In this document: one piece after another, positions 1-64,000 of the stretch
Position numbering within the stretch: position 1 is the stretch's first letter
Layout: every line of letters starts with the position of its first letter
NCBI RefSeq assembly: GCF_000012965.1
Contig: NC_007575.1
Span: forward strand, 186,001 to 250,000
Length of the DNA: 64,000 nucleotides
DNA from: Sulfurimonas denitrificans DSM 1251
GTDB taxonomy: Bacteria > Campylobacterota > Campylobacteria > Campylobacterales > Sulfurimonadaceae
Direction: 5' to 3'
Notes under the pieces: model-generated
The model's input: only the letters and a program-made list of their open reading frames with translations
The model's database searches: none
Told to the model about the DNA's origin: nothing
Made by a program: the position numbers and the translations under genes

Positions 1-533
1 TGTGGGTTAAATTCAAAGATTTTTTTATAATTGTTATACTCTTCATGTCCTTCATAGAGATGAAAAAATACTTCATATCCCATCTCTATTAAGGTATCAG
101 CAATATTTTTTGATATATGTTGCATTACGGTTGTGCAGCTGTGCGCAAATAGATAAAACCTTAGTGGTTCATTAAAGTCTAGCTTTGCATTTTTTAATCT
201 ATCTACATATATGTTATTTAATTTTTGCCTGAATAATTGAGCTTCATTTATGGCTTTGGTTAGATTTTCTGATATTACATCTACTTCTTCTTGTAAAATA
301 TCTAGCCCGTTAAAGTCAATCTTTGTAGGAAGTCTAAACTCTCCCTGCGCTAAATCATCTACAAGAGAGTTGATAGGAAGATGTACTAGATTAGCTAAAT
401 TTGAATCTATCTTTTCGCCGTTATAGTAGCAAACCTGTAAAAATTCATGGTCTTGATCATCGCTTCTATTTTGTTGTTTTGCAACTCTAAGCGCTTCTTT
501 ACTAGAGAGAAAGTAAGTATCAGGCTCAATCAT
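1..533 (-). CDS. Glycosyltransferase-like protein, N-terminal part (runs off window)
   Basis: An open frame on the minus strand begins at an ATG at 533 and stays open to the window edge, giving 177 residues without a stop. The first ~115 residues are hydrophilic and match no family I know. From about residue 120 it reads as the first beta-alpha unit of a GT-B or CgeB-like fold (LRFYLFAHSC, then a helix, then GYEVFFHLYEG). It faces away from the SIS gene at 598, in a locus of glycan genes, so a glycosyltransferase is likely but inferred. No strong ribosome binding site precedes the ATG. Most of the probable catalytic part lies outside the window, so the substrate cannot be judged. Confidence 0.6.
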   Translation of the reverse strand, partial: MIEPDTYFLSSKEALRVAKQQNRSDDQDHEFLQVCYYNGEKIDSNLANLVHLPINSLVDDLAQGEFRLPTKIDFNGLDILQEEVDVISENLTKAINEAQLFRQKLNNIYVDRLKNAKLDFNEPLRFYLFAHSCTTVMQHISKNIADTLIEMGYEVFFHLYEGHEEYNNYKKIFEFNP

Positions 534-597
534 AATTTAATCTTTATGTTTAGTTTTAAAGAGTAAAATACTATAAATTTACTTAAAGTGTGTTTGA

Positions 598-1152
598 ATG
601 GAAACTTTTACAAAACAGTACATCTCTAAACTGGTTGATACTCTAAAGAAGAGCGATTTAAAATCTATTTCTAAAATAGTTGATGCCTTGGATAATGCCA
701 AAGGCAAAATCTATATTATCGGTAATGGTGGAAGTGCAGCAACTGCATCGCATATGGTAAATGACTTAGGTGCAGGGCTTAGGCGCAGAGGTATAAAAAG
801 CTTTGATGTTGAGAGTCTTAGCGATAATACACCAGTTTGCAGTGCATTAGCAAACGATATAGGTTATAAAAATATTTTTTACATGCAACTAAAAGATAGA
901 TTAAAACCAGAAGATATTCTTATAGCAATCTCTTGTAGCGGAAACTCTAAAAACATTACAAAAGCTGTAAAATACGCTAAAAAAATAGGTTCAAAAATCA
1001 TAGGAATTACAGGTTTTGATGGTGGAAAATTAAAAAAACGCTCAGATATAAACTTTCATGTTGAGACAGATGCAGGAGAGTATGGTATTGTGGAAGATAT
1101 GCACATGGTCTTAAACCATATAATTTACAGCTATTATATATCTAAGGCTTAG
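598..1152 (+). CDS. SIS-domain sugar-phosphate isomerase, GmhA-like
   Basis: This 184-residue protein is a single SIS domain of the size of phosphoheptose isomerase (GmhA, ~190 residues), which converts sedoheptulose 7-phosphate to D-glycero-manno-heptose 7-phosphate in the cytoplasm. The phosphosugar loop GNGGSAATASH is at residues 42-52, the second serine-rich loop SCSGNSKN at 112-119, and a VEDMH motif near 166-169 fits the GmhA catalytic histidine region. Where GmhA usually has EE in the helix after the first loop, this protein has ND, so a related isomerase for another sugar phosphate is possible. It converges on the DUF354 gene with a 4-bp overlap. Neighbours point to nucleotide-heptose or another surface sugar. 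Confidence 0.8.
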   Translation: METFTKQYISKLVDTLKKSDLKSISKIVDALDNAKGKIYIIGNGGSAATASHMVNDLGAGLRRRGIKSFDVESLSDNTPVCSALANDIGYKNIFYMQLKDRLKPEDILIAISCSGNSKNITKAVKYAKKIGSKIIGITGFDGGKLKKRSDINFHVETDAGEYGIVEDMHMVLNHIIYSYYISKA

Positions 1153-2201
1153 CTTAAGATATTTTTTATCATATCGTCTATATCGATGCTCATCTGTTTT
1201 ATTGCACGAGTATCAACTTTTGTTCCTATAAGAAGCTTGGCTTTTTTGATTAGCTCCTCTTTAGTCTCTACCCAGACCATGAGATTGTTGTCTATTTGAT
1301 ACTTGTCATAGTGGCTTATAAAGCTTCTTGTAGAGATTGTAGGAGTTCCTAAAAAGCAAGCTTCAGAGTTTATAGTTCCACCTCCGCCTATGAACAAATC
1401 ACAAAAGAAAAGCAGATGTTGTATCTCTACTTTTTCTTCTAAAACAGAAGCCAAAGGAAACGCTTTTTTTAGGTAATTGCTCTCATATCTAGGTATGATA
1501 ATGATATTTGAGTTAGTTAGTTTTTGTATCTCATCAATTGCTTCATATAGCATGGGATACTTTTTATCTACATAACTAGCTTTATACTCCTCTTCTCTGA
1601 TTACAATAGTAGGTTTTTTATAGTCTATATTGTAGTTTTTAAGAATCTTTTTTACATATTCAAAATCATATTTAAAGTTTTTTAGCCAGATTAGCGGGTC
1701 TATGAAGTTGTATTCATAAATTTGAGAGCTATCTAGCCCAAATCTCTCTATAACTTCATCTGGAACTACAAAAGGTTTAAACATCTTATGTGCTAGAGGG
1801 ATAGTTAGTCTAGCTTGAGGCAAGGCTCTTGTAAAATTTGTTTTGTAGTCTGAGAGAGGAATATCGTAAAAATTTATGATTTTGATTCCCAAACCAAAAG
1901 CAGCCCTGCAAGCATCAACAGAAGAGAGGCAGACAAGTCTATCTATATGATGCTCATTTAAAAACTCCATAAACTTTATCTGTCTATCTATAGATGCTCT
2001 AAATTTAGACTCCAAGCTGCCCCCACCAAAATTACCTATGTTTGTATAAGGAAGATTACATAAGTCAAGTAACTCTATAGTCTCTTTATATCCTTCCCCA
2101 CCTCTTGTAGTTATGAAGACCTCTTTTTGTTTTTGTATCTCTTTTATGATTGGCTCAAAAAAAAGCACTGATTTTGGGGTAACTAAATCAAACCATATCA
2201 T
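1149..2201 (-). CDS. DUF354 family protein, GT-B-like
   Basis: This 350-residue protein looks like the DUF354 family, which is related to UDP-sugar 2-epimerase and GT-B glycosyltransferases and is found in surface polysaccharide clusters. The start reads MIWFDLVTPKSVLFFEP, as usual for the family, and a late glycine-rich stretch (FIGGGGTINSEACFLGTP, about residues 272-289) fits the nucleotide-sugar binding loop. Its ATG directly follows the stop codon of the upstream asnB gene, so the two are very likely translated from one mRNA with the GT4 gene at 3941. No family member has a well-defined reaction, so a glycan role is inferred from fold and context. Confidence 0.75.
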   Translation of the reverse strand: MIWFDLVTPKSVLFFEPIIKEIQKQKEVFITTRGGEGYKETIELLDLCNLPYTNIGNFGGGSLESKFRASIDRQIKFMEFLNEHHIDRLVCLSSVDACRAAFGLGIKIINFYDIPLSDYKTNFTRALPQARLTIPLAHKMFKPFVVPDEVIERFGLDSSQIYEYNFIDPLIWLKNFKYDFEYVKKILKNYNIDYKKPTIVIREEEYKASYVDKKYPMLYEAIDEIQKLTNSNIIIIPRYESNYLKKAFPLASVLEEKVEIQHLLFFCDLFIGGGGTINSEACFLGTPTISTRSFISHYDKYQIDNNLMVWVETKEELIKKAKLLIGTKVDTRAIKQMSIDIDDMIKNILS

Positions 2202-3953
2202 CTACATGTACACCTTTTTATACCATCTACAAAATATATATAAAGAGTAAACATGCTGTTTGAAGTGACCACGCTTACCCTCTTCATATAAAAATGTGAG
2301 AAAATCATCGTTAAATATACCTAATTGTTTATTAACATCAAGCAATAGATTTAAAATTTCTTCACTGTGGGCATCATATAGCCACTCTATAAAAGGAGAA
2401 CTAAACCCTTTTTTTCTTCTGTCTATGATTGAATTAGGAAGATAATTTCTTGCGATTTTTTTTAAGATAGCTTTGTTTGTATCTCCAATTTTAATGCTTG
2501 ATTCAACTCCTAGCAGATACTCAACTAAATGATGGTCTAAAAAAGGTGCTCTTAGCTCTAAAGAGTGCGCCATTGACATGCGATCTACTTTAGTCATCAA
2601 AACCTCTGCAATCCAAATGCTGAAATCTATGTATGTTAACCACTGCTCAGGAGGATAAGTTGAGACATAAGGGTGTAAAATAGGAGCTATTTTTTTAGAG
2701 AATAACCTTTGAAGTTGGGCATAAGTAAATGTTTCACCGCTAGATTGGTAAACTTGTTGATTGTTTAAGCGGCGATTGTTGTATTCCCACTCTTTTGTTA
2801 AATCAAAAGGAGTTTTTTGAGGGTTTTTAAGGTGATAATAATTTAACATCTTAAAATAGTTGTCATAACCTAAAAAACTCTCATCGCTCCCCTCGCCACT
2901 CAAACAAACCTTAAACCCTTGATTATGAATCTCTTTTGATAAGATATATGTTGGAATACACGCAGAATCAGCCATTGGTTCATCAAGATGCTCTAAAACT
3001 TTCTCAATCGCCTCCAAATACTCATCTTTTGATATTTTATACTCATGGTGAATGGTGCCAATATACTCAGATGCAGCTTTTGCAAAGCCAAGTTCACAGT
3101 AGTGCTTATGCTCATCATAACCGATAGAAAAAGTGTGTACTTTGTGTTTTGATTTTTTTGCATAAAGAGCTGTTATGAAAGAGGAGTCTAAACCTCCAGA
3201 GAGCAGAGTTGCTACTTCTACATCTCCAACAAGGCGCTTTTGTACAGCATCATTTAAAAGCTTCTCAACATCTTTTAAAATCTGTTTTTCATCATAATGA
3301 GTTATTTTTATATCTGCTAAAGAGTAGTAAGTGCTAACTTTTATATCGCTGTTTTGATGGAGTAGATAAGAAGAGGCTGGGAGTTTTTTAACTCCACTGT
3401 AGAAAGTATTCTCTCCTTGAGGAGATTGAAGTGCGAGGTATTGCCAGAGTGCTTCTTCATTTAGTTTAGGCGTTGTTTTGAGCATCTTAAGTATAGCTTT
3501 TATCTCAGAAGCAAAATAAAACTTCCCTTTTTCACAGTAGTAATAAAGAGGTTTTTTACCAAAGCGGTCTCTTGCACAAAAGAAAAGATTTTTCTCTTTG
3601 TCATAAATACAAAAAGCGAACATCCCCTCTAAGCTGTTTAAAAAATCAAAACCAAATTTTTGATATAAACGGATTAAAACTTCACTATCACTCTTTGTTA
3701 CACACTCTAAAGAGAACTCTTTGATAAGCTCTTTGTAGTTATAAATCTCTCCATTAAAAACCAAAGTTATTTCATCAAAAATCATTGGTTGATTTGCTTC
3801 TTCATCTAAGTCAATTATACTAAGCCTTGTATGAGCGAAAAACATCTCATTTTGAATAATATAATTTTGATAATCCTCCCCTCTATGTTTTAGAGAATTA
3901 AGAACTTCATTATGGTTAAAGTTTATCTCAGTAGAGCCAATTATTCCGCACAT
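2202..3953 (-). CDS. asnB: Asparagine synthase (glutamine-hydrolysing) family amidotransferase
   Basis: This 583-residue protein has the class II glutamine amidotransferase domain (starts MCGIIG, with Cys2 as the nucleophile; residues 1 to ~200) followed by the synthetase domain with the PP-loop ATP motif LLSGGLDSS near residues 250-258. In cell-surface clusters such proteins often amidate a sugar carboxylate rather than aspartate, and a second copy lies at 17307. Its start overlaps the end of the GT4 gene at 3941 by 13 bp, and its stop abuts the DUF354 start, so the three form a translationally linked unit. Free asparagine synthesis remains possible; the location makes glycan amidation the better guess. 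Confidence 0.85.
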   Translation of the reverse strand: MCGIIGSTEINFNHNEVLNSLKHRGEDYQNYIIQNEMFFAHTRLSIIDLDEEANQPMIFDEITLVFNGEIYNYKELIKEFSLECVTKSDSEVLIRLYQKFGFDFLNSLEGMFAFCIYDKEKNLFFCARDRFGKKPLYYYCEKGKFYFASEIKAILKMLKTTPKLNEEALWQYLALQSPQGENTFYSGVKKLPASSYLLHQNSDIKVSTYYSLADIKITHYDEKQILKDVEKLLNDAVQKRLVGDVEVATLLSGGLDSSFITALYAKKSKHKVHTFSIGYDEHKHYCELGFAKAASEYIGTIHHEYKISKDEYLEAIEKVLEHLDEPMADSACIPTYILSKEIHNQGFKVCLSGEGSDESFLGYDNYFKMLNYYHLKNPQKTPFDLTKEWEYNNRRLNNQQVYQSSGETFTYAQLQRLFSKKIAPILHPYVSTYPPEQWLTYIDFSIWIAEVLMTKVDRMSMAHSLELRAPFLDHHLVEYLLGVESSIKIGDTNKAILKKIARNYLPNSIIDRRKKGFSSPFIEWLYDAHSEEILNLLLDVNKQLGIFNDDFLTFLYEEGKRGHFKQHVYSLYIFCRWYKKVYM

Positions 3954-5071
3954 TTAACTACTCCTAAGAGTACATGTGATATTAGTTGTTTGTAATTTTG
4001 CATACTTTTTTCAGTTGTAAAAGGCTCAACATCATTTTTTTGTAGTTTTTTTAGCTCTTTTGTAATACTTTTATCATTTGAATACTTCAATATCAGAGCA
4101 GATAACGCATCTATGTCTCCTACATCAAAGAGATTTCCATAGTCGTTTAATATCTCATCATAACCACTGTATTTAGATGCAATTAACGCTGAGGTAGAGA
4201 GCATCTCTAAGACCGTATTTGAAAATCCCTCTTGATACGATGGCATAATACAAAAATCTGCTTTGTGCATGTAGTGGTAAGGCTCAGAGATATTTCCCAT
4301 AAGAAAAACTCTGTGAGAGAGGTTATAGGAGTTTATCATCTCTTGGAGTTCGTCTCTAAGTAAACCTTCACCGATTAGAAGTAAGTTTTGAGATATGTTG
4401 GCGTGAATCTTATGGTAAGCTCGTATCAAGTCCTTTTGCCCTTTTTGCGGATGCAGTCTGCCAACATGAAGTATGTAGCTAAAGTCTAGATTTACCTCTT
4501 TGCTGCTTTGTTCTAAAATCATAGATTTGTCTATGCCATTGTAGATATTTAGAGCATTTATTTTCTCAGAAATATCTAAAAGCTCTTTTTTTATAAAGTC
4601 ACTAACACAAACAACAGCTTGAGCATTTTTGTAGAGTTTTGTGATATTTTCAAAATAAAAATCTGGAGTTAGCAGATGCACTCTTGATGATTTTGTGTAA
4701 ACATTTTTTAAACTAATTCTGCAAGATATTATCCTCTTTGCATCTGAATCTATGGATAGGGATAAAATATTGTGATAATCTTCATAGCTAAAAATCAAAT
4801 CTGGTCTCAACTTTTGTACAAATTTAGAGAGTTCTTTTTTTCTATAGTTAAAGATGTTTATTCCAGAATCTTCATCGCTGAGGTCCATTTTTTGCATCTG
4901 TACTGTTTCTACTGTTATATTCTCACGAAGCAAGTAGCAAATTGGTTTACTCTCTTCAAAAAGCAAGAGCGAGCAGTCATAAATATCTGATAGCGAATTA
5001 GCCAACATAGAAACACTCTTTTGTACCCCACCAATATCAAGGTTTTGAGTAAGAAATAGAATCTTTTTCAT
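3941..5071 (-). CDS. Glycosyltransferase family 4
   Basis: This 376-residue GT-B enzyme has the N-terminal acceptor half opening with MKKILFLTQNLDIGGVQKS and the C-terminal nucleotide-sugar half with HVGRLHPQKGQKDLI (about residues 202-216) and the E-x7-E type end PSYQEGFSNTVLEML. It is a close paralogue of the protein at 8070: both share TQNL..GGVQKSVS, the ISYEDY or FSYEDY motif and the HPQKGQKDLI loop. It is the first gene of the minus-strand unit GT4-asnB-DUF354 and diverges from the radical SAM gene at 5250. No clear Shine-Dalgarno sequence precedes the ATG. It probably adds one sugar to a lipid- or protein-linked glycan at the inner face of the membrane. Confidence 0.85.
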   Translation of the reverse strand: MKKILFLTQNLDIGGVQKSVSMLANSLSDIYDCSLLLFEESKPICYLLRENITVETVQMQKMDLSDEDSGINIFNYRKKELSKFVQKLRPDLIFSYEDYHNILSLSIDSDAKRIISCRISLKNVYTKSSRVHLLTPDFYFENITKLYKNAQAVVCVSDFIKKELLDISEKINALNIYNGIDKSMILEQSSKEVNLDFSYILHVGRLHPQKGQKDLIRAYHKIHANISQNLLLIGEGLLRDELQEMINSYNLSHRVFLMGNISEPYHYMHKADFCIMPSYQEGFSNTVLEMLSTSALIASKYSGYDEILNDYGNLFDVGDIDALSALILKYSNDKSITKELKKLQKNDVEPFTTEKSMQNYKQLISHVLLGVVKCAE

Positions 5072-5249
5072 TTGTAATGTGTGATATATAAAATATCATC
5101 TCTCTTCTGCTTTATTAACATCAAACTTAAGAGTCTTGAGCTTCTAAGCCAGCCAATGACGCTGACTATAAATACAAATTTTTTCACTGCAAATCCCAGT
5201 TTAATATTAAGGATATATAATAACAAAAACTATATAAAGAGCATAGTAA

Positions 5250-6089
5250 ATGTTATCTATAATTGAAAAATTTCCTACCAGAATTGCTATAGAATTGACA
5301 CCAATATGCAATCTAGCTTGCAATATGTGCCCTAGACATATCATTGATAAAAATAGCGGTTTTCTTGATTTTGAATTATGGAAAAGGTTATTAGATGAAA
5401 TCAAAGAGTTTTCCCCAGATACTATTGTTTTGCCTTTTTGGAGAGGAGAGAGTCTTCTTCATAAAGAGTTTGTCAAATTCTCCAAGTATGCCCTAGAAAA
5501 AAACATCAGATTACACATCTCTACAAATGGACACCATGTTAAAGATGAAAAAGCTAAAATCTTATCAAAGTATGAGTTTATAACGTTTTCTCTTCATACA
5601 AAAGAGGGTTTTGAAAGTGCTCTTGATTTTGTAAAAAAATATAAAACTAATACAAATACTATTCAAGCTTCATTTGTAGAGTGTGAAAGTGAAATGATGC
5701 CTTTTTTAGATGAGCTAATTCAATCAGAGAACTTTTGCGGCTTTGATGCTATTAGGCTTTATGAGGAGCATACAAAGGAGGGCAAGTTTGGATATTCAGG
5801 AAAAGAGATATTTGAGTCAAGAATCTTTTGCCCAAAATTGACAAACACTTTAGTTATATCATCTGATGGCTATATATCAAGATGCAACCATATCTGGAAA
5901 ACAGAAAATTACAATCTAAACACTAAAAGTATAAAAGAAGCTTGGGCAAGTGAAGTTATGGGTGATATAAAAAACAATTATCCCGATAGTATGTGTTTGT
6001 CATGTGACCAATGGAGCGGAAATACAAATGGAAAAATATGGAAAAAAGAAGATAATTTACTTAGTGAAATAAACATAGGAAATATTTAG
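5250..6089 (+). CDS. Radical SAM protein with SPASM-like C-terminus
   Basis: This 279-residue protein has the radical SAM cluster motif CNLACNMC (about residues 20-27), which binds a 4Fe-4S cluster and S-adenosylmethionine. A cysteine-rich C-terminus (CPKLTNT, SRCNH, MCLSCDQW) fits an auxiliary-cluster SPASM or twitch domain. It starts a plus-strand cassette with a methyltransferase and a DegT aminotransferase. It may modify a sugar or small molecule of the glycan pathway, since radical SAM enzymes in such loci catalyse dehydration, epimerisation or deamination. No particular reaction can be read from the sequence. Two further radical SAM proteins lie at 11882 and 14430. Confidence 0.82.
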   Translation: MLSIIEKFPTRIAIELTPICNLACNMCPRHIIDKNSGFLDFELWKRLLDEIKEFSPDTIVLPFWRGESLLHKEFVKFSKYALEKNIRLHISTNGHHVKDEKAKILSKYEFITFSLHTKEGFESALDFVKKYKTNTNTIQASFVECESEMMPFLDELIQSENFCGFDAIRLYEEHTKEGKFGYSGKEIFESRIFCPKLTNTLVISSDGYISRCNHIWKTENYNLNTKSIKEAWASEVMGDIKNNYPDSMCLSCDQWSGNTNGKIWKKEDNLLSEINIGNI

Positions 6090-6094
6090 TAAAT

Positions 6095-6922
6095 ATGCAA
6101 AATATTATCATGGAAATTTTGAACTCCTTAGATGTTAAAAGAGGTGATAGAGTTCTAGATTTTGGTTGTGGTGATGCAAACCTAGTAAAATTTATCAATG
6201 AGAATGAATATACATGCTACGGAGTAGATATTCAATTAGATATCATAAATTTAGCAAAAAGAAGATTTCAAGAATCATTTCTAAACCCTGATTTACTAAG
6301 AGCTATCCCAATAATAAGAGATGGTTATACCATTAAAAATCATGGCTTCAGATTACCTTTTGAAGATGAGTTTTTTGATTGTGTAGTATCTTTTCAAGTC
6401 TTTGAACATATTAGCAATATAGAAGAAGTTATTAAAGAGCTTTATCGAGTTGTAAAAGTTGATGGTAAAGTTTACTTAGAGTTTCCATCTAGCTATACGA
6501 TAGTTGAGCCGCATCTTGAAATACCATTCGTACATTATTTAAAATATAGTAAATTTAGAGAAAATTACATCTTTTTTTTTGCAAAGCTAAAAAAAATAGA
6601 TGAGCCAAGAAAGTATGCCAAGATACAAAATGATTATTTAAAAACATCATGCTTTTACAGGTTTCATAATGAGTTTGACAAGCTGTTTAAAGATGGCGGT
6701 TTTGCCAAAAAAGACTACTCGTACGAAAGACGTTCTCTTAGAGTGCAAAAAGACAAAGTTTTTACATTAAGAGAACTTCTTTTATATAAACAAAGAAGAT
6801 ATGATAATAAGAGTAATTTAAATAGTTTTGGTTACGGAGTGAAAATATACTTAAAAATACATGCATTTTTTTACTCTATTCTAACAAACAGAATGATAGT
6901 TTTTACAAAGGAAGATAAATGA
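6095..6922 (+). CDS. Class I SAM-dependent methyltransferase
   Basis: This 275-residue protein has the class I methyltransferase motif I VLDFGCGDANLVKF near residues 20-33 and the FEDEFFDCVVSFQVFEHI segment that carries motifs III-IV in the Methyltransf_11 group. It begins 5 bp after the radical SAM gene and overlaps the DegT gene by 4 bp (ATGA), so it is co-translated with both. The long C-terminal part after the Rossmann core is basic and aromatic and may hold the acceptor site. A sugar O- or N-methyltransferase is likely from the context; the acceptor is unknown. Confidence 0.8.
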   Translation: MQNIIMEILNSLDVKRGDRVLDFGCGDANLVKFINENEYTCYGVDIQLDIINLAKRRFQESFLNPDLLRAIPIIRDGYTIKNHGFRLPFEDEFFDCVVSFQVFEHISNIEEVIKELYRVVKVDGKVYLEFPSSYTIVEPHLEIPFVHYLKYSKFRENYIFFFAKLKKIDEPRKYAKIQNDYLKTSCFYRFHNEFDKLFKDGGFAKKDYSYERRSLRVQKDKVFTLRELLLYKQRRYDNKSNLNSFGYGVKIYLKIHAFFYSILTNRMIVFTKEDK

Positions 6923-8100
6923 ATATACCTATCTCCAAACCTTATTTTGATGAATGCGAAGATGAAAATATACTAAAACCGTTGCATAGCGGTTGGGTTG
7001 TTCAGGGGAAGTTTGTTCAAGAATTCCAAACTCTTTTTGCCTCACATGTAGAGGTAAAATATGCACATGCCACAACGAGTTGTACAACAGCTCTTCATTT
7101 GGCTTTAGTCGCTTTGGATATTGGAGCTGATGATGAAGTAATAATTCCATCTTTTACATATATAGCAACAGCAAATGTTGTAGAACATGTAGGTGCAAAA
7201 CCACTCTTCTGCGATATAGAACTTGATAGTTTTAACATGGATGTCAGTAAAATAGAAACTCTGATAACGAAAAAAACAAAGGTAATAATCGCTGTGAATC
7301 TTTTTGGACTATGTGCTAATTTAGAAGAGATAATAAAACTTGCAAAAAAATATAATTTAAAAGTTATAGAAGATTCTGCTTGTGGATTTGATGCTTGGCT
7401 TGGTCAGAAGCACTCTGGAACTTTCGGGGATATCGGCTGTTTTTCTTTCCATCCAAGAAAGTCTCTTTGCACTGGAGAGGGCGGAATGCTAATTACGAAT
7501 GATGATGAACTTAACTCAAAAATAGCACAGCTAAAAGACCACGGCGCAAGTAAAAGCGATATGTTAAGACATAAAGAAGGCGGAAGTCTGCTTCCCGAGT
7601 TTAACTTTGCGGGTTTTAATTATAGAATGACTGATATGCAAGGAGCACTTGGTGTTTGTCAAATGAAAAAAGCATCTGAGATAATGTGTAAAAAAAGAAT
7701 TTTAGCTAAGAGATATGATGAGGCTCTAAAAGAGTTGAATTTTTTACAAGTCCCAACATTTAGTGTTGAGTATGTTCACGGCTATCAATCTTATGTCTGT
7801 TTATTTACAGACTCTCAAGATGTGAGAAATCTTACTAAAGAAAAGATAGATATTATAAATATAAAACGAAATATTTTTATGAAAAAGTTAGAGTCTTGCG
7901 GAATTGCTACAAGACAAGGTACTCACGCAGTTCATACTCTTGGTTTTTATAAAGAGAAGTATGACTTAAAGAGTGAAGATTTTTTAATGAGTTATGCAGC
8001 AGATAGACTCACTATTGCTCTTCCATTGTATCCACAGATGAGTGATGAAGAGTTTGATTATGTAGTATCTCAGCTTAAGAGTTGTTCAAACTCAGAGTGA
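6919..8100 (+). CDS. DegT/DnrJ/EryC1/StrS PLP aminotransferase
   Basis: This 393-residue protein belongs to the sugar aminotransferase family that converts nucleotide-linked keto-sugars to amino sugars with pyridoxal phosphate. Visible hallmarks are the N-terminal ISKPYFDE, the TSCTTALHLAL cofactor-binding stretch, the aspartate-bearing VIEDSACGFDA, and CFSFHPRKSLCTGEGG, where the lysine forms the Schiff base. It ends the plus-strand cassette, overlapping the methyltransferase by 4 bp at its start. Its last 31 bp overlap the 3-prime end of the convergent GT4 gene at 8070. It supplies an amino sugar, plausibly for the flagellar or surface glycan. Confidence 0.88.
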   Translation: MNIPISKPYFDECEDENILKPLHSGWVVQGKFVQEFQTLFASHVEVKYAHATTSCTTALHLALVALDIGADDEVIIPSFTYIATANVVEHVGAKPLFCDIELDSFNMDVSKIETLITKKTKVIIAVNLFGLCANLEEIIKLAKKYNLKVIEDSACGFDAWLGQKHSGTFGDIGCFSFHPRKSLCTGEGGMLITNDDELNSKIAQLKDHGASKSDMLRHKEGGSLLPEFNFAGFNYRMTDMQGALGVCQMKKASEIMCKKRILAKRYDEALKELNFLQVPTFSVEYVHGYQSYVCLFTDSQDVRNLTKEKIDIINIKRNIFMKKLESCGIATRQGTHAVHTLGFYKEKYDLKSEDFLMSYAADRLTIALPLYPQMSDEEFDYVVSQLKSCSNSE

Positions 8101-9164
8101 AAGCTATCAAAGCTTTTTTGCAAAGTAAACTTTTTGCAAATTTCATAAAGTTTGTTCCCTAAGTTTTGTTTATTGCTTTTGTTCTTTAGGTAATGAAGAA
8201 TCTTTTTTGAGAGATTTTCAGTATCGCTTAGTTCTACTAAAGACCCTTTTGGAAGTATCTCATCAGCACCTTTGTAGTTGTATGACACAATAGCTTTTTT
8301 CACACTCATAAGCTCTAAGATAGAGTTTGAAAAACCTTCATAGTATGATGGAAAAACAAAAAGAGAACATTTTTTTATATATGGGTATGGATTTGCAAAA
8401 CCTTTTAAAAGAACTCTGTTTTGCAAGTTCAACTCTAAAATCAAACTCTCCAACTCTTGCCTAAGTCCGCCATCACCAAGAATAATCAACTTCTCATTTA
8501 TTTCATCTTTTATATCATTAAAAGCGTAGATGAGGTCTTTTTGACCTTTTTGCGGATGTAAGCGTCCTACATTTAGTATGAAATTATTATGCTCTGTTTC
8601 ATCTTCAACAGATATCATTTCTTTAATACCGTTGTAGATAGTACGGCTGTTTATTGCCGAGTTTAGTTGTAGAAGTTCATTTTCAATATGTTTGGCAACT
8701 GCTATAATCAAGTCAGCTTTTTGGTAGCTTTCTTTAATCATCTCAAAGTAAAATGAACTCTCCAACAGATGAATAAAACTATCTTTTTTGTAGCTCTCAC
8801 TTAGACTGACTCGACAAGAGAGAACTTTTTTGCATCCGTTTTTTGTTTGAAGCAAAATGAAGTTGTTGTAGTCTTCGTAGCTGATAGTCAAATCTGCATC
8901 TAGGTCATGTAAGATTTTATCAAGCTCAGATGCTCTGTAATCAAACAGCTCTCTTCCCACTCCATCTTTTTTAATATCTACTTTTTTTGTTTTGATTTTA
9001 TGGATTTTTATTTTTTTATCTATGAAGTAGTTTAGAGCTTTGTTGTCTTCTGCGAGAATAATTGAAACATCATAGTAAGATGCTAAGTAGTTTGCTAAAG
9101 AAGAAACAGATTTTTGAACTCCTCCAGTTGAGAGATTTTGTGTGAAAAAGGCTATTTTTTTCAT
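8070..9164 (-). CDS. Glycosyltransferase family 4 (paralogue of the gene at 3941)
   Basis: This 364-residue GT-B enzyme starts MKKIAFFTQNLSTGGVQKS and carries NVGRLHPQKGQKDLIYAF near residues 193-210 and PSYYEGFSNSILELM in the nucleotide-sugar domain. It matches the protein at 3941 along its whole length, so the two arose by duplication and now flank the plus-strand cassette. It is the last gene of the long minus-strand run that begins at fliD, directly after the methyltransferase at 9165. Its 3-prime end overlaps the aminotransferase on the other strand by 31 bp, so both reading frames constrain that stretch. Confidence 0.85.
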   Translation of the reverse strand: MKKIAFFTQNLSTGGVQKSVSSLANYLASYYDVSIILAEDNKALNYFIDKKIKIHKIKTKKVDIKKDGVGRELFDYRASELDKILHDLDADLTISYEDYNNFILLQTKNGCKKVLSCRVSLSESYKKDSFIHLLESSFYFEMIKESYQKADLIIAVAKHIENELLQLNSAINSRTIYNGIKEMISVEDETEHNNFILNVGRLHPQKGQKDLIYAFNDIKDEINEKLIILGDGGLRQELESLILELNLQNRVLLKGFANPYPYIKKCSLFVFPSYYEGFSNSILELMSVKKAIVSYNYKGADEILPKGSLVELSDTENLSKKILHYLKNKSNKQNLGNKLYEICKKFTLQKSFDSFHSEFEQLLS

Positions 9165-9896
9165 TTATAACTTACAGCACACATATATTTCAGCACAGTA
9201 TTCATTGAACATATATGAGAGATTGTTTAATGCTCTAGAGAAATTTTCATCTAAATCGGCTAGTTGAATATCCGTATTTGGCTTAAACTGTACACCCTCA
9301 CAAACTACAATATTTAGTCCAGCATCTTTTATCTCTTGTTTTAAGATATTATGGTCATAGACTTTTATATGGTTTGAACTTATATCATTGTCATTTAGCT
9401 CATACGGAGAACTTAAAAAGCCCATTTCAACACCGACCAACCTATGAATACTCAAAGCATTTGGAACTATGATATGCAATCTTCCATCTTCACTCAGCCA
9501 GTTTTTTATCAGTTTTAAGAGCTTTACAGGCTCTTGTATATGTTCTAGCGAATCAGTTAAAAATATATCGCTAAACTTTTCATCAGGTTTATACTCTTCC
9601 CAAGATGAAAGTATAAAATTTACATCTTTGAGTTTTTCATCTTTTTGTATTTGAGATGTAAACTTATCATGCATATCAACAATTGTAAGTTTTTTAGACC
9701 ATCTAACTAAAATAGATGAGGTAGAACTACCATCAGTTCCTAGTTCTAAAACATTTTCACCGCAAAAATAGTTGTTAATCTTTTCATAACCGTATTTCTT
9801 TGTATTTAAATAAGAATACATTCTTTTGTCTTTAGTGCCTTTTTGCTTTTGTGCAATTATTTTATGTAAAACTTCAATTCTTTTTTTCATAATCAC
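9165..9896 (-). CDS. Class I SAM-dependent methyltransferase
   Basis: This 243-residue protein reads as a class I methyltransferase: NVLELGTDGSSTSSILV is motif I, IVDMHD carries the acidic ribose-binding residue, and FSDIFLTDSLEHIQEP is the DxLEH segment typical of Methyltransf_11/23. It overlaps the GT4 gene at 9874 by 23 bp, and either of two close ATG codons (9896 or 9890) may be used. Its stop directly abuts the GT4 gene at 8070. It is one of four methyltransferases in the minus-strand run, so the glycan is probably O-methylated at several places. Confidence 0.78.
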   Translation of the reverse strand: MIMKKRIEVLHKIIAQKQKGTKDKRMYSYLNTKKYGYEKINNYFCGENVLELGTDGSSTSSILVRWSKKLTIVDMHDKFTSQIQKDEKLKDVNFILSSWEEYKPDEKFSDIFLTDSLEHIQEPVKLLKLIKNWLSEDGRLHIIVPNALSIHRLVGVEMGFLSSPYELNDNDISSNHIKVYDHNILKQEIKDAGLNIVVCEGVQFKPNTDIQLADLDENFSRALNNLSYMFNEYCAEIYVCCKL

Positions 9897-10968
9897 TCAC
9901 TATGTTTTTTAAAATATTTTCAAATTTATGATGAACATCACCATACCGTTCTAATGAAGTGTAAGCATTTTTAACAAGCTTGTTTAAATCATTATCTAAA
10001 CAATATACTAACTTACTAACTAAACTATTTACATCATTATCTTTAAATAAAACACCGTTTTCATTGTCATTTACTAGCTCTTTTATCGGTTCAATATCCG
10101 AAGCCAATACTAGCGTGTTTTGAGAAAACGCTTCTAAAATAACATTTGGCTGACCTTCAAATCTAGATGCTAAAATCATTATATCTGCTTCATTTATATA
10201 GGGTAGGATTTCTTTTTTATAACCGTGAAATTTAATATATTTATTGAGATTTAATGAGTTTATTTCTTTTTCAAGTTTAGTATGTTCATCTCCATCGCCA
10301 ATAATGTGTAAGCATAGTCTCTCCAAATACTCTTTTTTCAAAAGAGGTAAGGCTTTAATGATGAGAAGTATGTTTTTTTGTATACTCAACCTACCTACAA
10401 CAACTATGTTCTTTTTGTGTGAATCAAAGATATTTTTAGGTTTTATGATTTTCATTGAGATTGGATTTGCTAAAACGGTTACTTTGGCATTTTTTATATT
10501 GAAGTTATCAAGCATATCTTTTTTTATGACTTCAGATTGCACCAAAACATTTGAGTTTGACAAAATAAATGACATTAAGTCTTTGTTTATCTCTGTGTGT
10601 TGTGGATAAGTTTCTATCTGTTTACTCAACTGATTTCTTACACAAATTAGCAAAGGCTTATCATATACTTTTGCAGATAGATAAGCTATGTAATTAACAA
10701 TAAAATCACTAAAACCTACTATTATCTCAACTTGTTTTACATATATGCTTAGTTCTTGTAAAATACTAAAAATATTTGTGGTTATTTTTTCATTTAAATC
10801 AATTAGCTCTACATAGTTTATTTTATCACTAATTTTATGTTTGTTGATTTTTTTTAAACTGACTAATGTAACTTGATGAGAGCATTTTACAAGGTATTCG
10901 CAGTGTGATAGTAAAACTTTTTGAGCTCCGCCTGTTGACATAGTGTCGATGATAAATAATATCTTCAT
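9874..10968 (-). CDS. Glycosyltransferase family 4
   Basis: This GT-B protein is about 364 residues long. I place the start at 10968, where ATGA overlaps the stop of the upstream gene, because MKILFIIDTMSTGGAQKVL is the family-typical beginning; an upstream ATG at 10980 adds four residues. The second domain shows VVGRLSIQKNILLII and ILASRFEGQPNVILEAF, the donor-binding loop and the E-x7-E motif. It differs clearly from the paralogous pair at 3941 and 8070. It overlaps both neighbours, consistent with one polycistronic message. Donor and acceptor are unknown. Confidence 0.83.
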   Translation of the reverse strand: MKILFIIDTMSTGGAQKVLLSHCEYLVKCSHQVTLVSLKKINKHKISDKINYVELIDLNEKITTNIFSILQELSIYVKQVEIIVGFSDFIVNYIAYLSAKVYDKPLLICVRNQLSKQIETYPQHTEINKDLMSFILSNSNVLVQSEVIKKDMLDNFNIKNAKVTVLANPISMKIIKPKNIFDSHKKNIVVVGRLSIQKNILLIIKALPLLKKEYLERLCLHIIGDGDEHTKLEKEINSLNLNKYIKFHGYKKEILPYINEADIMILASRFEGQPNVILEAFSQNTLVLASDIEPIKELVNDNENGVLFKDNDVNSLVSKLVYCLDNDLNKLVKNAYTSLERYGDVHHKFENILKNIVSDYEKKN

Positions 10969-11879
10969 TTTGTAAAACACATATTGTTTTTATCTTTTAA
11001 ATATCTGTTGATGATGGGCTTGTAGAGATTGCTAAAAATGTTTTCTAAAGCCCAGTTTGTAGAAGATGCGTACTCTGCCTTTAGCGGAAATTTGTACTTT
11101 TTGAGTCCAACACTATTTGCCATTAACTCTAAGTTTTTTGGATTAAAGCAGTTTAGATGCTCTAGTGGAAAGATGGCATTAAACTCATTTTGAAAATCTG
11201 ATGCATGGTTTATCTCTGTAACTTGTAGTTTTTCATAAAGAGCATCTGTGTTTGGTACTGCAACTCTAAGTATTGCATCTTTGTTTAAAAGGTTTGTTAG
11301 TTGTTTGAGCAGTGTTTTTGGACTGCTTAGATGCTCAAAAACTTGGTCACTTCTAATATAGTCAAATTTGATATCGCACTCTTGAAGTGAGACTATTTTT
11401 ATATTATTTTTTTGTAAGTTTTTAAGACGAACATCTGATAGCTCTACTGCATAAACATCAAAACCATGAGCTTTGGCTAAGATGGCAAAATCACCCCAAC
11501 CTGCACCAAAGTCTAGAATTTTTATGGTTGATGCGTCTTTGTTAAAGTGATGAAAAAGTAGATTTATCTCATACCCTAAGATATTGAAAAATCTACTATT
11601 ATATTTGCTCTTTTGATATTTATACGATTTTTCTGGATTTATCCATTTTTCATATAAAGTATATGAGAAATCTTCATCTGCAACCATTTGCTGGTAATGA
11701 TGCTCACAGTTTTTGCATTTTAACAATGTGTAAAAATCATCTTTTATAGTGTTAAAGTCCTCATCATTAAAACCATCATAAACAGAGAAAAAGTCGTAAA
11801 GTTTTTCATACTTAAACTCACAAACAGTAGAAGACTCTTTTGAGTCACAAACAGGGCAAGAGTCTCTTTTTTGTAGCAT
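10965..11879 (-). CDS. Class I methyltransferase with N-terminal zinc-ribbon-like motif
   Basis: This 304-residue protein begins with a CPVC...CKNC arrangement (CPVC at residues 8-11, CKNC about 55-58), a zinc-ribbon-like module often fused to sugar-modifying methyltransferases. A class I core follows with ILDFGAGWGDFAILA, VYAVELSD and DYIRSDQVFEHL. The order fits C-methyltransferase-like and Methyltransf_23 proteins of deoxysugar pathways. It sits 2 bp after the radical SAM gene at 11882 and overlaps the GT4 gene at 9874 by 4 bp. A sugar substrate is inferred from the neighbourhood. Confidence 0.78.
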   Translation of the reverse strand: MLQKRDSCPVCDSKESSTVCEFKYEKLYDFFSVYDGFNDEDFNTIKDDFYTLLKCKNCEHHYQQMVADEDFSYTLYEKWINPEKSYKYQKSKYNSRFFNILGYEINLLFHHFNKDASTIKILDFGAGWGDFAILAKAHGFDVYAVELSDVRLKNLQKNNIKIVSLQECDIKFDYIRSDQVFEHLSSPKTLLKQLTNLLNKDAILRVAVPNTDALYEKLQVTEINHASDFQNEFNAIFPLEHLNCFNPKNLELMANSVGLKKYKFPLKAEYASSTNWALENIFSNLYKPIINRYLKDKNNMCFTK

Positions 11880-11881
11880 CT

Positions 11882-12910
11882 CTAATTGTCTTTTTTTGTA
11901 AACTTATGATAAAGGCAATCGTCCGAACACTCTTTATCGCATCCATCGATGAAATTTTTTCTAAATCTTTGAAACTCTGAGCCATTCCAAATTTCTTCTA
12001 AAGTATTTTTATGGATATTTCCTAAATTATATTCAACTGATTTGTTTGTAGTGCATCCTATTACAACTCTACCTATATTCTCCCCAGGTTCATCATTTGG
12101 GAGTGGTACATTAATCATTATGGATTCTCTCCAAGGCTTATTACATTCTAAATCATTGTATATATCAATGTTTATATCAAAATATTCAGGACTTTGTAGT
12201 CTTATATTATTGTCATTTGCTCTTTTTTTTAACTTTTCAATTTTACTAGAAACTAGTTCTCGTTCATATCTCATAGATTTTATATTGTTAATGTAGTCGT
12301 TTGAGTCTTCTGCTACTAAAACATTTAAACTCCACTCATCAATACCTAAGTCAATACAGATATCGAGCATCCCATCAAGTTCATTAAAAGTATCTTTATT
12401 TATAATAGTGTTAACAACAATTTTCATTTTATTATCGTTAAGCTTTCTTAGTTTATTTAAACTTTCAATATTTTTATACCAAGCATCAAATTGGTCTCTA
12501 CCTTGTATCTCTTTAAAAGTTTCTCTATTGTCAGCATCTAAATCAGTTGAAAAATATAGCAAATCACTATCTATAATCTCTTGTAAAGACTTAGAAATCA
12601 CAGAAGAGGCATTTGTTAAAACAGATGATGTACAACCAACATTTTTGATATATTTAAATATTTTAAATATATCAAAATTTAAAAAAGGCTCACCAGTAGC
12701 ACATATATTTATATGCTTTACTCCATAGCTTTTTAATATATCTATCTGTTCTTTTGCAGTGTCAAAACTTATTTTATAGTTATTTTTTTCTGTGTATGTA
12801 GTTCTTGTTTGACTATGATATGGACAGTAATTACATTTAAAATTACACAAACCTTCTATATTAATAGTAGCACTTTTAGGGTAGTTGTAACTAATTATAT
12901 TATGATTCAT
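11882..12910 (-). CDS. Radical SAM/SPASM protein
   Basis: This 342-residue protein has the radical SAM motif CNFKCNYC (residues ~17-24) within TINIEGLCNFKCNYCPY, a CATGEPFLNF stretch that fits the GxGEP-like SAM-binding motif, and a C-terminal run of cysteines (ECNKPW, VIGCTTN, GCDKECSDDCLYH) typical of SPASM auxiliary clusters. It overlaps the membrane protein gene at 12900 by 11 bp. Together with the protein at 14430 it brackets that membrane protein. A redox modification of a glycan precursor is possible, but no specific substrate can be inferred. Confidence 0.82.
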   Translation of the reverse strand: MNHNIISYNYPKSATINIEGLCNFKCNYCPYHSQTRTTYTEKNNYKISFDTAKEQIDILKSYGVKHINICATGEPFLNFDIFKIFKYIKNVGCTSSVLTNASSVISKSLQEIIDSDLLYFSTDLDADNRETFKEIQGRDQFDAWYKNIESLNKLRKLNDNKMKIVVNTIINKDTFNELDGMLDICIDLGIDEWSLNVLVAEDSNDYINNIKSMRYERELVSSKIEKLKKRANDNNIRLQSPEYFDINIDIYNDLECNKPWRESIMINVPLPNDEPGENIGRVVIGCTTNKSVEYNLGNIHKNTLEEIWNGSEFQRFRKNFIDGCDKECSDDCLYHKFTKKDN

Positions 12911-14429
12911 TTTTGAAATCCTCTATTTTATATATAATACAGTTATCTTCTTTATCTATAAACTCTAAATTGTCATTTTGTGTGTTTTTGATAAAGTTTT
13001 TATAATTTTGTATTGCTAACTCATTCGTTAATATATGGGTAATTCCAAATTTTTGTTTTAGTACTCTTAAATTTGTACCAGGATATGGGTAGTTTCCTGT
13101 GATAAGATGTAAATCCTCTTGTGAAACTTTAGAATTTGTCCAAGAAGTTGAATAGTAACAAATTTTTGCTTTTTTTAAATTGTATAATAATATCCAACTA
13201 TATTGACCTAAAGGATAGATGATATTTTCTTCTTTATCTATTTGTTCTATTAACTTATAAGGCACTTTAATATTTTTGTAATATTTTAAATATAACCTGA
13301 TGTACTGTGTATAACATATTATATACCATATAGAAATAATAATCAAAACAGTGTTGTTTAGATTGGCAAATATCTCAACGAATAAAAAAATTTGAATAAA
13401 TAGAGTATGCTCCAAATACCTTTCAGCTTCACCTATAAACACAAATTTTGGAATTAAAACTAACAAAAACAGTATAAACGAAGATAGAAATACTATAAAT
13501 AGAAAATCACTATCTTGACTTAAATAGTCTTGATAAAATAAAACAATTAATGCTTGAGGCATAAAAAAGATTAAAATATGAAGAGGATATTGATCCATCA
13601 TAAACCAGTTAAGCATCTTTGTAGTTAAAAAGTTTTGTTTAAATCTCTTAAAGTAGCAACTTATACAAGCTTTTTGCTCTATTAAACCGACATAATTTTT
13701 AGCCAGTGTAGAATAATAATACTTCATACTCAATACATTTCCACGAATAACAATATAAACTTTATTGCCAAAAATTAAAAAAGATATTATAAGTCCGAGT
13801 ATAGTTAATACAAGTGCTTCATAAAATCCGAATAAGGCTAATATGATGCTTATAAACCAAATGAATTGAAATCCGAATATACTAGATATGTTTATCAACA
13901 CACTGCAAACAAGTCCTATGATTAGCCAAGTTGTTGAGCCTTCTTGATAAAAGAATGCTAATGAAACAAAAAATATAAACAATAAAAGTTGAGACAATAC
14001 TCTAGGAGTTGCATTGTAGGCTCTAGGACCCATACCGATTCTTAAAAACGATGGTGAAATTGCCATTAAAAATCCAACCCAAAGATGTCCGTTTGCATTT
14101 TGCATATCTAGGTTAATAAAAAGTTTATGAGAAATCCACATCGCTAAAGCAATATGAATAACATCTATTATTGCCGATGAGATTTTTTCTGCCAAATAAA
14201 TGTTTTTATCAGGAACAAAAGAGAATAACCAGTGAAATAACCAAGGATAGTCCATGTTATCATCTAAACTAAAACGACCTTTGTCTTTTGGTATTTTATA
14301 GTTATGTTTTTTAATAATTCTAGAGATTGCCATGTGAAAGTAAGTGTCATAATTCCAACTATTTTTAGAGATTAAGCGAGGTATTATGCGTAATATAAAG
14401 GCTATAAGCAATATAAGCCAAACTGTCAT
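12900..14429 (-). CDS. Multi-spanning membrane protein, GT-C glycosyltransferase-like
   Basis: This 509-residue protein has about ten or more hydrophobic segments across residues 1-400 and a soluble C-terminal part of about 110 residues. Near the N-terminus, after the first helix, there is a loop with NSWNYDTYFHMAI. An acidic loop after helix 1 is the catalytic signature of GT-C enzymes such as STT3/PglB and protein mannosyltransferases, which use polyprenyl-linked donors outside the membrane. I see no WWDYG motif, so a bacterial oligosaccharyltransferase proper is unlikely. Flippase or polymerase function cannot be excluded. It abuts the radical SAM gene at 14430 and lies in the fliD-led run. 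Confidence 0.65.
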   Translation of the reverse strand: MTVWLILLIAFILRIIPRLISKNSWNYDTYFHMAISRIIKKHNYKIPKDKGRFSLDDNMDYPWLFHWLFSFVPDKNIYLAEKISSAIIDVIHIALAMWISHKLFINLDMQNANGHLWVGFLMAISPSFLRIGMGPRAYNATPRVLSQLLLFIFFVSLAFFYQEGSTTWLIIGLVCSVLINISSIFGFQFIWFISIILALFGFYEALVLTILGLIISFLIFGNKVYIVIRGNVLSMKYYYSTLAKNYVGLIEQKACISCYFKRFKQNFLTTKMLNWFMMDQYPLHILIFFMPQALIVLFYQDYLSQDSDFLFIVFLSSFILFLLVLIPKFVFIGEAERYLEHTLFIQIFLFVEIFANLNNTVLIIISIWYIICYTQYIRLYLKYYKNIKVPYKLIEQIDKEENIIYPLGQYSWILLYNLKKAKICYYSTSWTNSKVSQEDLHLITGNYPYPGTNLRVLKQKFGITHILTNELAIQNYKNFIKNTQNDNLEFIDKEDNCIIYKIEDFKNES

Positions 14430-15533
14430 TTAACCACCTCTATATTCAAGTTTAGTGTTAAAAAAATCAAATACTTTAAGGGAGCTATATTTGTAAGACT
14501 TTGAGTCCTTTTCCCAGATATTTGTGTAAGCATCCCATAGATTGCAATCTTTACAAGCTTCACATGATTTAAAATTTAAGTCAAGTTGATTATCTCTAAA
14601 ATCTTGATTGTTTTTTGAAGTATAAATCTCACTTAGTGTATTTTTATTAATGTTTCCTATAACCATAGACTCCTTTTCTTTTGCGTGCCAGTTAAACATA
14701 TAGCATCCCAAAACATCACCATTAGAAATGATGGAAGTTGAATACCAAGGAGCGACACAAGGGTATCTTTCTTTTTTATGATTTTCATCTTCATAACTTG
14801 GTGTCATTCCATCAATAGGATGTCCCATCTTGTACATATGACGAATAAAAGCTTTATCTACAAAGCTACTCCATTTTTCTACAAAAGAATTTGAGAGATG
14901 TTTGTTCTCTTTTGTTTCTATCATAAAAGTTTGTGTAAATGGAGTTTTAGAACCCAAAGAGTCTTTGATTTTTTTAAAATTTATTATATTTTTTTTTACT
15001 TTAGTAAAGCTATCCGATTGTGTAACAAATTTATGTCCATCTTCATCCCCTGCGAATAAACTAAACTGAATATTATCAAGACCGCTTTTTATTAAATCTC
15101 TTGCTATTTTTTCATTTAATAAAAGTCCGTTTGTAGATATAATAGTGTTTACAAGGGGTTTTTGTTCTTTCATATAGGATATAAACTTTGCTAAATTCTT
15201 AAACTCTAAAGTTTCTCCAATAGAAGATATATCAAAACTATAAAAAGAATCATTTGGTACACTTGAAACTATATTTTTTAAAGTTTCAAAAGACATTTCT
15301 TTTTTTTGTTTATACATATCTGCAACTTCATTTTGTGAATATGGACAAATCTTACACTTAAACATACATGTGTGTTCGTTAAAAGATATATTAATAACTC
15401 TAGGAATATTTTTGTTATATAAAAACATCTTTTGTCCAGCCATGCTCTTTAGTAGGAAGTTTTTTGCAAATCCTTTTAGTGAACGAGTAGAATAAAATTT
15501 ATATATTAAGTTTTTATTATTTACATACGACAT
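14430..15533 (-). CDS. Radical SAM/SPASM protein
   Basis: This 367-residue protein carries CMFKCKICPY around residues 56-65, the CxxxCxxC cluster of radical SAM enzymes, and further cysteines near the C-terminus (RYPCVAPW, VLGCYMFN, CEACKDCNLW) that fit a SPASM domain. The 50-residue N-terminal extension before the motif is basic (LKGFAKNFLLKSMAGQK) and could bind lipid or RNA. It shares one base with the methyltransferase at 15533 and abuts the membrane protein gene, so all three are likely co-translated. Its substrate is unknown. Confidence 0.8.
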   Translation of the reverse strand: MSYVNNKNLIYKFYSTRSLKGFAKNFLLKSMAGQKMFLYNKNIPRVINISFNEHTCMFKCKICPYSQNEVADMYKQKKEMSFETLKNIVSSVPNDSFYSFDISSIGETLEFKNLAKFISYMKEQKPLVNTIISTNGLLLNEKIARDLIKSGLDNIQFSLFAGDEDGHKFVTQSDSFTKVKKNIINFKKIKDSLGSKTPFTQTFMIETKENKHLSNSFVEKWSSFVDKAFIRHMYKMGHPIDGMTPSYEDENHKKERYPCVAPWYSTSIISNGDVLGCYMFNWHAKEKESMVIGNINKNTLSEIYTSKNNQDFRDNQLDLNFKSCEACKDCNLWDAYTNIWEKDSKSYKYSSLKVFDFFNTKLEYRGG

Positions 15534-16288
15534 TAGTTGCTTTTGTCCTTAAGTGCAGTAAGCTCATAAACACCTGTTTGTCCATGATAAGTACCTTTAA
15601 AAAAACTATGTGCTTCTTGAGAGTTGAGCTTTCCTTCATCAGCAACAACAATATCAAAAAAATCATATAACTTTAGAGCATCTAAAAGTTCATTTTTTTC
15701 TATTATAACATCTAAACCTTCTTGATATAAACTTTTATTGTTTATATATCTTTCGGTATTTATAATACAATCAAGAGCATATTTTCTTGGATTATAAGAA
15801 CTCGTTTTGTTATGCTCATTTATGAGAAGATTTAGATACCATCCCATTCCATTTGCGTTTAAATATAATTTTGCTTTTGGTTTTAGTAATCTTTTAAATT
15901 CTTGTAAGGTCTTTTTCCAATCTGTTAAAAAAAACACACCATAGCAAAAAATGGCATCAAAAGAGTTATCTTTAAAATTAGTGCTATTGATACTTTGTAG
16001 TGAAGTTGTTAAGTTTTTTATATTTAATTCTTGTGCTAACTCTTCTGTAAAAGAAACACGCTCTTTAGATATGTCAATAGAATAAACATTGGTGTTGTGT
16101 TTAGCTAAAGGAATACTCCATTGACCAAATCCACATCCTGCATCTAAAACATTTTCAAAGTTAGTAAATTCATATTGTAAAATACGCTTCTCGTAAACTT
16201 TTATATCATTAGAGTAGATACGTTTTAAAAATTCAAAATCTTGTTTTTGTAAAATTTTTTTATATTTTTCAATTATATTATTAGTCAT
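15533..16288 (-). CDS. Class I SAM-dependent methyltransferase
   Basis: This 251-residue protein has motif I VLDAGCGFGQWSIPLA (about residues 48-63), VYSIDISKERV with the ribose-binding aspartate, and FDAIFCYGVFFLTDW as motif IV. The Methyltransf_11-type core is followed by a ~100-residue C-terminal part. It begins 3 bp after the Rossmann-type protein at 16292 and overlaps the radical SAM gene by one base. Given the run of glycan genes it is probably a sugar methyltransferase, but no acceptor can be read from the sequence. Confidence 0.8.
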   Translation of the reverse strand: MTNNIIEKYKKILQKQDFEFLKRIYSNDIKVYEKRILQYEFTNFENVLDAGCGFGQWSIPLAKHNTNVYSIDISKERVSFTEELAQELNIKNLTTSLQSINSTNFKDNSFDAIFCYGVFFLTDWKKTLQEFKRLLKPKAKLYLNANGMGWYLNLLINEHNKTSSYNPRKYALDCIINTERYINNKSLYQEGLDVIIEKNELLDALKLYDFFDIVVADEGKLNSQEAHSFFKGTYHGQTGVYELTALKDKSN

Positions 16289-16291
16289 GAT

Positions 16292-17314
16292 TTACCAATA
16301 TTTTTCGTCTTTAAAAGACATTGCGGGGTAGTTGTTTTGCATAAAATCTTTATACTCACTCTTTTTTAAGTTTAAGCTATTTGCTTCAATCATTCCAGTA
16401 GCAACTTTAAGTCCAGCCGTATGTAATTCGATAATTACATTGCTACCTATGTTATCAACTGTATAACTCATATTGCCAAATGAAGCTGGAACTTTTGGAA
16501 TATAATTAAAATTAGCATTAGTGAAGTCAACTGAACCACAAATATGAATAACATCTACATCTGATCTTATATCTTTTGTTTTAATGTAGCCACTATCGCC
16601 AATTAGTAACTTATTATTATGGTGTTCAAGTAAAACAATAGCATCATAGGAATCTATATTAATAATATTCTTGTATTCATTTATAATAGTATAATTATAG
16701 TCATTTTGATTTAAAACCTTTTGCACATATAGTGTGAAATGGTTACAACCTAAAATTAATATATTTGATGAAATGGGTGTATGATTCAAAGTTAATAAAA
16801 ATTTTAAAACCATATATCCTAAATACTCTTTAGTTCTTAGTCTAGAGTCATCCTCATTTGTACCATATACCTTTATGTTTTTTTTGGCACATTCTTCTAT
16901 GTCAAGGTCACTTTTCCTATACTCCCAAGTTTCCCACATTAGTGGGATAACACATTTTGAATTAAGTTTATTTATAATTTTATCATCAATGGGTCTTAAA
17001 AAACCTGTATTTGTTAAAATATCAACTTCATCTAAATTTAGACTGTTTATATCTGTAATAATTTCAACTCTATCTTCGAGATTTAAATATTTTAATAAAT
17101 TATTTGTTTGCTTTTTAACATCCTCAACCGAACCATATTTAGAATCTTTAGTAAATGCATAAACATATTTTGCTCCAGCTAATGCAGCAATAGCTGGTGT
17201 GACAACATAGTTTCCTGTGGCAGCTTCTGTTAAAATTATTTTATTTGATAAGTCTAAGTTAAAATTAGCAATAGATTTTTTAATTTGATTTTTAATACTT
17301 GCAAAATTATCCAT
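16292..17314 (-). CDS. Unknown protein with Rossmann-like domains
   Basis: I place the start at 17314 (MDNFASIKNQ), where ATGGATAA overlaps the asnB stop by 8 bp; an upstream ATG at 17380 would add 22 residues that overlap asnB much further. The resulting 340-residue protein has an N-terminal half with ILTEAATGNYVVTPAIAALAGA and KYVYAFTKDSKYG and a second Rossmann-like beta strand ISSNILILGCNHFTLYVQ near residue 183. This two-domain layout resembles S-adenosylhomocysteinase or 2-hydroxyacid dehydrogenase folds, but I see no classical GxGxxG. I do not recognise the family. Its place between asnB and a methyltransferase suggests a role in sugar modification. Confidence 0.6.
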   Translation of the reverse strand: MDNFASIKNQIKKSIANFNLDLSNKIILTEAATGNYVVTPAIAALAGAKYVYAFTKDSKYGSVEDVKKQTNNLLKYLNLEDRVEIITDINSLNLDEVDILTNTGFLRPIDDKIINKLNSKCVIPLMWETWEYRKSDLDIEECAKKNIKVYGTNEDDSRLRTKEYLGYMVLKFLLTLNHTPISSNILILGCNHFTLYVQKVLNQNDYNYTIINEYKNIINIDSYDAIVLLEHHNNKLLIGDSGYIKTKDIRSDVDVIHICGSVDFTNANFNYIPKVPASFGNMSYTVDNIGSNVIIELHTAGLKVATGMIEANSLNLKKSEYKDFMQNNYPAMSFKDEKYW

Positions 17315-19274
17315 AGATATTACTCCACTCTTCAAAGTTAAGCAAACTCCAGATAAAGAGTCTTCTGTTTTGTTTCCCATTTAGGTGTTCATTTACAGAA
17401 CTTTGTACTGCATCTTTGTCCATGTATTTGTATATATTTGCATCTTTGTTTAAGAGTTTCTCTTTAACAAACTCTATGCTTTCCCCCTTAAACCAACTGG
17501 CATCTGGACTTGAAAATCCTTGTTTTGTCAATGTTGTAATATTATTTGGGATATAACGGCTTGCCGTTTCGCGTAAAATATTTTTCCCGTCATTACTTTT
17601 TTGAAAATATTTGTGCTGTTTATTGCCAGTTTCATTTTCATTCATGCTTATAATATTTTGAAGGTTTGATAGTTTTAGATTTACTGGAATTTGCTGAGAA
17701 AAATCGACTAAATCATTATCCAAAAAGGGAACCCTAGTTTCAAGCGAGTGCGCCATAGAGAGTTTGTCCTCAACTACGAGCAAACCATGTAGAAATGTTT
17801 TTGCTTCAAAATATAGTGAATGATTTACATAATCTTCAGGAGAAGTTAGTCTATTGCTATGTTTTTTAAATACATCAGCAAAAATATCTCTTGTGCAAAC
17901 ATCTTTGACATCTCCCCAGATTGGCTTAAATACTTTACAAATCTCTCTGTTTGGGATTAGTCTTTGCCAAAATTCATAATATTTATTTATGTATTCATCA
18001 AAATCAACATTATTTACAGCTCTATAATATCTCCAAGGATAGCCTGCAAAAAGTTCATCACTTCCTGTTCCTGCTAGAACTACTTTTACAAATTTGCTTG
18101 CAAGTTTGTTGGCATAGTAGTTTGGATAACTCTGTCCAACACGAGGTTCTTCAAGATGGTAGGTAAAGTCACTTAAGCATCTTTCCATATCCCCTGATTT
18201 TAAGACCATTTCATAGTGTTCTGTTTTAAAAAGGTATGACATATACTCAGCTTTTTGTCTTTCATCATATGCGAGTTCCAAACCGCTTGCACTGTTTAAG
18301 TCAAAACCGACTGTGAAAGTCTTTAGATTCTTAATGCTTTTAGAAGCTATAGCTGCAATAGCCCCGCTATCTATTCCGCCACTCAAATAACTTCCAACCT
18401 CTACATCACTTACTAGTTGTCTATTTACGGCCTGTGTAAATAGCCTATCAAGTTCTTCTGTATACTCTCTTTCATCTTTTAAGTTTAGTGGTTTAGTAAA
18501 ATCAAAATCCCAATATTGCTGTGTTTTTAAAGAGTGTTCTTTTTCTCTAAGATTTATCTTTATGTAGTTTCCAGCAGGAAGAAGTTTTATATTTTCATGG
18601 AGTGTTTTATCTGTAAAAATGTTTTGAAAAGTAAAGTACTCAACAAGAGCTGCTTTGTCAACTTCATAGCTGTAATCTTTGTACTCCAAAATAGATTTGG
18701 TCTCACTTGCAAAAAGTAAGGTTCCATCGTTGTTAAGAGTGTAGTAAAGAGGTTTTATACCATATCTGTCCCGTGTTAAAAACAGTTCTTTTTTAAAGTT
18801 GTCATACAGAGCAAAAGCAAACATTCCATTGAATTTTTTTATACACTCTATTCCCCACTCTATATATGAGTAGATAATTACTTCTGTATCGCTATTTGAT
18901 TTGAATCTGTGTCCGCATATTTGAAGTTCTGCTTTTAACTCTTTAAAGTTATATATCTCACCATTATAGGTAATCCAAATATTTTGAGACAAATCGCTCA
19001 TAGGCTGGTGTGCATTTATGCTTAAATCTTGAATAGATAGCCTAGTATGACCAAAAAACAAGTCCCAATCATGAGGATGAAGTTCATTAGTATTTATATT
19101 TTTATAGTAAGCTTTAAAAAAAGATATTCGTTTTGTGTGGCGACATCCAGTATGAAAAAAACATGAGCCACTACCATCGGGACCTCTGTGATGAAGGGTT
19201 TTAATCATAGCATTAGTGTATTCTATATTGAGAGATGGCTTTTTTAATGATACTACGCCAATAATTCCACACAT
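17307..19274 (-). CDS. asnB: Asparagine synthase family amidotransferase, second copy
   Basis: This 655-residue protein starts MCGIIGVVSL with nucleophile Cys2 and has the glutaminase domain followed by the ATP-binding YLSGGIDSGAIAAI near residues 290-302. It is 72 residues longer than the copy at 2202, with an insertion near residues 40-70 (HTGCRHTKRISFFKAYY), and it diverges strongly from that copy. It starts 2 bp after the big glycosyltransferase gene and overlaps the unknown Rossmann protein by 8 bp. Two AsnB-type enzymes in one glycan locus suggest amidated uronic acids or similar residues in the product (inference). Confidence 0.85.
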   Translation of the reverse strand: MCGIIGVVSLKKPSLNIEYTNAMIKTLHHRGPDGSGSCFFHTGCRHTKRISFFKAYYKNINTNELHPHDWDLFFGHTRLSIQDLSINAHQPMSDLSQNIWITYNGEIYNFKELKAELQICGHRFKSNSDTEVIIYSYIEWGIECIKKFNGMFAFALYDNFKKELFLTRDRYGIKPLYYTLNNDGTLLFASETKSILEYKDYSYEVDKAALVEYFTFQNIFTDKTLHENIKLLPAGNYIKINLREKEHSLKTQQYWDFDFTKPLNLKDEREYTEELDRLFTQAVNRQLVSDVEVGSYLSGGIDSGAIAAIASKSIKNLKTFTVGFDLNSASGLELAYDERQKAEYMSYLFKTEHYEMVLKSGDMERCLSDFTYHLEEPRVGQSYPNYYANKLASKFVKVVLAGTGSDELFAGYPWRYYRAVNNVDFDEYINKYYEFWQRLIPNREICKVFKPIWGDVKDVCTRDIFADVFKKHSNRLTSPEDYVNHSLYFEAKTFLHGLLVVEDKLSMAHSLETRVPFLDNDLVDFSQQIPVNLKLSNLQNIISMNENETGNKQHKYFQKSNDGKNILRETASRYIPNNITTLTKQGFSSPDASWFKGESIEFVKEKLLNKDANIYKYMDKDAVQSSVNEHLNGKQNRRLFIWSLLNFEEWSNIYG

Positions 19275-19275
19275 A

Positions 19276-21390
19276 TTAATCTTTTATTGCATCTAAAAAT
19301 GTTTTGTTTATCTGTTTTAATGCTTCTTCATTTATAGGTTTTCTTTTTTCAAGTACAAATTCAACGAGCTCTTTGTTGTTTATAAGTTCATCGGCAACAT
19401 CTATATAGTTTTGTATTGAATATGGCCATACATATTTATCATACAAATAGGACTCTTTGAGTTTGTCTTTTTCACTCCATTCATTCCACAGTGCTATATA
19501 TGGTCTGTTTTTATACATATACTCATTTAAGCTTTCACCGTTTGAAATTTTAAAAGGTTCTAGCCACAAATCAATTACATGACCATAAACATGTGTGTCT
19601 ATATATCCAGGGAAAAAGAATCTATCGGATATGCCTAATTGTTCAATTCTCTTTTTGATAGATTCTTGTTTTCCGCTTCCACAAGCCAAATAGATAGTTT
19701 GCGGGTTTTTTTTCATGATAGATGCTACAGTTTGGAGATACTCATCATCCTCTATTTTGATTAGTCTTCCAATAGTTCCTAAAATAAAACTATCTTTTGG
19801 GTAACTATCCTTGATTTTTTTAACTTCATTCATATCTACATGAGGGTTATAATAATCTTCTTCCATGTTAATGCTAAAACTATCAAAATCTAATCTATCC
19901 CCAATACTACCATGAGCTATTTTTTTATCAATATTTTCTAAATCATACTCATTATTTCCATGGCTCCAGTAAATCTGTTTAGGAGCAGTGCGAGTTGTAA
20001 AGAGGAAGTTGTACTCAGGACGAGAGTTGAAGCCTATTATCATGTCTATCTTCTCTTCTATAAGTCTATCTCTAACCTTGAGGGTTTTTTCTATTATCTC
20101 ATAAAATGGATACTCATCACCAACATACTCTTTATGTAAATCTACATACTTAAAACCCAACTCTTTTAACTCTTGGACTGTTTCATCTAGTGAGCCAGAC
20201 TCTATAAAATTTAGATTATAGATGATAAACTCATACTCAGCAGTAGGCGCTTTGGATAGAGATTCTAAAAGAGAGTAAAAAACGTTGTATATAGAGTAGG
20301 GTATGACTCTATCTATCAAAAAAGCAACTTTTATTTTTTTACTATTATCTATCTTTTTTTTGTTTGGTTTTAAATCATATTTCTTGATTAATTTACTCTT
20401 TATTAAATTCTCTATAGGTTTTTCTATCTTATCGTTAAACTCTTTTAGCCCATCTTGAGATGGTGCAGTCTCGTCCCAAGACATAAGCAAAGGAGTGTAC
20501 ATGTAAAATATTAATTCATCTAGTTCTCTTTGAATTGCTTTTTCAAAAATAGGATATAAAACTTTATAAATAGCTATATAGTCTCTGCTCCTATTGTATT
20601 TTAAAACACTTAGATAGTAGAGCTTAAAGATTTTCTTTTTTTGTTCCAAGGTACTTGATTCAAAAAAGTTATCATCAAAAAGAGCAAGAGAAAACTTTTC
20701 AATATACTCTTTAAACCTATCTTGATTAAATATTGTCTTTATGAGAACGAAGTTTTGTATTATGTCTAAAATTGTTTGATGTTCTGAGAGCAGCTTAAAA
20801 TACTCAGCTTCAACCTCTTTCAAAGGAAGACCTTGTATAAGCTCCAAAGCATAGTTTAGATGGATGTTAAAGATATTTTTATCTCTTTGAAGATGCTTTA
20901 GTATAGATGTTGAGAGTTCTATAATTATGGGTTCTATGGTTAGAATATGCTCTTTAAAAAAAATTGTTATTGTGAGTAATTTTAAGATTATATCTTTGTT
21001 TGGCTCTTCATTATCTCTAACATATTGTAAAAAAACCAACAACATGACATTGAGATTTGAGGCGCACACATCTGTATCTAAAAAAGTGTTGACTATATCT
21101 TCTTTCTGTTTTTTTATGGAGTCTATTGCCTGAGTAATGCTTTGCGCAATCTGCTCTTTTGTATCATCTGAAAAACCAACACCATCAAAATTTAATTTTA
21201 TAATTTGAGGGTGTATAGTTTTTGAGAAGTAATCAAAAAAAGTCCCAATTGGAACATTAATACAGTTTAATGGTGCTTCTTGTAGAAAAACACCATCATA
21301 AAAAAAGAGAGTATCTACACTATTTTCACTGTGTAAAGCATCATAAAGAGCAACTTGAGGATTAAAATAGTAGGTGCTAACTTGCTTCAT
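19276..21390 (-). CDS. Large GT-B-type glycosyltransferase next to fliD
   Basis: This 704-residue protein has a helical N-terminal region (about residues 60-340), then a C-terminal region from about residue 345 with KKIKVAFLIDRVIPYS, IDMIIGFNSRPEYNF, QIYWSHGNNEYD, ILGTIGRLIKI and DLWLEPFKISNGESLNEYM. That layout recalls GT41/SPINDLY and HMW1C-type protein glycosyltransferases: a helical domain followed by GT-B halves with a late donor-binding loop. The assignment to GT41 is only a resemblance. The gene lies 8 bp after fliD on the same strand, so it is almost certainly in the flagellar transcript. It is the best candidate in the window for direct flagellin or cap protein glycosylation. Confidence 0.7.
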   Translation of the reverse strand: MKQVSTYYFNPQVALYDALHSENSVDTLFFYDGVFLQEAPLNCINVPIGTFFDYFSKTIHPQIIKLNFDGVGFSDDTKEQIAQSITQAIDSIKKQKEDIVNTFLDTDVCASNLNVMLLVFLQYVRDNEEPNKDIILKLLTITIFFKEHILTIEPIIIELSTSILKHLQRDKNIFNIHLNYALELIQGLPLKEVEAEYFKLLSEHQTILDIIQNFVLIKTIFNQDRFKEYIEKFSLALFDDNFFESSTLEQKKKIFKLYYLSVLKYNRSRDYIAIYKVLYPIFEKAIQRELDELIFYMYTPLLMSWDETAPSQDGLKEFNDKIEKPIENLIKSKLIKKYDLKPNKKKIDNSKKIKVAFLIDRVIPYSIYNVFYSLLESLSKAPTAEYEFIIYNLNFIESGSLDETVQELKELGFKYVDLHKEYVGDEYPFYEIIEKTLKVRDRLIEEKIDMIIGFNSRPEYNFLFTTRTAPKQIYWSHGNNEYDLENIDKKIAHGSIGDRLDFDSFSINMEEDYYNPHVDMNEVKKIKDSYPKDSFILGTIGRLIKIEDDEYLQTVASIMKKNPQTIYLACGSGKQESIKKRIEQLGISDRFFFPGYIDTHVYGHVIDLWLEPFKISNGESLNEYMYKNRPYIALWNEWSEKDKLKESYLYDKYVWPYSIQNYIDVADELINNKELVEFVLEKRKPINEEALKQINKTFLDAIKD

Positions 21391-21398
21391 ATAGTATT

Positions 21399-22787
21399 TT
21401 AATTATTTGCTTCAGCATCTATCATCATTTGAAGAGATGAAAATTGTGAGTTGATTCTGCTTATCATTCCATCATATGCAGTAAATCTTTTTGCCATTAT
21501 TTCATATCTTGTATCAAGTGATGCTTTTGCTGCTGCATGATTCTTAGATAGACTCTTCCCCTCGTTTTTAAGGTCGGTTTCAAAGTTGCTGAGTAAATTT
21601 CCATATCCAGTATAACTCTTTAGCTTCTCATCAACAGTGGTAAAAAAACCTGTAACTTTATTTCCTTCACTATTAGTTCCTCCAGTAAAAAACAGTTTTA
21701 CTGCATCAGGGTCCTCTTTTAGTTTTGTTTCTAAAGTTGCTTTATTAAAGCTCATCTTTCCACTTCTATCTATGTCTATTCCATAGTTTATTAGAGAGTT
21801 ATTATTTGTATTTAGTGAGGTTATCGTTCTTGTTAAGTCTCTAGAGATAGACTTTACAAATGAGTTTCCATTGAAAATCCCCTCAGCCCCAGTCGCTTCA
21901 TCTTTTAATGTCATATCATGTAGATTAGCTATAAGTGCATTATAGCTATCTGTAAAGAGTTTTAACTCATCACTAATAGCAGTACTATCTTGTGATATAT
22001 CAACTAAAGAGAAGTCTCCTTCTTGTTTTAGTTTGATATTTACGCCAAGAATAAGATCACTAACCTCATTCGTTGCTCTTGTCATTGCAATACCGTTATA
22101 TTTAAAAGTTGCATCTGATGCTGTTTGTACTTTTTCATATCCATTAGGATTTGTAATCGCATTGTAAGGATCAAATAAAGCAGCATTTAAAGAGCCTGCG
22201 CCAGCAGTTCCATCATCAGTATCTGAGACGCTTATAGCTTGAGAAGCTCCTGTTGATTTTGATGAGAGAACTAAGTTATAAGAGCCATTTCCTGTTTGTA
22301 AAACAGAAGCTGAAACAGAGCTACCCGCAATTTCAGTAATAGATTGAGCTAGAGCTGAGAGGGTTGTTGTTCCATCATAAGGTATTTCAAAATTATTTAT
22401 TTTTAAAACACCTGCACCCGATGCTATTGTTGAAGCAGGAGTAGCAACTGAGCCAAATTTTGTTATATCTTTTTTAGCAAGAGCTACCGTCTCTAGTGAA
22501 AAAGACTCTACAGTTGAACCTGCATCTACCTTAACTTCTGCTTTACCACTACTTTTAACACTCTTGCTATCAAAAATAGTGTCATAACTAAGAGCTGACG
22601 CACTCGCTTTAAAAGTCTTCATAAGAGAATCTAACAACTTATAAGCATCTTGTTTTTGGTTATTAAGAGTAATTTTGTTTTCTAAAGGTTTAACGATTCT
22701 TGATGTATCAGCCTCTTTTAGCTGGTCAATAACATCAGCTGTCAATACTCCTGAACCAATACCTAGTGAGCTAATATTTGAACCCAT
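21399..22787 (-). CDS. fliD: Flagellar hook-associated protein 2 (filament cap)
   Basis: This 462-residue protein is FliD, which forms the cap under which exported flagellin folds at the filament tip. The N-terminus SSLGIGSGVLTADVIDQLKEAD is the family signature, the middle is rich in Ser, Thr, Ala and Gly, and the C-terminus is a coiled coil ending in FSSLQMMIDAEAN. A ribosome binding site AAGGA lies 8 bases before the ATG. A sigma28-like promoter lies 40-66 bp upstream of the start codon. It diverges from fliS, unlike the enterobacterial fliD-fliS-fliT order, and heads the long minus-strand run of glycan genes. Confidence 0.95.
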   Translation of the reverse strand: MGSNISSLGIGSGVLTADVIDQLKEADTSRIVKPLENKITLNNQKQDAYKLLDSLMKTFKASASALSYDTIFDSKSVKSSGKAEVKVDAGSTVESFSLETVALAKKDITKFGSVATPASTIASGAGVLKINNFEIPYDGTTTLSALAQSITEIAGSSVSASVLQTGNGSYNLVLSSKSTGASQAISVSDTDDGTAGAGSLNAALFDPYNAITNPNGYEKVQTASDATFKYNGIAMTRATNEVSDLILGVNIKLKQEGDFSLVDISQDSTAISDELKLFTDSYNALIANLHDMTLKDEATGAEGIFNGNSFVKSISRDLTRTITSLNTNNNSLINYGIDIDRSGKMSFNKATLETKLKEDPDAVKLFFTGGTNSEGNKVTGFFTTVDEKLKSYTGYGNLLSNFETDLKNEGKSLSKNHAAAKASLDTRYEIMAKRFTAYDGMISRINSQFSSLQMMIDAEANN

Positions 22788-22826
22788 AATAAATCCTTTT
22801 TAAATAATATTTAAAGTATAACACTA

Positions 22827-22853
22827 TAATCGACTATACTCCAATTATATTTA
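22827..22853 (-). promoter_or_regulatory. Sigma28-type promoter of the fliD run
   Basis: On the minus strand TAAA (22850-22853) is followed by 17 bases ending in GT and then CGATTA (22827-22832). This equals the FliA consensus spacing TAAA-N15-GCCGATAA with one change at the GC. It lies 40 bp before the fliD ATG. Recognition by FliA is inferred. Confidence 0.6.
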
Positions 22854-22890
22854 GATAAATTTTATAAAGGATAATTTTACGATTTATCTA

Positions 22891-22917
22891 TAAACAAAAT
22901 AGAAGTTGTGTCGATAT
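22891..22917 (+). promoter_or_regulatory. Sigma28-type promoter of fliS
   Basis: TAAA (22891-22894), 17 bases ending in GT, then CGATAT (22912-22917). CGATAT is the -10 form described for Campylobacter FliA promoters. The spacing is identical to that of the divergent fliD promoter, and the start codon of fliS at 22961 is about 43 bp downstream. Confidence 0.65.
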
Positions 22918-22960
22918 ACTCTCAATGAAAGAAACAAACGGCGATCAAAAAGGACTCAAC

Positions 22961-23323
22961 ATGTATGGCTCAAGCGCTCACAATATTTATGCACAAAACA
23001 ACGTAGGTATAGAATCTCCAGCAAAACTTATAGAGATGTTGTATGAGGGTGTACTTCGCTTTAATGCTCAAGCAAAAAAGGCTATAAATGATAAAAATAT
23101 TGAAAAAAAGATTTATTGGACAAATCGCTCTATAGCAATTGTAGTGGAGTTGGTCTCAGTGCTTGATAAATCACAAGGCGAGGTTAGTGATTATTTAAAC
23201 GGTCTTTATAATTATCAAATTCAGCTTTTAACAACTGCAAGTTTAAGGGGCGATACAACAAAGCTTGATGAAGTTAGTACTGTTTTTAAAGCTCTTCTTG
23301 AGGCGTGGAGAGAGACTACATAA
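22961..23323 (+). CDS. fliS: Flagellar export chaperone FliS
   Basis: FliS binds the C-terminus of unexported flagellin in the cytoplasm and keeps it from polymerising. The protein is 120 residues when started at 22961, where AAAGGA lies 8 bases before the ATG and the sequence MYGSSAHNIYAQNNVGIESP matches the family start (Y-x-QN-x-hydrophobic-x-S-P). An ATG at 22925 would add 12 residues with no family match and no ribosome binding site. The core PAKLIEMLYEGVLRF and the four-helix pattern are clear. The next gene starts directly after the stop codon. Confidence 0.93.
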   Translation: MYGSSAHNIYAQNNVGIESPAKLIEMLYEGVLRFNAQAKKAINDKNIEKKIYWTNRSIAIVVELVSVLDKSQGEVSDYLNGLYNYQIQLLTTASLRGDTTKLDEVSTVFKALLEAWRETT

Positions 23324-23578
23324 ATGTGGATTAAAAAATTACAAATTGCAATCATAGAAAAAGATGCGGATACTATAAGTATTTTGATAGAAACTACACC
23401 TAAGTTTGAAAGTGTAAAAGAGATAGAGAGTGCTATATATCTATTAAAAGAGGCTAATGAAGTTATGCATACTCTAAAAAATGAAACTGCCCTTACTATG
23501 AAGCAACTGAAAAAAAATATAGACTTTTTAGAATCCACTCAACCACAAATAAGAAGTAAACTAGATTTACGATTTTAA
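23324..23578 (+). CDS. Small flagellar-linked protein, FliT-like position
   Basis: This 84-residue, highly charged helical protein starts at the base after the fliS stop codon, so it is translationally coupled to fliS. Its position equals that of fliT in enterobacteria, and size and helicity fit a chaperone, but I see no conserved FliT motif. A flagellar chaperone or regulator is therefore inferred from position only. The stop is followed by a TACATGTA palindrome and then the SRP RNA promoter. Confidence 0.65.
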   Translation: MWIKKLQIAIIEKDADTISILIETTPKFESVKEIESAIYLLKEANEVMHTLKNETALTMKQLKKNIDFLESTQPQIRSKLDLRF

Positions 23579-23634
23579 GTTTTACATGTAAAGAAATTCT
23601 AGTAAAAATTTAGCTAAGTATAAAAATATTTGGT

Positions 23635-23640
23635 TATAAT
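23635..23640 (+). promoter_or_regulatory. -10 box for the SRP RNA
   Basis: TATAAT lies 7 bases upstream of the likely 5-prime end of the SRP RNA. The upstream DNA is A/T-rich, and no good -35 hexamer is visible, as is usual for sigma70 promoters in Campylobacterota. Confidence 0.6.
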
Positions 23641-23646
23641 TCCGTT

Positions 23647-23757
23647 GCTTCTCTTTAGACCTGTGCAATGGTGCCCTAAGGTACTGTGTCAGGGTAGGAA
23701 TACAGCAGCACGCTTTTATGTACTATGTGCCGCAGGTATCTGAGGAGGAGTCTCTTT
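23647..23757 (+). ncRNA. ffs: Signal recognition particle RNA, bacterial small type (4.5S)
   Basis: This roughly 110-base RNA has the conserved domain IV apical core of 4.5S RNA: GTCAGGGTAGGAA followed by TACAGCAGCA, which matches the GGTCAGG...GGAAG..GCAGC bulge and tetraloop region that binds Ffh. The flanks CCTG (near 23670) and GCAGG (near 23730) pair to make the long hairpin. The ends are estimated from the TATAAT box and the pairing. It guides membrane proteins to the translocon with Ffh. Confidence 0.88.
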
Positions 23758-23851
23758 ATCCAACTTTTTCATTAAAACTAAATTTTATTTTCTCATTTAA
23801 TCCAAGTAAACTCTTCAATAAAACTAAATTTCACCTCAAATTTGAATTTTT

Positions 23852-24082
23852 TTAATTATCTTTTCTGTGTTTAGATATTCCACATGCTTGGTTTGGTTTT
23901 GGTGGATTGTTTTTTAGATAATTTAAATCTTCCAATGTTTGAGAAAGTACTCTTTTTTGTTGCAACAGAGGTAACATTCTGTTGTCTTTTTCATTCATAG
24001 CTAGACTCATGTCTGCTAGAATTGCCTCTACCTCTTTGTCTAAATCACTAAGTGCATTATTGATGTGTTTTATTGAATTCAT
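23852..24082 (-). CDS. Small coiled protein of unknown function, possibly leaderless
   Basis: This 76-residue protein has a helical, heptad-like N-terminal two thirds ([20 protein letters not shown]) and ends in a proline-rich [19 protein letters not shown] tail. I do not recognise it. It diverges from rpmI. The minus-strand sequence shows TATACT, six bases, then the ATG, so the predicted transcription start falls on the start codon and no Shine-Dalgarno is present. That geometry supports both the start codon and the reality of the gene. Confidence 0.6.
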
Positions 24083-24115
24083 AGCGTGAGTATAACAAAA
24101 ATTAAAAATTTTGGG

Positions 24116-24121
24116 TATAAT
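24116..24121 (+). promoter_or_regulatory. -10 box for rpmI-rplT
   Basis: TATAAT in the context GGGTATAATTGCGC lies 28 bases before the rpmI start codon. The short leader includes the ribosome binding site AAGGAG, which ends 6 bases before the ATG. Confidence 0.65.
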
Positions 24122-24148
24122 TGCGCTTCAATTTACAAAGGAGTTTCG

Positions 24149-24340
24149 ATGCCAAAGATGAAATCTGTTAAAGGCGCTGTAAAGCGTTTTAAAGTTAAGA
24201 AAAACGGTACAGTTAAACGTGGTACAGCGTTTAGAAGCCATATCTTGACAAAACAAGATCCACAAACTCGTACAACACAGCATAAATCAAAAATTATTGC
24301 TAAAGTTGATGAAAAAAATGTTAAGGCTATGATTAACTAA
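24149..24340 (+). CDS. rpmI: 50S ribosomal protein L35
   Basis: The 63-residue protein starts [18 protein letters not shown] and contains the basic L35 core ([15 protein letters not shown]). I chose 24149 because AAGGAG precedes it and all L35 proteins start there; an in-frame ATG at 24086 lies upstream of the -10 box. L35 binds 23S rRNA in the large subunit. It is followed by rplT after a 107-bp gap that can fold. Confidence 0.95.
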
Positions 24341-24362
24341 TTTTTAGTTGATTGTTAAATCT

Positions 24363-24440
24363 CCAACTACATTAGTTGGGCAAGACCACTTAAAGTGTGG
24401 CACCTTGAACACAGAGCGTGTCATAGGTAAAGAAAAAAGG
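24363..24440 (+). promoter_or_regulatory. Structured rpmI-rplT spacer, possible L20 control element
   Basis: The 107-bp gap between rpmI and rplT holds a perfect 7-bp hairpin (CCAACTA-CAT-TAGTTGG, 24363-24379), then CCAC/GTGG around 24386-24400, then ACCT/AGGT enclosing ACAC/GTGT (about 24402-24428), just upstream of the AAAAAAGGA ribosome binding site of rplT. L20 is known to repress its own operon by binding an RNA that mimics its 23S site. I did not match this spacer to that mimic, so the role is a hypothesis. Confidence 0.4.
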
Positions 24441-24447
24441 AAATAAT

Positions 24448-24804
24448 ATGCCAAGAGTAAAAACTGGTGTTGTTCGTAGAAGAAGACACAAAAAAATATT
24501 AAAATTAGCAAAAGGTTTTTATAGCGGACGCCGTAAACATTACCGTAAAGCTAAAGAGCAGTTAGAGCGCTCAATGTACTACTCATTCCGCGATAGAAAG
24601 CAAAAGAAACGTGATTTCCGTAAACTATGGATTATCCGTATCAATGCAGCTTGTCGTTTAAATGGAATGAACTACTCAACGTTCATCAATGGTTTAAGCA
24701 AAGCTGGTATCGAGCTTGACCGTAAAATCCTTGCTGATATGGCAATGAATGATGCAGCAGCATTTAGCGCAGTTGCAGCTTCTGCAAAAGCAGCTCTCAA
24801 GTAA
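24448..24804 (+). CDS. rplT: 50S ribosomal protein L20
   Basis: This 118-residue protein starts [28 protein letters not shown], the classical L20 start, and continues with the conserved [22 protein letters not shown]20 is needed for early 50S assembly and is an operon repressor in several bacteria. A strong AAAAAAGGA ribosome binding site precedes it. A 9-bp hairpin follows the stop codon. Confidence 0.97.
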
Positions 24805-24809
24805 ATAAA

Positions 24810-24834
24810 CTAAGTGCACAATTGCTGCACTTAG
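24810..24834 (+). terminator. Hairpin terminator after rplT
   Basis: CTAAGTGCA (24810-24818), a 7-base loop and TGCACTTAG (24826-24834) form a perfect 9-bp stem 5 bases after the rplT stop. No long T-run follows. It lies between convergent genes and may stop transcription from both sides. Confidence 0.6.
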
Positions 24835-24855
24835 TAACCTCTTCTAACTATTTAT

Positions 24856-26550
24856 CTATGCTTTTTCACTCTCAAGTTTATGTAAAAACAGCACACTAGT
24901 ACCTTTTGTATTGTAGTAAATTCCAAGCGATGCTTGTCTGGAAATATAAACACCTCTTCCATTAAAATTTTTTCTATTTCTAAATATGTCGCTAAGAATT
25001 TGAGTATCAAATCCAGCACCCTCATCTCTTATGGCTGTAGTAACATATTTGTTTGAGTTGTACTCAATAATATTTATACATACTGATATTTTTTTATTGC
25101 AGGTTTTCTCTAGCTTCTCTAAGGTCGCAAAATAGTTGTCATCGTTTATAAGCTTATGTTTCATCTGAGCATCAAGCCCAAGATTGCCATGTTCATAAGC
25201 ATTCATAAACAGCTCATTAAAGACGACACCAGCATTATAGATAAGCTTATAATCACTGCTAGTACAGCTCCAAAAATCTCCATACCACTCATTTGCCTTC
25301 TCTATTGCATCTAAAGAAGTATCAAAAACATTTTGAACATTAGAGATATATTTCATCAGATTAAATCTATTTATAAAGATGAAAGTCATATCATCTTCTT
25401 GCTTATCTATCCTCCAAAGGATTTTTTCTCTTAACTCATCTTTTGTGAAAGAGGCTAGAAAATCGCTTTGCAAATAATTTGCATAAGTTTTATCTTTCTC
25501 TCTAATACTATTTTCAACAACTCCATCGCTGTAAAAAAGAAATTTAAGTATATTTGAGATATTAAATGATGATATTTTTATTTTTTTTATATATTTACTA
25601 AGTGGGGCATTATTTGATTTGATTTTAACTATCTTGCCATTAGTTGTTTGCAGAAGAGAAGAGGGCATTGCAAATTTTGCATAGTGCAACTTTGAGTTTT
25701 TATAATCTATTAACATAAAATCAGCTGACATCGCTTCATCTTCAAGAAGAACAGGCTTTATATATTCAACAGCACTATTTATGAGGCTCTTGAAGTCAAA
25801 ATTATTAACTCTCTTATCTATGAGATGATTTAAGTAAGAAGTTAAAAGCATTGAGCTTAAAGAGGCAGAGAGACCTTTGCCCATTCCATCAATTATAAAA
25901 TAGAGTTGCATATTTTTATCTATCTCTCTTGCGCTGTATGAGTCTCCGCTTAATACATCAAGAGGTTTATAGAAAAAATCAATAAGCGCAATGGAGCTGT
26001 TTTCATGCATCTGGTAGTAAAAATCATTTCTGATAATATTTAGTTCTTTGGCAAATGCCAACTCTTCTTGCAGAGAGTTATATTTACCTTTTGTCTCAAG
26101 CTCTTTTAATTTTTTTTCTCTTTTCTCACGTAGATAGTTATCGGCTATAAGTATTTTAGAGACTTTTTCAACAGCTTGAATAACTTCTGTAAGAATAATT
26201 GGTTTTTTTAAAAAATTATTTACATTTAATTTAAGAGCTTCTACGATAATATCAATCTCTTGCACCGCAGATACAAGAATTATTGGGATATCTTTGTCTA
26301 GCTCTCTTATGAGTTTTGTCATCTCTATGCCATTTAAATTTGGCATCTCATAATCTGTAATGATTATGTCAATCTTTTGCGTTTTAAATATTTCAAATCC
26401 ATCTTTGCCATTATCTGCAAAAATGACACGCTTTGTAATATTTTTAAAAATGGAGTGATATATTAGCTGAGTAGTTTTGTTGTCTTCAACACAAAGAAGT
26501 GTTAAAGAGCTAAGGCAGTCTAATAAGGAAGTATCAACATCACTAGACAT
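24856..26550 (-). CDS. Response regulator fused to SpoIIE/RsbU-type PP2C phosphatase and GHKL ATPase domain
   Basis: This 564-residue protein has a receiver domain (residues 15-130, phospho-acceptor Asp66 in IITDYEMPN), a coiled linker, a SpoIIE-type PP2C serine phosphatase (about 185-395, with IDFFYKPLDVLSGD and IIDGMGKGLSASL) and an RsbW-like HATPase domain (about 410-560, with NELFMNAYEHGN, IRDEGAGFD and GRGVYIS). It thus holds both opposing activities of a partner-switch system: a phosphatase and an anti-sigma-type kinase. It is the last of three overlapping genes after a STAS protein and a chemoreceptor, and the STAS protein is the natural substrate. Confidence 0.88.
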   Translation of the reverse strand: MSSDVDTSLLDCLSSLTLLCVEDNKTTQLIYHSIFKNITKRVIFADNGKDGFEIFKTQKIDIIITDYEMPNLNGIEMTKLIRELDKDIPIILVSAVQEIDIIVEALKLNVNNFLKKPIILTEVIQAVEKVSKILIADNYLREKREKKLKELETKGKYNSLQEELAFAKELNIIRNDFYYQMHENSSIALIDFFYKPLDVLSGDSYSAREIDKNMQLYFIIDGMGKGLSASLSSMLLTSYLNHLIDKRVNNFDFKSLINSAVEYIKPVLLEDEAMSADFMLIDYKNSKLHYAKFAMPSSLLQTTNGKIVKIKSNNAPLSKYIKKIKISSFNISNILKFLFYSDGVVENSIREKDKTYANYLQSDFLASFTKDELREKILWRIDKQEDDMTFIFINRFNLMKYISNVQNVFDTSLDAIEKANEWYGDFWSCTSSDYKLIYNAGVVFNELFMNAYEHGNLGLDAQMKHKLINDDNYFATLEKLEKTCNKKISVCINIIEYNSNKYVTTAIRDEGAGFDTQILSDIFRNRKNFNGRGVYISRQASLGIYYNTKGTSVLFLHKLESEKA

Positions 26551-28526
26551 TATATTTTGAATTTACTCAACTCATTTTGTAGCCTATTAGCATCGCTCAA
26601 CAGCTTGGTAGCAGCTTCATCTACAAGATTTCTATGTTCAGTGTTTTTCTTAGAGAGCTCTATGATTTCATCCATATTGTGGATAAGCTCTTTTGTTTTT
26701 GTAGCGATATAAGTGCTTTGATACATTACATCGCTTGATTTCGCATTTGTCACAGATAGATTCTCTTTTGTCTGCTCTGAAGAGGAGATTAACTCTTGTG
26801 CAGAGTTTGCAATATTGCCCATATTTTCTGATGTTACTTGAGTCTCTTCCGATATCTCGATAACGTTTTGTGTTATAAGATTTACATTTGCACTTATCTC
26901 GCTTAGACTTTTTTGTGTTCTCTCTGCAAGTTTGCGCACTTCATCTGCAACAACAGCAAAACCTCTTCCATGCTCCCCTGCGCGTGCTGCTTCAATCGCA
27001 GCATTTAGAGCAAGAAGATTTGTTTGATCCGCTATATCTGAGATAATTGCTAAAACATCTTTTATATTTTTTGCTTGTTCTGTTAAAGAGTACACTTTTT
27101 GAACTAACTCTTGTTGACGATTGCTTCCATGCTCAATAGCCTCAACAACTAAATGAAGCTGATTTACAAAAGTGTCAAGAACACTGTAGGTAATATTAAG
27201 GTCCTCAGTAACTGTGATTGAAGACTCTTCAATAGCATCTAGTCTCTGTCCAACTTCAGTTACAAGAGTATTGATAACGGTGATTTTTTTATCTGCTACT
27301 ATGCCATTTTTTGTAAGTTGCTCAACAATACTGTTTAACACTTTACTCTCACTTGAAGTTGTAGCAGATACATCTTTTGCTTGGTAAACACTCTCTTTAA
27401 ATGCAATTATCATCACATTTAAAGCTTTTGAAATTCGAGAAATCTCATCATTTCCCTCGACAATAATATCACATGTCAAATCTAAGTTGCTAGAGACGCA
27501 ATCAATTTTCTCTAAAGAGCTTCTAACGCTTCTGTTAACGCCTCTGCTAATTATGAAAATTATGATAAAAATAGCAATAGCAAAAGCTAAATAACTTCCA
27601 ATAGAGATAGTTGCCTTTTGGATAGAAGCTGCTTTTAGCTCCTCTAAAAGAAGAGTGTTCTGCTTTGCCAACTCATCATCTATCTCTTTTAATATATCAA
27701 TTTTTTTTGTAATTGTGGAAAACCAAATAACACTATCCACTCCAAGGGAGCCTTCATTTGCTCTTAATTTTGCTATCTCTCTCATCTTGTTAACTTCAGC
27801 GATTACAGGCGAATTGATTTTTTGTTTATATAAATCTTTTGAGCTTTGAGTTGCCATTGATAAAAATGAATCAAGAAAAGCGTCCTGCTCTGCAACTAGT
27901 GTTATCCACTTAGCAAAAGCACCATCAGAAAACTTATCAGCAGCAAATGTAGAACTTAGCACTGCTCTCTCAACTCCTGCTCTCTCTTTTGATTTTAAAA
28001 AGTTGTTATAAGCACTCAGAGCTTTTACAAGTTCAGCAGAGTTAGCTAATTTTGCACTTAAAGAAGTAATATTTAAAATTTTTGAGTTCATCTCTGTATA
28101 GTAAGTGACAACCTCTTTTGAACCTATAGAGAGTTCTGTTACTTTTGAGCGAATCTGCTCTATTTGTGACATTTTTTCATTAAAAGCAGATATCTCATCT
28201 TTCAACTCTTTGGGAAAAAAGTCCAAATCAAGACTCTGTATATAAACTTTTAGGCTCTCATACTCTTTTGTTGTAGAGGCTCTTTGGTTTGGCAGTATAT
28301 CGCCAAACTGTTTTCCATGTGAACCTATAAAACCAGCACTCGCACCTCTCTCTTTTTGTGTTTCATGGATAAGGAGGCTTAGTTTTTGTGAGAGAGTATT
28401 TAAACTTTGTGATTTTGAAATGTTCTCTTTATCATCAATGGCTTTGAGTGTAGCGATTGCGATAATTATCAGTGCAAAAGAGACAACTATTGCTGTTATG
28501 AGATTTAGTTTATACTTTATACTCAT
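26550..28526 (-). CDS. Methyl-accepting chemotaxis protein with NIT (nitrate/nitrite) sensor domain
   Basis: This 658-residue receptor has a first membrane helix (about residues 8-28), a periplasmic NIT-type helical domain (about 40-290, with [16 protein letters not shown] and [12 protein letters not shown]), a second helix (about 305-325), a HAMP-like stretch, and the signalling hairpin with [20 protein letters not shown] and [20 protein letters not shown] domains are known to sense nitrate and nitrite. Being sandwiched between STAS and phosphatase genes with one-base overlaps, it may feed that switch as well as, or instead of, CheA. Ligand specificity is inferred from the family. Confidence 0.9.
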
Positions 28527-28816
28527 TAAAGACCTCTTTTTGCTTTAAACATGGCTGTTAGATTTAAGTCGTCAAGAAGTTCTAAAAGCTGCTCATTTCC
28601 AACATTTACATGTAAATCTATGTTGTCTTTTAAGACAAGTTTGTTAAGATAACCAATAACTGAGGATGTTATTGAGAGAGAATCAACTATATTTAGATGA
28701 ATAGCTTTATGCGCAGCTGCTACATCGTCAACAATTTTTTTTATTGCTTGAAAATCACTAATGCTTTTTATATTACCTGCGATTGTGACAATGTTAGAAG
28801 ATATTTGTAGCTCCAT
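28526..28816 (-). CDS. STAS-domain protein (anti-sigma antagonist-like)
   Basis: This 96-residue single-domain protein has the STAS beta-alpha order, with [17 protein letters not shown] in the place of the conserved D-S-S/T loop that is phosphorylated in SpoIIAA and RsbV; the candidate serines are residues 46, 48 and 51. A ribosome binding site AAGGAT lies 9-14 bases before the ATG. It heads the three-gene unit with the NIT chemoreceptor and the phosphatase/kinase protein and is the likely phospho-switch of that unit. Confidence 0.8.
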
Positions 28817-28897
28817 CTTTTTTTATCCTTATTTTTTTATATTAAATATAAAATTTAATAATAAGCGGTAGTTTATACTCTAAAGGATTAAAATAAA

Positions 28898-30079
28898 CTA
28901 AATTTTTTTTATTGACTCTATCCAGTCAACCATTTTTTTCTCATATCCGATAGGTTTTAGAGTTACAAATTTTAGTGGTTTTGATAAGTAGTTTTGTTTA
29001 ACATATCCTCCAAAATCGTGAGGATATAAGTAGCCCTTACTGTTTTGAGTTATATTTTTTGGAATATCAAGCATTACGCCATCATTTACCGCACTCAGTG
29101 CACTCTTTATTGCCAGATATGCAGAGTTAGATTTTGGCGAAGCACAGAGATAAATTACGGCTTGAGAGAGGATTATTCTAGCCTCAGGATAGCCAATTTT
29201 TGAGACACTTGTCATAGCACTTGTAGCTAGAGTCAGAGCTTGTGGATTTGCATTTCCTACATCTTCACTAGCTAGTATTACAAGACGTCTAGCGATAAAC
29301 TCTGCACTCTCTCCGCCATCAATTAGACGGGCAAGATAGTAGATGGCAGCGTCCATATCAGAGCCTCTAATGGACTTAATCATAGCACTGCTCAAATCAT
29401 AATGAACACCAGCTTCACTGCTTCCAACACTTAGTGCATTTGGACGAAGGGATTTTAATATATCTAAGGTAATGTGTGTCCCAATATTTGAAGCAAACTC
29501 TAAAAGTTTTAGCATCGACCTTGCATCGCCACCGCTACTCTTGATGAGATACTCTAGCGCTTCATCACTACATGTAATGTCAGAGCTATCTAATGCTCTT
29601 CTTAGCAGCCTACTTAGAGCTTCATTTGAGATGTGATGAAGTTCAAAAAGCATTGAGCGGGAACGAATAGCAGAGGTTAGAGAAAAAAATGGGTTTTCAG
29701 TAGAAGCACCGATGATGAGAGCAGAGTTGTTCTCCATTACAGGCAGAAGAACTTCTTGTTGGTTTTTTGCCAAGCGATGTACTTCATCTATAAAAATAAG
29801 TGGTTTTTGCAGAGTGTTTTTGTACTGCTCAAATATCGCTCTGAGCTGTTCAATCTTTATGCTTGTTGCGTTAAATTCATAAAATGGCAACTCCATCGTT
29901 TTTGCGATAATTCTAGCGATAGAAGTCTTTCCAGTTCCTGATGGTCCAAAAAAGAAGCTATGCCCAAGAACGCCTTTTTGGCATAAAACTCTAAGTGGGG
30001 CTTTATCTTTGCTAAGATGATCTTGACCGATAAGTTCATCAAAATTTGAGGGTCTTAAAAGATGGGTAAAATCCGCCAA
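28898..30079 (-). CDS. rarA: Replication-associated recombination protein A (RarA/MgsA AAA ATPase)
   Basis: This 393-residue AAA+ ATPase starts MADFTHLLRPSNFDELIGQ, with Walker A GPSGTGKT at 45-52 and Walker B LIFIDEV at 94-100, followed by the sensor ASTENPFF typical of RarA. It is slightly shorter than most RarA proteins (about 430-450). RarA acts at stalled replication forks. It starts 3 bp after rluB and is the last gene of the kdsD-rluB-rarA unit. Confidence 0.92.
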   Translation of the reverse strand: MADFTHLLRPSNFDELIGQDHLSKDKAPLRVLCQKGVLGHSFFFGPSGTGKTSIARIIAKTMELPFYEFNATSIKIEQLRAIFEQYKNTLQKPLIFIDEVHRLAKNQQEVLLPVMENNSALIIGASTENPFFSLTSAIRSRSMLFELHHISNEALSRLLRRALDSSDITCSDEALEYLIKSSGGDARSMLKLLEFASNIGTHITLDILKSLRPNALSVGSSEAGVHYDLSSAMIKSIRGSDMDAAIYYLARLIDGGESAEFIARRLVILASEDVGNANPQALTLATSAMTSVSKIGYPEARIILSQAVIYLCASPKSNSAYLAIKSALSAVNDGVMLDIPKNITQNSKGYLYPHDFGGYVKQNYLSKPLKFVTLKPIGYEKKMVDWIESIKKI

Positions 30080-30082
30080 CTT

Positions 30083-31021
30083 TTAACCTCTTTTTTTTGT
30101 TACTTTCTTATCTTTAAAAACCTTTTTTTTGTCATCTTTCTTTTTATCGTCTTTATATCTTGGTTTTTTTGAATCTTTGTCACTTTTTTTGTAATCTGTT
30201 TTTTTATTATCAGTTTTATCATATTTTTTTACAGAAGGTTTCTTCTCACTTTTTTCTTCTGCTTTTTTCTCTTCTTTTAAGAATTTTGAGAGTGCAGAGT
30301 ACTCACTGCGTGATAAAAATCTAACTTTCCCAGTTGGAAGGTTATTAAGCTCTATCTCTGCAAAACTGACTCTCTTTAGATCAACTATATCTGTTCCAAA
30401 GTGCGCAAAAAAGCGTCTAAGTTCACGATTTTTACCTTCACTAAGAGCTACTTTTAAAATAGAGTAGTTCGGTTCGTTTTTTTGGATTTTATACCCTATA
30501 AAAGGTTTAAATTCCATAGAAGTAACTTTAGAATGGCTATGCCCGCCAGCAGTTGCATCATCTAACATCATCCCATTTAACATGGCAGCTTCCATCTCTG
30601 ATGTAACTTCACCTTTAATTTTAATCTTGTAAATTCTCTCCAAATTAGACTCCATAAGCGCAGAAGCAACTTTTGAAGCGTCAGTTAAGAGTAGCAATCC
30701 CTCAGAAGCGTAATCAAGTCTTCCAACTGGGACATAGTGTTTATACTCTTTTGGCAAAGTATCGTAAATAGTTTTTCTCTCTTTAGGGTCACTCTTGGTA
30801 ACTAACTCACCTTTTGGTTTGTTATAGACAATAACGGTATATTTGTCACGTGGAGTTACTGGTTTTCCGCTTACATAAACAACATCAACTCCCTCATATA
30901 TATCTGTTGCTGGGTTGTCTTGAATTTCGCCATTTACCCTTACATAGCCATCTTGTATGGCTTTGTCAGCCTCTCTTCGTGAGTAGCTTGAGTGGTGTGC
31001 GATATATTTATTTAGTCTCAT
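30083..31021 (-). CDS. rluB: 23S rRNA pseudouridine synthase, RluB/RsuA family
   Basis: This 312-residue enzyme has an N-terminal S4 RNA-binding domain (residues 1-50, MRLNKYIAHHSSYSRREAD) and the catalytic motif GRLDYASEGLLLLT with Asp103. The C-terminal 65 residues (from about 247) are almost only Lys, Asp, Glu and Ser, a low-complexity basic tail common in this family and likely to bind RNA. Its ATG overlaps the kdsD stop by 4 bp. RluB versus RsuA or RluE cannot be settled from motifs alone. Confidence 0.88.
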   Translation of the reverse strand: MRLNKYIAHHSSYSRREADKAIQDGYVRVNGEIQDNPATDIYEGVDVVYVSGKPVTPRDKYTVIVYNKPKGELVTKSDPKERKTIYDTLPKEYKHYVPVGRLDYASEGLLLLTDASKVASALMESNLERIYKIKIKGEVTSEMEAAMLNGMMLDDATAGGHSHSKVTSMEFKPFIGYKIQKNEPNYSILKVALSEGKNRELRRFFAHFGTDIVDLKRVSFAEIELNNLPTGKVRFLSRSEYSALSKFLKEEKKAEEKSEKKPSVKKYDKTDNKKTDYKKSDKDSKKPRYKDDKKKDDKKKVFKDKKVTKKRG

Positions 31022-31980
31022 GATATGCCTTTTTCTATGAGAGTGTGGATGTGAAGCACGCCAAGGACTCTCCTATGTTTATCTGTTACAACTAAGAGTT
31101 GTATCTTCATCTCTTCGATGATAACAAGTGCTTCACTTGCCAAAATGTTCTCATCTTCAATCGTCTTTGGGTTTTTTGTAGCGTATTTTAAAACGCTCTC
31201 TTCAAGTGAAAAATCCTCACTCATCAAAGCTCTGCGTATATCGCCATCACTCATAAGTGCTAGGAGTCTATTTTGCTCATCTGTAACTAAAACAGTTCCA
31301 AGTCTGCCCTCGCTGATTTTGAATATCGCATCTTTTACTTTTGTATCGGCTTTAACTATAGGTAACTCTTTTACTCTCATCAAATCTTTTACTTTTACAA
31401 ATAGCTGTTTGCCTAAAGCTCCACCTGGATGAAAAGAGGCAAAATCACTCTTTTTAAAGTTTTTTGCTCTCATAAGACACACAGCAAGTGCGTCTCCAAG
31501 CGCCAGAGTCAGAGTAGTTGAGCTAGTTGGTGCGATACCAAGGGGGCAAGCTTCTTTGTTGACTATTACATCAATTACAAGATCGCTATATTTTCCAAGT
31601 GTTGAGTTTTTATCTCTTGTCATGCCGATAAGTGGAGTATTAAATCTTTTTATATGAGGAAGTATGGAGCTTAGCTCTTCGCTCTCTCCGCTGTAGCTTA
31701 TAGCGATAACAACGTCGCTATGACTTATCATTCCAAGGTCGCCATGAAGCGCTTCTGTTGGATGTAGAAAAAAGCTCGGAGTTCCAGTAGAAGCAAATGT
31801 CGCTGCCATTTTTGCGCCGATTAGTCCTGATTTTCCAACACCTGTGACAATCAACTTACCTTTACATGTAAGGATTATCTCAACTGCTTTGTCAAAAACA
31901 TCATCAATTTTATCGGCACTATCAAGTAGTGTTTGTGCTTCTATTTTAAGGGTTTCTTGTGCTATTTCTTTGTAATTCAT
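31018..31980 (-). CDS. kdsD: Arabinose-5-phosphate isomerase, KdsD/KpsF (SIS plus two CBS)
   Basis: This 320-residue enzyme interconverts ribulose 5-phosphate and arabinose 5-phosphate, the first step of CMP-Kdo synthesis for lipopolysaccharide. The SIS domain (about 38-170) shows GVGKSGLIGAKMAATFASTGTP, and SYSGESEEL lies near 96-104; two CBS domains (about 205-320) follow. The start fits the family start, and the minus strand shows TATAAT, six bases, then ATG. That places the transcription start at the start codon, so this mRNA is probably leaderless. It heads kdsD-rluB-rarA. Confidence 0.93.
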   Translation of the reverse strand: MNYKEIAQETLKIEAQTLLDSADKIDDVFDKAVEIILTCKGKLIVTGVGKSGLIGAKMAATFASTGTPSFFLHPTEALHGDLGMISHSDVVIAISYSGESEELSSILPHIKRFNTPLIGMTRDKNSTLGKYSDLVIDVIVNKEACPLGIAPTSSTTLTLALGDALAVCLMRAKNFKKSDFASFHPGGALGKQLFVKVKDLMRVKELPIVKADTKVKDAIFKISEGRLGTVLVTDEQNRLLALMSDGDIRRALMSEDFSLEESVLKYATKNPKTIEDENILASEALVIIEEMKIQLLVVTDKHRRVLGVLHIHTLIEKGIS

Positions 31981-31986
31981 GGTGCA

Positions 31987-32010
31987 ATTATACCCATTTT
32001 TTGGGTATAA
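31987..32010 (-). promoter_or_regulatory. Inverted repeat holding the kdsD -10 box
   Basis: TTATACCC (31988-31995), a 7-base A/T loop and GGGTATAA (32003-32010) form a perfect 8-bp palindrome between the peroxidase stop and kdsD. On the minus strand its downstream arm contains TATAAT (31987-31992), exactly six bases before the kdsD ATG. It could be an operator, a weak terminator of the peroxidase gene, or both. Confidence 0.5.
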
Positions 32011-32026
32011 ATTGCTGGGAGGGTAA

Positions 32027-33043
32027 CTATTTTATATCTGGTTTTGGAGTTGTTTGAGTTGATGCTGGGAGCTGAGGTAAAACAACAGGCTCTTTTCTAC
32101 CATCTAGGGCTTTTAAGAACTCTTCGATTGAAGCAACTTCAACGTCATTTATATCAGCGCCCAATTGGATACGTCCCATCTCTTTTATAGCATCTCTAAG
32201 CTCCCAGATTTGACCATTATGGAAGTATGGTGCAGTCTGAGTAATGTTTCTTAGTGTAGGAACTTTTACCATACCATTTTTATCGCCTTTAAAGTCACCT
32301 ACATCTTGAAACTTGTAAACGCCTGTAATGTTAAACGCATTCATCTCTCCGCCAAGAGCAATGCCGTTATGACAAGTTGCACAACCTTTGTCTATGAAAG
32401 TTTTAAGACCATCTTTTTGCGCTTTTGTTAAGGCATCTTTTTTGCCATTTAAAAAGTCATCATAAACTGATGGAGTAACTAAAGTTCTCTCAAATGTAGC
32501 AATAGTATCAGCAATCTTTTCAAAAGTTATTTTTACATCTTTGCCATAAGCAGCTTTAAAATCCGCCACATATTGAGGCATAGAAGTCACAACCGCAGCT
32601 ACATGTTCTGGTGTTGCAGACATCTCAGGAGCAGCTTGCATAGGACCTTGAGCTTGCGCCTCTAAGTGTGGATCACGTCCATCCCAAAATTGTGAGTTAA
32701 AAAACACAGAGTTATAAACAGTCGGTGAGTTTAAGTGGTGAGGATTTGGAGTCCACATATGCCCAATAGCCGCAGGAATACCATCATCTCCGCCCTCGCT
32801 AAGATTGTGACAGCTGTTACAGCTTATAAAACCGCTCTTTGAGAGTCTAGGGTCGAAATATAGTTTCTTTCCGAGCTCAACTTTTTTTTCACTAATTGGG
32901 TTTTTTGGATTATCAATTAATTTTGAGAGCTCTTTTTTATCAGTTGGGATTGGTTTTAATCCAGCTTTTTTTGCATCAATCAACAAATCAGCACTAAGTG
33001 AAGAAGTTACAATAACAGCAGATAATAATATTTTAGTGTACAT
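32027..33043 (-). CDS. Diheme cytochrome c peroxidase (CCP/MauG family)
   Basis: The protein is 338 residues from the start at 33043, where AAAGGA lies about 8 bases upstream and a signal peptide begins (MYTKILLSAVIVTSSLSA); an upstream ATG at 33073 adds ten residues that would spoil the signal. Two c-type heme motifs are seen: CNSCH (75-79) and CATCH (221-225). The enzyme reduces hydrogen peroxide in the periplasm with electrons from cytochrome c. The C-terminus is Pro/Thr/Gln-rich. It lies on the same strand as kdsD but is separated by the palindrome. Confidence 0.92.
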   Translation of the reverse strand: MYTKILLSAVIVTSSLSADLLIDAKKAGLKPIPTDKKELSKLIDNPKNPISEKKVELGKKLYFDPRLSKSGFISCNSCHNLSEGGDDGIPAAIGHMWTPNPHHLNSPTVYNSVFFNSQFWDGRDPHLEAQAQGPMQAAPEMSATPEHVAAVVTSMPQYVADFKAAYGKDVKITFEKIADTIATFERTLVTPSVYDDFLNGKKDALTKAQKDGLKTFIDKGCATCHNGIALGGEMNAFNITGVYKFQDVGDFKGDKNGMVKVPTLRNITQTAPYFHNGQIWELRDAIKEMGRIQLGADINDVEVASIEEFLKALDGRKEPVVLPQLPASTQTTPKPDIK

Positions 33044-33191
33044 GGTAGTAATCCTTTTTTTAAATAATGTCACAAATCTTACATTTTATATGCTTAATAA
33101 CATATAATGAAAATATATTATTTTTATAAAAATAATATATATAGCTAGCTTAGTAAAGTTTCTTGGAGATAACTGTTATTTGAGAATAAGA

Positions 33192-33197
33192 TATAAT
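33192..33197 (+). promoter_or_regulatory. -10 box for the ATPase-nnr unit
   Basis: TATAAT lies 29 bases before the ATG at 33227, with AAAGGG as ribosome binding site between. An in-frame TTG at 33200 lies too close to this box to be a start codon. Confidence 0.5.
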
Positions 33198-33226
33198 AGT
33201 TGCTAAATTTTTTTAAAGGGAAAAAT

Positions 33227-33961
33227 ATGAGAAATAGACTTGGAAAATATGTCAGTAGTATCAATACACTAAACGTTGAAGAGAGAGCACTTTATTGCAA
33301 TACGTTGATTTTGGCAGAAGAGGGTGCTGGTAAGACAAACCTTGCATGCAGAATAAGAAACTATGTGATAGATAGTAATGTAGCTACTTTGTATCTTGAT
33401 TTTTCTAACTCAGAAGAGCATGAGATAGAGATAAGATACAAAGATGAAAATTTTAATTATATAAGATTTGATGAGAGTGATGAGTTTCAAGCAGAATTTG
33501 ACGCTTTAGTTAGTCAAAACAAACACATATATATGGCAGTTGATCCTAACTATTTCTCAAATAAGAGAGATATTACTAGTAAATTAACATTTACACTACA
33601 GCACAAAGGGCTTTTAGCTAACTACTACTACTTTTTTCACGATATCGAAAATCTAAATGGATTTTATACAAAATTTGAGGATTTCTTACTCTACATGTTA
33701 AATTTTTTAAACCTTAAAAAATATGGACTTACATTTTTAGCGCAGCCTCACAGCTCGTTTGAAAATCCTCAACTGAAGCTTCTTTTTACATTTTTATACC
33801 TTGGAAAATGCTCAAATTTAGAGTATTTCAACACTGCAAATCTTAAAAAGTTGCCAAAAAACAGATTCTTTTATCAGTACAGAACAAACTATCACACACT
33901 TCTCTTTAATGACATCAAGAGCAATATAGTTCAAATCGATGAGTATCTTTTTAAAGAGTAG
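33227..33961 (+). CDS. P-loop ATP-binding protein of unknown function
   Basis: This 244-residue protein has a P-loop LAEEGAGKTNLACRI near residues 28-42 and a TLYLDFS strand, like the AAA/HerA-type ATPases that act on DNA or membranes. I see no arginine finger or clear Walker B apart from YYYFFHDIENLNG near residue 140. The start at 33227 follows an AAAGGG ribosome binding site and a TATAAT box. It ends 2 bp before nnr. I do not recognise the family, and a link to metabolite repair is not implied. Confidence 0.75.
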   Translation: MRNRLGKYVSSINTLNVEERALYCNTLILAEEGAGKTNLACRIRNYVIDSNVATLYLDFSNSEEHEIEIRYKDENFNYIRFDESDEFQAEFDALVSQNKHIYMAVDPNYFSNKRDITSKLTFTLQHKGLLANYYYFFHDIENLNGFYTKFEDFLLYMLNFLNLKKYGLTFLAQPHSSFENPQLKLLFTFLYLGKCSNLEYFNTANLKKLPKNRFFYQYRTNYHTLLFNDIKSNIVQIDEYLFKE

Positions 33962-33963
33962 AA

Positions 33964-35328
33964 GTGCAGAAGCTTTTTGATGAAGTAGCCTCTCTTGATG
34001 AGAGATGCTACAGAGAGTTTTACTTAAGTGAAGATATTTTAATGGAGCATGCAGCGCATGGCATGGCTGAGTATATTCGTAGCAACTTTAAAAAAAATGT
34101 AAAAATTAGCATTGTTTGTGGAAGTGGAAATAATGGAGCTGATGGTTTGGCTCTTGGGAGACTTTTACATGGCGATTTTGATGTTTCTCTTATTTGTGCA
34201 AAACCTCCTAAATCAAAAATGGCTCTTTTGCAAAAACAGCGTGCCGCTAGCATTGGCGTAAGAGAGTCTTTGGAACTCTTAGATTGTGATGTATTAGTTG
34301 ATGCGATAGTAGGCACTGGTTTTAGTTTAGAAGCAGATAAGGAGATGGCACAGCTTATAGAGAAGATGAACGCTATAAACGCTTTTAAGCTTGCATGTGA
34401 TGTTCCCTCTCTTTACCTTTTTAACGCTGATGTTACATGTACTATGGGTGCTCTAAAGAAGAGAATGTTTTTAGATGAGGCAAAAGAGTATGTCGGCGAG
34501 ATACATGTAATAGATCTTGGAATTTGCAGAGATATTTATGAGAGAAGCAGCAATTGGAATCTTCTTGATTTACAAGATTTGAAGCTTCCTCATAGATTTA
34601 AAAAAGATTCGCACAAGGGAAGTTATGGGCATTTAGCAGTTATCTCTGGGCAGATGAGCGGTGCTAGTATTATGAGCGCCATGTCTGCTCTTAGGTTTGG
34701 AAGCGGGCTTGTAACACTTGTAGGATTTGAGAAAATAGAGATTCCCCACTCCATAATGTACTCACATGCAGTACCTAAAAATACAACTGCTTTGGCTTTA
34801 GGAATGGGTCTTGGAGCTGAGTTTAGCAAGGCTGAGCTTGCCAAGTTTTTATCTAACGGTCTCCCCTTAGTTGCGGATGCAGATATTTTTGGTATGCAGA
34901 TAGTTTTAGATATTTTAAAAAGAGAGAGTGTTGTTATAACTCCACATGTAAAAGAGTTTGTCTCGCTTTTAAAGATAGCAGATATTGCAGAAATATCTGT
35001 TGATGAGTTGCAAAAAAACCGCTTTATGTACGTTGAGATGTTTTGCAAAGCTTATCCAAAAGTTACACTTCTTCTAAAAGGTGCAAATGTCATAATCGCT
35101 CAGGATGAGACTTTTTATATAAATCCACATGGAAAACAATCTTTGGCAAAAGGCGGAAGCGGCGATGTACTAAGTGGTTTAATTGGTGCTCTCTTAGCTC
35201 AAGGATATGCTCCTTTGCAAGCAGCCATTCATGGCTCTTTAGCACATGTAAAACTCTCCATTCTTTATGAGGGTGCTGATTTTTCACTTACTCCAGATGA
35301 TTTGATAGATGCAATTGGTAAACTATAA
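33964..35328 (+). CDS. nnr: Bifunctional NAD(P)H-hydrate epimerase and dehydratase
   Basis: This 454-residue protein (GTG start) joins a YjeF-N epimerase domain (GSGNNGADG at 53-61, DAIVGTGF) to an ADP-dependent carbohydrate-kinase-like dehydratase (HKGSYGHLAVISG, then AKGGSGDVLSG at 395-405). Together they repair hydrated NADH and NADPH in the cytoplasm. Length and order match the bacterial fused form. It follows the P-loop gene by 2 bp and precedes thiG by 45 bp. Confidence 0.93.
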   Translation: MQKLFDEVASLDERCYREFYLSEDILMEHAAHGMAEYIRSNFKKNVKISIVCGSGNNGADGLALGRLLHGDFDVSLICAKPPKSKMALLQKQRAASIGVRESLELLDCDVLVDAIVGTGFSLEADKEMAQLIEKMNAINAFKLACDVPSLYLFNADVTCTMGALKKRMFLDEAKEYVGEIHVIDLGICRDIYERSSNWNLLDLQDLKLPHRFKKDSHKGSYGHLAVISGQMSGASIMSAMSALRFGSGLVTLVGFEKIEIPHSIMYSHAVPKNTTALALGMGLGAEFSKAELAKFLSNGLPLVADADIFGMQIVLDILKRESVVITPHVKEFVSLLKIADIAEISVDELQKNRFMYVEMFCKAYPKVTLLLKGANVIIAQDETFYINPHGKQSLAKGGSGDVLSGLIGALLAQGYAPLQAAIHGSLAHVKLSILYEGADFSLTPDDLIDAIGKL

Positions 35329-35373
35329 GATGGCTTATGTTATAAGAATTCAAAAAAATTAGGAAAATAGATA

Positions 35374-36153
35374 ATGCAAAATTTATTAAAAATCGGAAAA
35401 TATGAGTTAGGCTCTCGCCTTATCGTTGGAAGTGGAAAATATAAAGATTTTCAAACCACAAAAGAAGCAACACTTGCAAGCGGGAGTGAACTTATTACAG
35501 TTGCAGTTCGCCGCTTAAATATCACAGATCCTAACAAAGAAAATCTGCGTGATACGTTTAAGGGTACAAATGTAAAGTTTTTACCAAATTCAGCAGGATG
35601 CGTTACTGCTGAGGAAGCGATTACAACTTTTCGTCTTACTCGTGAGGCAACGGGAATCGATTTGATAAAACTTGAAGTTATTGGCGATACTCAAAAAACT
35701 CTCTACCCAGATGTAATAGAGACCATCAAAGCTTGTCAAATTCTCTCAAAAGAGGGCTTTATAATTATGGCTTACACTTCAGATGATCCAATCATGGCTA
35801 AACGTCTCGAAGATGCTGGTGCTCATGCTATCATGCCTCTTGCAGCACCAATTGGAAGCGGTTTAGGAATCCAAAATCCTTACAATATAGTATTTATACG
35901 TGAAGCGGTAAACCTGCCCGTTATAGTAGATGCTGGAATAGGGTGTGCGAGTGACGCTGCTTATGCTATGGAGCTTGGAGCTGATGGAGTTTTAACAAAT
36001 ACAGCTATTGCTGGGGCACAAAATCCTATGATGATGGCAGAAGCTATGAAACATGCGGTAATTGCTGGACGTATGAGTTATCTCTCTGGAAGAATCCAAA
36101 AACGTCCGTACGCTACAGCATCTTCACCGATAAATGGGATGATACAGTTTTAA
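35374..36153 (+). CDS. thiG: Thiazole synthase
   Basis: This 259-residue ThiG forms the thiazole phosphate of thiamine from DXP, ThiS thiocarboxylate and a glycine imine. Visible signatures are [31 protein letters not shown], Lys99 in IKLEVIGD as the Schiff base, and the phosphate-binding [13 protein letters not shown] ribosome binding site AGGAAAA precedes the ATG. No TPP riboswitch fits in the 45-bp gap upstream. Its stop codon overlaps that of the convergent diguanylate cyclase gene. Confidence 0.95.
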
Positions 36154-37064
36154 AATCCTGCACAAAACTTATTTCTACCGCTATTTTTTGCGCGGTAGAG
36201 TTCAGCATCTGCTTTCTTTATTAAATCTTCTTTGGATATATCTTCATCAACCTCTTTTATAGCAACTCCAGCACTAATAGTTACAATTTTAGATACAGGA
36301 GAGAAGTTGTGTGCTAAGTTTAAATTTGAGATACTATCTATTAATGACTGTGCTACTTGCTTAGCGCCATCTTTATCTACACCTTTTAACAAAACAACAA
36401 ACTCCTCTCCGCCATATCGTGCAAGAACATCTGTTGGGCGTTTAATAGCTTTTTTAAGAGCAATAGCAACTTTTGTAAGGCACTCATCACCCATCCAATG
36501 ACCATAGTTATCGTTATAGAGTTTGAAGTAGTCTATATCTATCATGATAATAGAGAGATTTTTTGGCTCTCTTATAATCTCTCTATATTTTTGTTCTAAA
36601 ATCTCATCAAAATATCTTCTATTTGAGATACCAGTTAAGCTATCGCACATCGATAACTCTTCGAGTTTTTTACTTTTTAGCTTCAGGGTGAGATGATTTT
36701 TTATTCTAATTTTTATGATGCCAGAGTGGAAAGGCTTTTTAATATAATCAATCGCTCCAAGGTTTAACCCATACTCTTCATCTTCAGAGCTGTTTTTAGC
36801 AGTTACAAATATTATAGGAATATCTATCGTCTCTGCTGATGATTTTAACGCTTTACAAACATCATAACCACTCATTTGAGGCATCTCTATATCTAGTAAG
36901 ATAAGATCTGGTTTCTCTTTTTCTCGCACCAAACTAAGCGCTCTTTGTCCGCTGTTTGCTACTTTTATTTTATAATCATCTTTTAGTAAATCAGAGAGTA
37001 TTGCTATATTTGTAGCTTTGTCATCAACAATTAAAATTGTTGGTATGTAGCCGTCAATCATCAT
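36150..37064 (-). CDS. Receiver-GGDEF diguanylate cyclase
   Basis: The 304-residue response regulator has a receiver domain ([12 protein letters not shown] to KKPFHS, with the phospho-Asp in [16 protein letters not shown]) and a GGDEF domain with GGEEF at about 218-222, which makes cyclic di-GMP. I chose the ATG at 37064, which forms an ATGA overlap with the hybrid kinase stop; a GTG at 37073 is an alternative. The coupling suggests that the kinase at 37061 phosphorylates this regulator. Confidence 0.9.
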
Positions 37065-40000
37065 AATTGCCACTCTTTCATAATATTGTAAGCTTTGTCG
37101 TAATCAAAGTTATCCATCTCTCTCATCCATAGTTCAAGTTCATGTCTATTTACTTTTGTTTTAAGTAAATTAAACAGAAGTTGTTGATTTTGAAATTCTA
37201 CCATTGTTCCATTTTTAATATCTTGCGAAACCTCAAGATAAAGATTTTTAAAATCCTCTTCCCTCATCTCATCTTCTTGAAGAGGATTTTCTCTTAAATA
37301 TGAGACTATCTTCTCTTTGACTCTCTCAATCGCCTCTTTTAAGAGTGCTATATCCTCTGGCTTAATCGCTTGAGCCTTTTTTAGTTGGGTGTCTATATAT
37401 GTTGCAATAGAAGCCAACTCTTTTGCACCTATATTTGAACTAACCCCTTTTAGCGCATGTATCAAGGATTTGGCTGATTTGTCTTCTACATGTAATAGCT
37501 CTACAAGAGAGGCAAAATCACTCTCTAACTCTTCATAAAACTTCGATAATATCTTATGAAGAATATCACTGTTTAGATTTAGTTCATTTATCGCATACTC
37601 TAAATCTAAAACAGCACTATCTTTAACTTTGGTATTAGAAGATTTTTGTTTTATTGTGAAATCAATATCAAGCCATTTGGCAATGCTTGAGAACATCTCA
37701 TTGCTATCAATTGGTTTTGAGAGGTGGTCATTCATTCCAGCATCTAAAGTTTTATGTCTATCTTCAATCATCGCCGCTGCGGTCAGTGCGATAATAGGAA
37801 TCTCTTTATCATGTTCACGTATGATTTTGGTAGCTTCATAACCACTCATAATAGGCATTTGAATATCCATAAGTATGATGTCATAATAGTTTGGTTTTGC
37901 AACAAAAATATCCACCGCTTCTTTGCCATTATTTGCTAGATCTGGAGTTATTTTTACTTTTTTTAGTATCTCAGTGGTTATCTCCTGATTTATCTCATTA
38001 TCCTCAACTAAAAGGAGTTTAACATTGCTAAAATCAGGATATTTTAAAAGTTTTGATGCATCTTTGGAGATGTCCATATTTTCCAGCTTAAGACTATTTT
38101 GGCTCCAAGAGTTTACACCAACTATTATCTCAAAACTAAAAGTAGAACCGACACCCTCTTTGCTCTTGACATCTATCTCTCCTCCCATAGCAGATACTAA
38201 TCTTGAGGAGATAGAGAGTCCAAGACCGCTACCGCCGTATCTTCGTGTTATAGAGTCATCCGCTTGAGAGAATGGCTTAAAGAGTTTTTCTATCTGGTTT
38301 TGACTTATACCAATACCGCTGTCAATTACGCTAAAGAGCAGAGTTGCACTCTTTTCATCTTTTTTACTTATTTTTAAATCTACCTTTACTGCACCCTCTT
38401 TTGTAAATTTGATAGCATTTCCCAAAAGATTGATTAGGACTTGAGTAATTCTAAGCTCATCAGCTACCACCATACTAGGTACGCCTTCTTCTACATTACA
38501 GTAGAACTCCAACCCTTTATCTAGAGCAGTTTGTTTAAATAACATCTTTATTTTAGAGAGAATACTCTCTAGGTTAAACTCTCTATGCTCAATTTCAAGT
38601 CTGTTCGCCTCTATCTTTGAAAAATCCAAAATGTCATTAATGATAGAGAGAAGCATTTTTGAAGAGCTGTTAATCTTATGTAACTGATGTAGTTGTTTTT
38701 CATCCAAATCACTCTCAAGTAAAATCTCGCTAAATCCTATGATTGCATTCATAGGTGTTCTTATCTCATGGCTCATATTTGCTAAAAATTCACTCTTTGA
38801 ATTGTTCGCTCTCTCCGCCTCTTCCTTCGCCTCTTGAAGAGCTTCTTTATCTCTAATATCTTGCGTTATCTCTCTTTGTACTCCAAAATGACCAGTAATT
38901 TTGCCCTCGCTGTTGTACAAGCAGATATAGTCTCCATCAATAACCATAGGAGTACCATCAAATTTCTGCTCATTTGTATTTACATGATAAATACCTCTAC
39001 TAAACAACTCTCTCCAAATGTCGCGTCCCTCTTCTATGTTGTGTTTGAAAAAATCTGTTGGTGTAAAACCTAAAAACTCCTCCTCTTTTGCTTTGTACTG
39101 CTCAAGCATCGCTTCATTTATCTTTGTTACTCTTTGATGCTCAAATACATAATCAAGTGTTTTTTCTTTGTCTATGGAGTCATTCCACTCTATAGGCTCA
39201 TCAAGCATCATAAAGAAAAATCCATGCATAGATTGTTTAAAAAAGAGGTCTAAGAGCTCTTTACTATCTCTTAACTTCTGCTCACTTCTTTTAAGCTCAC
39301 TCAAATCTCTACCAATTCCAAGGATACCAAGTATCTCCCCATTTCTGCCTCTTACTGCTGTTTTAGTTGTTTGAAGAAACTCTTTATGCGAATCTACCGC
39401 AAAGGTAATCTCCTCAAAATTTGTTAGTGGAACATTGCTATGCATCGCTTTTTTGTCATGTTCTCTAAAAAAATCTGCCAGTTCTTTTGATACAAAGTCA
39501 TAGTCAGTTTTGCCCTTTATCTCATCTAATGATGCCCCAAAAAAATCTTCAAATCGTTTGTTACATGTAATATAAACGCCATTTACATCTTTCATCCAAA
39601 TAAGATCTGGAATAGACTCTAAAAGGGATTCAAGTTGATTGTTTATATGCTCAATTTTTTCCTGTGCTAGCTTTCTCTCTGTTATATCTTGATGCGTTCC
39701 TGACATAAGAACTGGTTTGCCATCTTTATCCCACTCAAAAACTTTTGCTCTATCTACTACCCAAACCCAGTGTCCATTTTTATGCTTCATTCGCATTTCA
39801 GATTCAAAATATTCAGTTTTTCCATCAAGATGCTCTTCTAAAAGCTTTTTCGTAGCAATAAAATCATCTGGATGTGAAAACTTCTCCCATGTATCTATGG
39901 AGGTAGGAGATATCTCATCTAGCGTATAGCCAATAATTTCTGCCCATCTCTCATTAAAAATGGTATCGCCTGTTTGAATATTCCACTCTCCAGTACCGAC

Positions 40001-41428
40001 ATTTGTCCCCTGAATGATGGCGTCTAACCTCTGTTTTTCAAGCCTAAGCTCTCTCTCACTTCTCTTTAGCGCTTGCTCTTTTGCTATAGAGTTGCTTATA
40101 TCTCTAAAGACAACTATGGCACCACCCTCGTCTATGGACGTTACTGTTAAGATTATGGGAAGAAGAGAACCATCCTTTTTTATAAAATGCTCATTTAAGG
40201 TTCTTGTTACTTTATCTTTGGAAGTTAGATTTATCGGGCACTCATCTGCATTGTACTTCTCACGTGATGGTTTATGAGAGTGAAAAATATCATGTTGGTT
40301 TTTATGTAAAATCTCTTTTTCACTGTAGCCTAGCATATTAAGAGCTTTTTTGTTTATCCAAGTACAGTTGCCATTGTTGTCTATCCCATAAACCCCCTCT
40401 CCTATGTTTGAGAGAAGAGAGGAGATAAAGTTTTTTCTCCTTCTCTCTCTTAAATGATAAAACAGCCCTAAAAGCAAAGAGATAAAAATTATGATTAGCT
40501 CTATTTTATGACTATTTAAAATATCCATAAAAGTCACATCTATAGCTTTGTCAAACGGAGGAAGCCTAAGAGTGCGAGATAGCTCCTCAACTTGAAGATA
40601 ATCAGCAGGAAGAGTGTAGTTATAGATACCATTTTTTTTCATCTCATCGTTAGGCTTGAGTGAAAAAAGAGCTGCTATAAAATCTTTTACAATCTCCTCT
40701 TCTAAATGCGGCAAAGAAAAAACAGGCCACTCGGGGTAGAGCTTTGTTGAGATTTTATAAGGATAATCAACACCCTTTTGCTCATTTACAACTCTTATAT
40801 CTCCCTCACTTATCTCTTTTTTATATATCATCTCTTCTAAAATGCCATCTCTTATAAAACCGACATCAATTACACCTGTCAAAACAGCTTTAACAACCTC
40901 TTGATGCGAGCCTTTCATCTCAATGATTTTTTTGCTTTTTTTAGAGATATCAACGCCTGCAAGAAAGAGCTCATAAGCTTGCGCTCTATAGCCGCCCATG
41001 TGAGACTTGCTTGGTGCTGCTATTATTTTGTTTTTTATATCTTTGAGATTTTTTATTTCACTCTCTGGTCTGACAATGATAACGCCTGCAAGTTTATTTG
41101 TTATGACTCCTTTGTCGTAGCCATTTAGTGTAGCAATAGCGCCGCTAAGCGCATATTTGTCTCTTATGCTTAAAAAGTGCGTAGGATTTGTTGTAACAAT
41201 ATCAAGCTCTTTTTTGCTAATTTTTTCATTAATCTCTTGTTGTGTTAAAACCTCTAAGATAATTTTTTTATCGAGCTTTTCATTGAGTGCTTTAACAAGA
41301 GGCTCATACTGTTTGCGGGTTTGTTCCACGCCCTTGTAGGCAAAAACACCAAATTTTACGCTCTCATGAGCATAAAGAGAGGTAAAAAGAAAAGAGATGA
41401 TAATAAATGTTTTTTTCAAAGCCGTCAC
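37061..41428 (-). CDS. Hybrid sensor histidine kinase with PhnD-like sensor, PAS repeats, receiver and Hpt
   Basis: This very large protein has a signal peptide, a periplasmic PhnD/phosphonate-type substrate-binding domain (about 20-285, with VKFGVFAYKG and TTNPTHFLSIR), a membrane helix (about 305-323), about four PAS/PAC modules (about 330-860), a HisKA/HATPase core (His887 in SHEIRTP), a receiver (Asp1188 in ILMDIQMP) and an Hpt domain (His1324 in LIHALKGVSSN). It is a complete phosphorelay in one chain. The start is GTG at 41428 or TTG at 41419, the latter better placed after AAGG. The next gene, a receiver-GGDEF protein, overlaps by 4 bp and is the likely output. The ligand is unknown; phosphonate or phosphite-like anions fit the family. 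Confidence 0.92.
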   Translation of the reverse strand: MTALKKTFIIISFLFTSLYAHESVKFGVFAYKGVEQTRKQYEPLVKALNEKLDKKIILEVLTQQEINEKISKKELDIVTTNPTHFLSIRDKYALSGAIATLNGYDKGVITNKLAGVIIVRPESEIKNLKDIKNKIIAAPSKSHMGGYRAQAYELFLAGVDISKKSKKIIEMKGSHQEVVKAVLTGVIDVGFIRDGILEEMIYKKEISEGDIRVVNEQKGVDYPYKISTKLYPEWPVFSLPHLEEEIVKDFIAALFSLKPNDEMKKNGIYNYTLPADYLQVEELSRTLRLPPFDKAIDVTFMDILNSHKIELIIIFISLLLGLFYHLRERRRKNFISSLLSNIGEGVYGIDNNGNCTWINKKALNMLGYSEKEILHKNQHDIFHSHKPSREKYNADECPINLTSKDKVTRTLNEHFIKKDGSLLPIILTVTSIDEGGAIVVFRDISNSIAKEQALKRSERELRLEKQRLDAIIQGTNVGTGEWNIQTGDTIFNERWAEIIGYTLDEISPTSIDTWEKFSHPDDFIATKKLLEEHLDGKTEYFESEMRMKHKNGHWVWVVDRAKVFEWDKDGKPVLMSGTHQDITERKLAQEKIEHINNQLESLLESIPDLIWMKDVNGVYITCNKRFEDFFGASLDEIKGKTDYDFVSKELADFFREHDKKAMHSNVPLTNFEEITFAVDSHKEFLQTTKTAVRGRNGEILGILGIGRDLSELKRSEQKLRDSKELLDLFFKQSMHGFFFMMLDEPIEWNDSIDKEKTLDYVFEHQRVTKINEAMLEQYKAKEEEFLGFTPTDFFKHNIEEGRDIWRELFSRGIYHVNTNEQKFDGTPMVIDGDYICLYNSEGKITGHFGVQREITQDIRDKEALQEAKEEAERANNSKSEFLANMSHEIRTPMNAIIGFSEILLESDLDEKQLHQLHKINSSSKMLLSIINDILDFSKIEANRLEIEHREFNLESILSKIKMLFKQTALDKGLEFYCNVEEGVPSMVVADELRITQVLINLLGNAIKFTKEGAVKVDLKISKKDEKSATLLFSVIDSGIGISQNQIEKLFKPFSQADDSITRRYGGSGLGLSISSRLVSAMGGEIDVKSKEGVGSTFSFEIIVGVNSWSQNSLKLENMDISKDASKLLKYPDFSNVKLLLVEDNEINQEITTEILKKVKITPDLANNGKEAVDIFVAKPNYYDIILMDIQMPIMSGYEATKIIREHDKEIPIIALTAAAMIEDRHKTLDAGMNDHLSKPIDSNEMFSSIAKWLDIDFTIKQKSSNTKVKDSAVLDLEYAINELNLNSDILHKILSKFYEELESDFASLVELLHVEDKSAKSLIHALKGVSSNIGAKELASIATYIDTQLKKAQAIKPEDIALLKEAIERVKEKIVSYLRENPLQEDEMREEDFKNLYLEVSQDIKNGTMVEFQNQQLLFNLLKTKVNRHELELWMREMDNFDYDKAYNIMKEWQL

Positions 41429-41595
41429 CTTATTTACATGTTATGTTTATCATACAATGTAAACAATTAAATTAGCTATAAATTCATGGCAACTCAATCT
41501 TTTTTTCAGAGATATCTCTTAAGTACTAATCGCTTCATATCTTCAAAAAAAGTTCCCTACAGCACACTCTTTACTTAGTATTTGCTCTTTAATTT

Positions 41596-43215
41596 CTATT
41601 TAATAATGATTTTGTTTCTGCCTCTCTCTTTAGCCTCATAGAGTGCTTCATCGACTCTTTTTATAAACGACTCTTCACTCTCAGCGTTTATATACTCCGT
41701 AACACCAAGAGATATAGTAATCTTGCCAACCGTCTCAAAAAGATGCCCCTCTACTCTAGCTCTTAGTTTTTCACCAAGCACAGAAGCTTCAGAGACAGGT
41801 GTTGCTTGTAGTATAATCATAAATTCTTCTCCACCCCATCTAGCAGCTATATCCCCTGCACGAATGGACGAGGTTATAATATTTGCTATGTTTATGAGTA
41901 CTCTGTCACCAGCATCATGACCGTATGTGTCATTTACCGCTTTAAAATAATCTATATCTAAAAATATTACAGAGAGTGGCGATGGAACAGTACGTGAGAG
42001 TGCCATCTCTTTTTCTAAAACATCATTTAGTTTAGTTCTGTTAAAGAGTTTTGTTAGAGCATCTGTAGAAGCCATATGCTCTAACTCTTTTATTTTGACA
42101 TACTCATTTGTAATTTCATCAAATGTTATTAGATAGAGCACTTTATCATCTGTTTTTATCTCTTTTGCATAGGGTTTAAAATATCTGTATTTACCATCTT
42201 TTTTTATGCAAACTTTTAAGTTTTTACTATTTTGCTCTTTTATAAGGTACTCTATCCAGTGGATACCATCGTTACATGTTTGCATGAAGTTGCTATTATC
42301 TTCTATTTTTTCAAACACATCAAATATGTATTCATTATTTTTTTTAAACTCTTCTATAGAGTGATAACCAGTAAAATTAAGTATAGTCTCATTAGCGTAA
42401 ATGATCTCTTTGTCATCTGTAAGCACTATAAAACTAGAGTCTGTGTCAATGATTTCTTGCAAGAGATGTTTGGTAGATTCTATCTCTTTTGTTCTACGTT
42501 TTACTTCAGTTTGGAGTTGTTGGTTATATCTTAATTGCTTGAATATGAGTGAAAATATAGTAAATAAGAAAATAACTACAAATATTTTTAAGAGAATTAT
42601 GCTAGTTTTTATAGATGAAGTTACCTCAAAATACTCCTTAGAGTCTAAACTAACACTTATTCCACCTCTAACATCACCGAGTGAATAACCTTGATGTTTA
42701 TGGCAAGGAAGACAATACTCAGTTGTAATGAGTGCTCCCATGTAGTTAAAATTAGACTCTTTATCTATCTCATAATACTCTTTTTCATTTGTCTCATCAA
42801 AATACTTGAGTGCTCTCTCTTCAAAAGGAGTTGCTTTGTTGTCTGGGTTGATGAGCTTAAGACTTGTAATACGAAAATGAAAACCATCTATATTTGAGAT
42901 TTCAGATAACTGTCTAGACATCCACGCAGGATTTATTTTTATAAGCGTAAGATTTTCATCAACTTTTAAAATATTGTCTCTTAGGTAAGGATTAGGTTTT
43001 TGACCCTCTTTAGGTATTGCATAAACTCCACCATAGCTTGCATTCCACACCCTAGTGTTTACTTGGTCTTTAAAATGCGTTTGAGCTTGTTTTATAAGAA
43101 TCTGTTTTTGGAGCTCCATATTTTTTTCACTAAAAACATCTATAAAATAAAAAGAGCTAAACAAAGAGAGTATAAAAATAGTACCAATTAACGCATATTT
43201 GTTAAATTTTATCAT
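41596..43215 (-). CDS. Diguanylate cyclase with periplasmic c-heme DUF3365 (Tll0287-like) sensor and PAS
   Basis: This 539-residue protein has an N-terminal membrane helix (about 8-26), a periplasmic DUF3365/Tll0287-type domain with a single c-heme motif CLPCH at 168-172, a second helix (about 205-227), a PAS domain (about 255-370) and a GGDEF domain with GGEEF at 461-465. Such sensors are thought to bind heme and detect redox state or gases. The final QYNQQLQTEVKRRTKEIES linker is a coiled coil that passes the signal. The minus strand shows TAGAAT six bases before the ATG, which hints at a leaderless mRNA, though GAGAG just before the ATG could be a weak ribosome binding site. Confidence 0.9.
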   Translation of the reverse strand: MIKFNKYALIGTIFILSLFSSFYFIDVFSEKNMELQKQILIKQAQTHFKDQVNTRVWNASYGGVYAIPKEGQKPNPYLRDNILKVDENLTLIKINPAWMSRQLSEISNIDGFHFRITSLKLINPDNKATPFEERALKYFDETNEKEYYEIDKESNFNYMGALITTEYCLPCHKHQGYSLGDVRGGISVSLDSKEYFEVTSSIKTSIILLKIFVVIFLFTIFSLIFKQLRYNQQLQTEVKRRTKEIESTKHLLQEIIDTDSSFIVLTDDKEIIYANETILNFTGYHSIEEFKKNNEYIFDVFEKIEDNSNFMQTCNDGIHWIEYLIKEQNSKNLKVCIKKDGKYRYFKPYAKEIKTDDKVLYLITFDEITNEYVKIKELEHMASTDALTKLFNRTKLNDVLEKEMALSRTVPSPLSVIFLDIDYFKAVNDTYGHDAGDRVLINIANIITSSIRAGDIAARWGGEEFMIILQATPVSEASVLGEKLRARVEGHLFETVGKITISLGVTEYINAESEESFIKRVDEALYEAKERGRNKIIIK

Positions 43216-43250
43216 CTCTCAATTCTAGCAAATATATTAATTATTTCTTC

Positions 43251-43526
43251 TTAAACAATAATCTCTTTAGATAGATGTGTCATCAGCAAAAGTTGTCCCA
43301 TACTTTCAAAAAATTTTTCTGCCCCATCCTCTTTACTTAACAAGGCTTTTTCTAAAGCTGCTAAAAAAGCCAATTGTGACTCTTCTGAAGCCTGCATGAA
43401 GCTCTCTACTATAAATGCGAAAGAGAGAACATAAATCTCTGAGTTTACATTAAAGTCGATTTCAGAGTCAAGATTGATACTGTTGTTTGTTAAAAGCTCT
43501 ATACATCTCTCTTTTGTTTCACTCAT
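43251..43526 (-). CDS. Small acidic protein of unknown function
   Basis: This 91-residue acidic helical protein (SEESQLAFLAALEKALLSKED) overlaps the end of the AGCS symporter gene by 4 bp and is therefore co-translated with it. There is no membrane segment or known motif. It may be an accessory protein of the transporter, but only the coupling supports that. Confidence 0.6.
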   Translation of the reverse strand: MSETKERCIELLTNNSINLDSEIDFNVNSEIYVLSFAFIVESFMQASEESQLAFLAALEKALLSKEDGAEKFFESMGQLLLMTHLSKEIIV

Positions 43527-44968
43527 CTAATAGCCTCCCTATCAAGCTCGCCACTCTTTAATTTTACTAAATACTCTTCAAGTGCTCTCTTTACATCTTT
43601 ACTTAAAATAAAAAGTCCCAGTATATTTGGCAGAGACATAGTAAGAAATAGCATAAAGCTAAAGTCAACAAGAACAGCCGTATTTACAACTGTTCCTATA
43701 ATTATAAGAAGCAAGAAGCTTAATTTATAGATTATAGAGTATGTTGAACCAAAAAGATAAACCCATGCACGCTCACCGTAATAAGCCCATGCAATAATAG
43801 TTGAAAAAGCAAATAGCGTTATGCTTATGGATAAAATAATAGGAAACCAGCTTATGACAGTACCATAAGCTGCACTTGTAAGGGCGGCACCCTCTTTAGC
43901 CTCAATAAGAGCCATATATGCGCCATCATGTTCATAAACTCCAGTTATAACAATAACAAGTGCTGTCATTGTGCAGATTACTATTGTGTCTATAAAAGGC
44001 TCATAAAGTGCAACAAGACCCTGTCTTACTGGATATTTTGTCTTAACTGGAGCATGTGCAACGGGGGAGGAGCCAATTCCAGCTTCACTTGAGAATACTG
44101 CTCTTTGAAAACCATGTACAATAGATCCAGCAACCCCTCCATATAGAGCACTAGTTGAGAAAGCTTCATGAAATATGATACTAATGGCGTCATCTATTTT
44201 TTCAAAGTGGTACGCTAAAATCCACAAAGAAGCACTAACGTAAATAATAGCCATAATTGGAACAAGAAATTCCGTAATTTTTGCTATCCTTGTAACTCCA
44301 CCAATAATTACAAAACCCACAAAAACAGCTATTAAGATGCCAAAAATAATTGGAAATTTATCAAAAAACTCTACCTCTTGAGATACTACCCCAAGTGCTT
44401 GAGAGACTTGAAATACATTTCCGCCTCCAATAGCCCCACCAATCATAAAAACAGCAAAAATAAGTGATAAAATTTTGCCAAATTTTGCATACCCTTTTTC
44501 TGCCAAACCTCTTGAGAGATACTCCATCGCACCACCCATTACAGTTCCATCTTTTAAGAAAACTCTATGTTGCAAAGAGAGGGTTACTTCTGTAAACTTA
44601 AGGCTCATGCCTAAAAAACCAGCAACTATCATCCAAAAAGTTGCCCCTGGTCCTCCAAGAGCAACTGCCAAGGCAACACCAGCGATATTGCCAAGCCCAA
44701 CAGTAGCACTAAGAGCTGTTGTTAAGGCTCCAAATGAGGAGATTTCTCCAACATCATCAACTGTGCGGTATTTGCCTCTTAGGATGTCAAAAGAGTGTTT
44801 AAACATTCTCAAATTTATAAATTTTGTCAATAATGTAAGATAAATTCCGCCTGAAATTAACCAAACAACTAAAAATGGGAGTTTAACGCCCTCTACCATT
44901 CCAAATAAAATGTCAAAAAATAGAGCGGCCTCCAAAAAAGAGTTGACACCACTGAAAAATTCACCCAT
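43523..44968 (-). CDS. Alanine or glycine:cation symporter (AGCS family)
   Basis: This 481-residue membrane protein has about ten to eleven hydrophobic helices and AGCS hallmarks: GLGNIAGVALAVALGGPGATFWM near residues 95-117, and FQRAVFSSEAGIGSSPVAHA in the middle. The family imports alanine or glycine with sodium or protons. A strong AAAGGTGA ribosome binding site precedes the ATG. A 91-residue gene is coupled to its 3-prime end. Substrate choice cannot be read from the motifs. Confidence 0.92.
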   Translation of the reverse strand: MGEFFSGVNSFLEAALFFDILFGMVEGVKLPFLVVWLISGGIYLTLLTKFINLRMFKHSFDILRGKYRTVDDVGEISSFGALTTALSATVGLGNIAGVALAVALGGPGATFWMIVAGFLGMSLKFTEVTLSLQHRVFLKDGTVMGGAMEYLSRGLAEKGYAKFGKILSLIFAVFMIGGAIGGGNVFQVSQALGVVSQEVEFFDKFPIIFGILIAVFVGFVIIGGVTRIAKITEFLVPIMAIIYVSASLWILAYHFEKIDDAISIIFHEAFSTSALYGGVAGSIVHGFQRAVFSSEAGIGSSPVAHAPVKTKYPVRQGLVALYEPFIDTIVICTMTALVIVITGVYEHDGAYMALIEAKEGAALTSAAYGTVISWFPIILSISITLFAFSTIIAWAYYGERAWVYLFGSTYSIIYKLSFLLLIIIGTVVNTAVLVDFSFMLFLTMSLPNILGLFILSKDVKRALEEYLVKLKSGELDREAIR

Positions 44969-45067
44969 AATTCACCTTTTAAACCAAATCATCATTATTG
45001 TAACAAACTAATCTTAATCTCTTTTTGTACATGTAAGAGAAAAGTTTGTAAATATCTAAAAATACTA

Positions 45068-45096
45068 TTGACATTTTAATAGTTATTGACTATAAT
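45068..45096 (+). promoter_or_regulatory. Consensus sigma70 promoter of the tRNA operon
   Basis: TTGACA (45068-45073), a 17-bp spacer and TATAAT (45091-45096) match the consensus exactly, 44 bp before tRNA-Pro. A full -35 box is rare in this phylum, so this is probably a very strong promoter. Confidence 0.85.
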
Positions 45097-45139
45097 TTCG
45101 CCTCATTAATCAGCTGCGAGGCTGTTTTAATGCGCAGGT

Positions 45140-45217
45140 CGGGGTGTAGCTCAGTATGGTTAGAGTACTTGGTTTGGGACCAAGGGGCCGAAGGTTCGAG
45201 TCCTTTCACCCCGACCA
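45140..45217 (+). tRNA. tRNA-Pro (TGG)
   Basis: Acceptor stem CGGGGTG/CACCCCG, anticodon loop TTTGGGA with anticodon TGG, T-arm GGTTCGAGTCC and an encoded CCA end. First gene of a five-tRNA operon. Confidence 0.95.
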
Positions 45218-45239
45218 CTTTTATTTTATAAAACAACAT

Positions 45240-45317
45240 GGTGGGATTAGCTCAGTTGGTTAGAGCACTGGTTTGTGGTGCCGGGGGTCACGGGTTCGAG
45301 CCCCGCATCCCACCCCA
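45240..45317 (+). tRNA. tRNA-His (GTG)
   Basis: Acceptor stem GTGGGAT/ATCCCAC with the extra G at -1 opposite C73, the identity mark of tRNA-His. The anticodon loop TTTGTGG gives GTG. CCA is encoded. Confidence 0.95.
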
Positions 45318-45359
45318 TAGAAATAAAATAAAAAAAACTTAATAATAATAAATTTTGTG

Positions 45360-45436
45360 GCGTTCGTGGCTCAACTGGATAGAGTTTCGGACTTCGGATC
45401 CGACGGTTATAGGTTCGAATCCTATCGGGCGCACCA
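45360..45436 (+). tRNA. tRNA-Arg (TCG)
   Basis: Acceptor stem GCGTTCG/CGGGCGC with two G-U pairs, anticodon stem TCGGA/TCCGA around loop CTTCGGA, so anticodon TCG, which reads CGA and CGG codons. CCA is encoded. Confidence 0.93.
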
Positions 45437-45451
45437 TTTTTATAAATGTAT

Positions 45452-45528
<77 letters not shown>

Positions 45529-45549
45529 CTAATTTTTTAACTACCATGT

Positions 45550-45633
45550 GCGGATGTGGTGAAATGGCAGACACGCTAGACTTAGGATCTAGTGCCGTAA
45601 GGTGTGGAGGTTCAAGTCCTCTCATCCGCACCA
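45550..45633 (+). tRNA. tRNA-Leu (TAG)
   Basis: Acceptor stem GCGGATG/CATCCGC, anticodon stem CTAGA/TCTAG around loop CTTAGGA giving TAG, and the long variable arm (GTGCCGTAAGGTGT) of class II tRNAs. It is the last tRNA of the operon, and the accessory region starts directly after it. Confidence 0.95.
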
Positions 45634-45908
45634 TTACCTAAAATAGGTACTTTCAAACGATTTTACTTTTACTTTAAGAAATCTCCAAAACTCATTTTTT
45701 ACTACATTTTTACTACAAGCCATACTCTTCATATTTTATAAATATTTATTACTAATTTTATTTTTAAGCAAAAAAAGCCATTTGTCTTACATTGCTTAAT
45801 AAATTGCAAATATTTGAATTTATTTGCAAAGAAATGAAGCACTATGATAATCGCTTTTGCTTTATTAACAAACTCTCTATTTTCAACTATGATTGCTCCG
45901 TTCAAATT

Positions 45909-45976
45909 ATTCAACGGGGTACCAAGTGTTTTTCACTCCCAAAGTGAAGGAAGTCATATTTGGCTTCCCGTTGAGT
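45909..45976. repeat. attC-like imperfect palindrome
   Basis: The 68-bp segment starts with ATTCAAC and ends with GTTGAGT, matching the RYYYAAC and GTTRRRY ends of integron attC sites. The arms ATTCAACGGG and CCCGTTGAGT pair at 9 of 10 positions. A 3-base mismatched spacer and a second pairing CCAA/TTGG follow, as in the R-box, spacer, L-box layout. Internal hairpins TCACT/AGTGA and GGAAG/CTTCC lie in the loop. No integrase is in the window, so this may be a coincidental palindrome. Confidence 0.3.
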
Positions 45977-46451
45977 AATTCAACTGGAGCACTTGGTACC
46001 TGTTCCTCACTCACATAAATTTTATTGTTCAAAAAATTGAAAGGCGTATTATCAAGCGTCTGGTGAAGTAAATATTCTGTTTGTAAGCCATCATAGTTAA
46101 TGCACGCAAAACAGTACCCAAATATTGAAAAAAAAGTAGAAATTGATACAGTTACGGCTGACACCCAGTGGAAGTACTATTGCAGTAGATTAAGCTTTGC
46201 AAGTAGTACGTTATTACCACATTAAACAATAGGTTTTTATAGGGAAACTGAAAGGGTGATCGACTACACGCAGATAGTGGCGCTGTGGATGATACTATGC
46301 TCTCATCACCTTCTCATACTAGACCTAAACCAAAACTCTGACATATTTGGCATGGAACAGACTGTACAGCACAACCGACAGTTGATAGTATGCTCTTGCC
46401 GAGCGTGAAAAAGGTGAAGAGGCGGAACGACCGACCGATCGAAACGATGGA

Positions 46452-46479
46452 ATTATAACATTTTGTATTATGTTTGCAA
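46452..46479 (-). promoter_or_regulatory. Minus-strand promoter into the GC-rich segment
   Basis: On the minus strand TTGCAA (46474-46479), 16 bp and TATAAT (46452-46457) form a plausible sigma70 promoter. Transcription would begin near 46445 and run through the structured GC-richer stretch down to about 46200. Confidence 0.45.
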
Positions 46480-46665
46480 AATATATAAAATCGAAAGCGG
46501 AGAGGTATGCCCAAATTTTAGGCTACTTCTCAGCCCTTCATGCAGTTCTTTCTCCCTCCTCACTCTGGAATCTACTCTGTTTTACAAAAAATATTTGATA
46601 TGATAATTGACAAAAAGATATAAGAAATATACTTTACATGTAAAATAAATATTTAAAGAGTATAT

Positions 46666-47113
46666 ATGATACTAACTATATCGCATCAAAAAGGTGGTGT
46701 CGGAAAATCAACGATTGCTTGGAATATAGGAGCGCATTTTTCAAAATTGCTTCCGATTACGATTCTAGATTTGGACACATAACAATCTTTGACACAGACA
46801 AATCAGATTAGAGAGTCTGTTGGATTAGAGCCTTTAAAGATAATGCAAATAAGCAACGCTGGTGAACTGCACAATACATTGAAAAAGACTATAAAGATAA
46901 GCTAACTATTATTGATTCAGGTGGATTTTATAGTGCTTTTAACAGAGTGGCAATTGTCGGAAGTGATATGCTAATCACTTTTGTATCGGACAAACCCTTT
47001 GATTTGATGGGTTTGCAAAAATATGAGGAGATTTTAAAGTCATCGGCGGCACTGTGAATGCGTATATACTTATAGCATTGCAAGAACGAATGCAAAAGGA
47101 TGGGTTGATATAA
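46666..47113 (+). pseudogene. ParA family ATPase pseudogene
   Basis: From the ATG at 46666 the reading MILTISHQKGGVGKSTIAWN shows the deviant Walker A KGGVGKST of ParA/Soj ATPases, followed by ITILDLDT. An in-frame TAA at 46780 stands where the family has Gln (CAA to TAA). A frameshift near 46895 moves the frame to LTIIDSGGFYSAFNRVAI and SDMLITFVSDKPFDLMG, and a third frame near 47045 gives GGTVNAYILIALQERM up to a stop at 47111. ParA partitions plasmids or integrated elements. The gene is certainly broken, and points to a former plasmid or ICE-like element. Confidence 0.88.
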
Positions 47114-47116
47114 ATT

Positions 47117-48271
47117 TTATGTCCATCTAAATTTAGCATAATTGCTATCGATGAATGGTAATTCTTTTTCAATATTTTTATAAGTTTTTATTTTTAGCTT
47201 CTGTTTATCTTTTGTTTTAGTTGATATTTCTAATGTATTGACAATAAAAGTTGTTTCTATATCAGTTAAATTGCAATTCATGCTCAGAATTTTGATAAAT
47301 AAATAGTTAATTTGACTTCCTAATTTAACTATTGAAGATATATAGTTCATGATTGGCGCAAATTCTGAGATAAAATAGAAATTATTTTCCAATATTAATT
47401 TTAAATTACTGCTAGTTCCTATTGTATGTTTAATGGCATATCCAAATATATATTGCTCTAGCGATTTTGCCAGAAATTTTCCATAAAACTGATCAAAATT
47501 AATATCAGATCTATCTAAGACTGGAATCCATTTTATATTTGTTTCTGATAAATATTTTTGATTATTAAATTTATTATTTTCACTGTAGTCGAAAAATAAA
47601 ATATTCCAATGTTTAACATTTATTATTGCATCATTTGAATATTTAATGAAATTTCGTTTATATTGTGGCCCTAGTATTTCTAAACACTTAGGCATGATTA
47701 TCTCTTCAAACCTCATAACAGCTGCAGTAAAACTATTGTTTGTTACATTAATATAAAAACTTTTTAACATATCATCTTCATTAAATTCAGTATCATCTTT
47801 TAAGTTTTCAGACAAAGGATATAAATTTCTAACTATTGGTTCTACATATTTCTTTTTTACCACTTCCTGGAATTCAGTTCTATAAACATCAAAATATATA
47901 CTGAATGGAAAAATTTCACCATAAGTTTCATAATACAATAAACTATCTTTTGCCTCAGATAGATAATAATTAAGTAGAATATCACGCATAACTTCGATAT
48001 CAATTTTATATAAATCTTCATCACTTAATTCTCCATCATAGTATGGATCAATAATATTAGATTCTATATATTCCTTGTTATGGATCTGGTTGATCTTGTT
48101 GGGTATCTCCATCATAAAATACAAAAAATTATCTTTTCTTCTTAAAAATTTCAGAAAATTTTTAACATCTTTTGTAAGATATGTATCATAAATTTTTATG
48201 ATTTGATGAACATCTATTGTTTCATCATCACGGTCCAATCCTTTTTTGTATATTTTTTCAAAAATATTCAT
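47117..48271 (-). CDS. Unknown AT-rich orphan protein
   Basis: I chose the ATG at 48271 (MNIFEKIYKKGLDRDDET), preceded by TTAGGA at a 5-base distance; an in-frame ATG at 48304 adds 11 residues without a ribosome binding site. The 384-residue protein is acidic and rich in Asn, Ile, Lys and Tyr, with no signal peptide, membrane segment or motif that I recognise. Its composition is more AT-rich than the chromosomal genes in this window. It faces the broken parA gene, tail to tail, 3 bp apart. An abortive-infection or other element-borne role would be a guess. Confidence 0.65.
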   Translation of the reverse strand: MNIFEKIYKKGLDRDDETIDVHQIIKIYDTYLTKDVKNFLKFLRRKDNFLYFMMEIPNKINQIHNKEYIESNIIDPYYDGELSDEDLYKIDIEVMRDILLNYYLSEAKDSLLYYETYGEIFPFSIYFDVYRTEFQEVVKKKYVEPIVRNLYPLSENLKDDTEFNEDDMLKSFYINVTNNSFTAAVMRFEEIIMPKCLEILGPQYKRNFIKYSNDAIINVKHWNILFFDYSENNKFNNQKYLSETNIKWIPVLDRSDINFDQFYGKFLAKSLEQYIFGYAIKHTIGTSSNLKLILENNFYFISEFAPIMNYISSIVKLGSQINYLFIKILSMNCNLTDIETTFIVNTLEISTKTKDKQKLKIKTYKNIEKELPFIDSNYAKFRWT

Positions 48272-48483
48272 AAAAATCCTAATCCATTGAAATAATCGGA
48301 ACATATATTATCACTTTTTTAAGTTCTATAAAATAGATGTTATTTTTATCTGAAAAAACAAAGTCTAAATTTATGAAAATTTGCATTTTTTAGAAAGAGT
48401 TAAAGGAAAAATTCTTTATATCATTTGGCTATCAATTGAAATTCAAAGCAACTCAAAAGGCCTTATTGAAAAAGAAGGAAAAC

Positions 48484-48729
48484 ATGACAGAGAAAGAAAA
48501 AATGTATATTAAAGAGTTTGGTATGGAGTATCTTACTTTAAAACAAGCTTGTAAAATATGGCGAAAACCCGGATACTCGAAACTCTCAAAGCAGTTGCCA
48601 CAGATAGGCTATAAGTGTGCAGAAGAGCTTATGATTATTCCTAAATATAGGAAGGTAGGGGTTTCTTATTTGTTCAAAATTGCAGACATTTTGAACTTTT
48701 TAGAAGATACGGAAGGTAAACATGAATAA
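48484..48729 (+). CDS. Small basic DNA-binding-like protein
   Basis: The start at 48484 has AAGGAAAAC before it; an upstream in-frame ATG at 48436 lacks a ribosome binding site. The 81-residue protein has a helix-turn-helix-like core (YLTLKQACKIWRKPGYSKLSKQ), similar in layout to excisionase or MerR-like small proteins that read TLKQAA or TVKEAA at the same place. It overlaps the next small ORF by 8 bp. An excisionase-like role in an integrated element is plausible but unproven. Confidence 0.6.
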   Translation: MTEKEKMYIKEFGMEYLTLKQACKIWRKPGYSKLSKQLPQIGYKCAEELMIIPKYRKVGVSYLFKIADILNFLEDTEGKHE

Positions 48730-48934
48730 TTTAAATAAGATTGAGGAGAATTTTGCTGCTTTAACAAAGCTCTCTCTAGCAGCAATCTTTCAACTTGATA
48801 AATGGTATGCTTGGCAAAATCATCTTGTAAAAATATCAATCATTATTGCGTTTATATATTTTGAAAACCTAACACTCGAAAACATAGGTGCGTTTTTATT
48901 AAACACACCTAAAACATGGATATTGTTAGAGTGA
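48722..48934 (+). CDS. Small hydrophobic protein, possibly truncated
   Basis: A 70-residue frame overlaps the preceding gene by 8 bp. It has one hydrophobic stretch (LVKISIIIAFIYF, about residues 35-47). Its last codons coincide with a hairpin (48886-48910), so it may be a truncated gene whose 3-prime end was replaced. There is no recognised family. Confidence 0.4.
   Translation: MNNLNKIEENFAALTKLSLAAIFQLDKWYAWQNHLVKISIIIAFIYFENLTLENIGAFLLNTPKTWILLE
48886..48910. repeat. Hairpin repeat with GTGCGTTT core
   Basis: AGGTGCGTTT, a 5-base loop and AAACACACCT form a 10-bp stem with one mismatch. A shorter relative AGTGCGTTT-AG-AAACACT lies at 49056-49073. Both sit around the gap before the gene at 49156, where iterons or an origin-like element would be expected in a plasmid-derived island. 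Confidence 0.4.
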
Positions 48935-49155
48935 AATTTAGTAAAAAGTGCGCTGGTATTTTCTAGCAATTTAAATGTACCTAAAACGGGCATTATTTTG
49001 ATATACCAAATCGAAAACCAAAACGCAAAAATGCACAAATATAGTAAAAATTCGATAGTGCGTTTAGAAACACTCTACAAATACTTCGTATGAGTATTCA
49101 AAAGCCAAACACAGTTTTTTATGTAAAAACTTAACACACTCAACAGGAGAAAAAA

Positions 49156-50025
49156 ATGATAAAAGAAAAAAGAGAAAGTTTTATACTAAAAAAGGAGCAT
49201 CTTGCAATGTTTCTTGATGAAATAAAGGATGATATAATCAATTATAGTGAGCAGGCCTTAAATCTCGAATTTAATCCAAGTGAATACTATGCTTTTGAAA
49301 GAATAATCAATCTCATCCACGGTAACACACCTGAAAACAAAGACAACTTCATTAAAAAAGCATATCATAATGTTCAAAGGAAAGTATGCTATGTAAATAA
49401 ACAAGATTCAGAACAAGAAGGAAAAACTCCTTTTGAAAAAGGCATTATGACCGCTACTAAGAATCAATATAAAAACGTTAATATGGGAATAATAGAATCG
49501 GAAAAATATAACAACAAAAACATACTTGATAGATCATATATGGGGCTTAACTTTGATACAAAAGATAAAAAAGCAAGCTATGCTGCCGCACGCAATTTCA
49601 GAAAAAAATATAGACCAATTGTCAAAGAAGCAATGGCAAAACTTCGTTATAAATATCACACTTTTAAGAACGCTATTCCTGCTCAAGAGTTCAAACAAAA
49701 TATGAATACTGATGTTTTTAGAGATAAGATTGACTACGAAAGATTGTACAAATATGTTTCATGTTTTGATATAAAACCGACAAAAGAGACTTTTCATTTG
49801 CTAAGAGGCGTTATTTATATCTTATGTCTAAAACACAACCCAAGCCTTGTTCCTGAACACTACAAAAAATCATTGGGAATAATTGGAAAAGAGTTCATCC
49901 CCATCAACAAAGATAGCGAAGAAGATACAAAAGCCAAAGAGGCACTGTTAGAGCTAATGGAAGATATGGAACTTACTCCAGAAAAGTTTGAACAGCTGCG
50001 AAAGGAGTTTCAGAATGAATTTTAA
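49156..50025 (+). CDS. Unknown cytoplasmic protein
   Basis: This 289-residue, strongly charged protein follows a clear ribosome binding site (GGAGAAAAAA). It is mostly helical, with a basic middle (RNFRKKYRPIVKEAMAKLRYKY, about residues 147-168) that could bind nucleic acid, and an acidic C-terminus (EEDTKAKEALLELMEDMELTPE). No motif is known to me. It lies between the excisionase-like gene and a YgjP-like fragment, so a replication or mobility role in the former element is possible. Confidence 0.65.
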   Translation: MIKEKRESFILKKEHLAMFLDEIKDDIINYSEQALNLEFNPSEYYAFERIINLIHGNTPENKDNFIKKAYHNVQRKVCYVNKQDSEQEGKTPFEKGIMTATKNQYKNVNMGIIESEKYNNKNILDRSYMGLNFDTKDKKASYAAARNFRKKYRPIVKEAMAKLRYKYHTFKNAIPAQEFKQNMNTDVFRDKIDYERLYKYVSCFDIKPTKETFHLLRGVIYILCLKHNPSLVPEHYKKSLGIIGKEFIPINKDSEEDTKAKEALLELMEDMELTPEKFEQLRKEFQNEF

Positions 50026-50039
50026 ATCAGATCTAATTT

Positions 50040-50219
50040 ATTATTAAACTGAACCAAATTCAACTTATAAAAAAGCCTAAAGTCTGCATAGAATATGTTG
50101 TTTTTCATGAACTGGTTCATGTTATTTATCCAAATCATTCTAAGCAATTTTATGATTATTTAGCTCTTTATATGGCTTATTGGGAAAAGCGGAAAGATAT
50201 TTTGGAGAAAGGATATTAA
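50040..50219 (+). pseudogene. YgjP-like metallopeptidase, C-terminal fragment
   Basis: Directly after the gene at 49156 one frame reads LIKKPKVCIEYVVFHELVHV, then IYPNHSKQFYDYLA, ending in a stop at 50217. HELVH plus the downstream NHS is the zinc site of the YgjP/WLM group (HExxH...H). The N-terminal two thirds of a ~230-residue protein are missing and there is no start codon, so this is a remnant. In related bacteria this gene often follows type I restriction genes, which hints at a lost restriction system. Confidence 0.7.
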
Positions 50220-50479
50220 AACACTACTCGCTTACCTTTCCTCCCAAACTTTCCTATAGCATTAAATATATCAACCCCATCCCTAAAAACAAGCCTCCCA
50301 AATTTATCTTTGGTAATATCCCAGCCACGGAGTCTTTGATAAATATCTGTCTGAATAGTTCTTTTAGAAACATTAAACTCCTCTGCCAAAGATGAGATAG
50401 TCGGTCTCTCATCTTTAGTGAGCATAGAGAGTATGGAGATAAGTCTAAAGAGTGCTTTGTCATATGATTTTTGTGCCAT
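50216..50479 (-). CDS. DeoR/HTH_11-like transcriptional regulator
   Basis: This 87-residue protein has a winged helix-turn-helix (FRLISILSMLTKDERPTISS, then LAEEFNVSKRTIQTDIYQRL), as in the N-terminal domain of WYL and DeoR regulators, but lacks a WYL effector domain. AAGGAG precedes its ATG at a 7-base distance. It lies 16 bp after a 37-residue peptide gene in one transcript whose promoter is bracketed by an inverted repeat. Autoregulation is likely. The mate may be a small membrane toxin or signal. Confidence 0.75.
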   Translation of the reverse strand: MAQKSYDKALFRLISILSMLTKDERPTISSLAEEFNVSKRTIQTDIYQRLRGWDITKDKFGRLVFRDGVDIFNAIGKFGRKGKRVVF

Positions 50480-50495
50480 AGTAAAACTCCTTTCA

Positions 50496-50609
50496 TTATG
50501 CAGCGTTACTTAAAAGCGGCAGTGCTTGAGTAATACTCACCAAAAGCTCTATTATGAGTATAAAGATTGTATATCTATACTCTTTAGTTAAGTGTCTTGC
50601 CTTTCTCAT
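50496..50609 (-). CDS. 37-residue membrane peptide
   Basis: A short frame starts at 50609 after a perfect AAGGAGCAACAA ribosome binding site and codes for a basic N-terminus (MRKARHLTKEYRY) and one hydrophobic helix (TIFILIIELLVSI), ending at 50496. It lies downstream of a consensus sigma70 promoter and just before the HTH gene. Size, charge and a single helix fit small membrane toxins or regulatory peptides. Function is unknown. Confidence 0.6.
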   Translation of the reverse strand: MRKARHLTKEYRYTIFILIIELLVSITQALPLLSNAA

Positions 50610-50629
50610 TTGTTGCTCCTTTTATCGTA

Positions 50630-50678
50630 TATTAGTATTTAATTAGATTATTATATACTAATACGCATATAGTGTCAA
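50630..50678 (-). promoter_or_regulatory. Consensus promoter bracketed by an operator-like inverted repeat
   Basis: On the minus strand TTGACA (50673-50678), 17 bp and TATAAT (50650-50655) match the sigma70 consensus. A perfect 9-bp inverted repeat TATTAGTAT (50630-50638) and ATACTAATA (50655-50663), 16 bp apart, places one half in the promoter spacer and the other just past the transcription start. It is a likely autoregulatory operator for the HTH protein at 50216. Confidence 0.7.
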
Positions 50679-50745
50679 GATGAAATATTGTAAATCAGTA
50701 TAATTTATGATAGAATTGTCCAAATATAGTATAAAAAGGTGTTTT

Positions 50746-50982
50746 ATGACAAAAGAGCAATTTATTCTAAGGTTAAAAGAGCTTGAAATCTCAAAACAAG
50801 ATTTCTCAGAATTATGCAGAGTTCCCTATTCAACAATCAACAATTGGGGAGTGATGAGAGAAGGCAAACCTTTAGTAATCCCAAATTGGGTAGAACCATT
50901 TTTGGAATACTACGAAAAAGCAAAAAAACTAGAGTATGTTATGCGTGAGATCTGCCAAAAGATAGAGAGTGTTAAGGGTTAG
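50746..50982 (+). CDS. Small helix-turn-helix-like protein
   Basis: The start at 50746 follows AAGG; an upstream in-frame ATG at 50707 overlaps the -10 region and is unlikely. The 78-residue protein reads RLKELEISKQDFSELCRVPYSTINNWG, which has the layout of a DNA-binding HTH (as in Cro/phage regulators), followed by a C-terminal helix. Its stop codon overlaps the 3-prime end of the Fic gene by 4 bp. Likely promoter elements TTGTAA (50688-50693) and TAGAAT (50711-50716) precede it. Confidence 0.65.
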   Translation: MTKEQFILRLKELEISKQDFSELCRVPYSTINNWGVMREGKPLVIPNWVEPFLEYYEKAKKLEYVMREICQKIESVKG

Positions 50983-52109
50983 TCCAAGATTATCTCATAA
51001 GCAGTATTTCTTCCGCTAGACCCCTCTTTTTGTCTTATACAGCCAAGTTCTAAGAGCTGTGCTATGTCTCTTGAAGCATTTGTCGATGCAGTGTCGGCGA
51101 TGCTCATATATTTCTTTTTGCTCAAGTTCCCTTGGAAATTTTCTGCTCCCATATCGAGTATAAAATTAAGTACTTTTATCTCTCTTGCATTAAGCTCATC
51201 ATTTTTGTGTCTATCCCAAAACTTTGTTTTTTGTACGATATAGTCAAGCTTTTTTTTGGTATCAATAAGTGCATTATGCAGGGTAGATAAAAACCACTCG
51301 CACCAATTGGTTATATCAAGAGGATTGTTCTCTTTATTTATATATCCAGTAGTATGCTCAAGTGCGCTGTAATAGCCTTTTCTGTCTGTGTTTATGACAC
51401 TTGACATAGAGTATAGTCTTGAGATCTTGGAGTTTTCTATTTTTGAGAGTACCAGGTCTGTTATAGCTCTTGCGATTCTTCCGTTTCCATCATCAAATGG
51501 GTGGATTATAACAAACCAAAGATGTGCAGTGCAGGCTTTTATCAAACTAGGTTCAGCGGCATTGAACCAATCTAAAAATCTCTGCATCTCATGCTCTAGG
51601 TCAGCTCTAGGCGGCGCTTCGTAAAAAACCACCTCTCTGCCGCGCTCTATTCCTACTACTTCCATGGTCTCTTCGCCTCTAAATGATGCTGTATTTACCT
51701 TGCGTAATCCACTGTATCCTTTTGGAAAGAGAGCATTGTGCCAACCAAATAGCCTCTCCATCGTCAACTCTTTGTCATAGTTAGTATTTGCATCTATAAG
51801 TATCTCTATAAGATAATCTGTCGTCTCATCTATTTTTTTATAGTGTATCTCTTTGAATCCAAGCTTTTTTTGAATTGAGGCTTTTACGCTATCGCGGTTT
51901 AGAATCTCTCCCTCGATGGCAGAAGTGCTTATAGCCTCATTCATCAAGGATTCAAAGCGTCTTTGAAGGATATTGTCTTTATCTATGGTTTGTGCAAGAG
52001 CGATTAAGTATCCTTGTTCAAGAGAGACTTTTTGTATCAAACTCTCTAATCTTTTTAAGTCATAGGCAAAGTTTGGATACTCACTTTGTTGCCAAATCCA
52101 ACGTTTCAT
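50979..52109 (-). CDS. Fic family protein (DUF4172 plus Fic), class II with inhibitory helix
   Basis: This 376-residue protein begins with a DUF4172-type domain (MKRWIWQQSEYPNF) and the inhibitory motif SAIEGE (63-68), and has the catalytic Fic core HPFDDGNGRIAR (203-214), with all residues needed for AMP transfer. A winged-helix-like C-terminus (residues ~300-370) may bind DNA. Fic proteins of this type AMPylate protein targets and control themselves through the inhibitory Glu. A GAAGGAAAG ribosome binding site precedes the ATG. Its 3-prime end overlaps the small HTH gene by 4 bp. Confidence 0.9.
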   Translation of the reverse strand: MKRWIWQQSEYPNFAYDLKRLESLIQKVSLEQGYLIALAQTIDKDNILQRRFESLMNEAISTSAIEGEILNRDSVKASIQKKLGFKEIHYKKIDETTDYLIEILIDANTNYDKELTMERLFGWHNALFPKGYSGLRKVNTASFRGEETMEVVGIERGREVVFYEAPPRADLEHEMQRFLDWFNAAEPSLIKACTAHLWFVIIHPFDDGNGRIARAITDLVLSKIENSKISRLYSMSSVINTDRKGYYSALEHTTGYINKENNPLDITNWCEWFLSTLHNALIDTKKKLDYIVQKTKFWDRHKNDELNAREIKVLNFILDMGAENFQGNLSKKKYMSIADTASTNASRDIAQLLELGCIRQKEGSSGRNTAYEIILD

Positions 52110-52229
52110 AATCTTCTTTCCTTCAAATAGTGCGATTGCTTTGTATAATCATACCATAAATGGTGTGAATAAGTTGGTTATTTGTACCACATTTTATATA
52201 TGATAATGCAGTATCACTAAAACGAAACC

Positions 52230-52643
52230 ATGCTTTCACTCACATTTCTTATACTTTTTATAAAAACAGAAGAAGGTGATGGCGTGGCTCTTGAAATCTT
52301 TAAACTCTCAATCATACTTGGCTTTGCATTGGTGCTGCTGCACTTCTCGGCTTTAAAAAAGAGTGAGAAACCTTCACTGCGGACTGTACCCTTTATCTTT
52401 ATGGGCTCCTTTGTATTTGTAACCATACTCTCATATCTCTTTGCGCTCTATGACAACAGTTCCATTAAAGAGAAAAGAAGAGCGTTTTATGATGAGAACT
52501 CTTTTATCTGTGAAACCGGAGCGTTTAAAAAGAAAGAGCATTATCTTGTCTCTATAAAAGATGGATGGAGCGTTTATGAGGATAATTACTTTAAAAAAGA
52601 GGATCTGCTATTAGAGATCAGTAACTGTGAGCAAAAGAGGTAA
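52230..52643 (+). CDS. Small membrane protein with C-terminal YFK-ED-LLEI domain
   Basis: This 137-residue protein has about three hydrophobic segments (residues 1-11, 24-40, 53-70) and a soluble C-terminal domain of about 60 residues. This domain (EKRRAF...FICETG...WSVYEDNYFKKEDLLLEI..C) is shared with the protein at 53906. No ribosome binding site is obvious at 52230. It starts the small-protein cluster and ends 7 bp before the NYN-like gene. The family is unknown to me. Confidence 0.65.
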   Translation: MLSLTFLILFIKTEEGDGVALEIFKLSIILGFALVLLHFSALKKSEKPSLRTVPFIFMGSFVFVTILSYLFALYDNSSIKEKRRAFYDENSFICETGAFKKKEHYLVSIKDGWSVYEDNYFKKEDLLLEISNCEQKR

Positions 52644-52650
52644 TGCGTAG

Positions 52651-53148
52651 ATGGTTTCATTTTTTTGTTTTGAGAACTATTTTCAAGCCGTTGATGAAGA
52701 TGTTATAAAAGAGGTAACTTGGGGAAGCGGCAACTACAGAGAAAAAGCACTGCTACTTTGGGACCTGGAGAATATCCCTTACAGCCATCTTCCAAAAGTA
52801 AAGCAATCACTTAAATTCGCTCCCGAGAGATCTTTTATCATCTCCACTCAAACTATCAATCCCTCTAAACTAAAATCGATACATAGAGAAGGGTTCGAAG
52901 TTTTAAGGGCACATAAGAGCGATAGTGATGAAAAGATAAAGAGTGTCTACAGAATCCTCAAAGAGTATGATGAGTTTATATTTATCTCCTCTGACAGCGA
53001 CTTTGTGGATATCGGAAAAAAGATACTCTCTGAGCGTAAAAAACTCACTTGGATCATGCAAGACGCCAATAAAAAACGCATAGCCATGAAGATGAACCTG
53101 TGCGATAAAAATCTAAAACTCATCACCCTTAGCAAGTTTGAGCTTTAA
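52651..53148 (+). CDS. NYN/PIN-like domain protein
   Basis: This 165-residue protein reads ALLLWDLENIPYSHLPKV (with Asp38 and Asn41) and then FIFISSDSDFVDIGKKIL (Asp115, Asp117, Asp120). This DxxN...SxDSDF pattern is the acidic site of NYN-type ribonucleases, which belong to the PIN superfamily. The spacing and the order strand-helix-acid fit, and the size is near that of a minimal domain. It lies between two small genes in a plus-strand cluster. RNA cleavage as part of a defence or toxin module is inferred. Confidence 0.75.
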   Translation: MVSFFCFENYFQAVDEDVIKEVTWGSGNYREKALLLWDLENIPYSHLPKVKQSLKFAPERSFIISTQTINPSKLKSIHREGFEVLRAHKSDSDEKIKSVYRILKEYDEFIFISSDSDFVDIGKKILSERKKLTWIMQDANKKRIAMKMNLCDKNLKLITLSKFEL

Positions 53149-53223
53149 AAATAAAAAGAGCGAAACAACGTCCGCACTCCCATATCTTACAATTACACTA
53201 TATCAAAAAAACAAGGAGAGCCA

Positions 53224-53646
53224 ATGTCAAAAATACTCTACAGCAATGTAAATATCTTAATAGATGAGCACAACAGAGAGATACTTGTCAATCCGGCAGA
53301 TGAGCGTTTTTACTATATAGGGCATAAAGAGATGCATAGTGTTTTTTTCGATGCAAGGCTCTCCTTGAACGAGAATGGCATCTATACCATAGAGGGGAGA
53401 CAGACAATCTATAGTGAACACAGCGCTATGGGAAGCGACTATGAAAAGCTTCTTTGCAAGCACCCAAAAGAGCTTATAAAGAAAAGCTCGCTCTTCTGGC
53501 TCTTTGGGCTTTATAAGGTAAGAGGAGTGCATAAAAGAGAAGTGTACTGCAAATATATCTGCAGATACAAAGAGTACTGCATCATACAAAGAGAGAAAAT
53601 CATCTCCTCAGAGTTTGCAGAAGATAAAAGTGAGTTAAAAAAGTAA
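53224..53646 (+). CDS. Unknown small protein, probably frameshifted at its 3-prime end
   Basis: This 140-residue protein follows a strong AAGGAGAG ribosome binding site. It has no membrane helix, and it contains a Cys/Tyr-rich segment (YCKYICRYKEYC, about residues 109-120). The frame ends with TAA at 53644 in an A-rich tract. In the +1 frame the sequence continues as KKIGDKFVKEDKIVSISECM up to a stop at 53714, only 2 bp before the next start. The tract may thus hold a frameshift mutation. It belongs to no family I know. Confidence 0.6.
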   Translation: MSKILYSNVNILIDEHNREILVNPADERFYYIGHKEMHSVFFDARLSLNENGIYTIEGRQTIYSEHSAMGSDYEKLLCKHPKELIKKSSLFWLFGLYKVRGVHKREVYCKYICRYKEYCIIQREKIISSEFAEDKSELKK

Positions 53647-53653
53647 AAAAATA

Positions 53654-53689
53654 GGAGACAAGTTTGTCAAAGAAGACAAGATAGTCTCC
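53654..53689 (+). repeat. Nested stem-loop between small genes
   Basis: GGAGAC (53654-53659) pairs with GTCTCC (53684-53689), and inside TTGTC (53664-53668) pairs with GACAA (53675-53679). It lies just after the A-rich tract that ends the gene at 53224. It may be an mRNA structure or part of the frameshifted coding sequence. Confidence 0.45.
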
Positions 53690-53718
53690 ATATCAGAGTG
53701 CATGGAGCGAGAATAGAG

Positions 53719-53889
53719 ATGCTAATAGATCAAGAGACACTGATACTTATAAGAGAGTTTTTACCAAGTACAAAAGAGCCGCCGTTTCTTACCTATTTTA
53801 TGGTAGGTCTTTTTTTAGGAGTAGTAGTTGTAATAGTAAGATTCAAGAGATATAAAAAAATCAGAGAGCTTTTTATGAAGCTTTTTTAA
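53719..53889 (+). CDS. Small single-pass membrane protein
   Basis: The start at 53719 lies 2 bp after the stop of the +1 frame of the preceding gene; a GTG at 53698 in the same frame is an alternative. The 56-residue protein has a hydrophobic helix (FMVGLFLGVVVVIV, about residues 27-40) followed by a basic tail (RFKRYKKIRELFMKLF). No family is recognised. It is 16 bp from the next gene of the cluster. Confidence 0.5.
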   Translation: MLIDQETLILIREFLPSTKEPPFLTYFMVGLFLGVVVVIVRFKRYKKIRELFMKLF

Positions 53890-53905
53890 CAAAGGAGATA
53901 AAGAG

Positions 53906-54190
53906 ATGAAGAGTATTTTAGAGAGTTTGGTAGCTATTATTGTTGTAGGAACCATATTTATGGGGATTTTATATCTGTTAAAACTAGGCATTAACCATAC
54001 GAACTCATTTGATATGGATGAAAAAGTAGAGGCGTTTGAAAATCAAAAGACGCTCCTTTGCTCAACCGGCATTACTAATAACCAAAAATTGCTTGTCAAT
54101 AAAAACAACAACTGGGAGATTTATAAAGAGAAGTACTTTAAAAGAGAGGATATGCTTTTAGAAATACGCATCTGCATGGTAGAGGAGTAA
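53906..54190 (+). CDS. Small membrane protein, paralogue of the one at 52230
   Basis: A ribosome binding site AAAGGAG precedes this 94-residue protein. It has one membrane helix (about residues 7-27) and a C-terminal domain alignable to that at 52230: EK..AF, C-TG, LLV, W-IY, YFKREDMLLEI and a last cysteine. Two cysteines and the YFK-ED-LLEI block are conserved. The duplication within 1.7 kb suggests that both are parts of one function. Localisation is probably the inner membrane with a soluble domain on one side. Confidence 0.65.
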   Translation: MKSILESLVAIIVVGTIFMGILYLLKLGINHTNSFDMDEKVEAFENQKTLLCSTGITNNQKLLVNKNNNWEIYKEKYFKREDMLLEIRICMVEE

Positions 54191-54195
54191 AAACA

Positions 54196-54375
54196 ATGAG
54201 AACGCCTGATTATGTAGTTATTATGATTGGGCTCTTTTTTATTGCAGAGAGTTTGAGCAGTGCTTTTGCAAGTTATAAAATGCGAGATTGTGAAGATGAA
54301 AAAAAGATACAAGAGCTTGAAGAGCACGTTAAGAGGTTTGAAGAAAAATTAAACAAAGATGACAATCTGGGCTAA
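54196..54375 (+). CDS. 59-residue membrane-anchored coiled-coil protein
   Basis: A short frame with GGAG 9 bases before its ATG codes for MRTPDYVVIMIGLFFIAESL, then a helix rich in Glu and Lys (EDEKKIQELEEHVKRFEEKL). One membrane segment is followed by a coiled coil. It starts 5 bp after the stop of the gene at 53906, so it is co-translated. No family is recognised. It might multimerise with the neighbouring membrane proteins. Confidence 0.6.
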   Translation: MRTPDYVVIMIGLFFIAESLSSAFASYKMRDCEDEKKIQELEEHVKRFEEKLNKDDNLG

Positions 54376-54409
54376 ACTTTATAATATTTTTATTTTTAGA
54401 GAGCTTTAA

Positions 54410-54655
54410 ATGAAAAATTATCTGATTTTAGAAAACTATAGGATGCTTATTAAAAAAGATGAGCTAAATAGAGTATTTCTATCTTATGCTATAAACAGTG
54501 GAAATGAGATTATAGAACATACGGAGGGGATTTTAAAAGTTGTAAACTGCGAAATCGCTGATGCGATGTATAAATATTTTGATACTGATTTAATATCTTA
54601 TGGAGTGGAGGTTTTTGATGAGAATACAGAGTTTGTGAATCAGTCTGAATATTAG
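54410..54655 (+). CDS. Small acidic protein of unknown function
   Basis: This 81-residue acidic protein (MKNYLILENYRMLIKKDELN) follows a weak GAGAGC ribosome binding site and ends the small-gene cluster. No motif or membrane helix is seen. The short alternating hydrophobic pattern suggests a beta-rich fold. Confidence 0.5.
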   Translation: MKNYLILENYRMLIKKDELNRVFLSYAINSGNEIIEHTEGILKVVNCEIADAMYKYFDTDLISYGVEVFDENTEFVNQSEY

Positions 54656-54716
54656 AAAAAGAAGATCAAAATAGGAAATATTTGTTTAAAATGTACGCAT
54701 TTAGTAAAATTATTTT

Positions 54717-54968
54717 CTATTCCGGTATTAAATCATGCAAAGATATGTCTAAAATACGAGATATTTTAAAAAGTTGCTCTAAACTAAAATGTTTCTCATA
54801 TTTGTAGAGCTCGGCTTTTGCAATGTGTCCAACAGAATTATGACCTATGGCTAGAGCCAACTGCATTTGAGAAATCTTTTTTTCTTTTCTTGCATTTTTG
54901 ACATTTTTCCCAATATCTCGATAGAAATTTTCTAGTTCTGCTGGAGTCAAATCATTCAAAATATGCAT
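54717..54968 (-). CDS. XRE family transcriptional regulator
   Basis: This 83-residue protein has a Cro/C1-type HTH (about residues 18-75: IGKNVKNARKEKKISQMQLA, then LAIGHNSVGHIAKAE, then FKISRILDISLHDL). Its ATG is preceded by AGGA inside a half-conserved CTATAG palindrome (54969-54981). A perfect 18-bp palindrome with the same core lies at 55022-55039, between it and the divergent gene at 55091. It probably represses itself and that gene. Confidence 0.8.
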   Translation of the reverse strand: MHILNDLTPAELENFYRDIGKNVKNARKEKKISQMQLALAIGHNSVGHIAKAELYKYEKHFSLEQLFKISRILDISLHDLIPE

Positions 54969-54981
54969 AATGTCCTATAGG
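54969..54981. promoter_or_regulatory. Second, half-conserved CTATAG operator
   Basis: AATGTCCTATAGG shares AATGT-CTATAG with the perfect palindrome at 55022 and touches the XRE start codon. Binding here would block translation or transcription start of the regulator. Confidence 0.5.
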
Positions 54982-55021
54982 TAAAGTATGTATAAGTTTA
55001 TAGTTGTTAGAATTGTTTTGA

Positions 55022-55039
55022 AATGTTCTATAGAACATT
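55022..55039. promoter_or_regulatory. Perfect 18-bp palindromic operator
   Basis: AATGTTCTATAGAACATT is fully self-complementary and lies midway between the divergent XRE gene and the gene at 55091. Size and place fit a homodimeric Cro-like repressor site. Confidence 0.65.
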
Positions 55040-55090
55040 AAATGGATATTTTTAGTAGACTTGTAGTAAAAAAATAAATAGGAATCTAAA

Positions 55091-55450
55091 ATGGCACTTT
55101 CAGAAGAAGATAAATTGTGGATTGAGAAAATAAGAAAAGATACCGAAAGAGAAGAGCGAGAGTTAAAAAGAAGAGGCATTATTCCTTATACAGAAGATGA
55201 GCTTGAAGAGATTAATGCTAAAAAAGCAGAAATGCGTGAACAAGCTAGGTTTGCGGCAGAAGCTCTAAAGAAGGTCAGAGTTTCTAAGATTGGCTTTGAA
55301 AGTTCCCATTATGTGGACCTCACAGATGGAATAGACATAAATCTTGCAATGGATCTGACAAGTACAACATACATAAATCCAGCAACAGGATTTCCAATGA
55401 TAAGTGGTATTGGCGGCCTTGATAGTGGAGGTAACACTTATGGTTTTTGA
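55091..55450 (+). CDS. Unknown coiled protein under the XRE switch
   Basis: This 119-residue protein has an acidic/basic coiled N-terminal half (EREERELKRRGIIPYTEDEL) and a C-terminal glycine-rich tail (GFPMISGIGGLDSGGNTYGF). A ribosome binding site TAGGA precedes the ATG. It lies opposite the XRE gene across the palindromic operator and is therefore its likely target. The tail repeats TDGIDINLAMDLTSTTYINP resemble phage or structural proteins only loosely. Function is unknown. Confidence 0.6.
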   Translation: MALSEEDKLWIEKIRKDTEREERELKRRGIIPYTEDELEEINAKKAEMREQARFAAEALKKVRVSKIGFESSHYVDLTDGIDINLAMDLTSTTYINPATGFPMISGIGGLDSGGNTYGF

Positions 55451-55523
55451 AATGATTCGTGAAAACGGGTGCACCAGAGAACTTGATACACAGCTCTTTA
55501 TTTTAAAGTAAAAGGTTGAAAAA

Positions 55524-56681
55524 ATGATTCGTAAATTAGTATTAATAATTCCAGCATTAGTTTTTGCTTTTGGAAACAAGCAGCAATATGAAATTGATCA
55601 AAAAGCACAACAGATAGGTTTCTCAAAAATATTTGATAAATATAAAAATGGAATTCTTGAACCAAGTTCACTTGAATTTAATTCAATGGTATATGATGAT
55701 AGTAATAATATAATAATTGCCGGTGCAAAATCGGGTAAACCCATTGTACGAAAAGTTGATGTGCATGGTAATGAATTATGGAGAAAACAATATGGAGATG
55801 ATTATGGTGGGGTACAATATATTGAAAAAGCCTCTGAAAACACCTATATTTTAATAAGAAACACAGAGGATAAAAAAAATAAAAATTCTTTTTTAACTCA
55901 AGTTCTACTTATTGATACATATGGCAATCTTAAGGGCGAATCTTTATTTCCTCTTCTTTTGGATGAAAATTCTAAAATTAAACAAACAAATGACAAAGGA
56001 TTTATCTTAGTTAGTGGCACCAATATAATTAAAATGGATGCCAATGGTTTTAAAGTTTGGCACCAAACATATGAAAATTTAGATCTTAATGATTTTATAG
56101 AGTTAGTTAATGATGAATATCTTTTTGTTGGCAAAAAAAATATAGATGAGAAAAAAATTGATAAAAGTGCACATATAATGAGAACCGACAGCAAAGGCAA
56201 TATTTTATGGAATAAAGATTATACAAACATAAATGAATTTCAAAATATTATAGCAAAACCAAATGAGCTTATTCTAATGGGAAATATGCCATTGCAAGTA
56301 ACAATAACTAAAATAGATCAAAAAGGGAATATTATATGGAATTATATACATACAGCTAGTGAAAACACTTTTGGCCGTGATTTTATAGAAAATAAGTCCG
56401 GTAATTTTGTAGTTGCTGGAAAAATTTATATGTCGAGTGTCAAATCTGAGTATTTAATGATATTTGAATTAACTAACAATGGCGAACTCTTATGGAATCA
56501 TAGTTACGGGCTTAGTTATGGAAGTGATACTGCCAACTCAATTTTAGAAGCTCCAGATGGATATATTATGTCTGGCGTTATTACACCTATTGAACACAAA
56601 CGGAACGAATCTGGTTTTTTTCCTAGCAGAGAACGTGGTTGGATATTTAAAGTAAATAGGCAAGGTGTTTACAGTGATTAA
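55524..56681 (+). CDS. Secreted repeat protein, beta-propeller-like
   Basis: This 385-residue protein has a short signal peptide (MIRKLVLIIPALVFAFG). After it come at least five repeats of about 45 residues, each with a G-N-x-LW or similar strand: GNELWRKQYGDD, GFKVWHQTYEN, GNILWNKDYTN, GNIIWNYIHTAS and GELLWNHSYGL. This is the pattern of WD40/PQQ-like beta-propellers that are secreted or periplasmic. No enzyme motif is seen. It lies in the accessory island with AAAAGG upstream, and may be a surface lectin or decoy. Confidence 0.7.
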   Translation: MIRKLVLIIPALVFAFGNKQQYEIDQKAQQIGFSKIFDKYKNGILEPSSLEFNSMVYDDSNNIIIAGAKSGKPIVRKVDVHGNELWRKQYGDDYGGVQYIEKASENTYILIRNTEDKKNKNSFLTQVLLIDTYGNLKGESLFPLLLDENSKIKQTNDKGFILVSGTNIIKMDANGFKVWHQTYENLDLNDFIELVNDEYLFVGKKNIDEKKIDKSAHIMRTDSKGNILWNKDYTNINEFQNIIAKPNELILMGNMPLQVTITKIDQKGNIIWNYIHTASENTFGRDFIENKSGNFVVAGKIYMSSVKSEYLMIFELTNNGELLWNHSYGLSYGSDTANSILEAPDGYIMSGVITPIEHKRNESGFFPSRERGWIFKVNRQGVYSD

Positions 56682-57103
56682 TGGAAAAATATTAAATCAC
56701 TAATATTAAACTACCAATAAAACATTGAAATAACAACTTTTAAAATGTCGTAGGCGGAATCTATTTTGGCCGTTTTGTGTATAAGCAAGCCTTTGTTTTA
56801 GGCTTTTTTCATTGTAAATTATGCTGATTTTGGCTCCGCCTTTGACATAGTGAATCTAAGAGAATATACAGATCATACCTATGTATCACTTGATTTTACA
56901 TCTAACTCATTTGAATTAAGACATAGAACCTCGGAAGTATTAAATTAATTGCTTAATATAGGATGTTATTTTAAGCGAAAAGATATTAACATAAGCACTT
57001 ACCATTTTTGGGCAAAGGTCTATTTTGAATATTTTCTACAGTTTTAATATTAACTCTCTTTTAACATATAAGACTAGTATATTGAGAATTAAAAAGGATA
57101 CAT
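56682..57103. other. Gap with terminator and a gene remnant
   Basis: This 422-bp gap holds a hairpin terminator (56787-56810), an outer 7-bp inverted repeat AGGCGGA/TCCGCCT (56752-56758 and 56835-56841) and a start-less frame (about 56803-56948) reading VNYADFGSAFDIVNLREYTD. The last looks like the 3-prime remnant of a gene. The rest is AT-rich and carries the rmuC leader. Confidence 0.5.
56787..56810 (+). terminator. Rho-independent terminator
   Basis: AAGCCT, a 7-base loop (TTGTTTT) and AGGCTT followed by TTTT form a textbook intrinsic terminator about 105 bp after the secreted repeat protein gene. Confidence 0.75.
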
Positions 57104-58984
57104 GTGGAGTTTGAAATAACAATTGCCGTATTGGTTTTATCAGTTGTCGTCATAAGCTCTGTTGTCTGGATGCGAAAAAGCATTCAAAGCTCACCTGATG
57201 CAACTCTACAAAACGAATTGAATGAAAAGCGTGATTTAGCCGCACGAGTCCCTCTTTTAACTGAAACCATAGAAAATCTACGAGTTGAAAACAAAGATCT
57301 ATTGCTATCAATAGATACCCATAAAACTTATTTATCCCAAAAAGATGTCACCATTGCCGAAAATGAAAAAGATCTCATTGAGTTTTCAAAAAAAGTTACA
57401 TCTACAGAAAATCGAGTTGTTAAACTCGAAAATGAAAAAAATGAATTAAATATATCTGTCGAAACGCTAAAAAGTCAGCTGCAACAAGCCAAAAACGACC
57501 TTGATAAAAAAGAACATGAATTACAACAATTAAATCTTGGTTTCCAAAAAGATATTGAACGCTTGAACAACAAAAATAGCGATTTACAAAATGAGATTAA
57601 TGTACATAAAGATGAGTTAAGAATAGCTCAAAAGAAAATAGATAATTTACTTGAAGAAAATACTGCTTTGCAAAGTGAAAAATCAGTATTACAAGCTAAT
57701 TCAAACGCCCTAAATGAAAGTAAAAATGAGTTGCTTCAAGCAATCAAACTCTTGAAAGATGATCTTACTTCTGCACAAGTAAAAATAGAATCCTTACAGG
57801 AAAGCAATGGCGAACTTAAGGCAGAAAAATCTAAATTCCAGGCAGAACTTTCTGCACAACAAGAAAACAACGAAAAACTCAAAAAAGATTTTGAAGAACA
57901 GAGTAAAAAGCTTGAGCTAAAACTCAACGAAATCATGCAACAAAACCTTGATAGCAAACTAAAAAAATTCGATGAGACTTCGATGAAATCACTTGATGGC
58001 TTGCTAAAACCTTTTAAAGAGAATCTTGATACATTCAAGAAAAAGGTCGAAGACTCTCAAGAAAACAGTACCAAAAAGTTTGCCGAGCTTTCCAAAGAGA
58101 TAGAGCAAGTTACCAAAGCAGGGATGAATATTAGTAAGGAAGCCGAAAGCCTCACAAAAGCACTCAAAGGCAAAAAACAGATGCAAGGTAGCTGGGGGGA
58201 GATGATACTTGAAAGCGTACTTGAATATTCCGGTTTACGTAAGGGTGCGCACTATGAGACACAAGAAAGTTATAAAGATGAAGAAGGAAATACTAAACGC
58301 CCTGACGTGATCATAAAACTACCGCAAGAGCGGACGATCATCATCGACTCGAAAGTCTCACTAAATGATTATAGCAACTATATACATGCAGAAACTGATG
58401 AAGAACGTCTATTGGCAACCAATGGTATCGTGACATCATTTAAAAACCATATAGACACACTTGATAGCAAAGATTATGCTCATTACAAAGTTGGGACGTT
58501 GCAATACGTCTTTATGTTTGTTCCGATTGAAGGTGCCTTTGCTATGGCAATACAACAAGATCCAAAATTGTATGAGTATGCACTCAAAAAACATATTGCC
58601 ATAGTCAACCCTTCTACATTGACCGTTTCACTAAGAACTATATACCTTTATTGGCAAAGTGAGCAGTCAAATACTTTGGCATCAAAACTCTTTGACGAGG
58701 CGGGAAAACTATATGACAAGATGGTTGGATTCTCTGATAGTTTTGGAAAAATTGGAAAACAGTTGCAGAGTGCAACAAGTACATATGAGCATGCTCATAA
58801 GCAATTAACAGAAGGGCCTGGTAATTTAATGGGGCGTGTTGAAAACCTGAAACGGCTTGGTGCACGAACTTCAAAAACATTGAAAGATTCAAAAATGGAA
58901 TTTCAAGATTTTGATGAAGCAGAGATGGAGATTGAATTGCTACCAGAGCCTGTGATCGAAACGCTTTCATCAGATGATGATTAA
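57104..58984 (+). CDS. rmuC: DNA recombination protein RmuC
   Basis: The 626-residue protein starts with GTG at 57104, preceded by AAGGA at a 5-base distance; an ATG two bases earlier is in another frame. It has an N-terminal membrane helix (about residues 4-22), a long coiled coil (about 35-290) and the RmuC nuclease-like domain (about 330-600, with QGSWGEMILESVLEYSGL, RPDVIIKLP, IDSKVSLNDY and FVPIEGAFAMAI). RmuC limits inversions at short repeats and is found in defence islands. It precedes the SIR2 gene by about 110 bp on the same strand. Confidence 0.93.
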   Translation: MEFEITIAVLVLSVVVISSVVWMRKSIQSSPDATLQNELNEKRDLAARVPLLTETIENLRVENKDLLLSIDTHKTYLSQKDVTIAENEKDLIEFSKKVTSTENRVVKLENEKNELNISVETLKSQLQQAKNDLDKKEHELQQLNLGFQKDIERLNNKNSDLQNEINVHKDELRIAQKKIDNLLEENTALQSEKSVLQANSNALNESKNELLQAIKLLKDDLTSAQVKIESLQESNGELKAEKSKFQAELSAQQENNEKLKKDFEEQSKKLELKLNEIMQQNLDSKLKKFDETSMKSLDGLLKPFKENLDTFKKKVEDSQENSTKKFAELSKEIEQVTKAGMNISKEAESLTKALKGKKQMQGSWGEMILESVLEYSGLRKGAHYETQESYKDEEGNTKRPDVIIKLPQERTIIIDSKVSLNDYSNYIHAETDEERLLATNGIVTSFKNHIDTLDSKDYAHYKVGTLQYVFMFVPIEGAFAMAIQQDPKLYEYALKKHIAIVNPSTLTVSLRTIYLYWQSEQSNTLASKLFDEAGKLYDKMVGFSDSFGKIGKQLQSATSTYEHAHKQLTEGPGNLMGRVENLKRLGARTSKTLKDSKMEFQDFDEAEMEIELLPEPVIETLSSDDD

Positions 58985-59095
58985 TTTCTTTTGCTATTTG
59001 GACTCAATGATAAGGAACGTGGCATCCAGAGCACACTATCAGCAAATCATCTGATGTTTTAGAAACTACTCAACATATAGAAGAGGAAAAACAAT

Positions 59096-60103
59096 TTGGA
59101 AGAAATATTAGAAAAAATATATAGACAGGCACAAGATTATTTCAGTAATTCACCAGTCATCGTTTTAGGTAGCGGAGCTTCAGCAGCCCATGGATTACCT
59201 GGGATGTGGCAACTTTCTGAATACTTAAAAAACAATATTATCCCGAATCCAGAACATCTAAAATCATGGAATGAATTTATTGAATTACTAAATAATGGTG
59301 TGGACTTAGAAAGTGCTTTACATCAAGTGACTCTACATCCAGATATCACTAAAGATATCATCATAAAAACATGGGAGCTTATAAATCCCAAAGATATAGA
59401 AGTATTTAATTCAATTGTAGCTTCAAATGCTATGTTACCACTTTCTACCATCATAAAAAAATTATTTAACAGTACTGCTAGCGATCTTAATATCATCACA
59501 ACAAATTATGATAGGTTGGCAGAATATGCATGTGATATTGAAGGTTACTACCATTATAGTGGCTTTACCAGTGGATTACTAAGAACTAAAGCAAATAAAG
59601 ATTATTTGAAAACAAAACGAAAAGTAAATATTTGGAAAGTTCATGGATCACTTGATTGGTTTAGAAAAGAAAATAATGATTTGATTGGATTATCAAATCT
59701 TGAAAGTTATCCAGCATCATTGCTTCCAGAAATTGTTACTCCTGGAATTGAAAAGTACAGTAAAACACATTTAGAGCCTTATCGTACGATTATTCATGAA
59801 GCTGATAACGCTTTAGAAACAAGCAATAGCTATCTATGTATTGGCTATGGATTTAATGATAAGCATATCCAAGAAAAATTGGTCAATAAATGTGTTCATG
59901 GCAATGCTAAATTATTAATTCTTACTCGCAATCTTACAGAAGCAACACAGGAGTTCATCACTACAAAAGGTTGTAAAAATTATTTAGCTTTTGAAATTGA
60001 TAATGAAGTAGACACTAAAATATATTCTTCACTTCTTGCAGAACCCATTGTTATCCCAAATATGAACTTTTGGTCACTTAGTGGCTTTTTACAATTAATT
60101 TAA
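59096..60103 (+). CDS. SIR2-like domain protein (SIR2-HerA type)
   Basis: This 335-residue protein starts with TTG at 59096 after AGAGGA. It has the NAD-binding GSGASAAHGLP (25-35), TTNYDRLAEYA (135-145), KVHGSLDW with catalytic-type His183, and a late YGFNDKHIQ loop near 265. These are the marks of SIR2-like proteins that cleave NAD+ in phage defence. No zinc-finger cysteines as in sirtuin deacetylases are seen. The HerA gene follows after 12 bp, so the pair matches the SIR2-HerA NADase defence system. NAD cleavage in this protein is inferred. Confidence 0.88.
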   Translation: MEEILEKIYRQAQDYFSNSPVIVLGSGASAAHGLPGMWQLSEYLKNNIIPNPEHLKSWNEFIELLNNGVDLESALHQVTLHPDITKDIIIKTWELINPKDIEVFNSIVASNAMLPLSTIIKKLFNSTASDLNIITTNYDRLAEYACDIEGYYHYSGFTSGLLRTKANKDYLKTKRKVNIWKVHGSLDWFRKENNDLIGLSNLESYPASLLPEIVTPGIEKYSKTHLEPYRTIIHEADNALETSNSYLCIGYGFNDKHIQEKLVNKCVHGNAKLLILTRNLTEATQEFITTKGCKNYLAFEIDNEVDTKIYSSLLAEPIVIPNMNFWSLSGFLQLI

Positions 60104-60115
60104 TAAAGGAAATCC

Positions 60116-61855
60116 ATGCCAATTTTCAACTATCAAGACCATGAAACGTTAGGTAAAGTAATTTCTGTTGACACTGGAGTTGTCATTATTGAAGTGTCCG
60201 ATTTAGAAAAATTAAAACGTTTACAAGTTAATAGACTCGTTGTACTGCAAAGTTCCAAAGCAGAACAGTATTTGATTGGTTTAATTCAAAAACTGATGAG
60301 AAAAAAAATATTTGATGAAGAACTAGAAGAGGAAGAATTCAAAGAAGAAAATCTCTGTAAAATAACTTTAATTGGTACATTTAAAAACAGAGAAGGCACT
60401 CAAGAAAATGTTTTTAGAAGAACGTTGGAAACGGTACCAGAAATTGATGCAAACTGCTTTGCTCTGGAGGACGATAAATTAACAAGCTTTATGCGTGTAA
60501 TTTCCCAATCCAGTGGGGAAGGAAATGCATTATCTATAGGAAACTATACTTTAGATGAAAATGCTAGAGCATATATCAATGGCAATAAACTATTTCAACG
60601 TCATGCCTTTATAGGTGGCAGTACAGGGTCAGGAAAATCGTGGACTACTGCAAAAATAATCGAACAAATGGCTCAACTTGAGAATGTTAATTCCATTATT
60701 TTTGACTTGCACGGTGAGTATAAGCCTCTACAAAGTATTGATAATATTGAATATTTTAAAATTGCCGGACCTTCAGATATTGAACAAGAAAAAGGGATTG
60801 AAGACAATGTACTATATATTCCTTACTGGCTATTATCATATGAAGCTCTAGTATCAATGTTTGTTGATCGAAGTGACCAAAATGCCCCTAACCAATCTAT
60901 GATTATTGCCCGTGAGATTAGAAATGCCAAGGAAGCATATTTAACAAGTAAAAGCGAAACTGAAATTTTAAAAAATTTTACCATTGATAGTCCAATCCCT
61001 TTTGATTTGGGTGGATTACTGACAACGTTAAATGTAATTAACTCAGAAATGGTTCCTGGTGCAGCTCCTAGGAAAGAGAAAATGGGTGACTTTAACGGCA
61101 AGCTCAGCCGAATGATATCTAGACTAGAAAATAAAATTTCAGACAGAAGATTAGGTTTCTTATTCCAAGGTGGTGCTGATGTTATGGAATTTGAATGGTT
61201 GAATAAATTGGTAAAAACAACCATAGGCGTAAAATTGGAAAATGAAAAAGCAGGTATTAAAATTATTGACTTTTCCGAAGTTCCGTCTGATATATTGCCA
61301 TTAATCGTAAGTCTTATAGCTCGTTTATCTTTTTCAGTACAACAATGGACCGAATCATCTAAACGACACCCTATTGCGTTACTTTGTGATGAAGCGCACT
61401 TATATATACCCGATAAAAATAATAGTAATTCTAGTGATGAAATATCACTCAAAATTTTTGAACGCATTGCAAAAGAGGGACGAAAATATGGAGTTAGTTT
61501 AGTTGTAATTAGTCAGCGACCATCAGAAGTTAATAGAACGGTATTGAGTCAATGCAGTAATTTTATTGCAATGCGATTAACGAATACTGATGATCAAATG
61601 GTCATTAAAAAATTACTACCAGACAATTTAGGTGGATTTGGAGACATACTTCCTATTCTTGATACAGGTGAAGCTCTTGTCGTAGGTGATGCAAGTTTAT
61701 TGCCAAGTAGAATCAGAGTTGATAAACCGACAATAACGCCTGATAGTGGAACTATTGAATTTTGGGATGAATGGCAAATTGCTACAGATCCAACTAGATT
61801 GGATTCTGCAATAGAAAATTGGCGAAAACAAAGCATACAAGTTATATCAGTATGA
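60116..61855 (+). CDS. herA: HerA-type hexameric ATPase/helicase
   Basis: This 579-residue ATPase has an N-terminal HAS-like barrel (about residues 8-60, ETLGKVISVDTGVVIIEV), Walker A GSTGSGKS (168-175), IIFDLHGEYKPL near 198-209, Walker B LLCDEAHLYIP (DEAH at 425-428) and the late RLTNTDDQ and GEALVVGDA stretches typical of HerA/FtsK-like DNA translocases. HerA works as a hexamer with a partner nuclease or, in defence, with SIR2. It lies 12 bp after the SIR2 gene with an AAAGGA ribosome binding site. The next gene starts 51 bp further on. Confidence 0.93.
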   Translation: MPIFNYQDHETLGKVISVDTGVVIIEVSDLEKLKRLQVNRLVVLQSSKAEQYLIGLIQKLMRKKIFDEELEEEEFKEENLCKITLIGTFKNREGTQENVFRRTLETVPEIDANCFALEDDKLTSFMRVISQSSGEGNALSIGNYTLDENARAYINGNKLFQRHAFIGGSTGSGKSWTTAKIIEQMAQLENVNSIIFDLHGEYKPLQSIDNIEYFKIAGPSDIEQEKGIEDNVLYIPYWLLSYEALVSMFVDRSDQNAPNQSMIIAREIRNAKEAYLTSKSETEILKNFTIDSPIPFDLGGLLTTLNVINSEMVPGAAPRKEKMGDFNGKLSRMISRLENKISDRRLGFLFQGGADVMEFEWLNKLVKTTIGVKLENEKAGIKIIDFSEVPSDILPLIVSLIARLSFSVQQWTESSKRHPIALLCDEAHLYIPDKNNSNSSDEISLKIFERIAKEGRKYGVSLVVISQRPSEVNRTVLSQCSNFIAMRLTNTDDQMVIKKLLPDNLGGFGDILPILDTGEALVVGDASLLPSRIRVDKPTITPDSGTIEFWDEWQIATDPTRLDSAIENWRKQSIQVISV

Positions 61856-61906
61856 CAAGGGAATAAGTATGAGAAATAAATCACGGATAAAATTTTTGAG
61901 GTTAGC

Positions 61907-64000
61907 ATGGAAATTGATATAAGTAAAATTTCTAATCTGGATAACAAAGTGAGCAATGAACCAATTATAATTGAAGCTAAGTTTTCACCAAAGTTTAATC
62001 TCGCTTTTTTGCAAAACTCAGTACTCGTATTACTTGAATTAAATGTGGTCAATAATAGTGATCAACCTTTGAGTAATTTAACCTTGACCTTAACATCAAC
62101 ACCTACATTCATTAAAGCAAAAGTATGGAATATTGAAACCATCGTAGCACAACAGAGATTTGACATTCACGATCGCAACATACAACTAGACAATGCTATG
62201 TTGCTGGATTTAAATGAGTCTGAAAGCGTACATATTTCTCTATCACTCACATCGAATGAAAATGTTATCGCAACTTTTGAACAGACGCTTGAGTTATTAC
62301 CACGCAACCAATGGAGTGGTATCAGTCATATGCCTGAAATGATCGTTGCCTATGTACAGCCTAATGATACAAAGGTTGAACATTTACTGAAAAAAGCAGC
62401 TTCAATTTTACGTGAACATAACAAGGAAGCATCTTTAAATGGATATATCGGAGGTTCTACCAAAGCGTGGGAAATATCTTCTGCAATTTGGACTGCAATC
62501 GGTTCTTTAGGACTTGATTACGCCTTGCCACCAGCGAGCTTTGAGCAAACAGGTCAAAAGATTCGTACTCCCGGTCAAATCTGGGAAACAGGTCTTGTTA
62601 CATGTTTGGACAGTACATTGTTCATTTGTGCGGCATTAGAACAATGCGGACTAAATCCTATCATCATATTCACGAAAGGGCATTCATTTGCGGGGGTTTG
62701 GTTAAAAGATGAAGAGTCCTCTACTGTCATTATCGATGACATAACTGCCATTAGAAAGCGCATAAAACTAAAAGAGCTTGTAGTATTTGAAACAACCTTT
62801 TTAACTAAACGACCTTGTCCCTCATTTACTAAAGCTATCGAGCAAGGAGAAAAACAACTTGCAGAAGGTGAAGATGATATGTTTGAGATGATCATTGACA
62901 TCAAACGGGCGAGAATGCAACGTATCAAACCACTCTCTAGTTTAGACAGCAAAGCCAATGCCACACCTTTAGTCCAGGAAGCAGAAAGTTTAGACCCGAT
63001 TTTTGATGAAGCCCCGGACTTACCTGATGATGAAATACTGCATAACGAAGAAATTTCATCTAAACCTACCGATCGACTTGATATGTGGCAACGTAAGCTT
63101 TTGGATCTTTCTCTGCGCAATAATCTTTTAAATTTTCGCACGAATAAGCGAATGATTAAACTCGATGCCCCAAATCCAGGACAACTGGAAGACCGTTTGG
63201 CGGATGGAAACACTATACGGATAAAACCGCGACCGGATTTAATGAATGGTTCCGACCTTCGTGATAAAACAATTCACGAATCAAGAGAATTGGAAGATAT
63301 CCATAAAGTGCACGCTTTAGATGCACTACAAAGAAATGAAGTCTTTGTTTCAGTTAATACAGAAGAGTTGGAATCACGCCTCACGGAACTCTACCGAACT
63401 GCTCGGGCAACACTTTCTGAGGGTGGTTCAAACACGTTATTTTTAGCAGTCGGATTTCTCTCATGGACACGAAGTGACAAAGATGACAAACGTTATCGGG
63501 CTCCGCTCATACTGATTCCGGTAATCCTAAATCGTAAAAGTATGCGTGAAGGGTTTAGTCTAGTTCTACATGATGACGAAGCTCGTTTCAATCCTACTCT
63601 AGTGCAGATGTTGCGACAAGATTTTGAGCTTGAACTTCCCATTGATCAGCGAGAATTACCTAAAGATGACCATGGATTAGATATCTCCGGTATTTGGCGG
63701 CAGGTATCTAATGCCATTAAGGATATAAAAGGATGGGAGGTTTCAGAAGAAGTTGTTCTCTCTACCTTCTCATTTGCCAAGTACCTTATGTGGAAAGATT
63801 TGATTGATCATACAGAACAATTAAAACAAAATCCGGTTGTTCGCCATTTGATTGAAACACCTAGAGACCCGTACCCTAGTAACGTTACTTTTACTGATCC
63901 AAAAAAACTCGATGATGATTATGCTCCAGACAAAACGTTTTGCCCATTACCGGTGGATTCTTCCCAACTCTCTGCTGTAATGGCTTCAGCCAAAGGTAAA
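61907..64000 (+). CDS. DUF4011-containing SF1 helicase-type protein with N-terminal transglutaminase-like domain (runs off window)
   Basis: An ATG at 61907 opens a frame of 698 codons without a stop up to the window edge. Residues 1-130 are beta-rich. Residues 190-290 form a transglutaminase-like unit with Cys233 (TCLDSTLFICAAL), His259 (GHSFAGVWL) and Asp277 (VIIDDIT). The DUF4011 signature MWQRKLLDLSLRNNLLNF begins at 393, and PLPVDSSQLSAVMASAKGK at the end (680-698) is the Q-like motif just before Walker A of superfamily 1 helicases. The whole matches Hhe-type (DUF4011-helicase-Vsr) defence proteins, but helicase and nuclease parts lie outside the window. It follows herA by 51 bp on the same strand, with no good ribosome binding site. 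Confidence 0.85.
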   Translation, partial: MEIDISKISNLDNKVSNEPIIIEAKFSPKFNLAFLQNSVLVLLELNVVNNSDQPLSNLTLTLTSTPTFIKAKVWNIETIVAQQRFDIHDRNIQLDNAMLLDLNESESVHISLSLTSNENVIATFEQTLELLPRNQWSGISHMPEMIVAYVQPNDTKVEHLLKKAASILREHNKEASLNGYIGGSTKAWEISSAIWTAIGSLGLDYALPPASFEQTGQKIRTPGQIWETGLVTCLDSTLFICAALEQCGLNPIIIFTKGHSFAGVWLKDEESSTVIIDDITAIRKRIKLKELVVFETTFLTKRPCPSFTKAIEQGEKQLAEGEDDMFEMIIDIKRARMQRIKPLSSLDSKANATPLVQEAESLDPIFDEAPDLPDDEILHNEEISSKPTDRLDMWQRKLLDLSLRNNLLNFRTNKRMIKLDAPNPGQLEDRLADGNTIRIKPRPDLMNGSDLRDKTIHESRELEDIHKVHALDALQRNEVFVSVNTEELESRLTELYRTARATLSEGGSNTLFLAVGFLSWTRSDKDDKRYRAPLILIPVILNRKSMREGFSLVLHDDEARFNPTLVQMLRQDFELELPIDQRELPKDDHGLDISGIWRQVSNAIKDIKGWEVSEEVVLSTFSFAKYLMWKDLIDHTEQLKQNPVVRHLIETPRDPYPSNVTFTDPKKLDDDYAPDKTFCPLPVDSSQLSAVMASAKGK

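Follow-up and report, generated by a model that had tools for sequence, protein, structure and literature searches.

A run of twelve genes headed by fliD in Sulfurimonas denitrificans DSM 1251 probably constitutes a FliA-dependent late flagellar operon, in which an exchangeable cassette for flagellar glycosylation lies behind the gene for the filament cap, as judged from the sequence and its comparison with congeners. The genome is a single contig of 2,201,561 bases, and the window, i.e. the whole stretch of 64,000 nucleotides that was analysed, corresponds to positions 186001-250000 of that contig. Genome-wide statistics were obtained from searches together with 82 kb of directly read sequence. 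No literature on this locus or genus was found.

The run consists of twelve consecutive minus-strand ORFs, from fliD (22787-21399) through the ORF at 9164-8070, which are numbered here from fliD onwards (Table 1). As the sequence-only reading had described, these genes share one strand and either overlap or are separated by very small gaps, none of which is larger than 8 bp. The junctions measure +8, +1, an overlap, +3 and -1 bp from genes 1/2 to genes 5/6, and 0, -11, +2, -16, -23 and 0 bp from genes 6/7 to genes 11/12. The overlap at genes 3/4 is 8 bp with the gene 4 ATG at 17314, which is preceded by GGAG in the directly read sequence, and 74 bp for the longest ORF. At a gap limit of 20 bp, no other run in the window comes close to it in length, the second longest comprising four genes.

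Table 1. Features of the fliD run and of the adjoining island (positions in the window)
Feature	Position	Strand	Basis or remark
Sigma28 promoter-like site of fliD, TAAA-N17-CGAT, TAAATATAATTGGAGTATAGTCGATTATA	22825..22853	-	Position, conservation
Sigma28 promoter-like site of divergent fliS, same form, stronger	22891..22919	+	
fliS, flagellin chaperone	22925..23323	+	Pfam PF02561; actual start probably 22961
Gene 1: fliD, filament cap	21399..22787	-	Pfam PF07195/PF02465
Gene 2: 704-aa OGT/SPINDLY-like protein glycosyltransferase (predicted), helical N-terminal part and GT-B	19276..21390	-	Pfam, model, neighbours
Gene 3: AsnB-type glutamine amidotransferase	17307..19274	-	Domain match; Helicobacteraceae relatives
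Gene 4	16292..17314	-	No match in Pfam or NCBIfam
Gene 5: SAM methyltransferase	15533..16288	-	
Gene 6: radical SAM/SPASM protein	14430..15533	-	
Gene 7: 509-aa membrane protein, about 8 hydrophobic segments	12900..14429	-	
Gene 8: radical SAM/SPASM protein	11882..12910	-	
Gene 9: SAM methyltransferase	10965..11879	-	
Gene 10: GT4 glycosyltransferase	9874..10980	-	
Gene 11: SAM methyltransferase	9165..9896	-	
Gene 12: GT4 glycosyltransferase	8070..9164	-	46% identity to gene in G263 fliD run
DegT aminotransferase, convergent, same cassette	6919..8100	+	Domain match; identity to L091/L093/L094 DegT
SAM methyltransferase, convergent block	6095..6922	+	Domain match
Radical SAM/SPASM protein, convergent block, same cassette	5250..6089	+	Domain match; L091/L093/L094 identity
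GT4 glycosyltransferase, distal island	3941..5071	-	67% identity to gene in G234 fliD run
Second AsnB-type amidotransferase, distal island	2202..3953	-	73-74% identity to AsnB genes near the ends of the G263 and G234 fliD runs
DUF354 protein, distal island	1149..2201	-	83-85% identity to final gene of G263 and G234 fliD runs
SIS-domain (GmhA-like) isomerase of island	598..1152	+	

The sigma28-like promoter that had been proposed in front of fliD is borne out by a site of the form TAAA-N17-CGAT, the near end of which is separated from the ATG of fliD by about 37 nt and which is conserved in congeners. The site of the divergent fliS extends to 22919, so that the end originally assigned to the run (22917) reaches into the fliS promoter. 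The same motif precedes flaA, and flaB has a sigma54-like site instead (L004, 6926). In Campylobacter jejuni, flaA is transcribed by FliA and flaB by RpoN (PMC11187230), and the sigma28 -10 element is CGATwt (PMC4626219); both the flaA/flaB split and the -10 element observed here agree with that organism, which supports the motif calls. The FliA gene is present in the genome.

A sigma28 matrix was built from the congeners alone, with the genome under study excluded, and used to score 163,880 positions in 82 kb of that genome, among which flaA ranked first (26.6), fliS second (23.8) and fliD seventh (11.3). Thus, the fliD site is well positioned and conserved but is the weakest match of the three sigma28 sites. 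The motif with a spacing of 17 was found in 36 of the 61 congener regions upstream of fliD, fliS and flaA, as against 0-2 for spacings of 12, 14-16 and 18-22 and 8 for a spacing of 13; where fliD/fliS are collinear it precedes fliD at 31 of 38 loci, and where they are divergent at 17 of 28, these motif counts, like the locus counts below, being drawn from related sequences and not independent. The bare motif TAAA-N17-CGATWTA was rejected as a specific signature, since its 7 occurrences in the genome are fewer than those of a backwards control (15), and the case for the promoter was therefore built on position, the spacing control and conservation. Between the sigma28 site and the start of fliD lies a TATACT box that could represent a sigma70 promoter.

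An internal terminator or a strong internal promoter had been named by the sequence-only reading as contrary to its proposal; neither terminators nor promoters appear above chance inside the run, which contains 5 terminator-like matches (5.4 expected) and 82 sigma70-like matches (85.5 expected). A sigma54 site inside the run was likewise ruled out, as none with up to two mismatches occurs at window positions 1-26000. With one strand, short gaps and internal signals at chance level, the run has the features of an operon, and the twelve genes would be co-transcribed in a FliA-dependent manner.

The base composition lends some weight to a different arrangement with at least two transcripts, in which fliD, gene 2 and the AsnB gene would be under sigma28 and the low-G+C genes 4-12 would be a recent insert with a constitutive promoter of its own, so that glycan synthesis as a whole would not be late-timed. 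Genes 4-8 and 10 have a G+C content of 26.7-27.7%, compared to 33% for the window, and may have been inserted recently along with a promoter of their own; no relatives of gene 7 were found among 199 genomes of its order, genes 2 and 3 form the conserved part of the cassette, and sigma70-like matches do occur within the run. However, the number of these matches is that expected by chance, the junctions overlap or leave only a few bp throughout, and unbroken fliD runs of equal length are also present in genomes G263, G234, G290 and G237. A division of the run into separate transcripts is considered fairly unlikely.

The glycan genes extend well beyond the run. While the run itself stood as first described, its end at 8070 proved too narrow a boundary for the island, and the convergent genes at 5250-8100 belong to the same cassette. 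Past the SIS gene lies another minus-strand run ending at Maf, which is present in one copy in this genome, next to two flagellins and topA, and the island continues to Maf and these flagellins, about 11 kb beyond the window. Glycosyltransferase and sugar-synthesis genes are therefore found within the flagellin/fliD region, as in a flagellin glycosylation island. Pse genes were not seen in the island of this genome; a legionaminic-acid-type cluster, forming a separate sugar locus, is present beside msbA at 600 kb.

The frame in which topA, flagellins and Maf on one side and fliD and fliS on the other enclose variable genes recurs in relatives, with contents that differ between pse genes, HldE/transketolase genes and the cassette of the 704-aa enzyme. 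Two types of fliD exist in the genus, collinear fliD-fliS and divergent fliD/fliS, whose products are 32-37% and 44-71% identical, respectively, to the FliD of this genome. The divergent type is followed by co-directional glycan genes within 80 bp at 14 of 29 loci (12 of 27 loci, to which L129, with fliS outside the piece, and the present genome were added). The first genes in these 14 fliD-headed runs are pseB-pseC in ten, pseF in one and the 704-aa gene in three (the present genome, G263 and G234), with NCBIfam equivalog cut-offs as the basis of the Pse identities at two of the pse loci. The gene 2 homologue lies at -1 bp from fliD in G263 and G234, where 16 and 24 genes, respectively, follow fliD. 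In view of the identities of the distal genes to those of G263 and G234 (Table 1), the run described here looks like the proximal part of a longer fliD-headed island, which forms one longer run in the relatives and appears to be interrupted here by the opposite-strand block at 5250-8100. The proposal that a flagellar glycan is encoded behind a sigma28 promoter thus finds support in the conserved motif, by the recurrent fliD-headed glycan runs and by the neighbours of gene 2.

Could the twelve genes instead produce a cell-surface polysaccharide, either LPS O-chain or capsule, and lie behind fliD by coincidence? Such loci commonly contain GT4 enzymes and a membrane protein, and some homologues of gene 2 are located away from flagellin, which speaks for this possibility, yet it is improbable, since flippase, ligase and polymerase families were not found among the twelve genes, the sugar locus by msbA is a separate one, the slot has flagellins, Maf and fliD at its borders and carries pse genes in congeners, and the predicted fold of gene 2 is that of protein glycosyltransferases.

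The model of gene 2, constructed from 28 sequences (pLDDT 73; GT-B half mostly above 85), comprises a helical N-terminal part, of which the first 230 residues are of low confidence, and a GT-B half. Foldseek returned SPINDLY/OGT as the best PDB matches, followed by bacterial OGT and HMW1C/NGT (E 6e-16), and superposition on XcOGT with VIA-align gave Z 19.0 and an rmsd of 4.3 over 360 residues. All of these enzymes have proteins as substrates. At the level of sequence, the sole Pfam match is Glycos_transf_1, barely above the cut-off, a sequence search against PDB chains gave no match and a profile search against PDB sequences reached OGT at an E-value of 0.08, below significance. Gene 2 is thus modelled, on its predicted fold, as an OGT/SPINDLY-like protein glycosyltransferase.

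Flagellin, Maf or FliD genes were found within 10 kb of the gene 2 homologue at 13 of 34 loci. These include Sulfuricurvum, with the order fliD, pseB, a pseC-like gene and, further on, gene 2, and an Aquificota genome, with maf, fliS, fliD and, further on, gene 2. In the Helicobacteraceae loci L091 and L093, gene 2 is followed by a radical SAM gene, one further gene, DegT and AsnB, beside flagellin and Maf. The AsnB behind gene 2 in the Helicobacteraceae loci is 58-59% identical to gene 3 (17307), and in L091, L093 and L094 the DegT between gene 2 and AsnB is 57-60% identical to that at 6919 and the gene directly behind gene 2 is 47-49% identical to the radical SAM gene at 5250. As the L091 and L093 runs combine relatives of both arms of the present locus, the two arms would belong to one pathway. 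The OGT-like family, encountered here mostly in Campylobacterota, would consist of probable flagellin glycosyltransferases, and the radical SAM and amidotransferase sugar chemistry that accompanies it is unusual. A flagellar role for all the homologues was ruled out, as the gene lies behind mreC in one Helicobacter group; in G040, G049 and G056, the contig that carries the homologue has no flagellin gene.

The close coupling of gene 2 to fliD might also mean that the flagellar glycan is transferred not to flagellin but to FliD or some other late protein of the filament. Gene 2 is directly behind fliD in three congeners (-1 to +8 bp), and its homologue is close behind fliD in the Aquificota genome, in keeping with this reading; in Helicobacter and Nautiliaceae, however, the homologue adjoins flagellin rather than fliD, and such an acceptor is held to be quite unlikely, with flagellin as the presumed substrate of the pathway.

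The following mechanism is proposed for the FliA-dependent operon. Once FlgM is exported, FliA would transcribe flaA, fliS and fliD from the matching promoters, and read-through past fliD would lead to synthesis of the OGT-like enzyme. The helical N-terminal part of gene 2 would bind flagellin (or FliD), and the sugar would be added in the cytoplasm before export, as has been shown for FlmG (PMC7591256) and reported for Maf (PMC4065374). The AsnB, radical SAM/SPASM proteins and methyltransferases of the run, along with the convergent DegT, radical SAM protein and methyltransferase, would build and decorate the sugar, which the GT4 enzymes would lengthen. The chemistry suggested by DegT, AsnB, the SPASM radical SAM proteins and the methyltransferases is that of a sugar probably carrying amino, amide and methyl groups. 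Maf may act separately, e.g. on a nonulosonic acid supplied by the 600-kb locus. If this is correct, the supply of both the cap protein and the glycosylation enzymes depends on one late promoter, and the position behind fliD serves close relatives as a site for swapping flagellar sugars, where these sugars and their timing seem to evolve.

The membrane protein encoded by gene 7 is an odd fit for a wholly cytoplasmic route. A sequence search against PDB gave no match and a single-sequence model reached a pLDDT of 41; the first loop and the hydrophobicity permit the guess that it is a GT-C enzyme.

Hypervariable islands of glycan genes that have flagellin and fliD at their borders and carry GT41 transferases are known (PMC4875605, PMC5109656, PMC13317340), as is co-transcription of glycan genes with a filament gene (PMC5207246). 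The islands of Enterobacteriaceae (PMC4875605), Geobacillus (PMC5109656) and Clostridium (PMC13317340) have variable glycan blocks beside flagellin, as in the present genome, and share GT41/SPINDLY-type transferases, DegT and methyltransferases; the Clostridium island is bounded by fliD and the Enterobacteriaceae island has a low G+C content. What sets the present locus apart from those islands is that fliD itself, preceded by a sigma28 site, leads the glycan genes and that radical SAM/SPASM proteins and AsnB abound in the cassette; the Enterobacteriaceae study (PMC4875605) does not use the term 'radical SAM' in its main text. Caulobacter FlmG resembles gene 2 in being soluble, with a helical N-terminal part and a C-terminal GT-B; its N-terminal (TPR) part binds flagellin and it uses pseudaminic acid (PMC7591256), whereas gene 2 is about 100 residues longer and has no TPR family match by sequence. 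The flaB-jhp0106 (Maf) operon of Helicobacter pylori (PMC5368276) offers a parallel, in that a gene for flagellin glycosylation follows a filament gene that has a sigma-specific promoter, but it involves one gene and sigma54 (RpoN), as opposed to eleven genes, the cap gene and sigma28. The type B flagellin locus of Clostridioides difficile (PMC5207246) also combines sugar-synthesis and transferase genes with a filament gene; there, they are tied to fliC, with other sugar chemistry, and here to fliD. As far as the literature shows, fliD leading exchangeable cassettes under a sigma28 promoter is new, and so is a cassette rich in radical SAM proteins and AsnB that accompanies an OGT-like enzyme; a change from sigma54 to sigma28 control, if borne out, would be new as well.

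Such a change is put forward tentatively, as a possibility somewhat short of an even case: capture behind fliD would have altered the regulatory class of glycan genes within one genus, the tightest operons, including the present one, having sigma28 only, so that their glycan would be produced solely alongside the late proteins of the filament. The genus would then offer a natural series, from glycan genes with their own sigma54 promoter, through a sigma54 site within the fliD operon, to sigma28 only, in which the importance of glycosylation timing for assembly of the filament could be examined. Among 16 cases in which pseB heads an operon of its own next to collinear fliD-fliS, a sigma54-like site with up to two mismatches precedes it in 9 and one with up to one mismatch in 6 (shuffled expectation 0.04; 3 of 87 for other leading genes), and the sigma28 motif precedes it in none. 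As the promoter belonging to pseB is often sigma54-like and never sigma28, placement behind fliD would mean a move from the middle to the late class. No sigma54-like site was found before gene 2 in the three genomes where it is in a fliD run. In operons in which pseB follows fliD, the sigma54-like site is retained in 4 of 5 where at least 57 bp separate the two genes and in 0 of 5 where they are at most 24 bp apart; on these small numbers from related genomes, placement behind fliD seems to shift the glycan genes from the middle to the late class.

Across the genus, FliD falls into two types, each of which is tied strictly to one orientation of fliS, either collinear or divergent, in all of the relatives' loci in which fliS is visible (45 of 45). 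For the divergent fliS neighbouring fliD in the window, the start is probably the ATG at 22961, which is preceded by AAGGA, rather than 22925; the latter would leave nearly zero leader behind the sigma28 site. A small SRP RNA, unremarkable in itself, lies directly past fliS.

Coordinates of the features in the window and in other stretches of the same genome (L004, flagellins and Maf; L120, ~600 kb locus)
Feature	Location	Strand	Remarks
fliS ORF	window 22925-23323	+	
Small SRP RNA	window 23652-23749		
509-aa membrane protein (gene 7 of the fliD run)	window 12900-14429		
Overlap of gene 12 (GT4) and DegT gene	window 8070-8100		31 bp, tail-to-tail
flaA sigma28 site	L004 5484-5512		
flaB sigma54-like site	L004 6926-6940		TGGAACACTCATTGC
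Cassette of HldE-like kinase, nucleotidyltransferase, split transketolase and radical SAM	L004 10232-17140		see also L050; L055 with L085
Legionaminic-acid-type cluster (LegC, NeuD, NeuB, NeuC, cytidylyltransferase)	L120 7226-13780		genome ~601-608 kb

At the far end of the fliD run, gene 12 overlaps the convergent DegT gene, and a search for a terminator-like site between the two found none. Relatives of the 509-aa membrane protein were undetected among 199 genomes of the same order.

The division of the flagellin promoters, a sigma28 site for flaA and a sigma54-like one for flaB, is the same as that already known in C. jejuni (PMC11187230). Among the other sugar clusters of the genome, the HldE-like kinase/transketolase cassette lies beside Maf and is common to compared genome G011 and partly to G002. 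The legionaminic-acid-type cluster adjoins msbA and is separate from the flagellar island.

Homologues of the OGT-like glycosyltransferase gene behind fliD also occur outside the flagellar context, in one Helicobacter group, where the gene lies behind mreC in the order lpxA-clpX-mreB-mreC (L101, L102, L107, L109, L110, L112-L115, L118), these neighbours being assigned by families in L113 and by size pattern in the remaining loci.

Follow-up and report, generated by a model that had tools for sequence, protein, structure and literature searches.

In the window analyzed here (a 64,000-nucleotide stretch of the Sulfurimonas denitrificans DSM 1251 chromosome), a 25.1-kb tRNA-Leu island holds a SIR2-HerA pair of the Nezha type and then ProA, preceded by an extra RmuC gene, and the two systems are most likely independent (probability of roughly 85%). 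Judged from sequence, the locus looks like a defense island of two already known systems, not one new machine. Two neighboring systems are preferred because their parts occur apart in the related loci examined.

Anatomy of the gene run and its island

The four plus-strand genes of the sequence-only reading (RmuC, SIR2-like, HerA, and a DUF4011 gene) were confirmed, as were the gaps of 12 bp between SIR2 and HerA and 51 bp between HerA and the DUF4011 gene, here identified as ProA (Table 1). The gap between RmuC and SIR2 is 111 bp, and the open reading frames are intact in all four genes. ProA runs beyond the window, and the whole gene (L003:7908-13172, window-equivalent 61907-67171) encodes a product of 1754 aa.

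Table 1. Features of the four-gene run and the surrounding island (window positions; window-equivalent positions lie beyond the window)
Feature	Position	Strand	Details
RmuC	57104-58984	+	626 aa, GTG start; Pfam PF02646 6.9e-98
SIR2-like protein (predicted NADase)	59096-60103	+	TTG start; SIR2_2 PF13289 2.2e-11; PADLOC SIR2 1.3e-131
HerA ATPase of SIR2-HerA pair	60116-61855	+	DUF87/HerA 4.1e-31; PADLOC HerA 1.5e-244
ProA, first 698 of 1754 aa	61907-64000 (window end)	+	DUF4011 5.8e-52
Left attachment repeat	45611-45634	.	24 bp; 3' end of tRNA-Leu (tRNA 45550-45633) plus one base
Right repeat	window-equivalent 70744-70767	.	Identical 24-bp copy, beyond window
Island, in-window part	45635-64000	.	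25.1-kb repeat-bounded island, runs on to 70743
Integrase, inside island	window-equivalent 67559-68698	minus	
HipA-like, inside island	window-equivalent 68763-70343	minus	

Perfect 24-bp repeats at the tRNA-Leu gene enclose RmuC, SIR2, HerA, and ProA, and we infer that the run is cargo of an integrative island that may be mobile. Other members of the genus carry related elements at this tRNA, among them a congener element (L157) of 3.3 kb that has the same repeats and ends 92 to 93% identical and carries none of the four genes. To the right of the island, homology to two congeners (G463 and G287) is not regained until window-equivalent 83.1 kb, which makes this edge less than simple; the flanking sequence on that side adjoins the tRNA in 0 of 29 congener loci, for which up to ∼1.5 kb past the tRNA was covered.

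A diverged SIR2-HerA pair

SIR2-HerA (Nezha) systems are characterized by NAD+ depletion upon infection and a 12:6 complex. The window's pair resembles them in gene content, SIR2-first order, tight spacing, the SIR2 Asn/His residues, and the HerA Walker motifs, whereas it differs in that ProA comes next and in scores below the NCBIfam cutoffs (HerA_antiphage_2, 312 of 850 bits; HerA_antiphage, 165 of 800; SIR2_antiphage, 29 of 500). Because these cutoffs were missed yet the PADLOC models match strongly, the pair is filed as a putative diverged branch of the SIR2-HerA kind and not as NCBIfam equivalogs. As is known for relatives, it would form a large complex that hydrolyzes NAD+ on infection and halts phage replication.

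We compared the pair with 19 other HerA loci, hand-picked from the listed plasmid matches (14 loci), four Campylobacterota genomes, and one viral contig; near-duplicates remain among them (L121 and L126, L072 and L073), and L067 and L071, which are the same plasmid, were counted once. SIR2 and HerA occur together in 17 of the 19 loci and HerA alone in 2, with SIR2-HerA gaps between −25 and 13 bp when first starts are called. SIR2 residues N137 and H183 (contexts TTNYD and KVHGS) are invariant in all 18 aligned SIR2 proteins, the window's own included, and correspond by motif only to N168 and H227 of Vibrio cholerae; HerA residues K174 and D425-E426 are invariant in the 18 near-full-length proteins among 20. 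In a V. cholerae island, SIR2-herA still conferred resistance when the rest of the island was deleted, and resistance was lost with N168A or H227A (PMC11559045).

ProA without its C-terminal region

The sequence-only reading had linked the DUF4011 gene to Hhe (DUF4011-helicase-Vsr). The domain types are the same, but the protein scores only 849 bits against the Hhe cutoff of 2000 (NF042953), and that name was abandoned in favor of ProA (NF058533), for which it reaches 2193 bits (cutoff, 1500; profile positions 1 to 1713 of 1903), with 1230 bits for the PADLOC model PDC-S37. The protein comprises DUF4011, an SF1 helicase, and an MTES_1575 nuclease, and its K710, D1342-E1343, D1671, E1688, and D1690 are the residues conserved in relatives in an alignment of 28 ProA proteins, 24 of which are from the set of 29 ProA loci (L041, with a split frame, and L061, L063, L065, and L066 were omitted). 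Judged by these domains, ProA would be a single-protein helicase-nuclease directed against invading DNA, with no methylase as partner. No founding paper for ProA was found in the literature searched; our guess, on partial source text, is that it is the DefenseFinder subtype "Prometheus."

Above the cutoff and alike in conserved motifs, the window's ProA nevertheless differs from other members in missing the C-terminal DUF3320 region, as seen in both the domain scan and the alignment. The residues past the nuclease domain number 0 in the window's protein, 5 in its Sulfuricurvum relative (L038; see below), and 37 in a third DUF3320-less protein (L058), compared with 227 to 288 in 25 of the 28 aligned proteins. 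A 1778-aa frame in another genome (G583) was rejected as a further DUF3320-less ProA, since the gene runs to the contig end. DUF3320 is common in ProA, and we make no claim on whether membership requires it.

Giant proteins combining transglutaminase, SF1 helicase, Vsr nuclease, and wHTH domains were proposed, in a portion of a 2013 analysis, to mediate restriction without a methylase, and their C-terminal region was read there as DNA-recognizing wHTH domains (Biol Direct 2013, PMC3710099). As far as that portion describes them, the window's ProA is like these proteins in its SF1 helicase and Vsr-type MTES_1575 nuclease but misses the wHTH/DUF3320 part. Its C233, H259, and D278, each conserved in 26 of the 28 aligned proteins, fit their transglutaminase-like domain. 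A profile of the N-terminal part retrieved only chance-level chains from the PDB (E of 0.044 and above), and the AlphaFold model of this part is poor beyond approximately residues 20 to 130 (mean pLDDT, 56.8), so the transglutaminase-like reading rests on the three residues and the 2013 paper.

ProA and SIR2-HerA occur apart in the other loci examined

The sequence-only reading had allowed for either one composite system or two neighboring systems in a defense island, with the former to be given up if SIR2-HerA and the DUF4011 gene usually occur in separate places, and this is how they were found. Neither SIR2 nor HerA occurs, within the locus sequence examined, in any of the other 39 loci with ProA or a ProA-like gene. 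These comprise the 29 loci mentioned above (24 with 7 kb or more of upstream sequence), 7 loci from the class of L040, and 3 plasmid loci (L074 to L076); distant or partial loci (L061, L063 to L066, and L174) and loci with short flanks (L039, L050, L061, L063, L064, L162, and L174) are included. Conversely, ProA was found in 0 of 22 other HerA loci, bar one 24%-identity match to the helicase core (L067, an MkoA-like gene). The 22 loci are the 19 described above plus the more distant L097 to L099, which are also without ProA and RmuC; nine HerA loci with ∼1.5 kb of flank (L175 to L183) were excluded from the counts.

Genome-wide searches gave the same picture. Among 397 Campylobacterota genomes, HerA (E ≤ 1e-30) was detected in 8 and a ProA-like protein (E ≤ 1e-30) in 8, and the only genome with both was the window's own; the other seven ProA-like matches reach only ∼40% identity and are possibly not ProA. 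Among 369 genomes of the class of L040, HerA (E ≤ 1e-60) was present in 9, ProA (E ≤ 1e-150) in 8, and both in none. The plasmid matches listed (40 of 652 HerA records and 40 of 436 ProA records) have no accession in common. Seven Campylobacterota DUF4011 loci of ∼40% identity (L090 to L096), which stand outside the 39, carry no SIR2, HerA, or RmuC. A search of 11 genomes returned weak matches to the ProA helicase core (E ∼1e-5) in G318, G006, and G381. This separate distribution favors two neighboring systems, which may well act independently, and speaks against one composite system, the parts of which occur apart.

The nearest ProA found, in a Sulfuricurvum MAG (L038), is 94% identical in protein sequence. 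Its DNA match (L003:7951-13165, 91.9% over 5217 bp) has sharp edges, spanning from 43 nt past the ProA start to 7 nt short of the gene end, with nothing outside. As in the window, a two-gene system lies just upstream of this near-identical ProA, but the genes are SbcD-like, SbcC-like, GajA, and GajB where the window has RmuC, SIR2, and HerA, and ProA starts 43 bp behind the Gabija pair. Both DUF3320-less proteins are thus encoded within 51 bp behind a two-gene defense system; since they are 94% identical, the absence of DUF3320 counts as one loss.

Alternative explanations for the gene run

A single composite system, in which ProA would unwind or cut phage DNA and hand a signal or DNA end to HerA-SIR2 with NAD+ depletion as the outcome, is improbable in our estimate. 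It draws on the operon-like spacing and on transcription signals, as an independent promoter and terminator between the systems, which the sequence-only reading had named as evidence against it, were not found. Scans for promoters and terminators gave no excess over shuffled sequence (34 found and 38.6 expected; 6 found and 6.6 expected), with promoter-like 9-of-12 matches near the HerA end and the ProA start at shuffle level like all other counts, and no terminator-like match lies between SIR2 and ProA. Co-transcription is therefore possible, and so is functional interaction. A composite would also fit the window's ProA and its sister being without the DNA-recognizing wHTH end proposed in the excerpted 2013 analysis (PMC3710099), since a partner could then supply recognition. 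Against it stand the occurrence of SIR2-HerA and ProA each without the other in the remaining loci and genomes, the Gabija pair in place of SIR2-HerA upstream of the sister ProA, and the GC content of ProA (0.392), which differs from those of SIR2 (0.311) and HerA (0.340) in raw values. The 51-bp gap, shared strand, and absence of a HerA-ProA terminator-like match are compatible with a single transcript, and genes of one operon can have a common function.

The island RmuC, an extra gene of the housekeeping kind, is one of two RmuC genes in the genome, and the nearest relative of the island copy (75% identity, among 61 family genomes) is the sole RmuC match of a congener (G126) with no HerA or ProA matches. 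Its participation as a working defense part, e.g., as a tethered nuclease that partners SIR2-HerA or ProA, is clearly unlikely, and the sequence-only suggestion that it belongs to the system was not borne out: RmuC is absent from 22 of 22 other HerA loci and, within the sequence examined, from 38 of the other 39 loci with ProA or a ProA-like gene. The exception (L060) has an 811-aa RmuC-domain frame (38% over 318 aa) beginning 83 bp after ProA, and the window is therefore not the sole case of RmuC next to ProA. A defense role would also be consistent with the position of RmuC inside the island just upstream of SIR2 in the same direction, with the anti-phage system Shield, which uses an RmuC domain according to partial source text, and with its best PADLOC match, the RTasRmuC (reverse-transcriptase-associated RmuC) model; no reverse transcriptase was found among 19 Pfam-scanned proteins nearby, a scan that left some small island frames aside. 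That the four genes are degenerate passengers without defense activity is very improbable, given that all four frames are open and the SIR2, HerA, and ProA motif residues listed above are conserved.

Under the preferred reading of two neighboring systems, both of which may confer phage protection, the apposition would reflect recombination that brought defense cassettes together within the island, and the two systems may be transcribed jointly. What looks like a tidy run of four genes can accordingly be a stack of separately mobile defense cassettes. More speculatively, and with little likelihood, the DUF3320-less ProA could be an exchangeable "executioner" cassette that lost its proposed winged-helix DNA-reading end and docked within ∼50 bp behind a two-gene system supplying recognition, namely, SIR2-HerA in the window and Gabija in Sulfuricurvum; such a locus may be a hybrid of independently mobile parts. 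This idea is weakened because the third DUF3320-less ProA (L058) stands alone. Should a ProA without DUF3320 indeed need its neighbor, it would provide a way to study how single-protein helicase-nucleases recognize phage DNA. The locus offers a clean natural comparison of four arrangements: ProA following SIR2-HerA, an almost identical ProA following Gabija, the SIR2-HerA pair by itself, and a related island that carries none of the four genes.

Viral contigs yielded no ProA and one HerA locus (L089), with SIR2 and without ProA. Phage records gave two matches to each query: for HerA, one covered to 82% at 33% identity and annotated as a terminase and one short; for ProA, one short and one near full length (95% covered, 34% identity).

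Organization of the gene run and its island

Gene coordinates agreed with the sequence-only reading of four plus-strand genes, with gaps of 111, 12 (SIR2/HerA) and 51 (HerA/DUF4011) bp in the order RmuC, SIR2, HerA, DUF4011, and because the 2.2-Mb genome around the window is a single contig, the DUF4011 gene could be read to its end past the window.

Features of the gene run and of the tRNA-Leu island (window-equivalent positions continue the window numbering past its end)
Feature	Positions	Strand	Remarks
RmuC	57104-58984	+	Family search
SIR2-like	59096-60103	+	Family and PADLOC search
HerA	60116-61855	+	Family and PADLOC search
DUF4011 (ProA)	61907-67171 (window-equivalent)	+	1754 aa; end beyond window
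Left repeat, 24 bp, tRNA-Leu 3' end	45611-45634		tRNA ends at 45633
Right repeat, exact copy	70744-70767 (window-equivalent)		25.1 kb from left copy
Tyrosine integrase and HipA-like gene			Just inside right end of island
SoFic-like Fic protein	50979-52109		Island cargo; Pfam/PADLOC
NYN-domain protein	52651-53148		Island cargo

A weak match (1.2e-6) to the plasmid entry-exclusion protein TraS was also seen at 55091-55450. In the related genome G463, an element of ∼3.3 kb with ends 92-93% identical to those of the island lies between the two repeats and carries none of RmuC, SIR2, HerA and ProA, and related left ends follow tRNA-Leu in several other congeners. The tRNA-Leu 3' end looks like a recurrent integration site, since several congeners have a second copy farther downstream (∼3.3 kb in G463, 4 kb in G287, also G239, G378 and G340); no empty site was found among the congener loci compared. 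Past the right end of the island, similarity to G463 and G287 does not return until window-equivalent 83.1 kb, so the intervening sequence may include more DNA that is foreign or specific to the lineage.

Features of the encoded proteins

The SIR2 and HerA proteins matched their PADLOC models with E values of 1.3e-131 and 1.5e-244, and HerA matched solved HerA chains in a structure database search. SIR2 N137 and H183 were invariant in 18/18 aligned proteins, as were HerA K174 and D425-E426 in the 18 near-full-length members of 20 HerA proteins. PMC11559045 describes SIR2-HerA relatives as 12:6 complexes that deplete NAD+, as well as a Vibrio cholerae island in which Gabija is listed adjoining SIR2-herA, SIR2-herA alone retained resistance when the remainder was deleted, and SIR2 N168A or H227A abolished it. 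By analogy with these relatives, the island pair would form a 12:6 complex and deplete NAD+.

The DUF4011 protein, earlier assigned to the Hhe type, carries DUF4011, SF1 helicase and MTES_1575 nuclease domains (Pfam); it scored 849 bits against the Hhe cut-off of 2000 and 2193 bits against the cut-off of 1500 for the NCBIfam equivalog "anti-phage protein ProA," so the former name was abandoned for ProA. K710, D1342, E1343, D1671 and D1690 occurred in 28/28 aligned ProA proteins, E1688 in 27 and C233, H259 and D278 in 26, with putative catalytic roles assigned by motif. The island ProA and the 1745-aa ProA of the Sulfuricurvum MAG locus L038 both end after the nuclease domain, beyond which 227-288 residues follow in 25 of the 28 proteins and 37 in that of L058. 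DUF3320 was present in the ProA of L040; Pfam searches for it were negative in the island and L058 proteins, and the L040 C terminus had no match past the nuclease domain in the L003 (island) or L038 protein. According to a 2013 analysis (PMC3710099), this region contains winged-helix domains proposed to recognize invading DNA; together with the domains, this suggests that ProA may act as a one-protein helicase-nuclease restriction factor. In one MAG, the ProA gene (L041, 9944-15876) is split between two frames of 1003 and 984 aa that overlap, reflecting decay or sequencing error. According to PMC10250203, a defense hotspot of Pseudomonas aeruginosa is bordered on its right side, in every isolate, by a conserved large DUF4011 gene.

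SIR2-HerA and ProA, probably two neighboring systems

The four genes had been proposed to form either one composite system or two neighboring systems in a defense island, and the latter was favored at a probability of roughly 85% for SIR2-HerA and ProA, as the parts occur apart in the loci and genomes surveyed. The homologous-locus count argued against a co-traveling set: at E≤1e-4 in the flanking DNA searched, SIR2 or HerA was found near ProA at 0/39 loci, comprising 29 of the genome collection (24 with at least 7 kb upstream), 7 further ones from the class of L040 and 3 on plasmids. For 24 of the 29 loci the host genomes were searched as well, and a single one had HerA (E≤1e-20), a partial match of 37%. 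Conversely, SIR2 adjoined HerA at 17/19 HerA loci besides that of the window, counting L123 although its HerA is cut short, and HerA stood alone at 2; ProA was found at none of the 19, save a 24% helicase-core match in L067, where the gene proved MkoA-like, and neither ProA nor RmuC at three more distant HerA loci (L097-L099). Across 397 Campylobacterota genomes, HerA and ProA-like proteins occurred in 8 each (E≤1e-30) and together only in the window's own, and in the class of L040 (369 genomes) HerA occurred in 9 (E≤1e-60), ProA in 8 (E≤1e-150) and both in none. Judging from sequence identity (∼40%), the other seven Campylobacterota ProA-like proteins may belong to another DUF4011 family. Such distant DUF4011 proteins lie in 7 other Campylobacterota genomes (L090-L096), where the DNA searched around them had no match to SIR2, HerA or RmuC.

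The closest ProA gene found, in L038, shares 91.9% DNA identity over 5217 bp with the window's genome. The match begins 43 nt past the ProA start and stops 7 nt short of the gene end, with no match outside ProA in the 20-kb stretch compared. Upstream of it lie, in order, SbcD-like, SbcC-like (SbcC Walker-B score just under its cut-off), GajA (822 bits) and GajB (736 bits) genes, the last 43 bp from ProA. Because the match is confined to ProA and the neighbors differ, a near-identical gene follows SIR2-HerA here and Gabija there. Joint transcription of SIR2-HerA and ProA is possible; their functional coupling is hypothetical.

RmuC, earlier counted in the composite, was found at 0/19 other HerA loci and 1/39 ProA loci. 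The exception, the single result pointing to a role in defense, is an 811-aa RmuC-domain frame 83 bp after ProA in Caballeronia megalochromosomata (L060, 9962-19086). The window's genome encodes a second RmuC, 37% identical to that of the island. The best relative of the island RmuC among 61 family genomes (75% identity; 70% over a longer stretch) is the sole RmuC match of G126, a genome with no HerA or ProA match, between frames that we take to be xseA and ubiE. Most simply, the island RmuC is an extra housekeeping-type gene carried as cargo.

Other SIR2-HerA neighborhoods

SIR2-HerA was broken beside IS elements in Serratia symbiotica (L123, the truncated HerA) and Roseibium (L124, SIR2 missing). 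Another stack around SIR2-HerA is that of an Aliarcobacter faecis plasmid (L071, 3200-14972), with genes for SbcD-like, SbcC-like ATPase, SIR2, HerA, PD-DExK-like DUF6602 and MkoA-like helicase proteins in one direction. In L068 (8098-11868), the gene after SIR2-HerA overlaps the pair by 1 bp and encodes an HNH-type protein that resembles the endonuclease effectors of CBASS.
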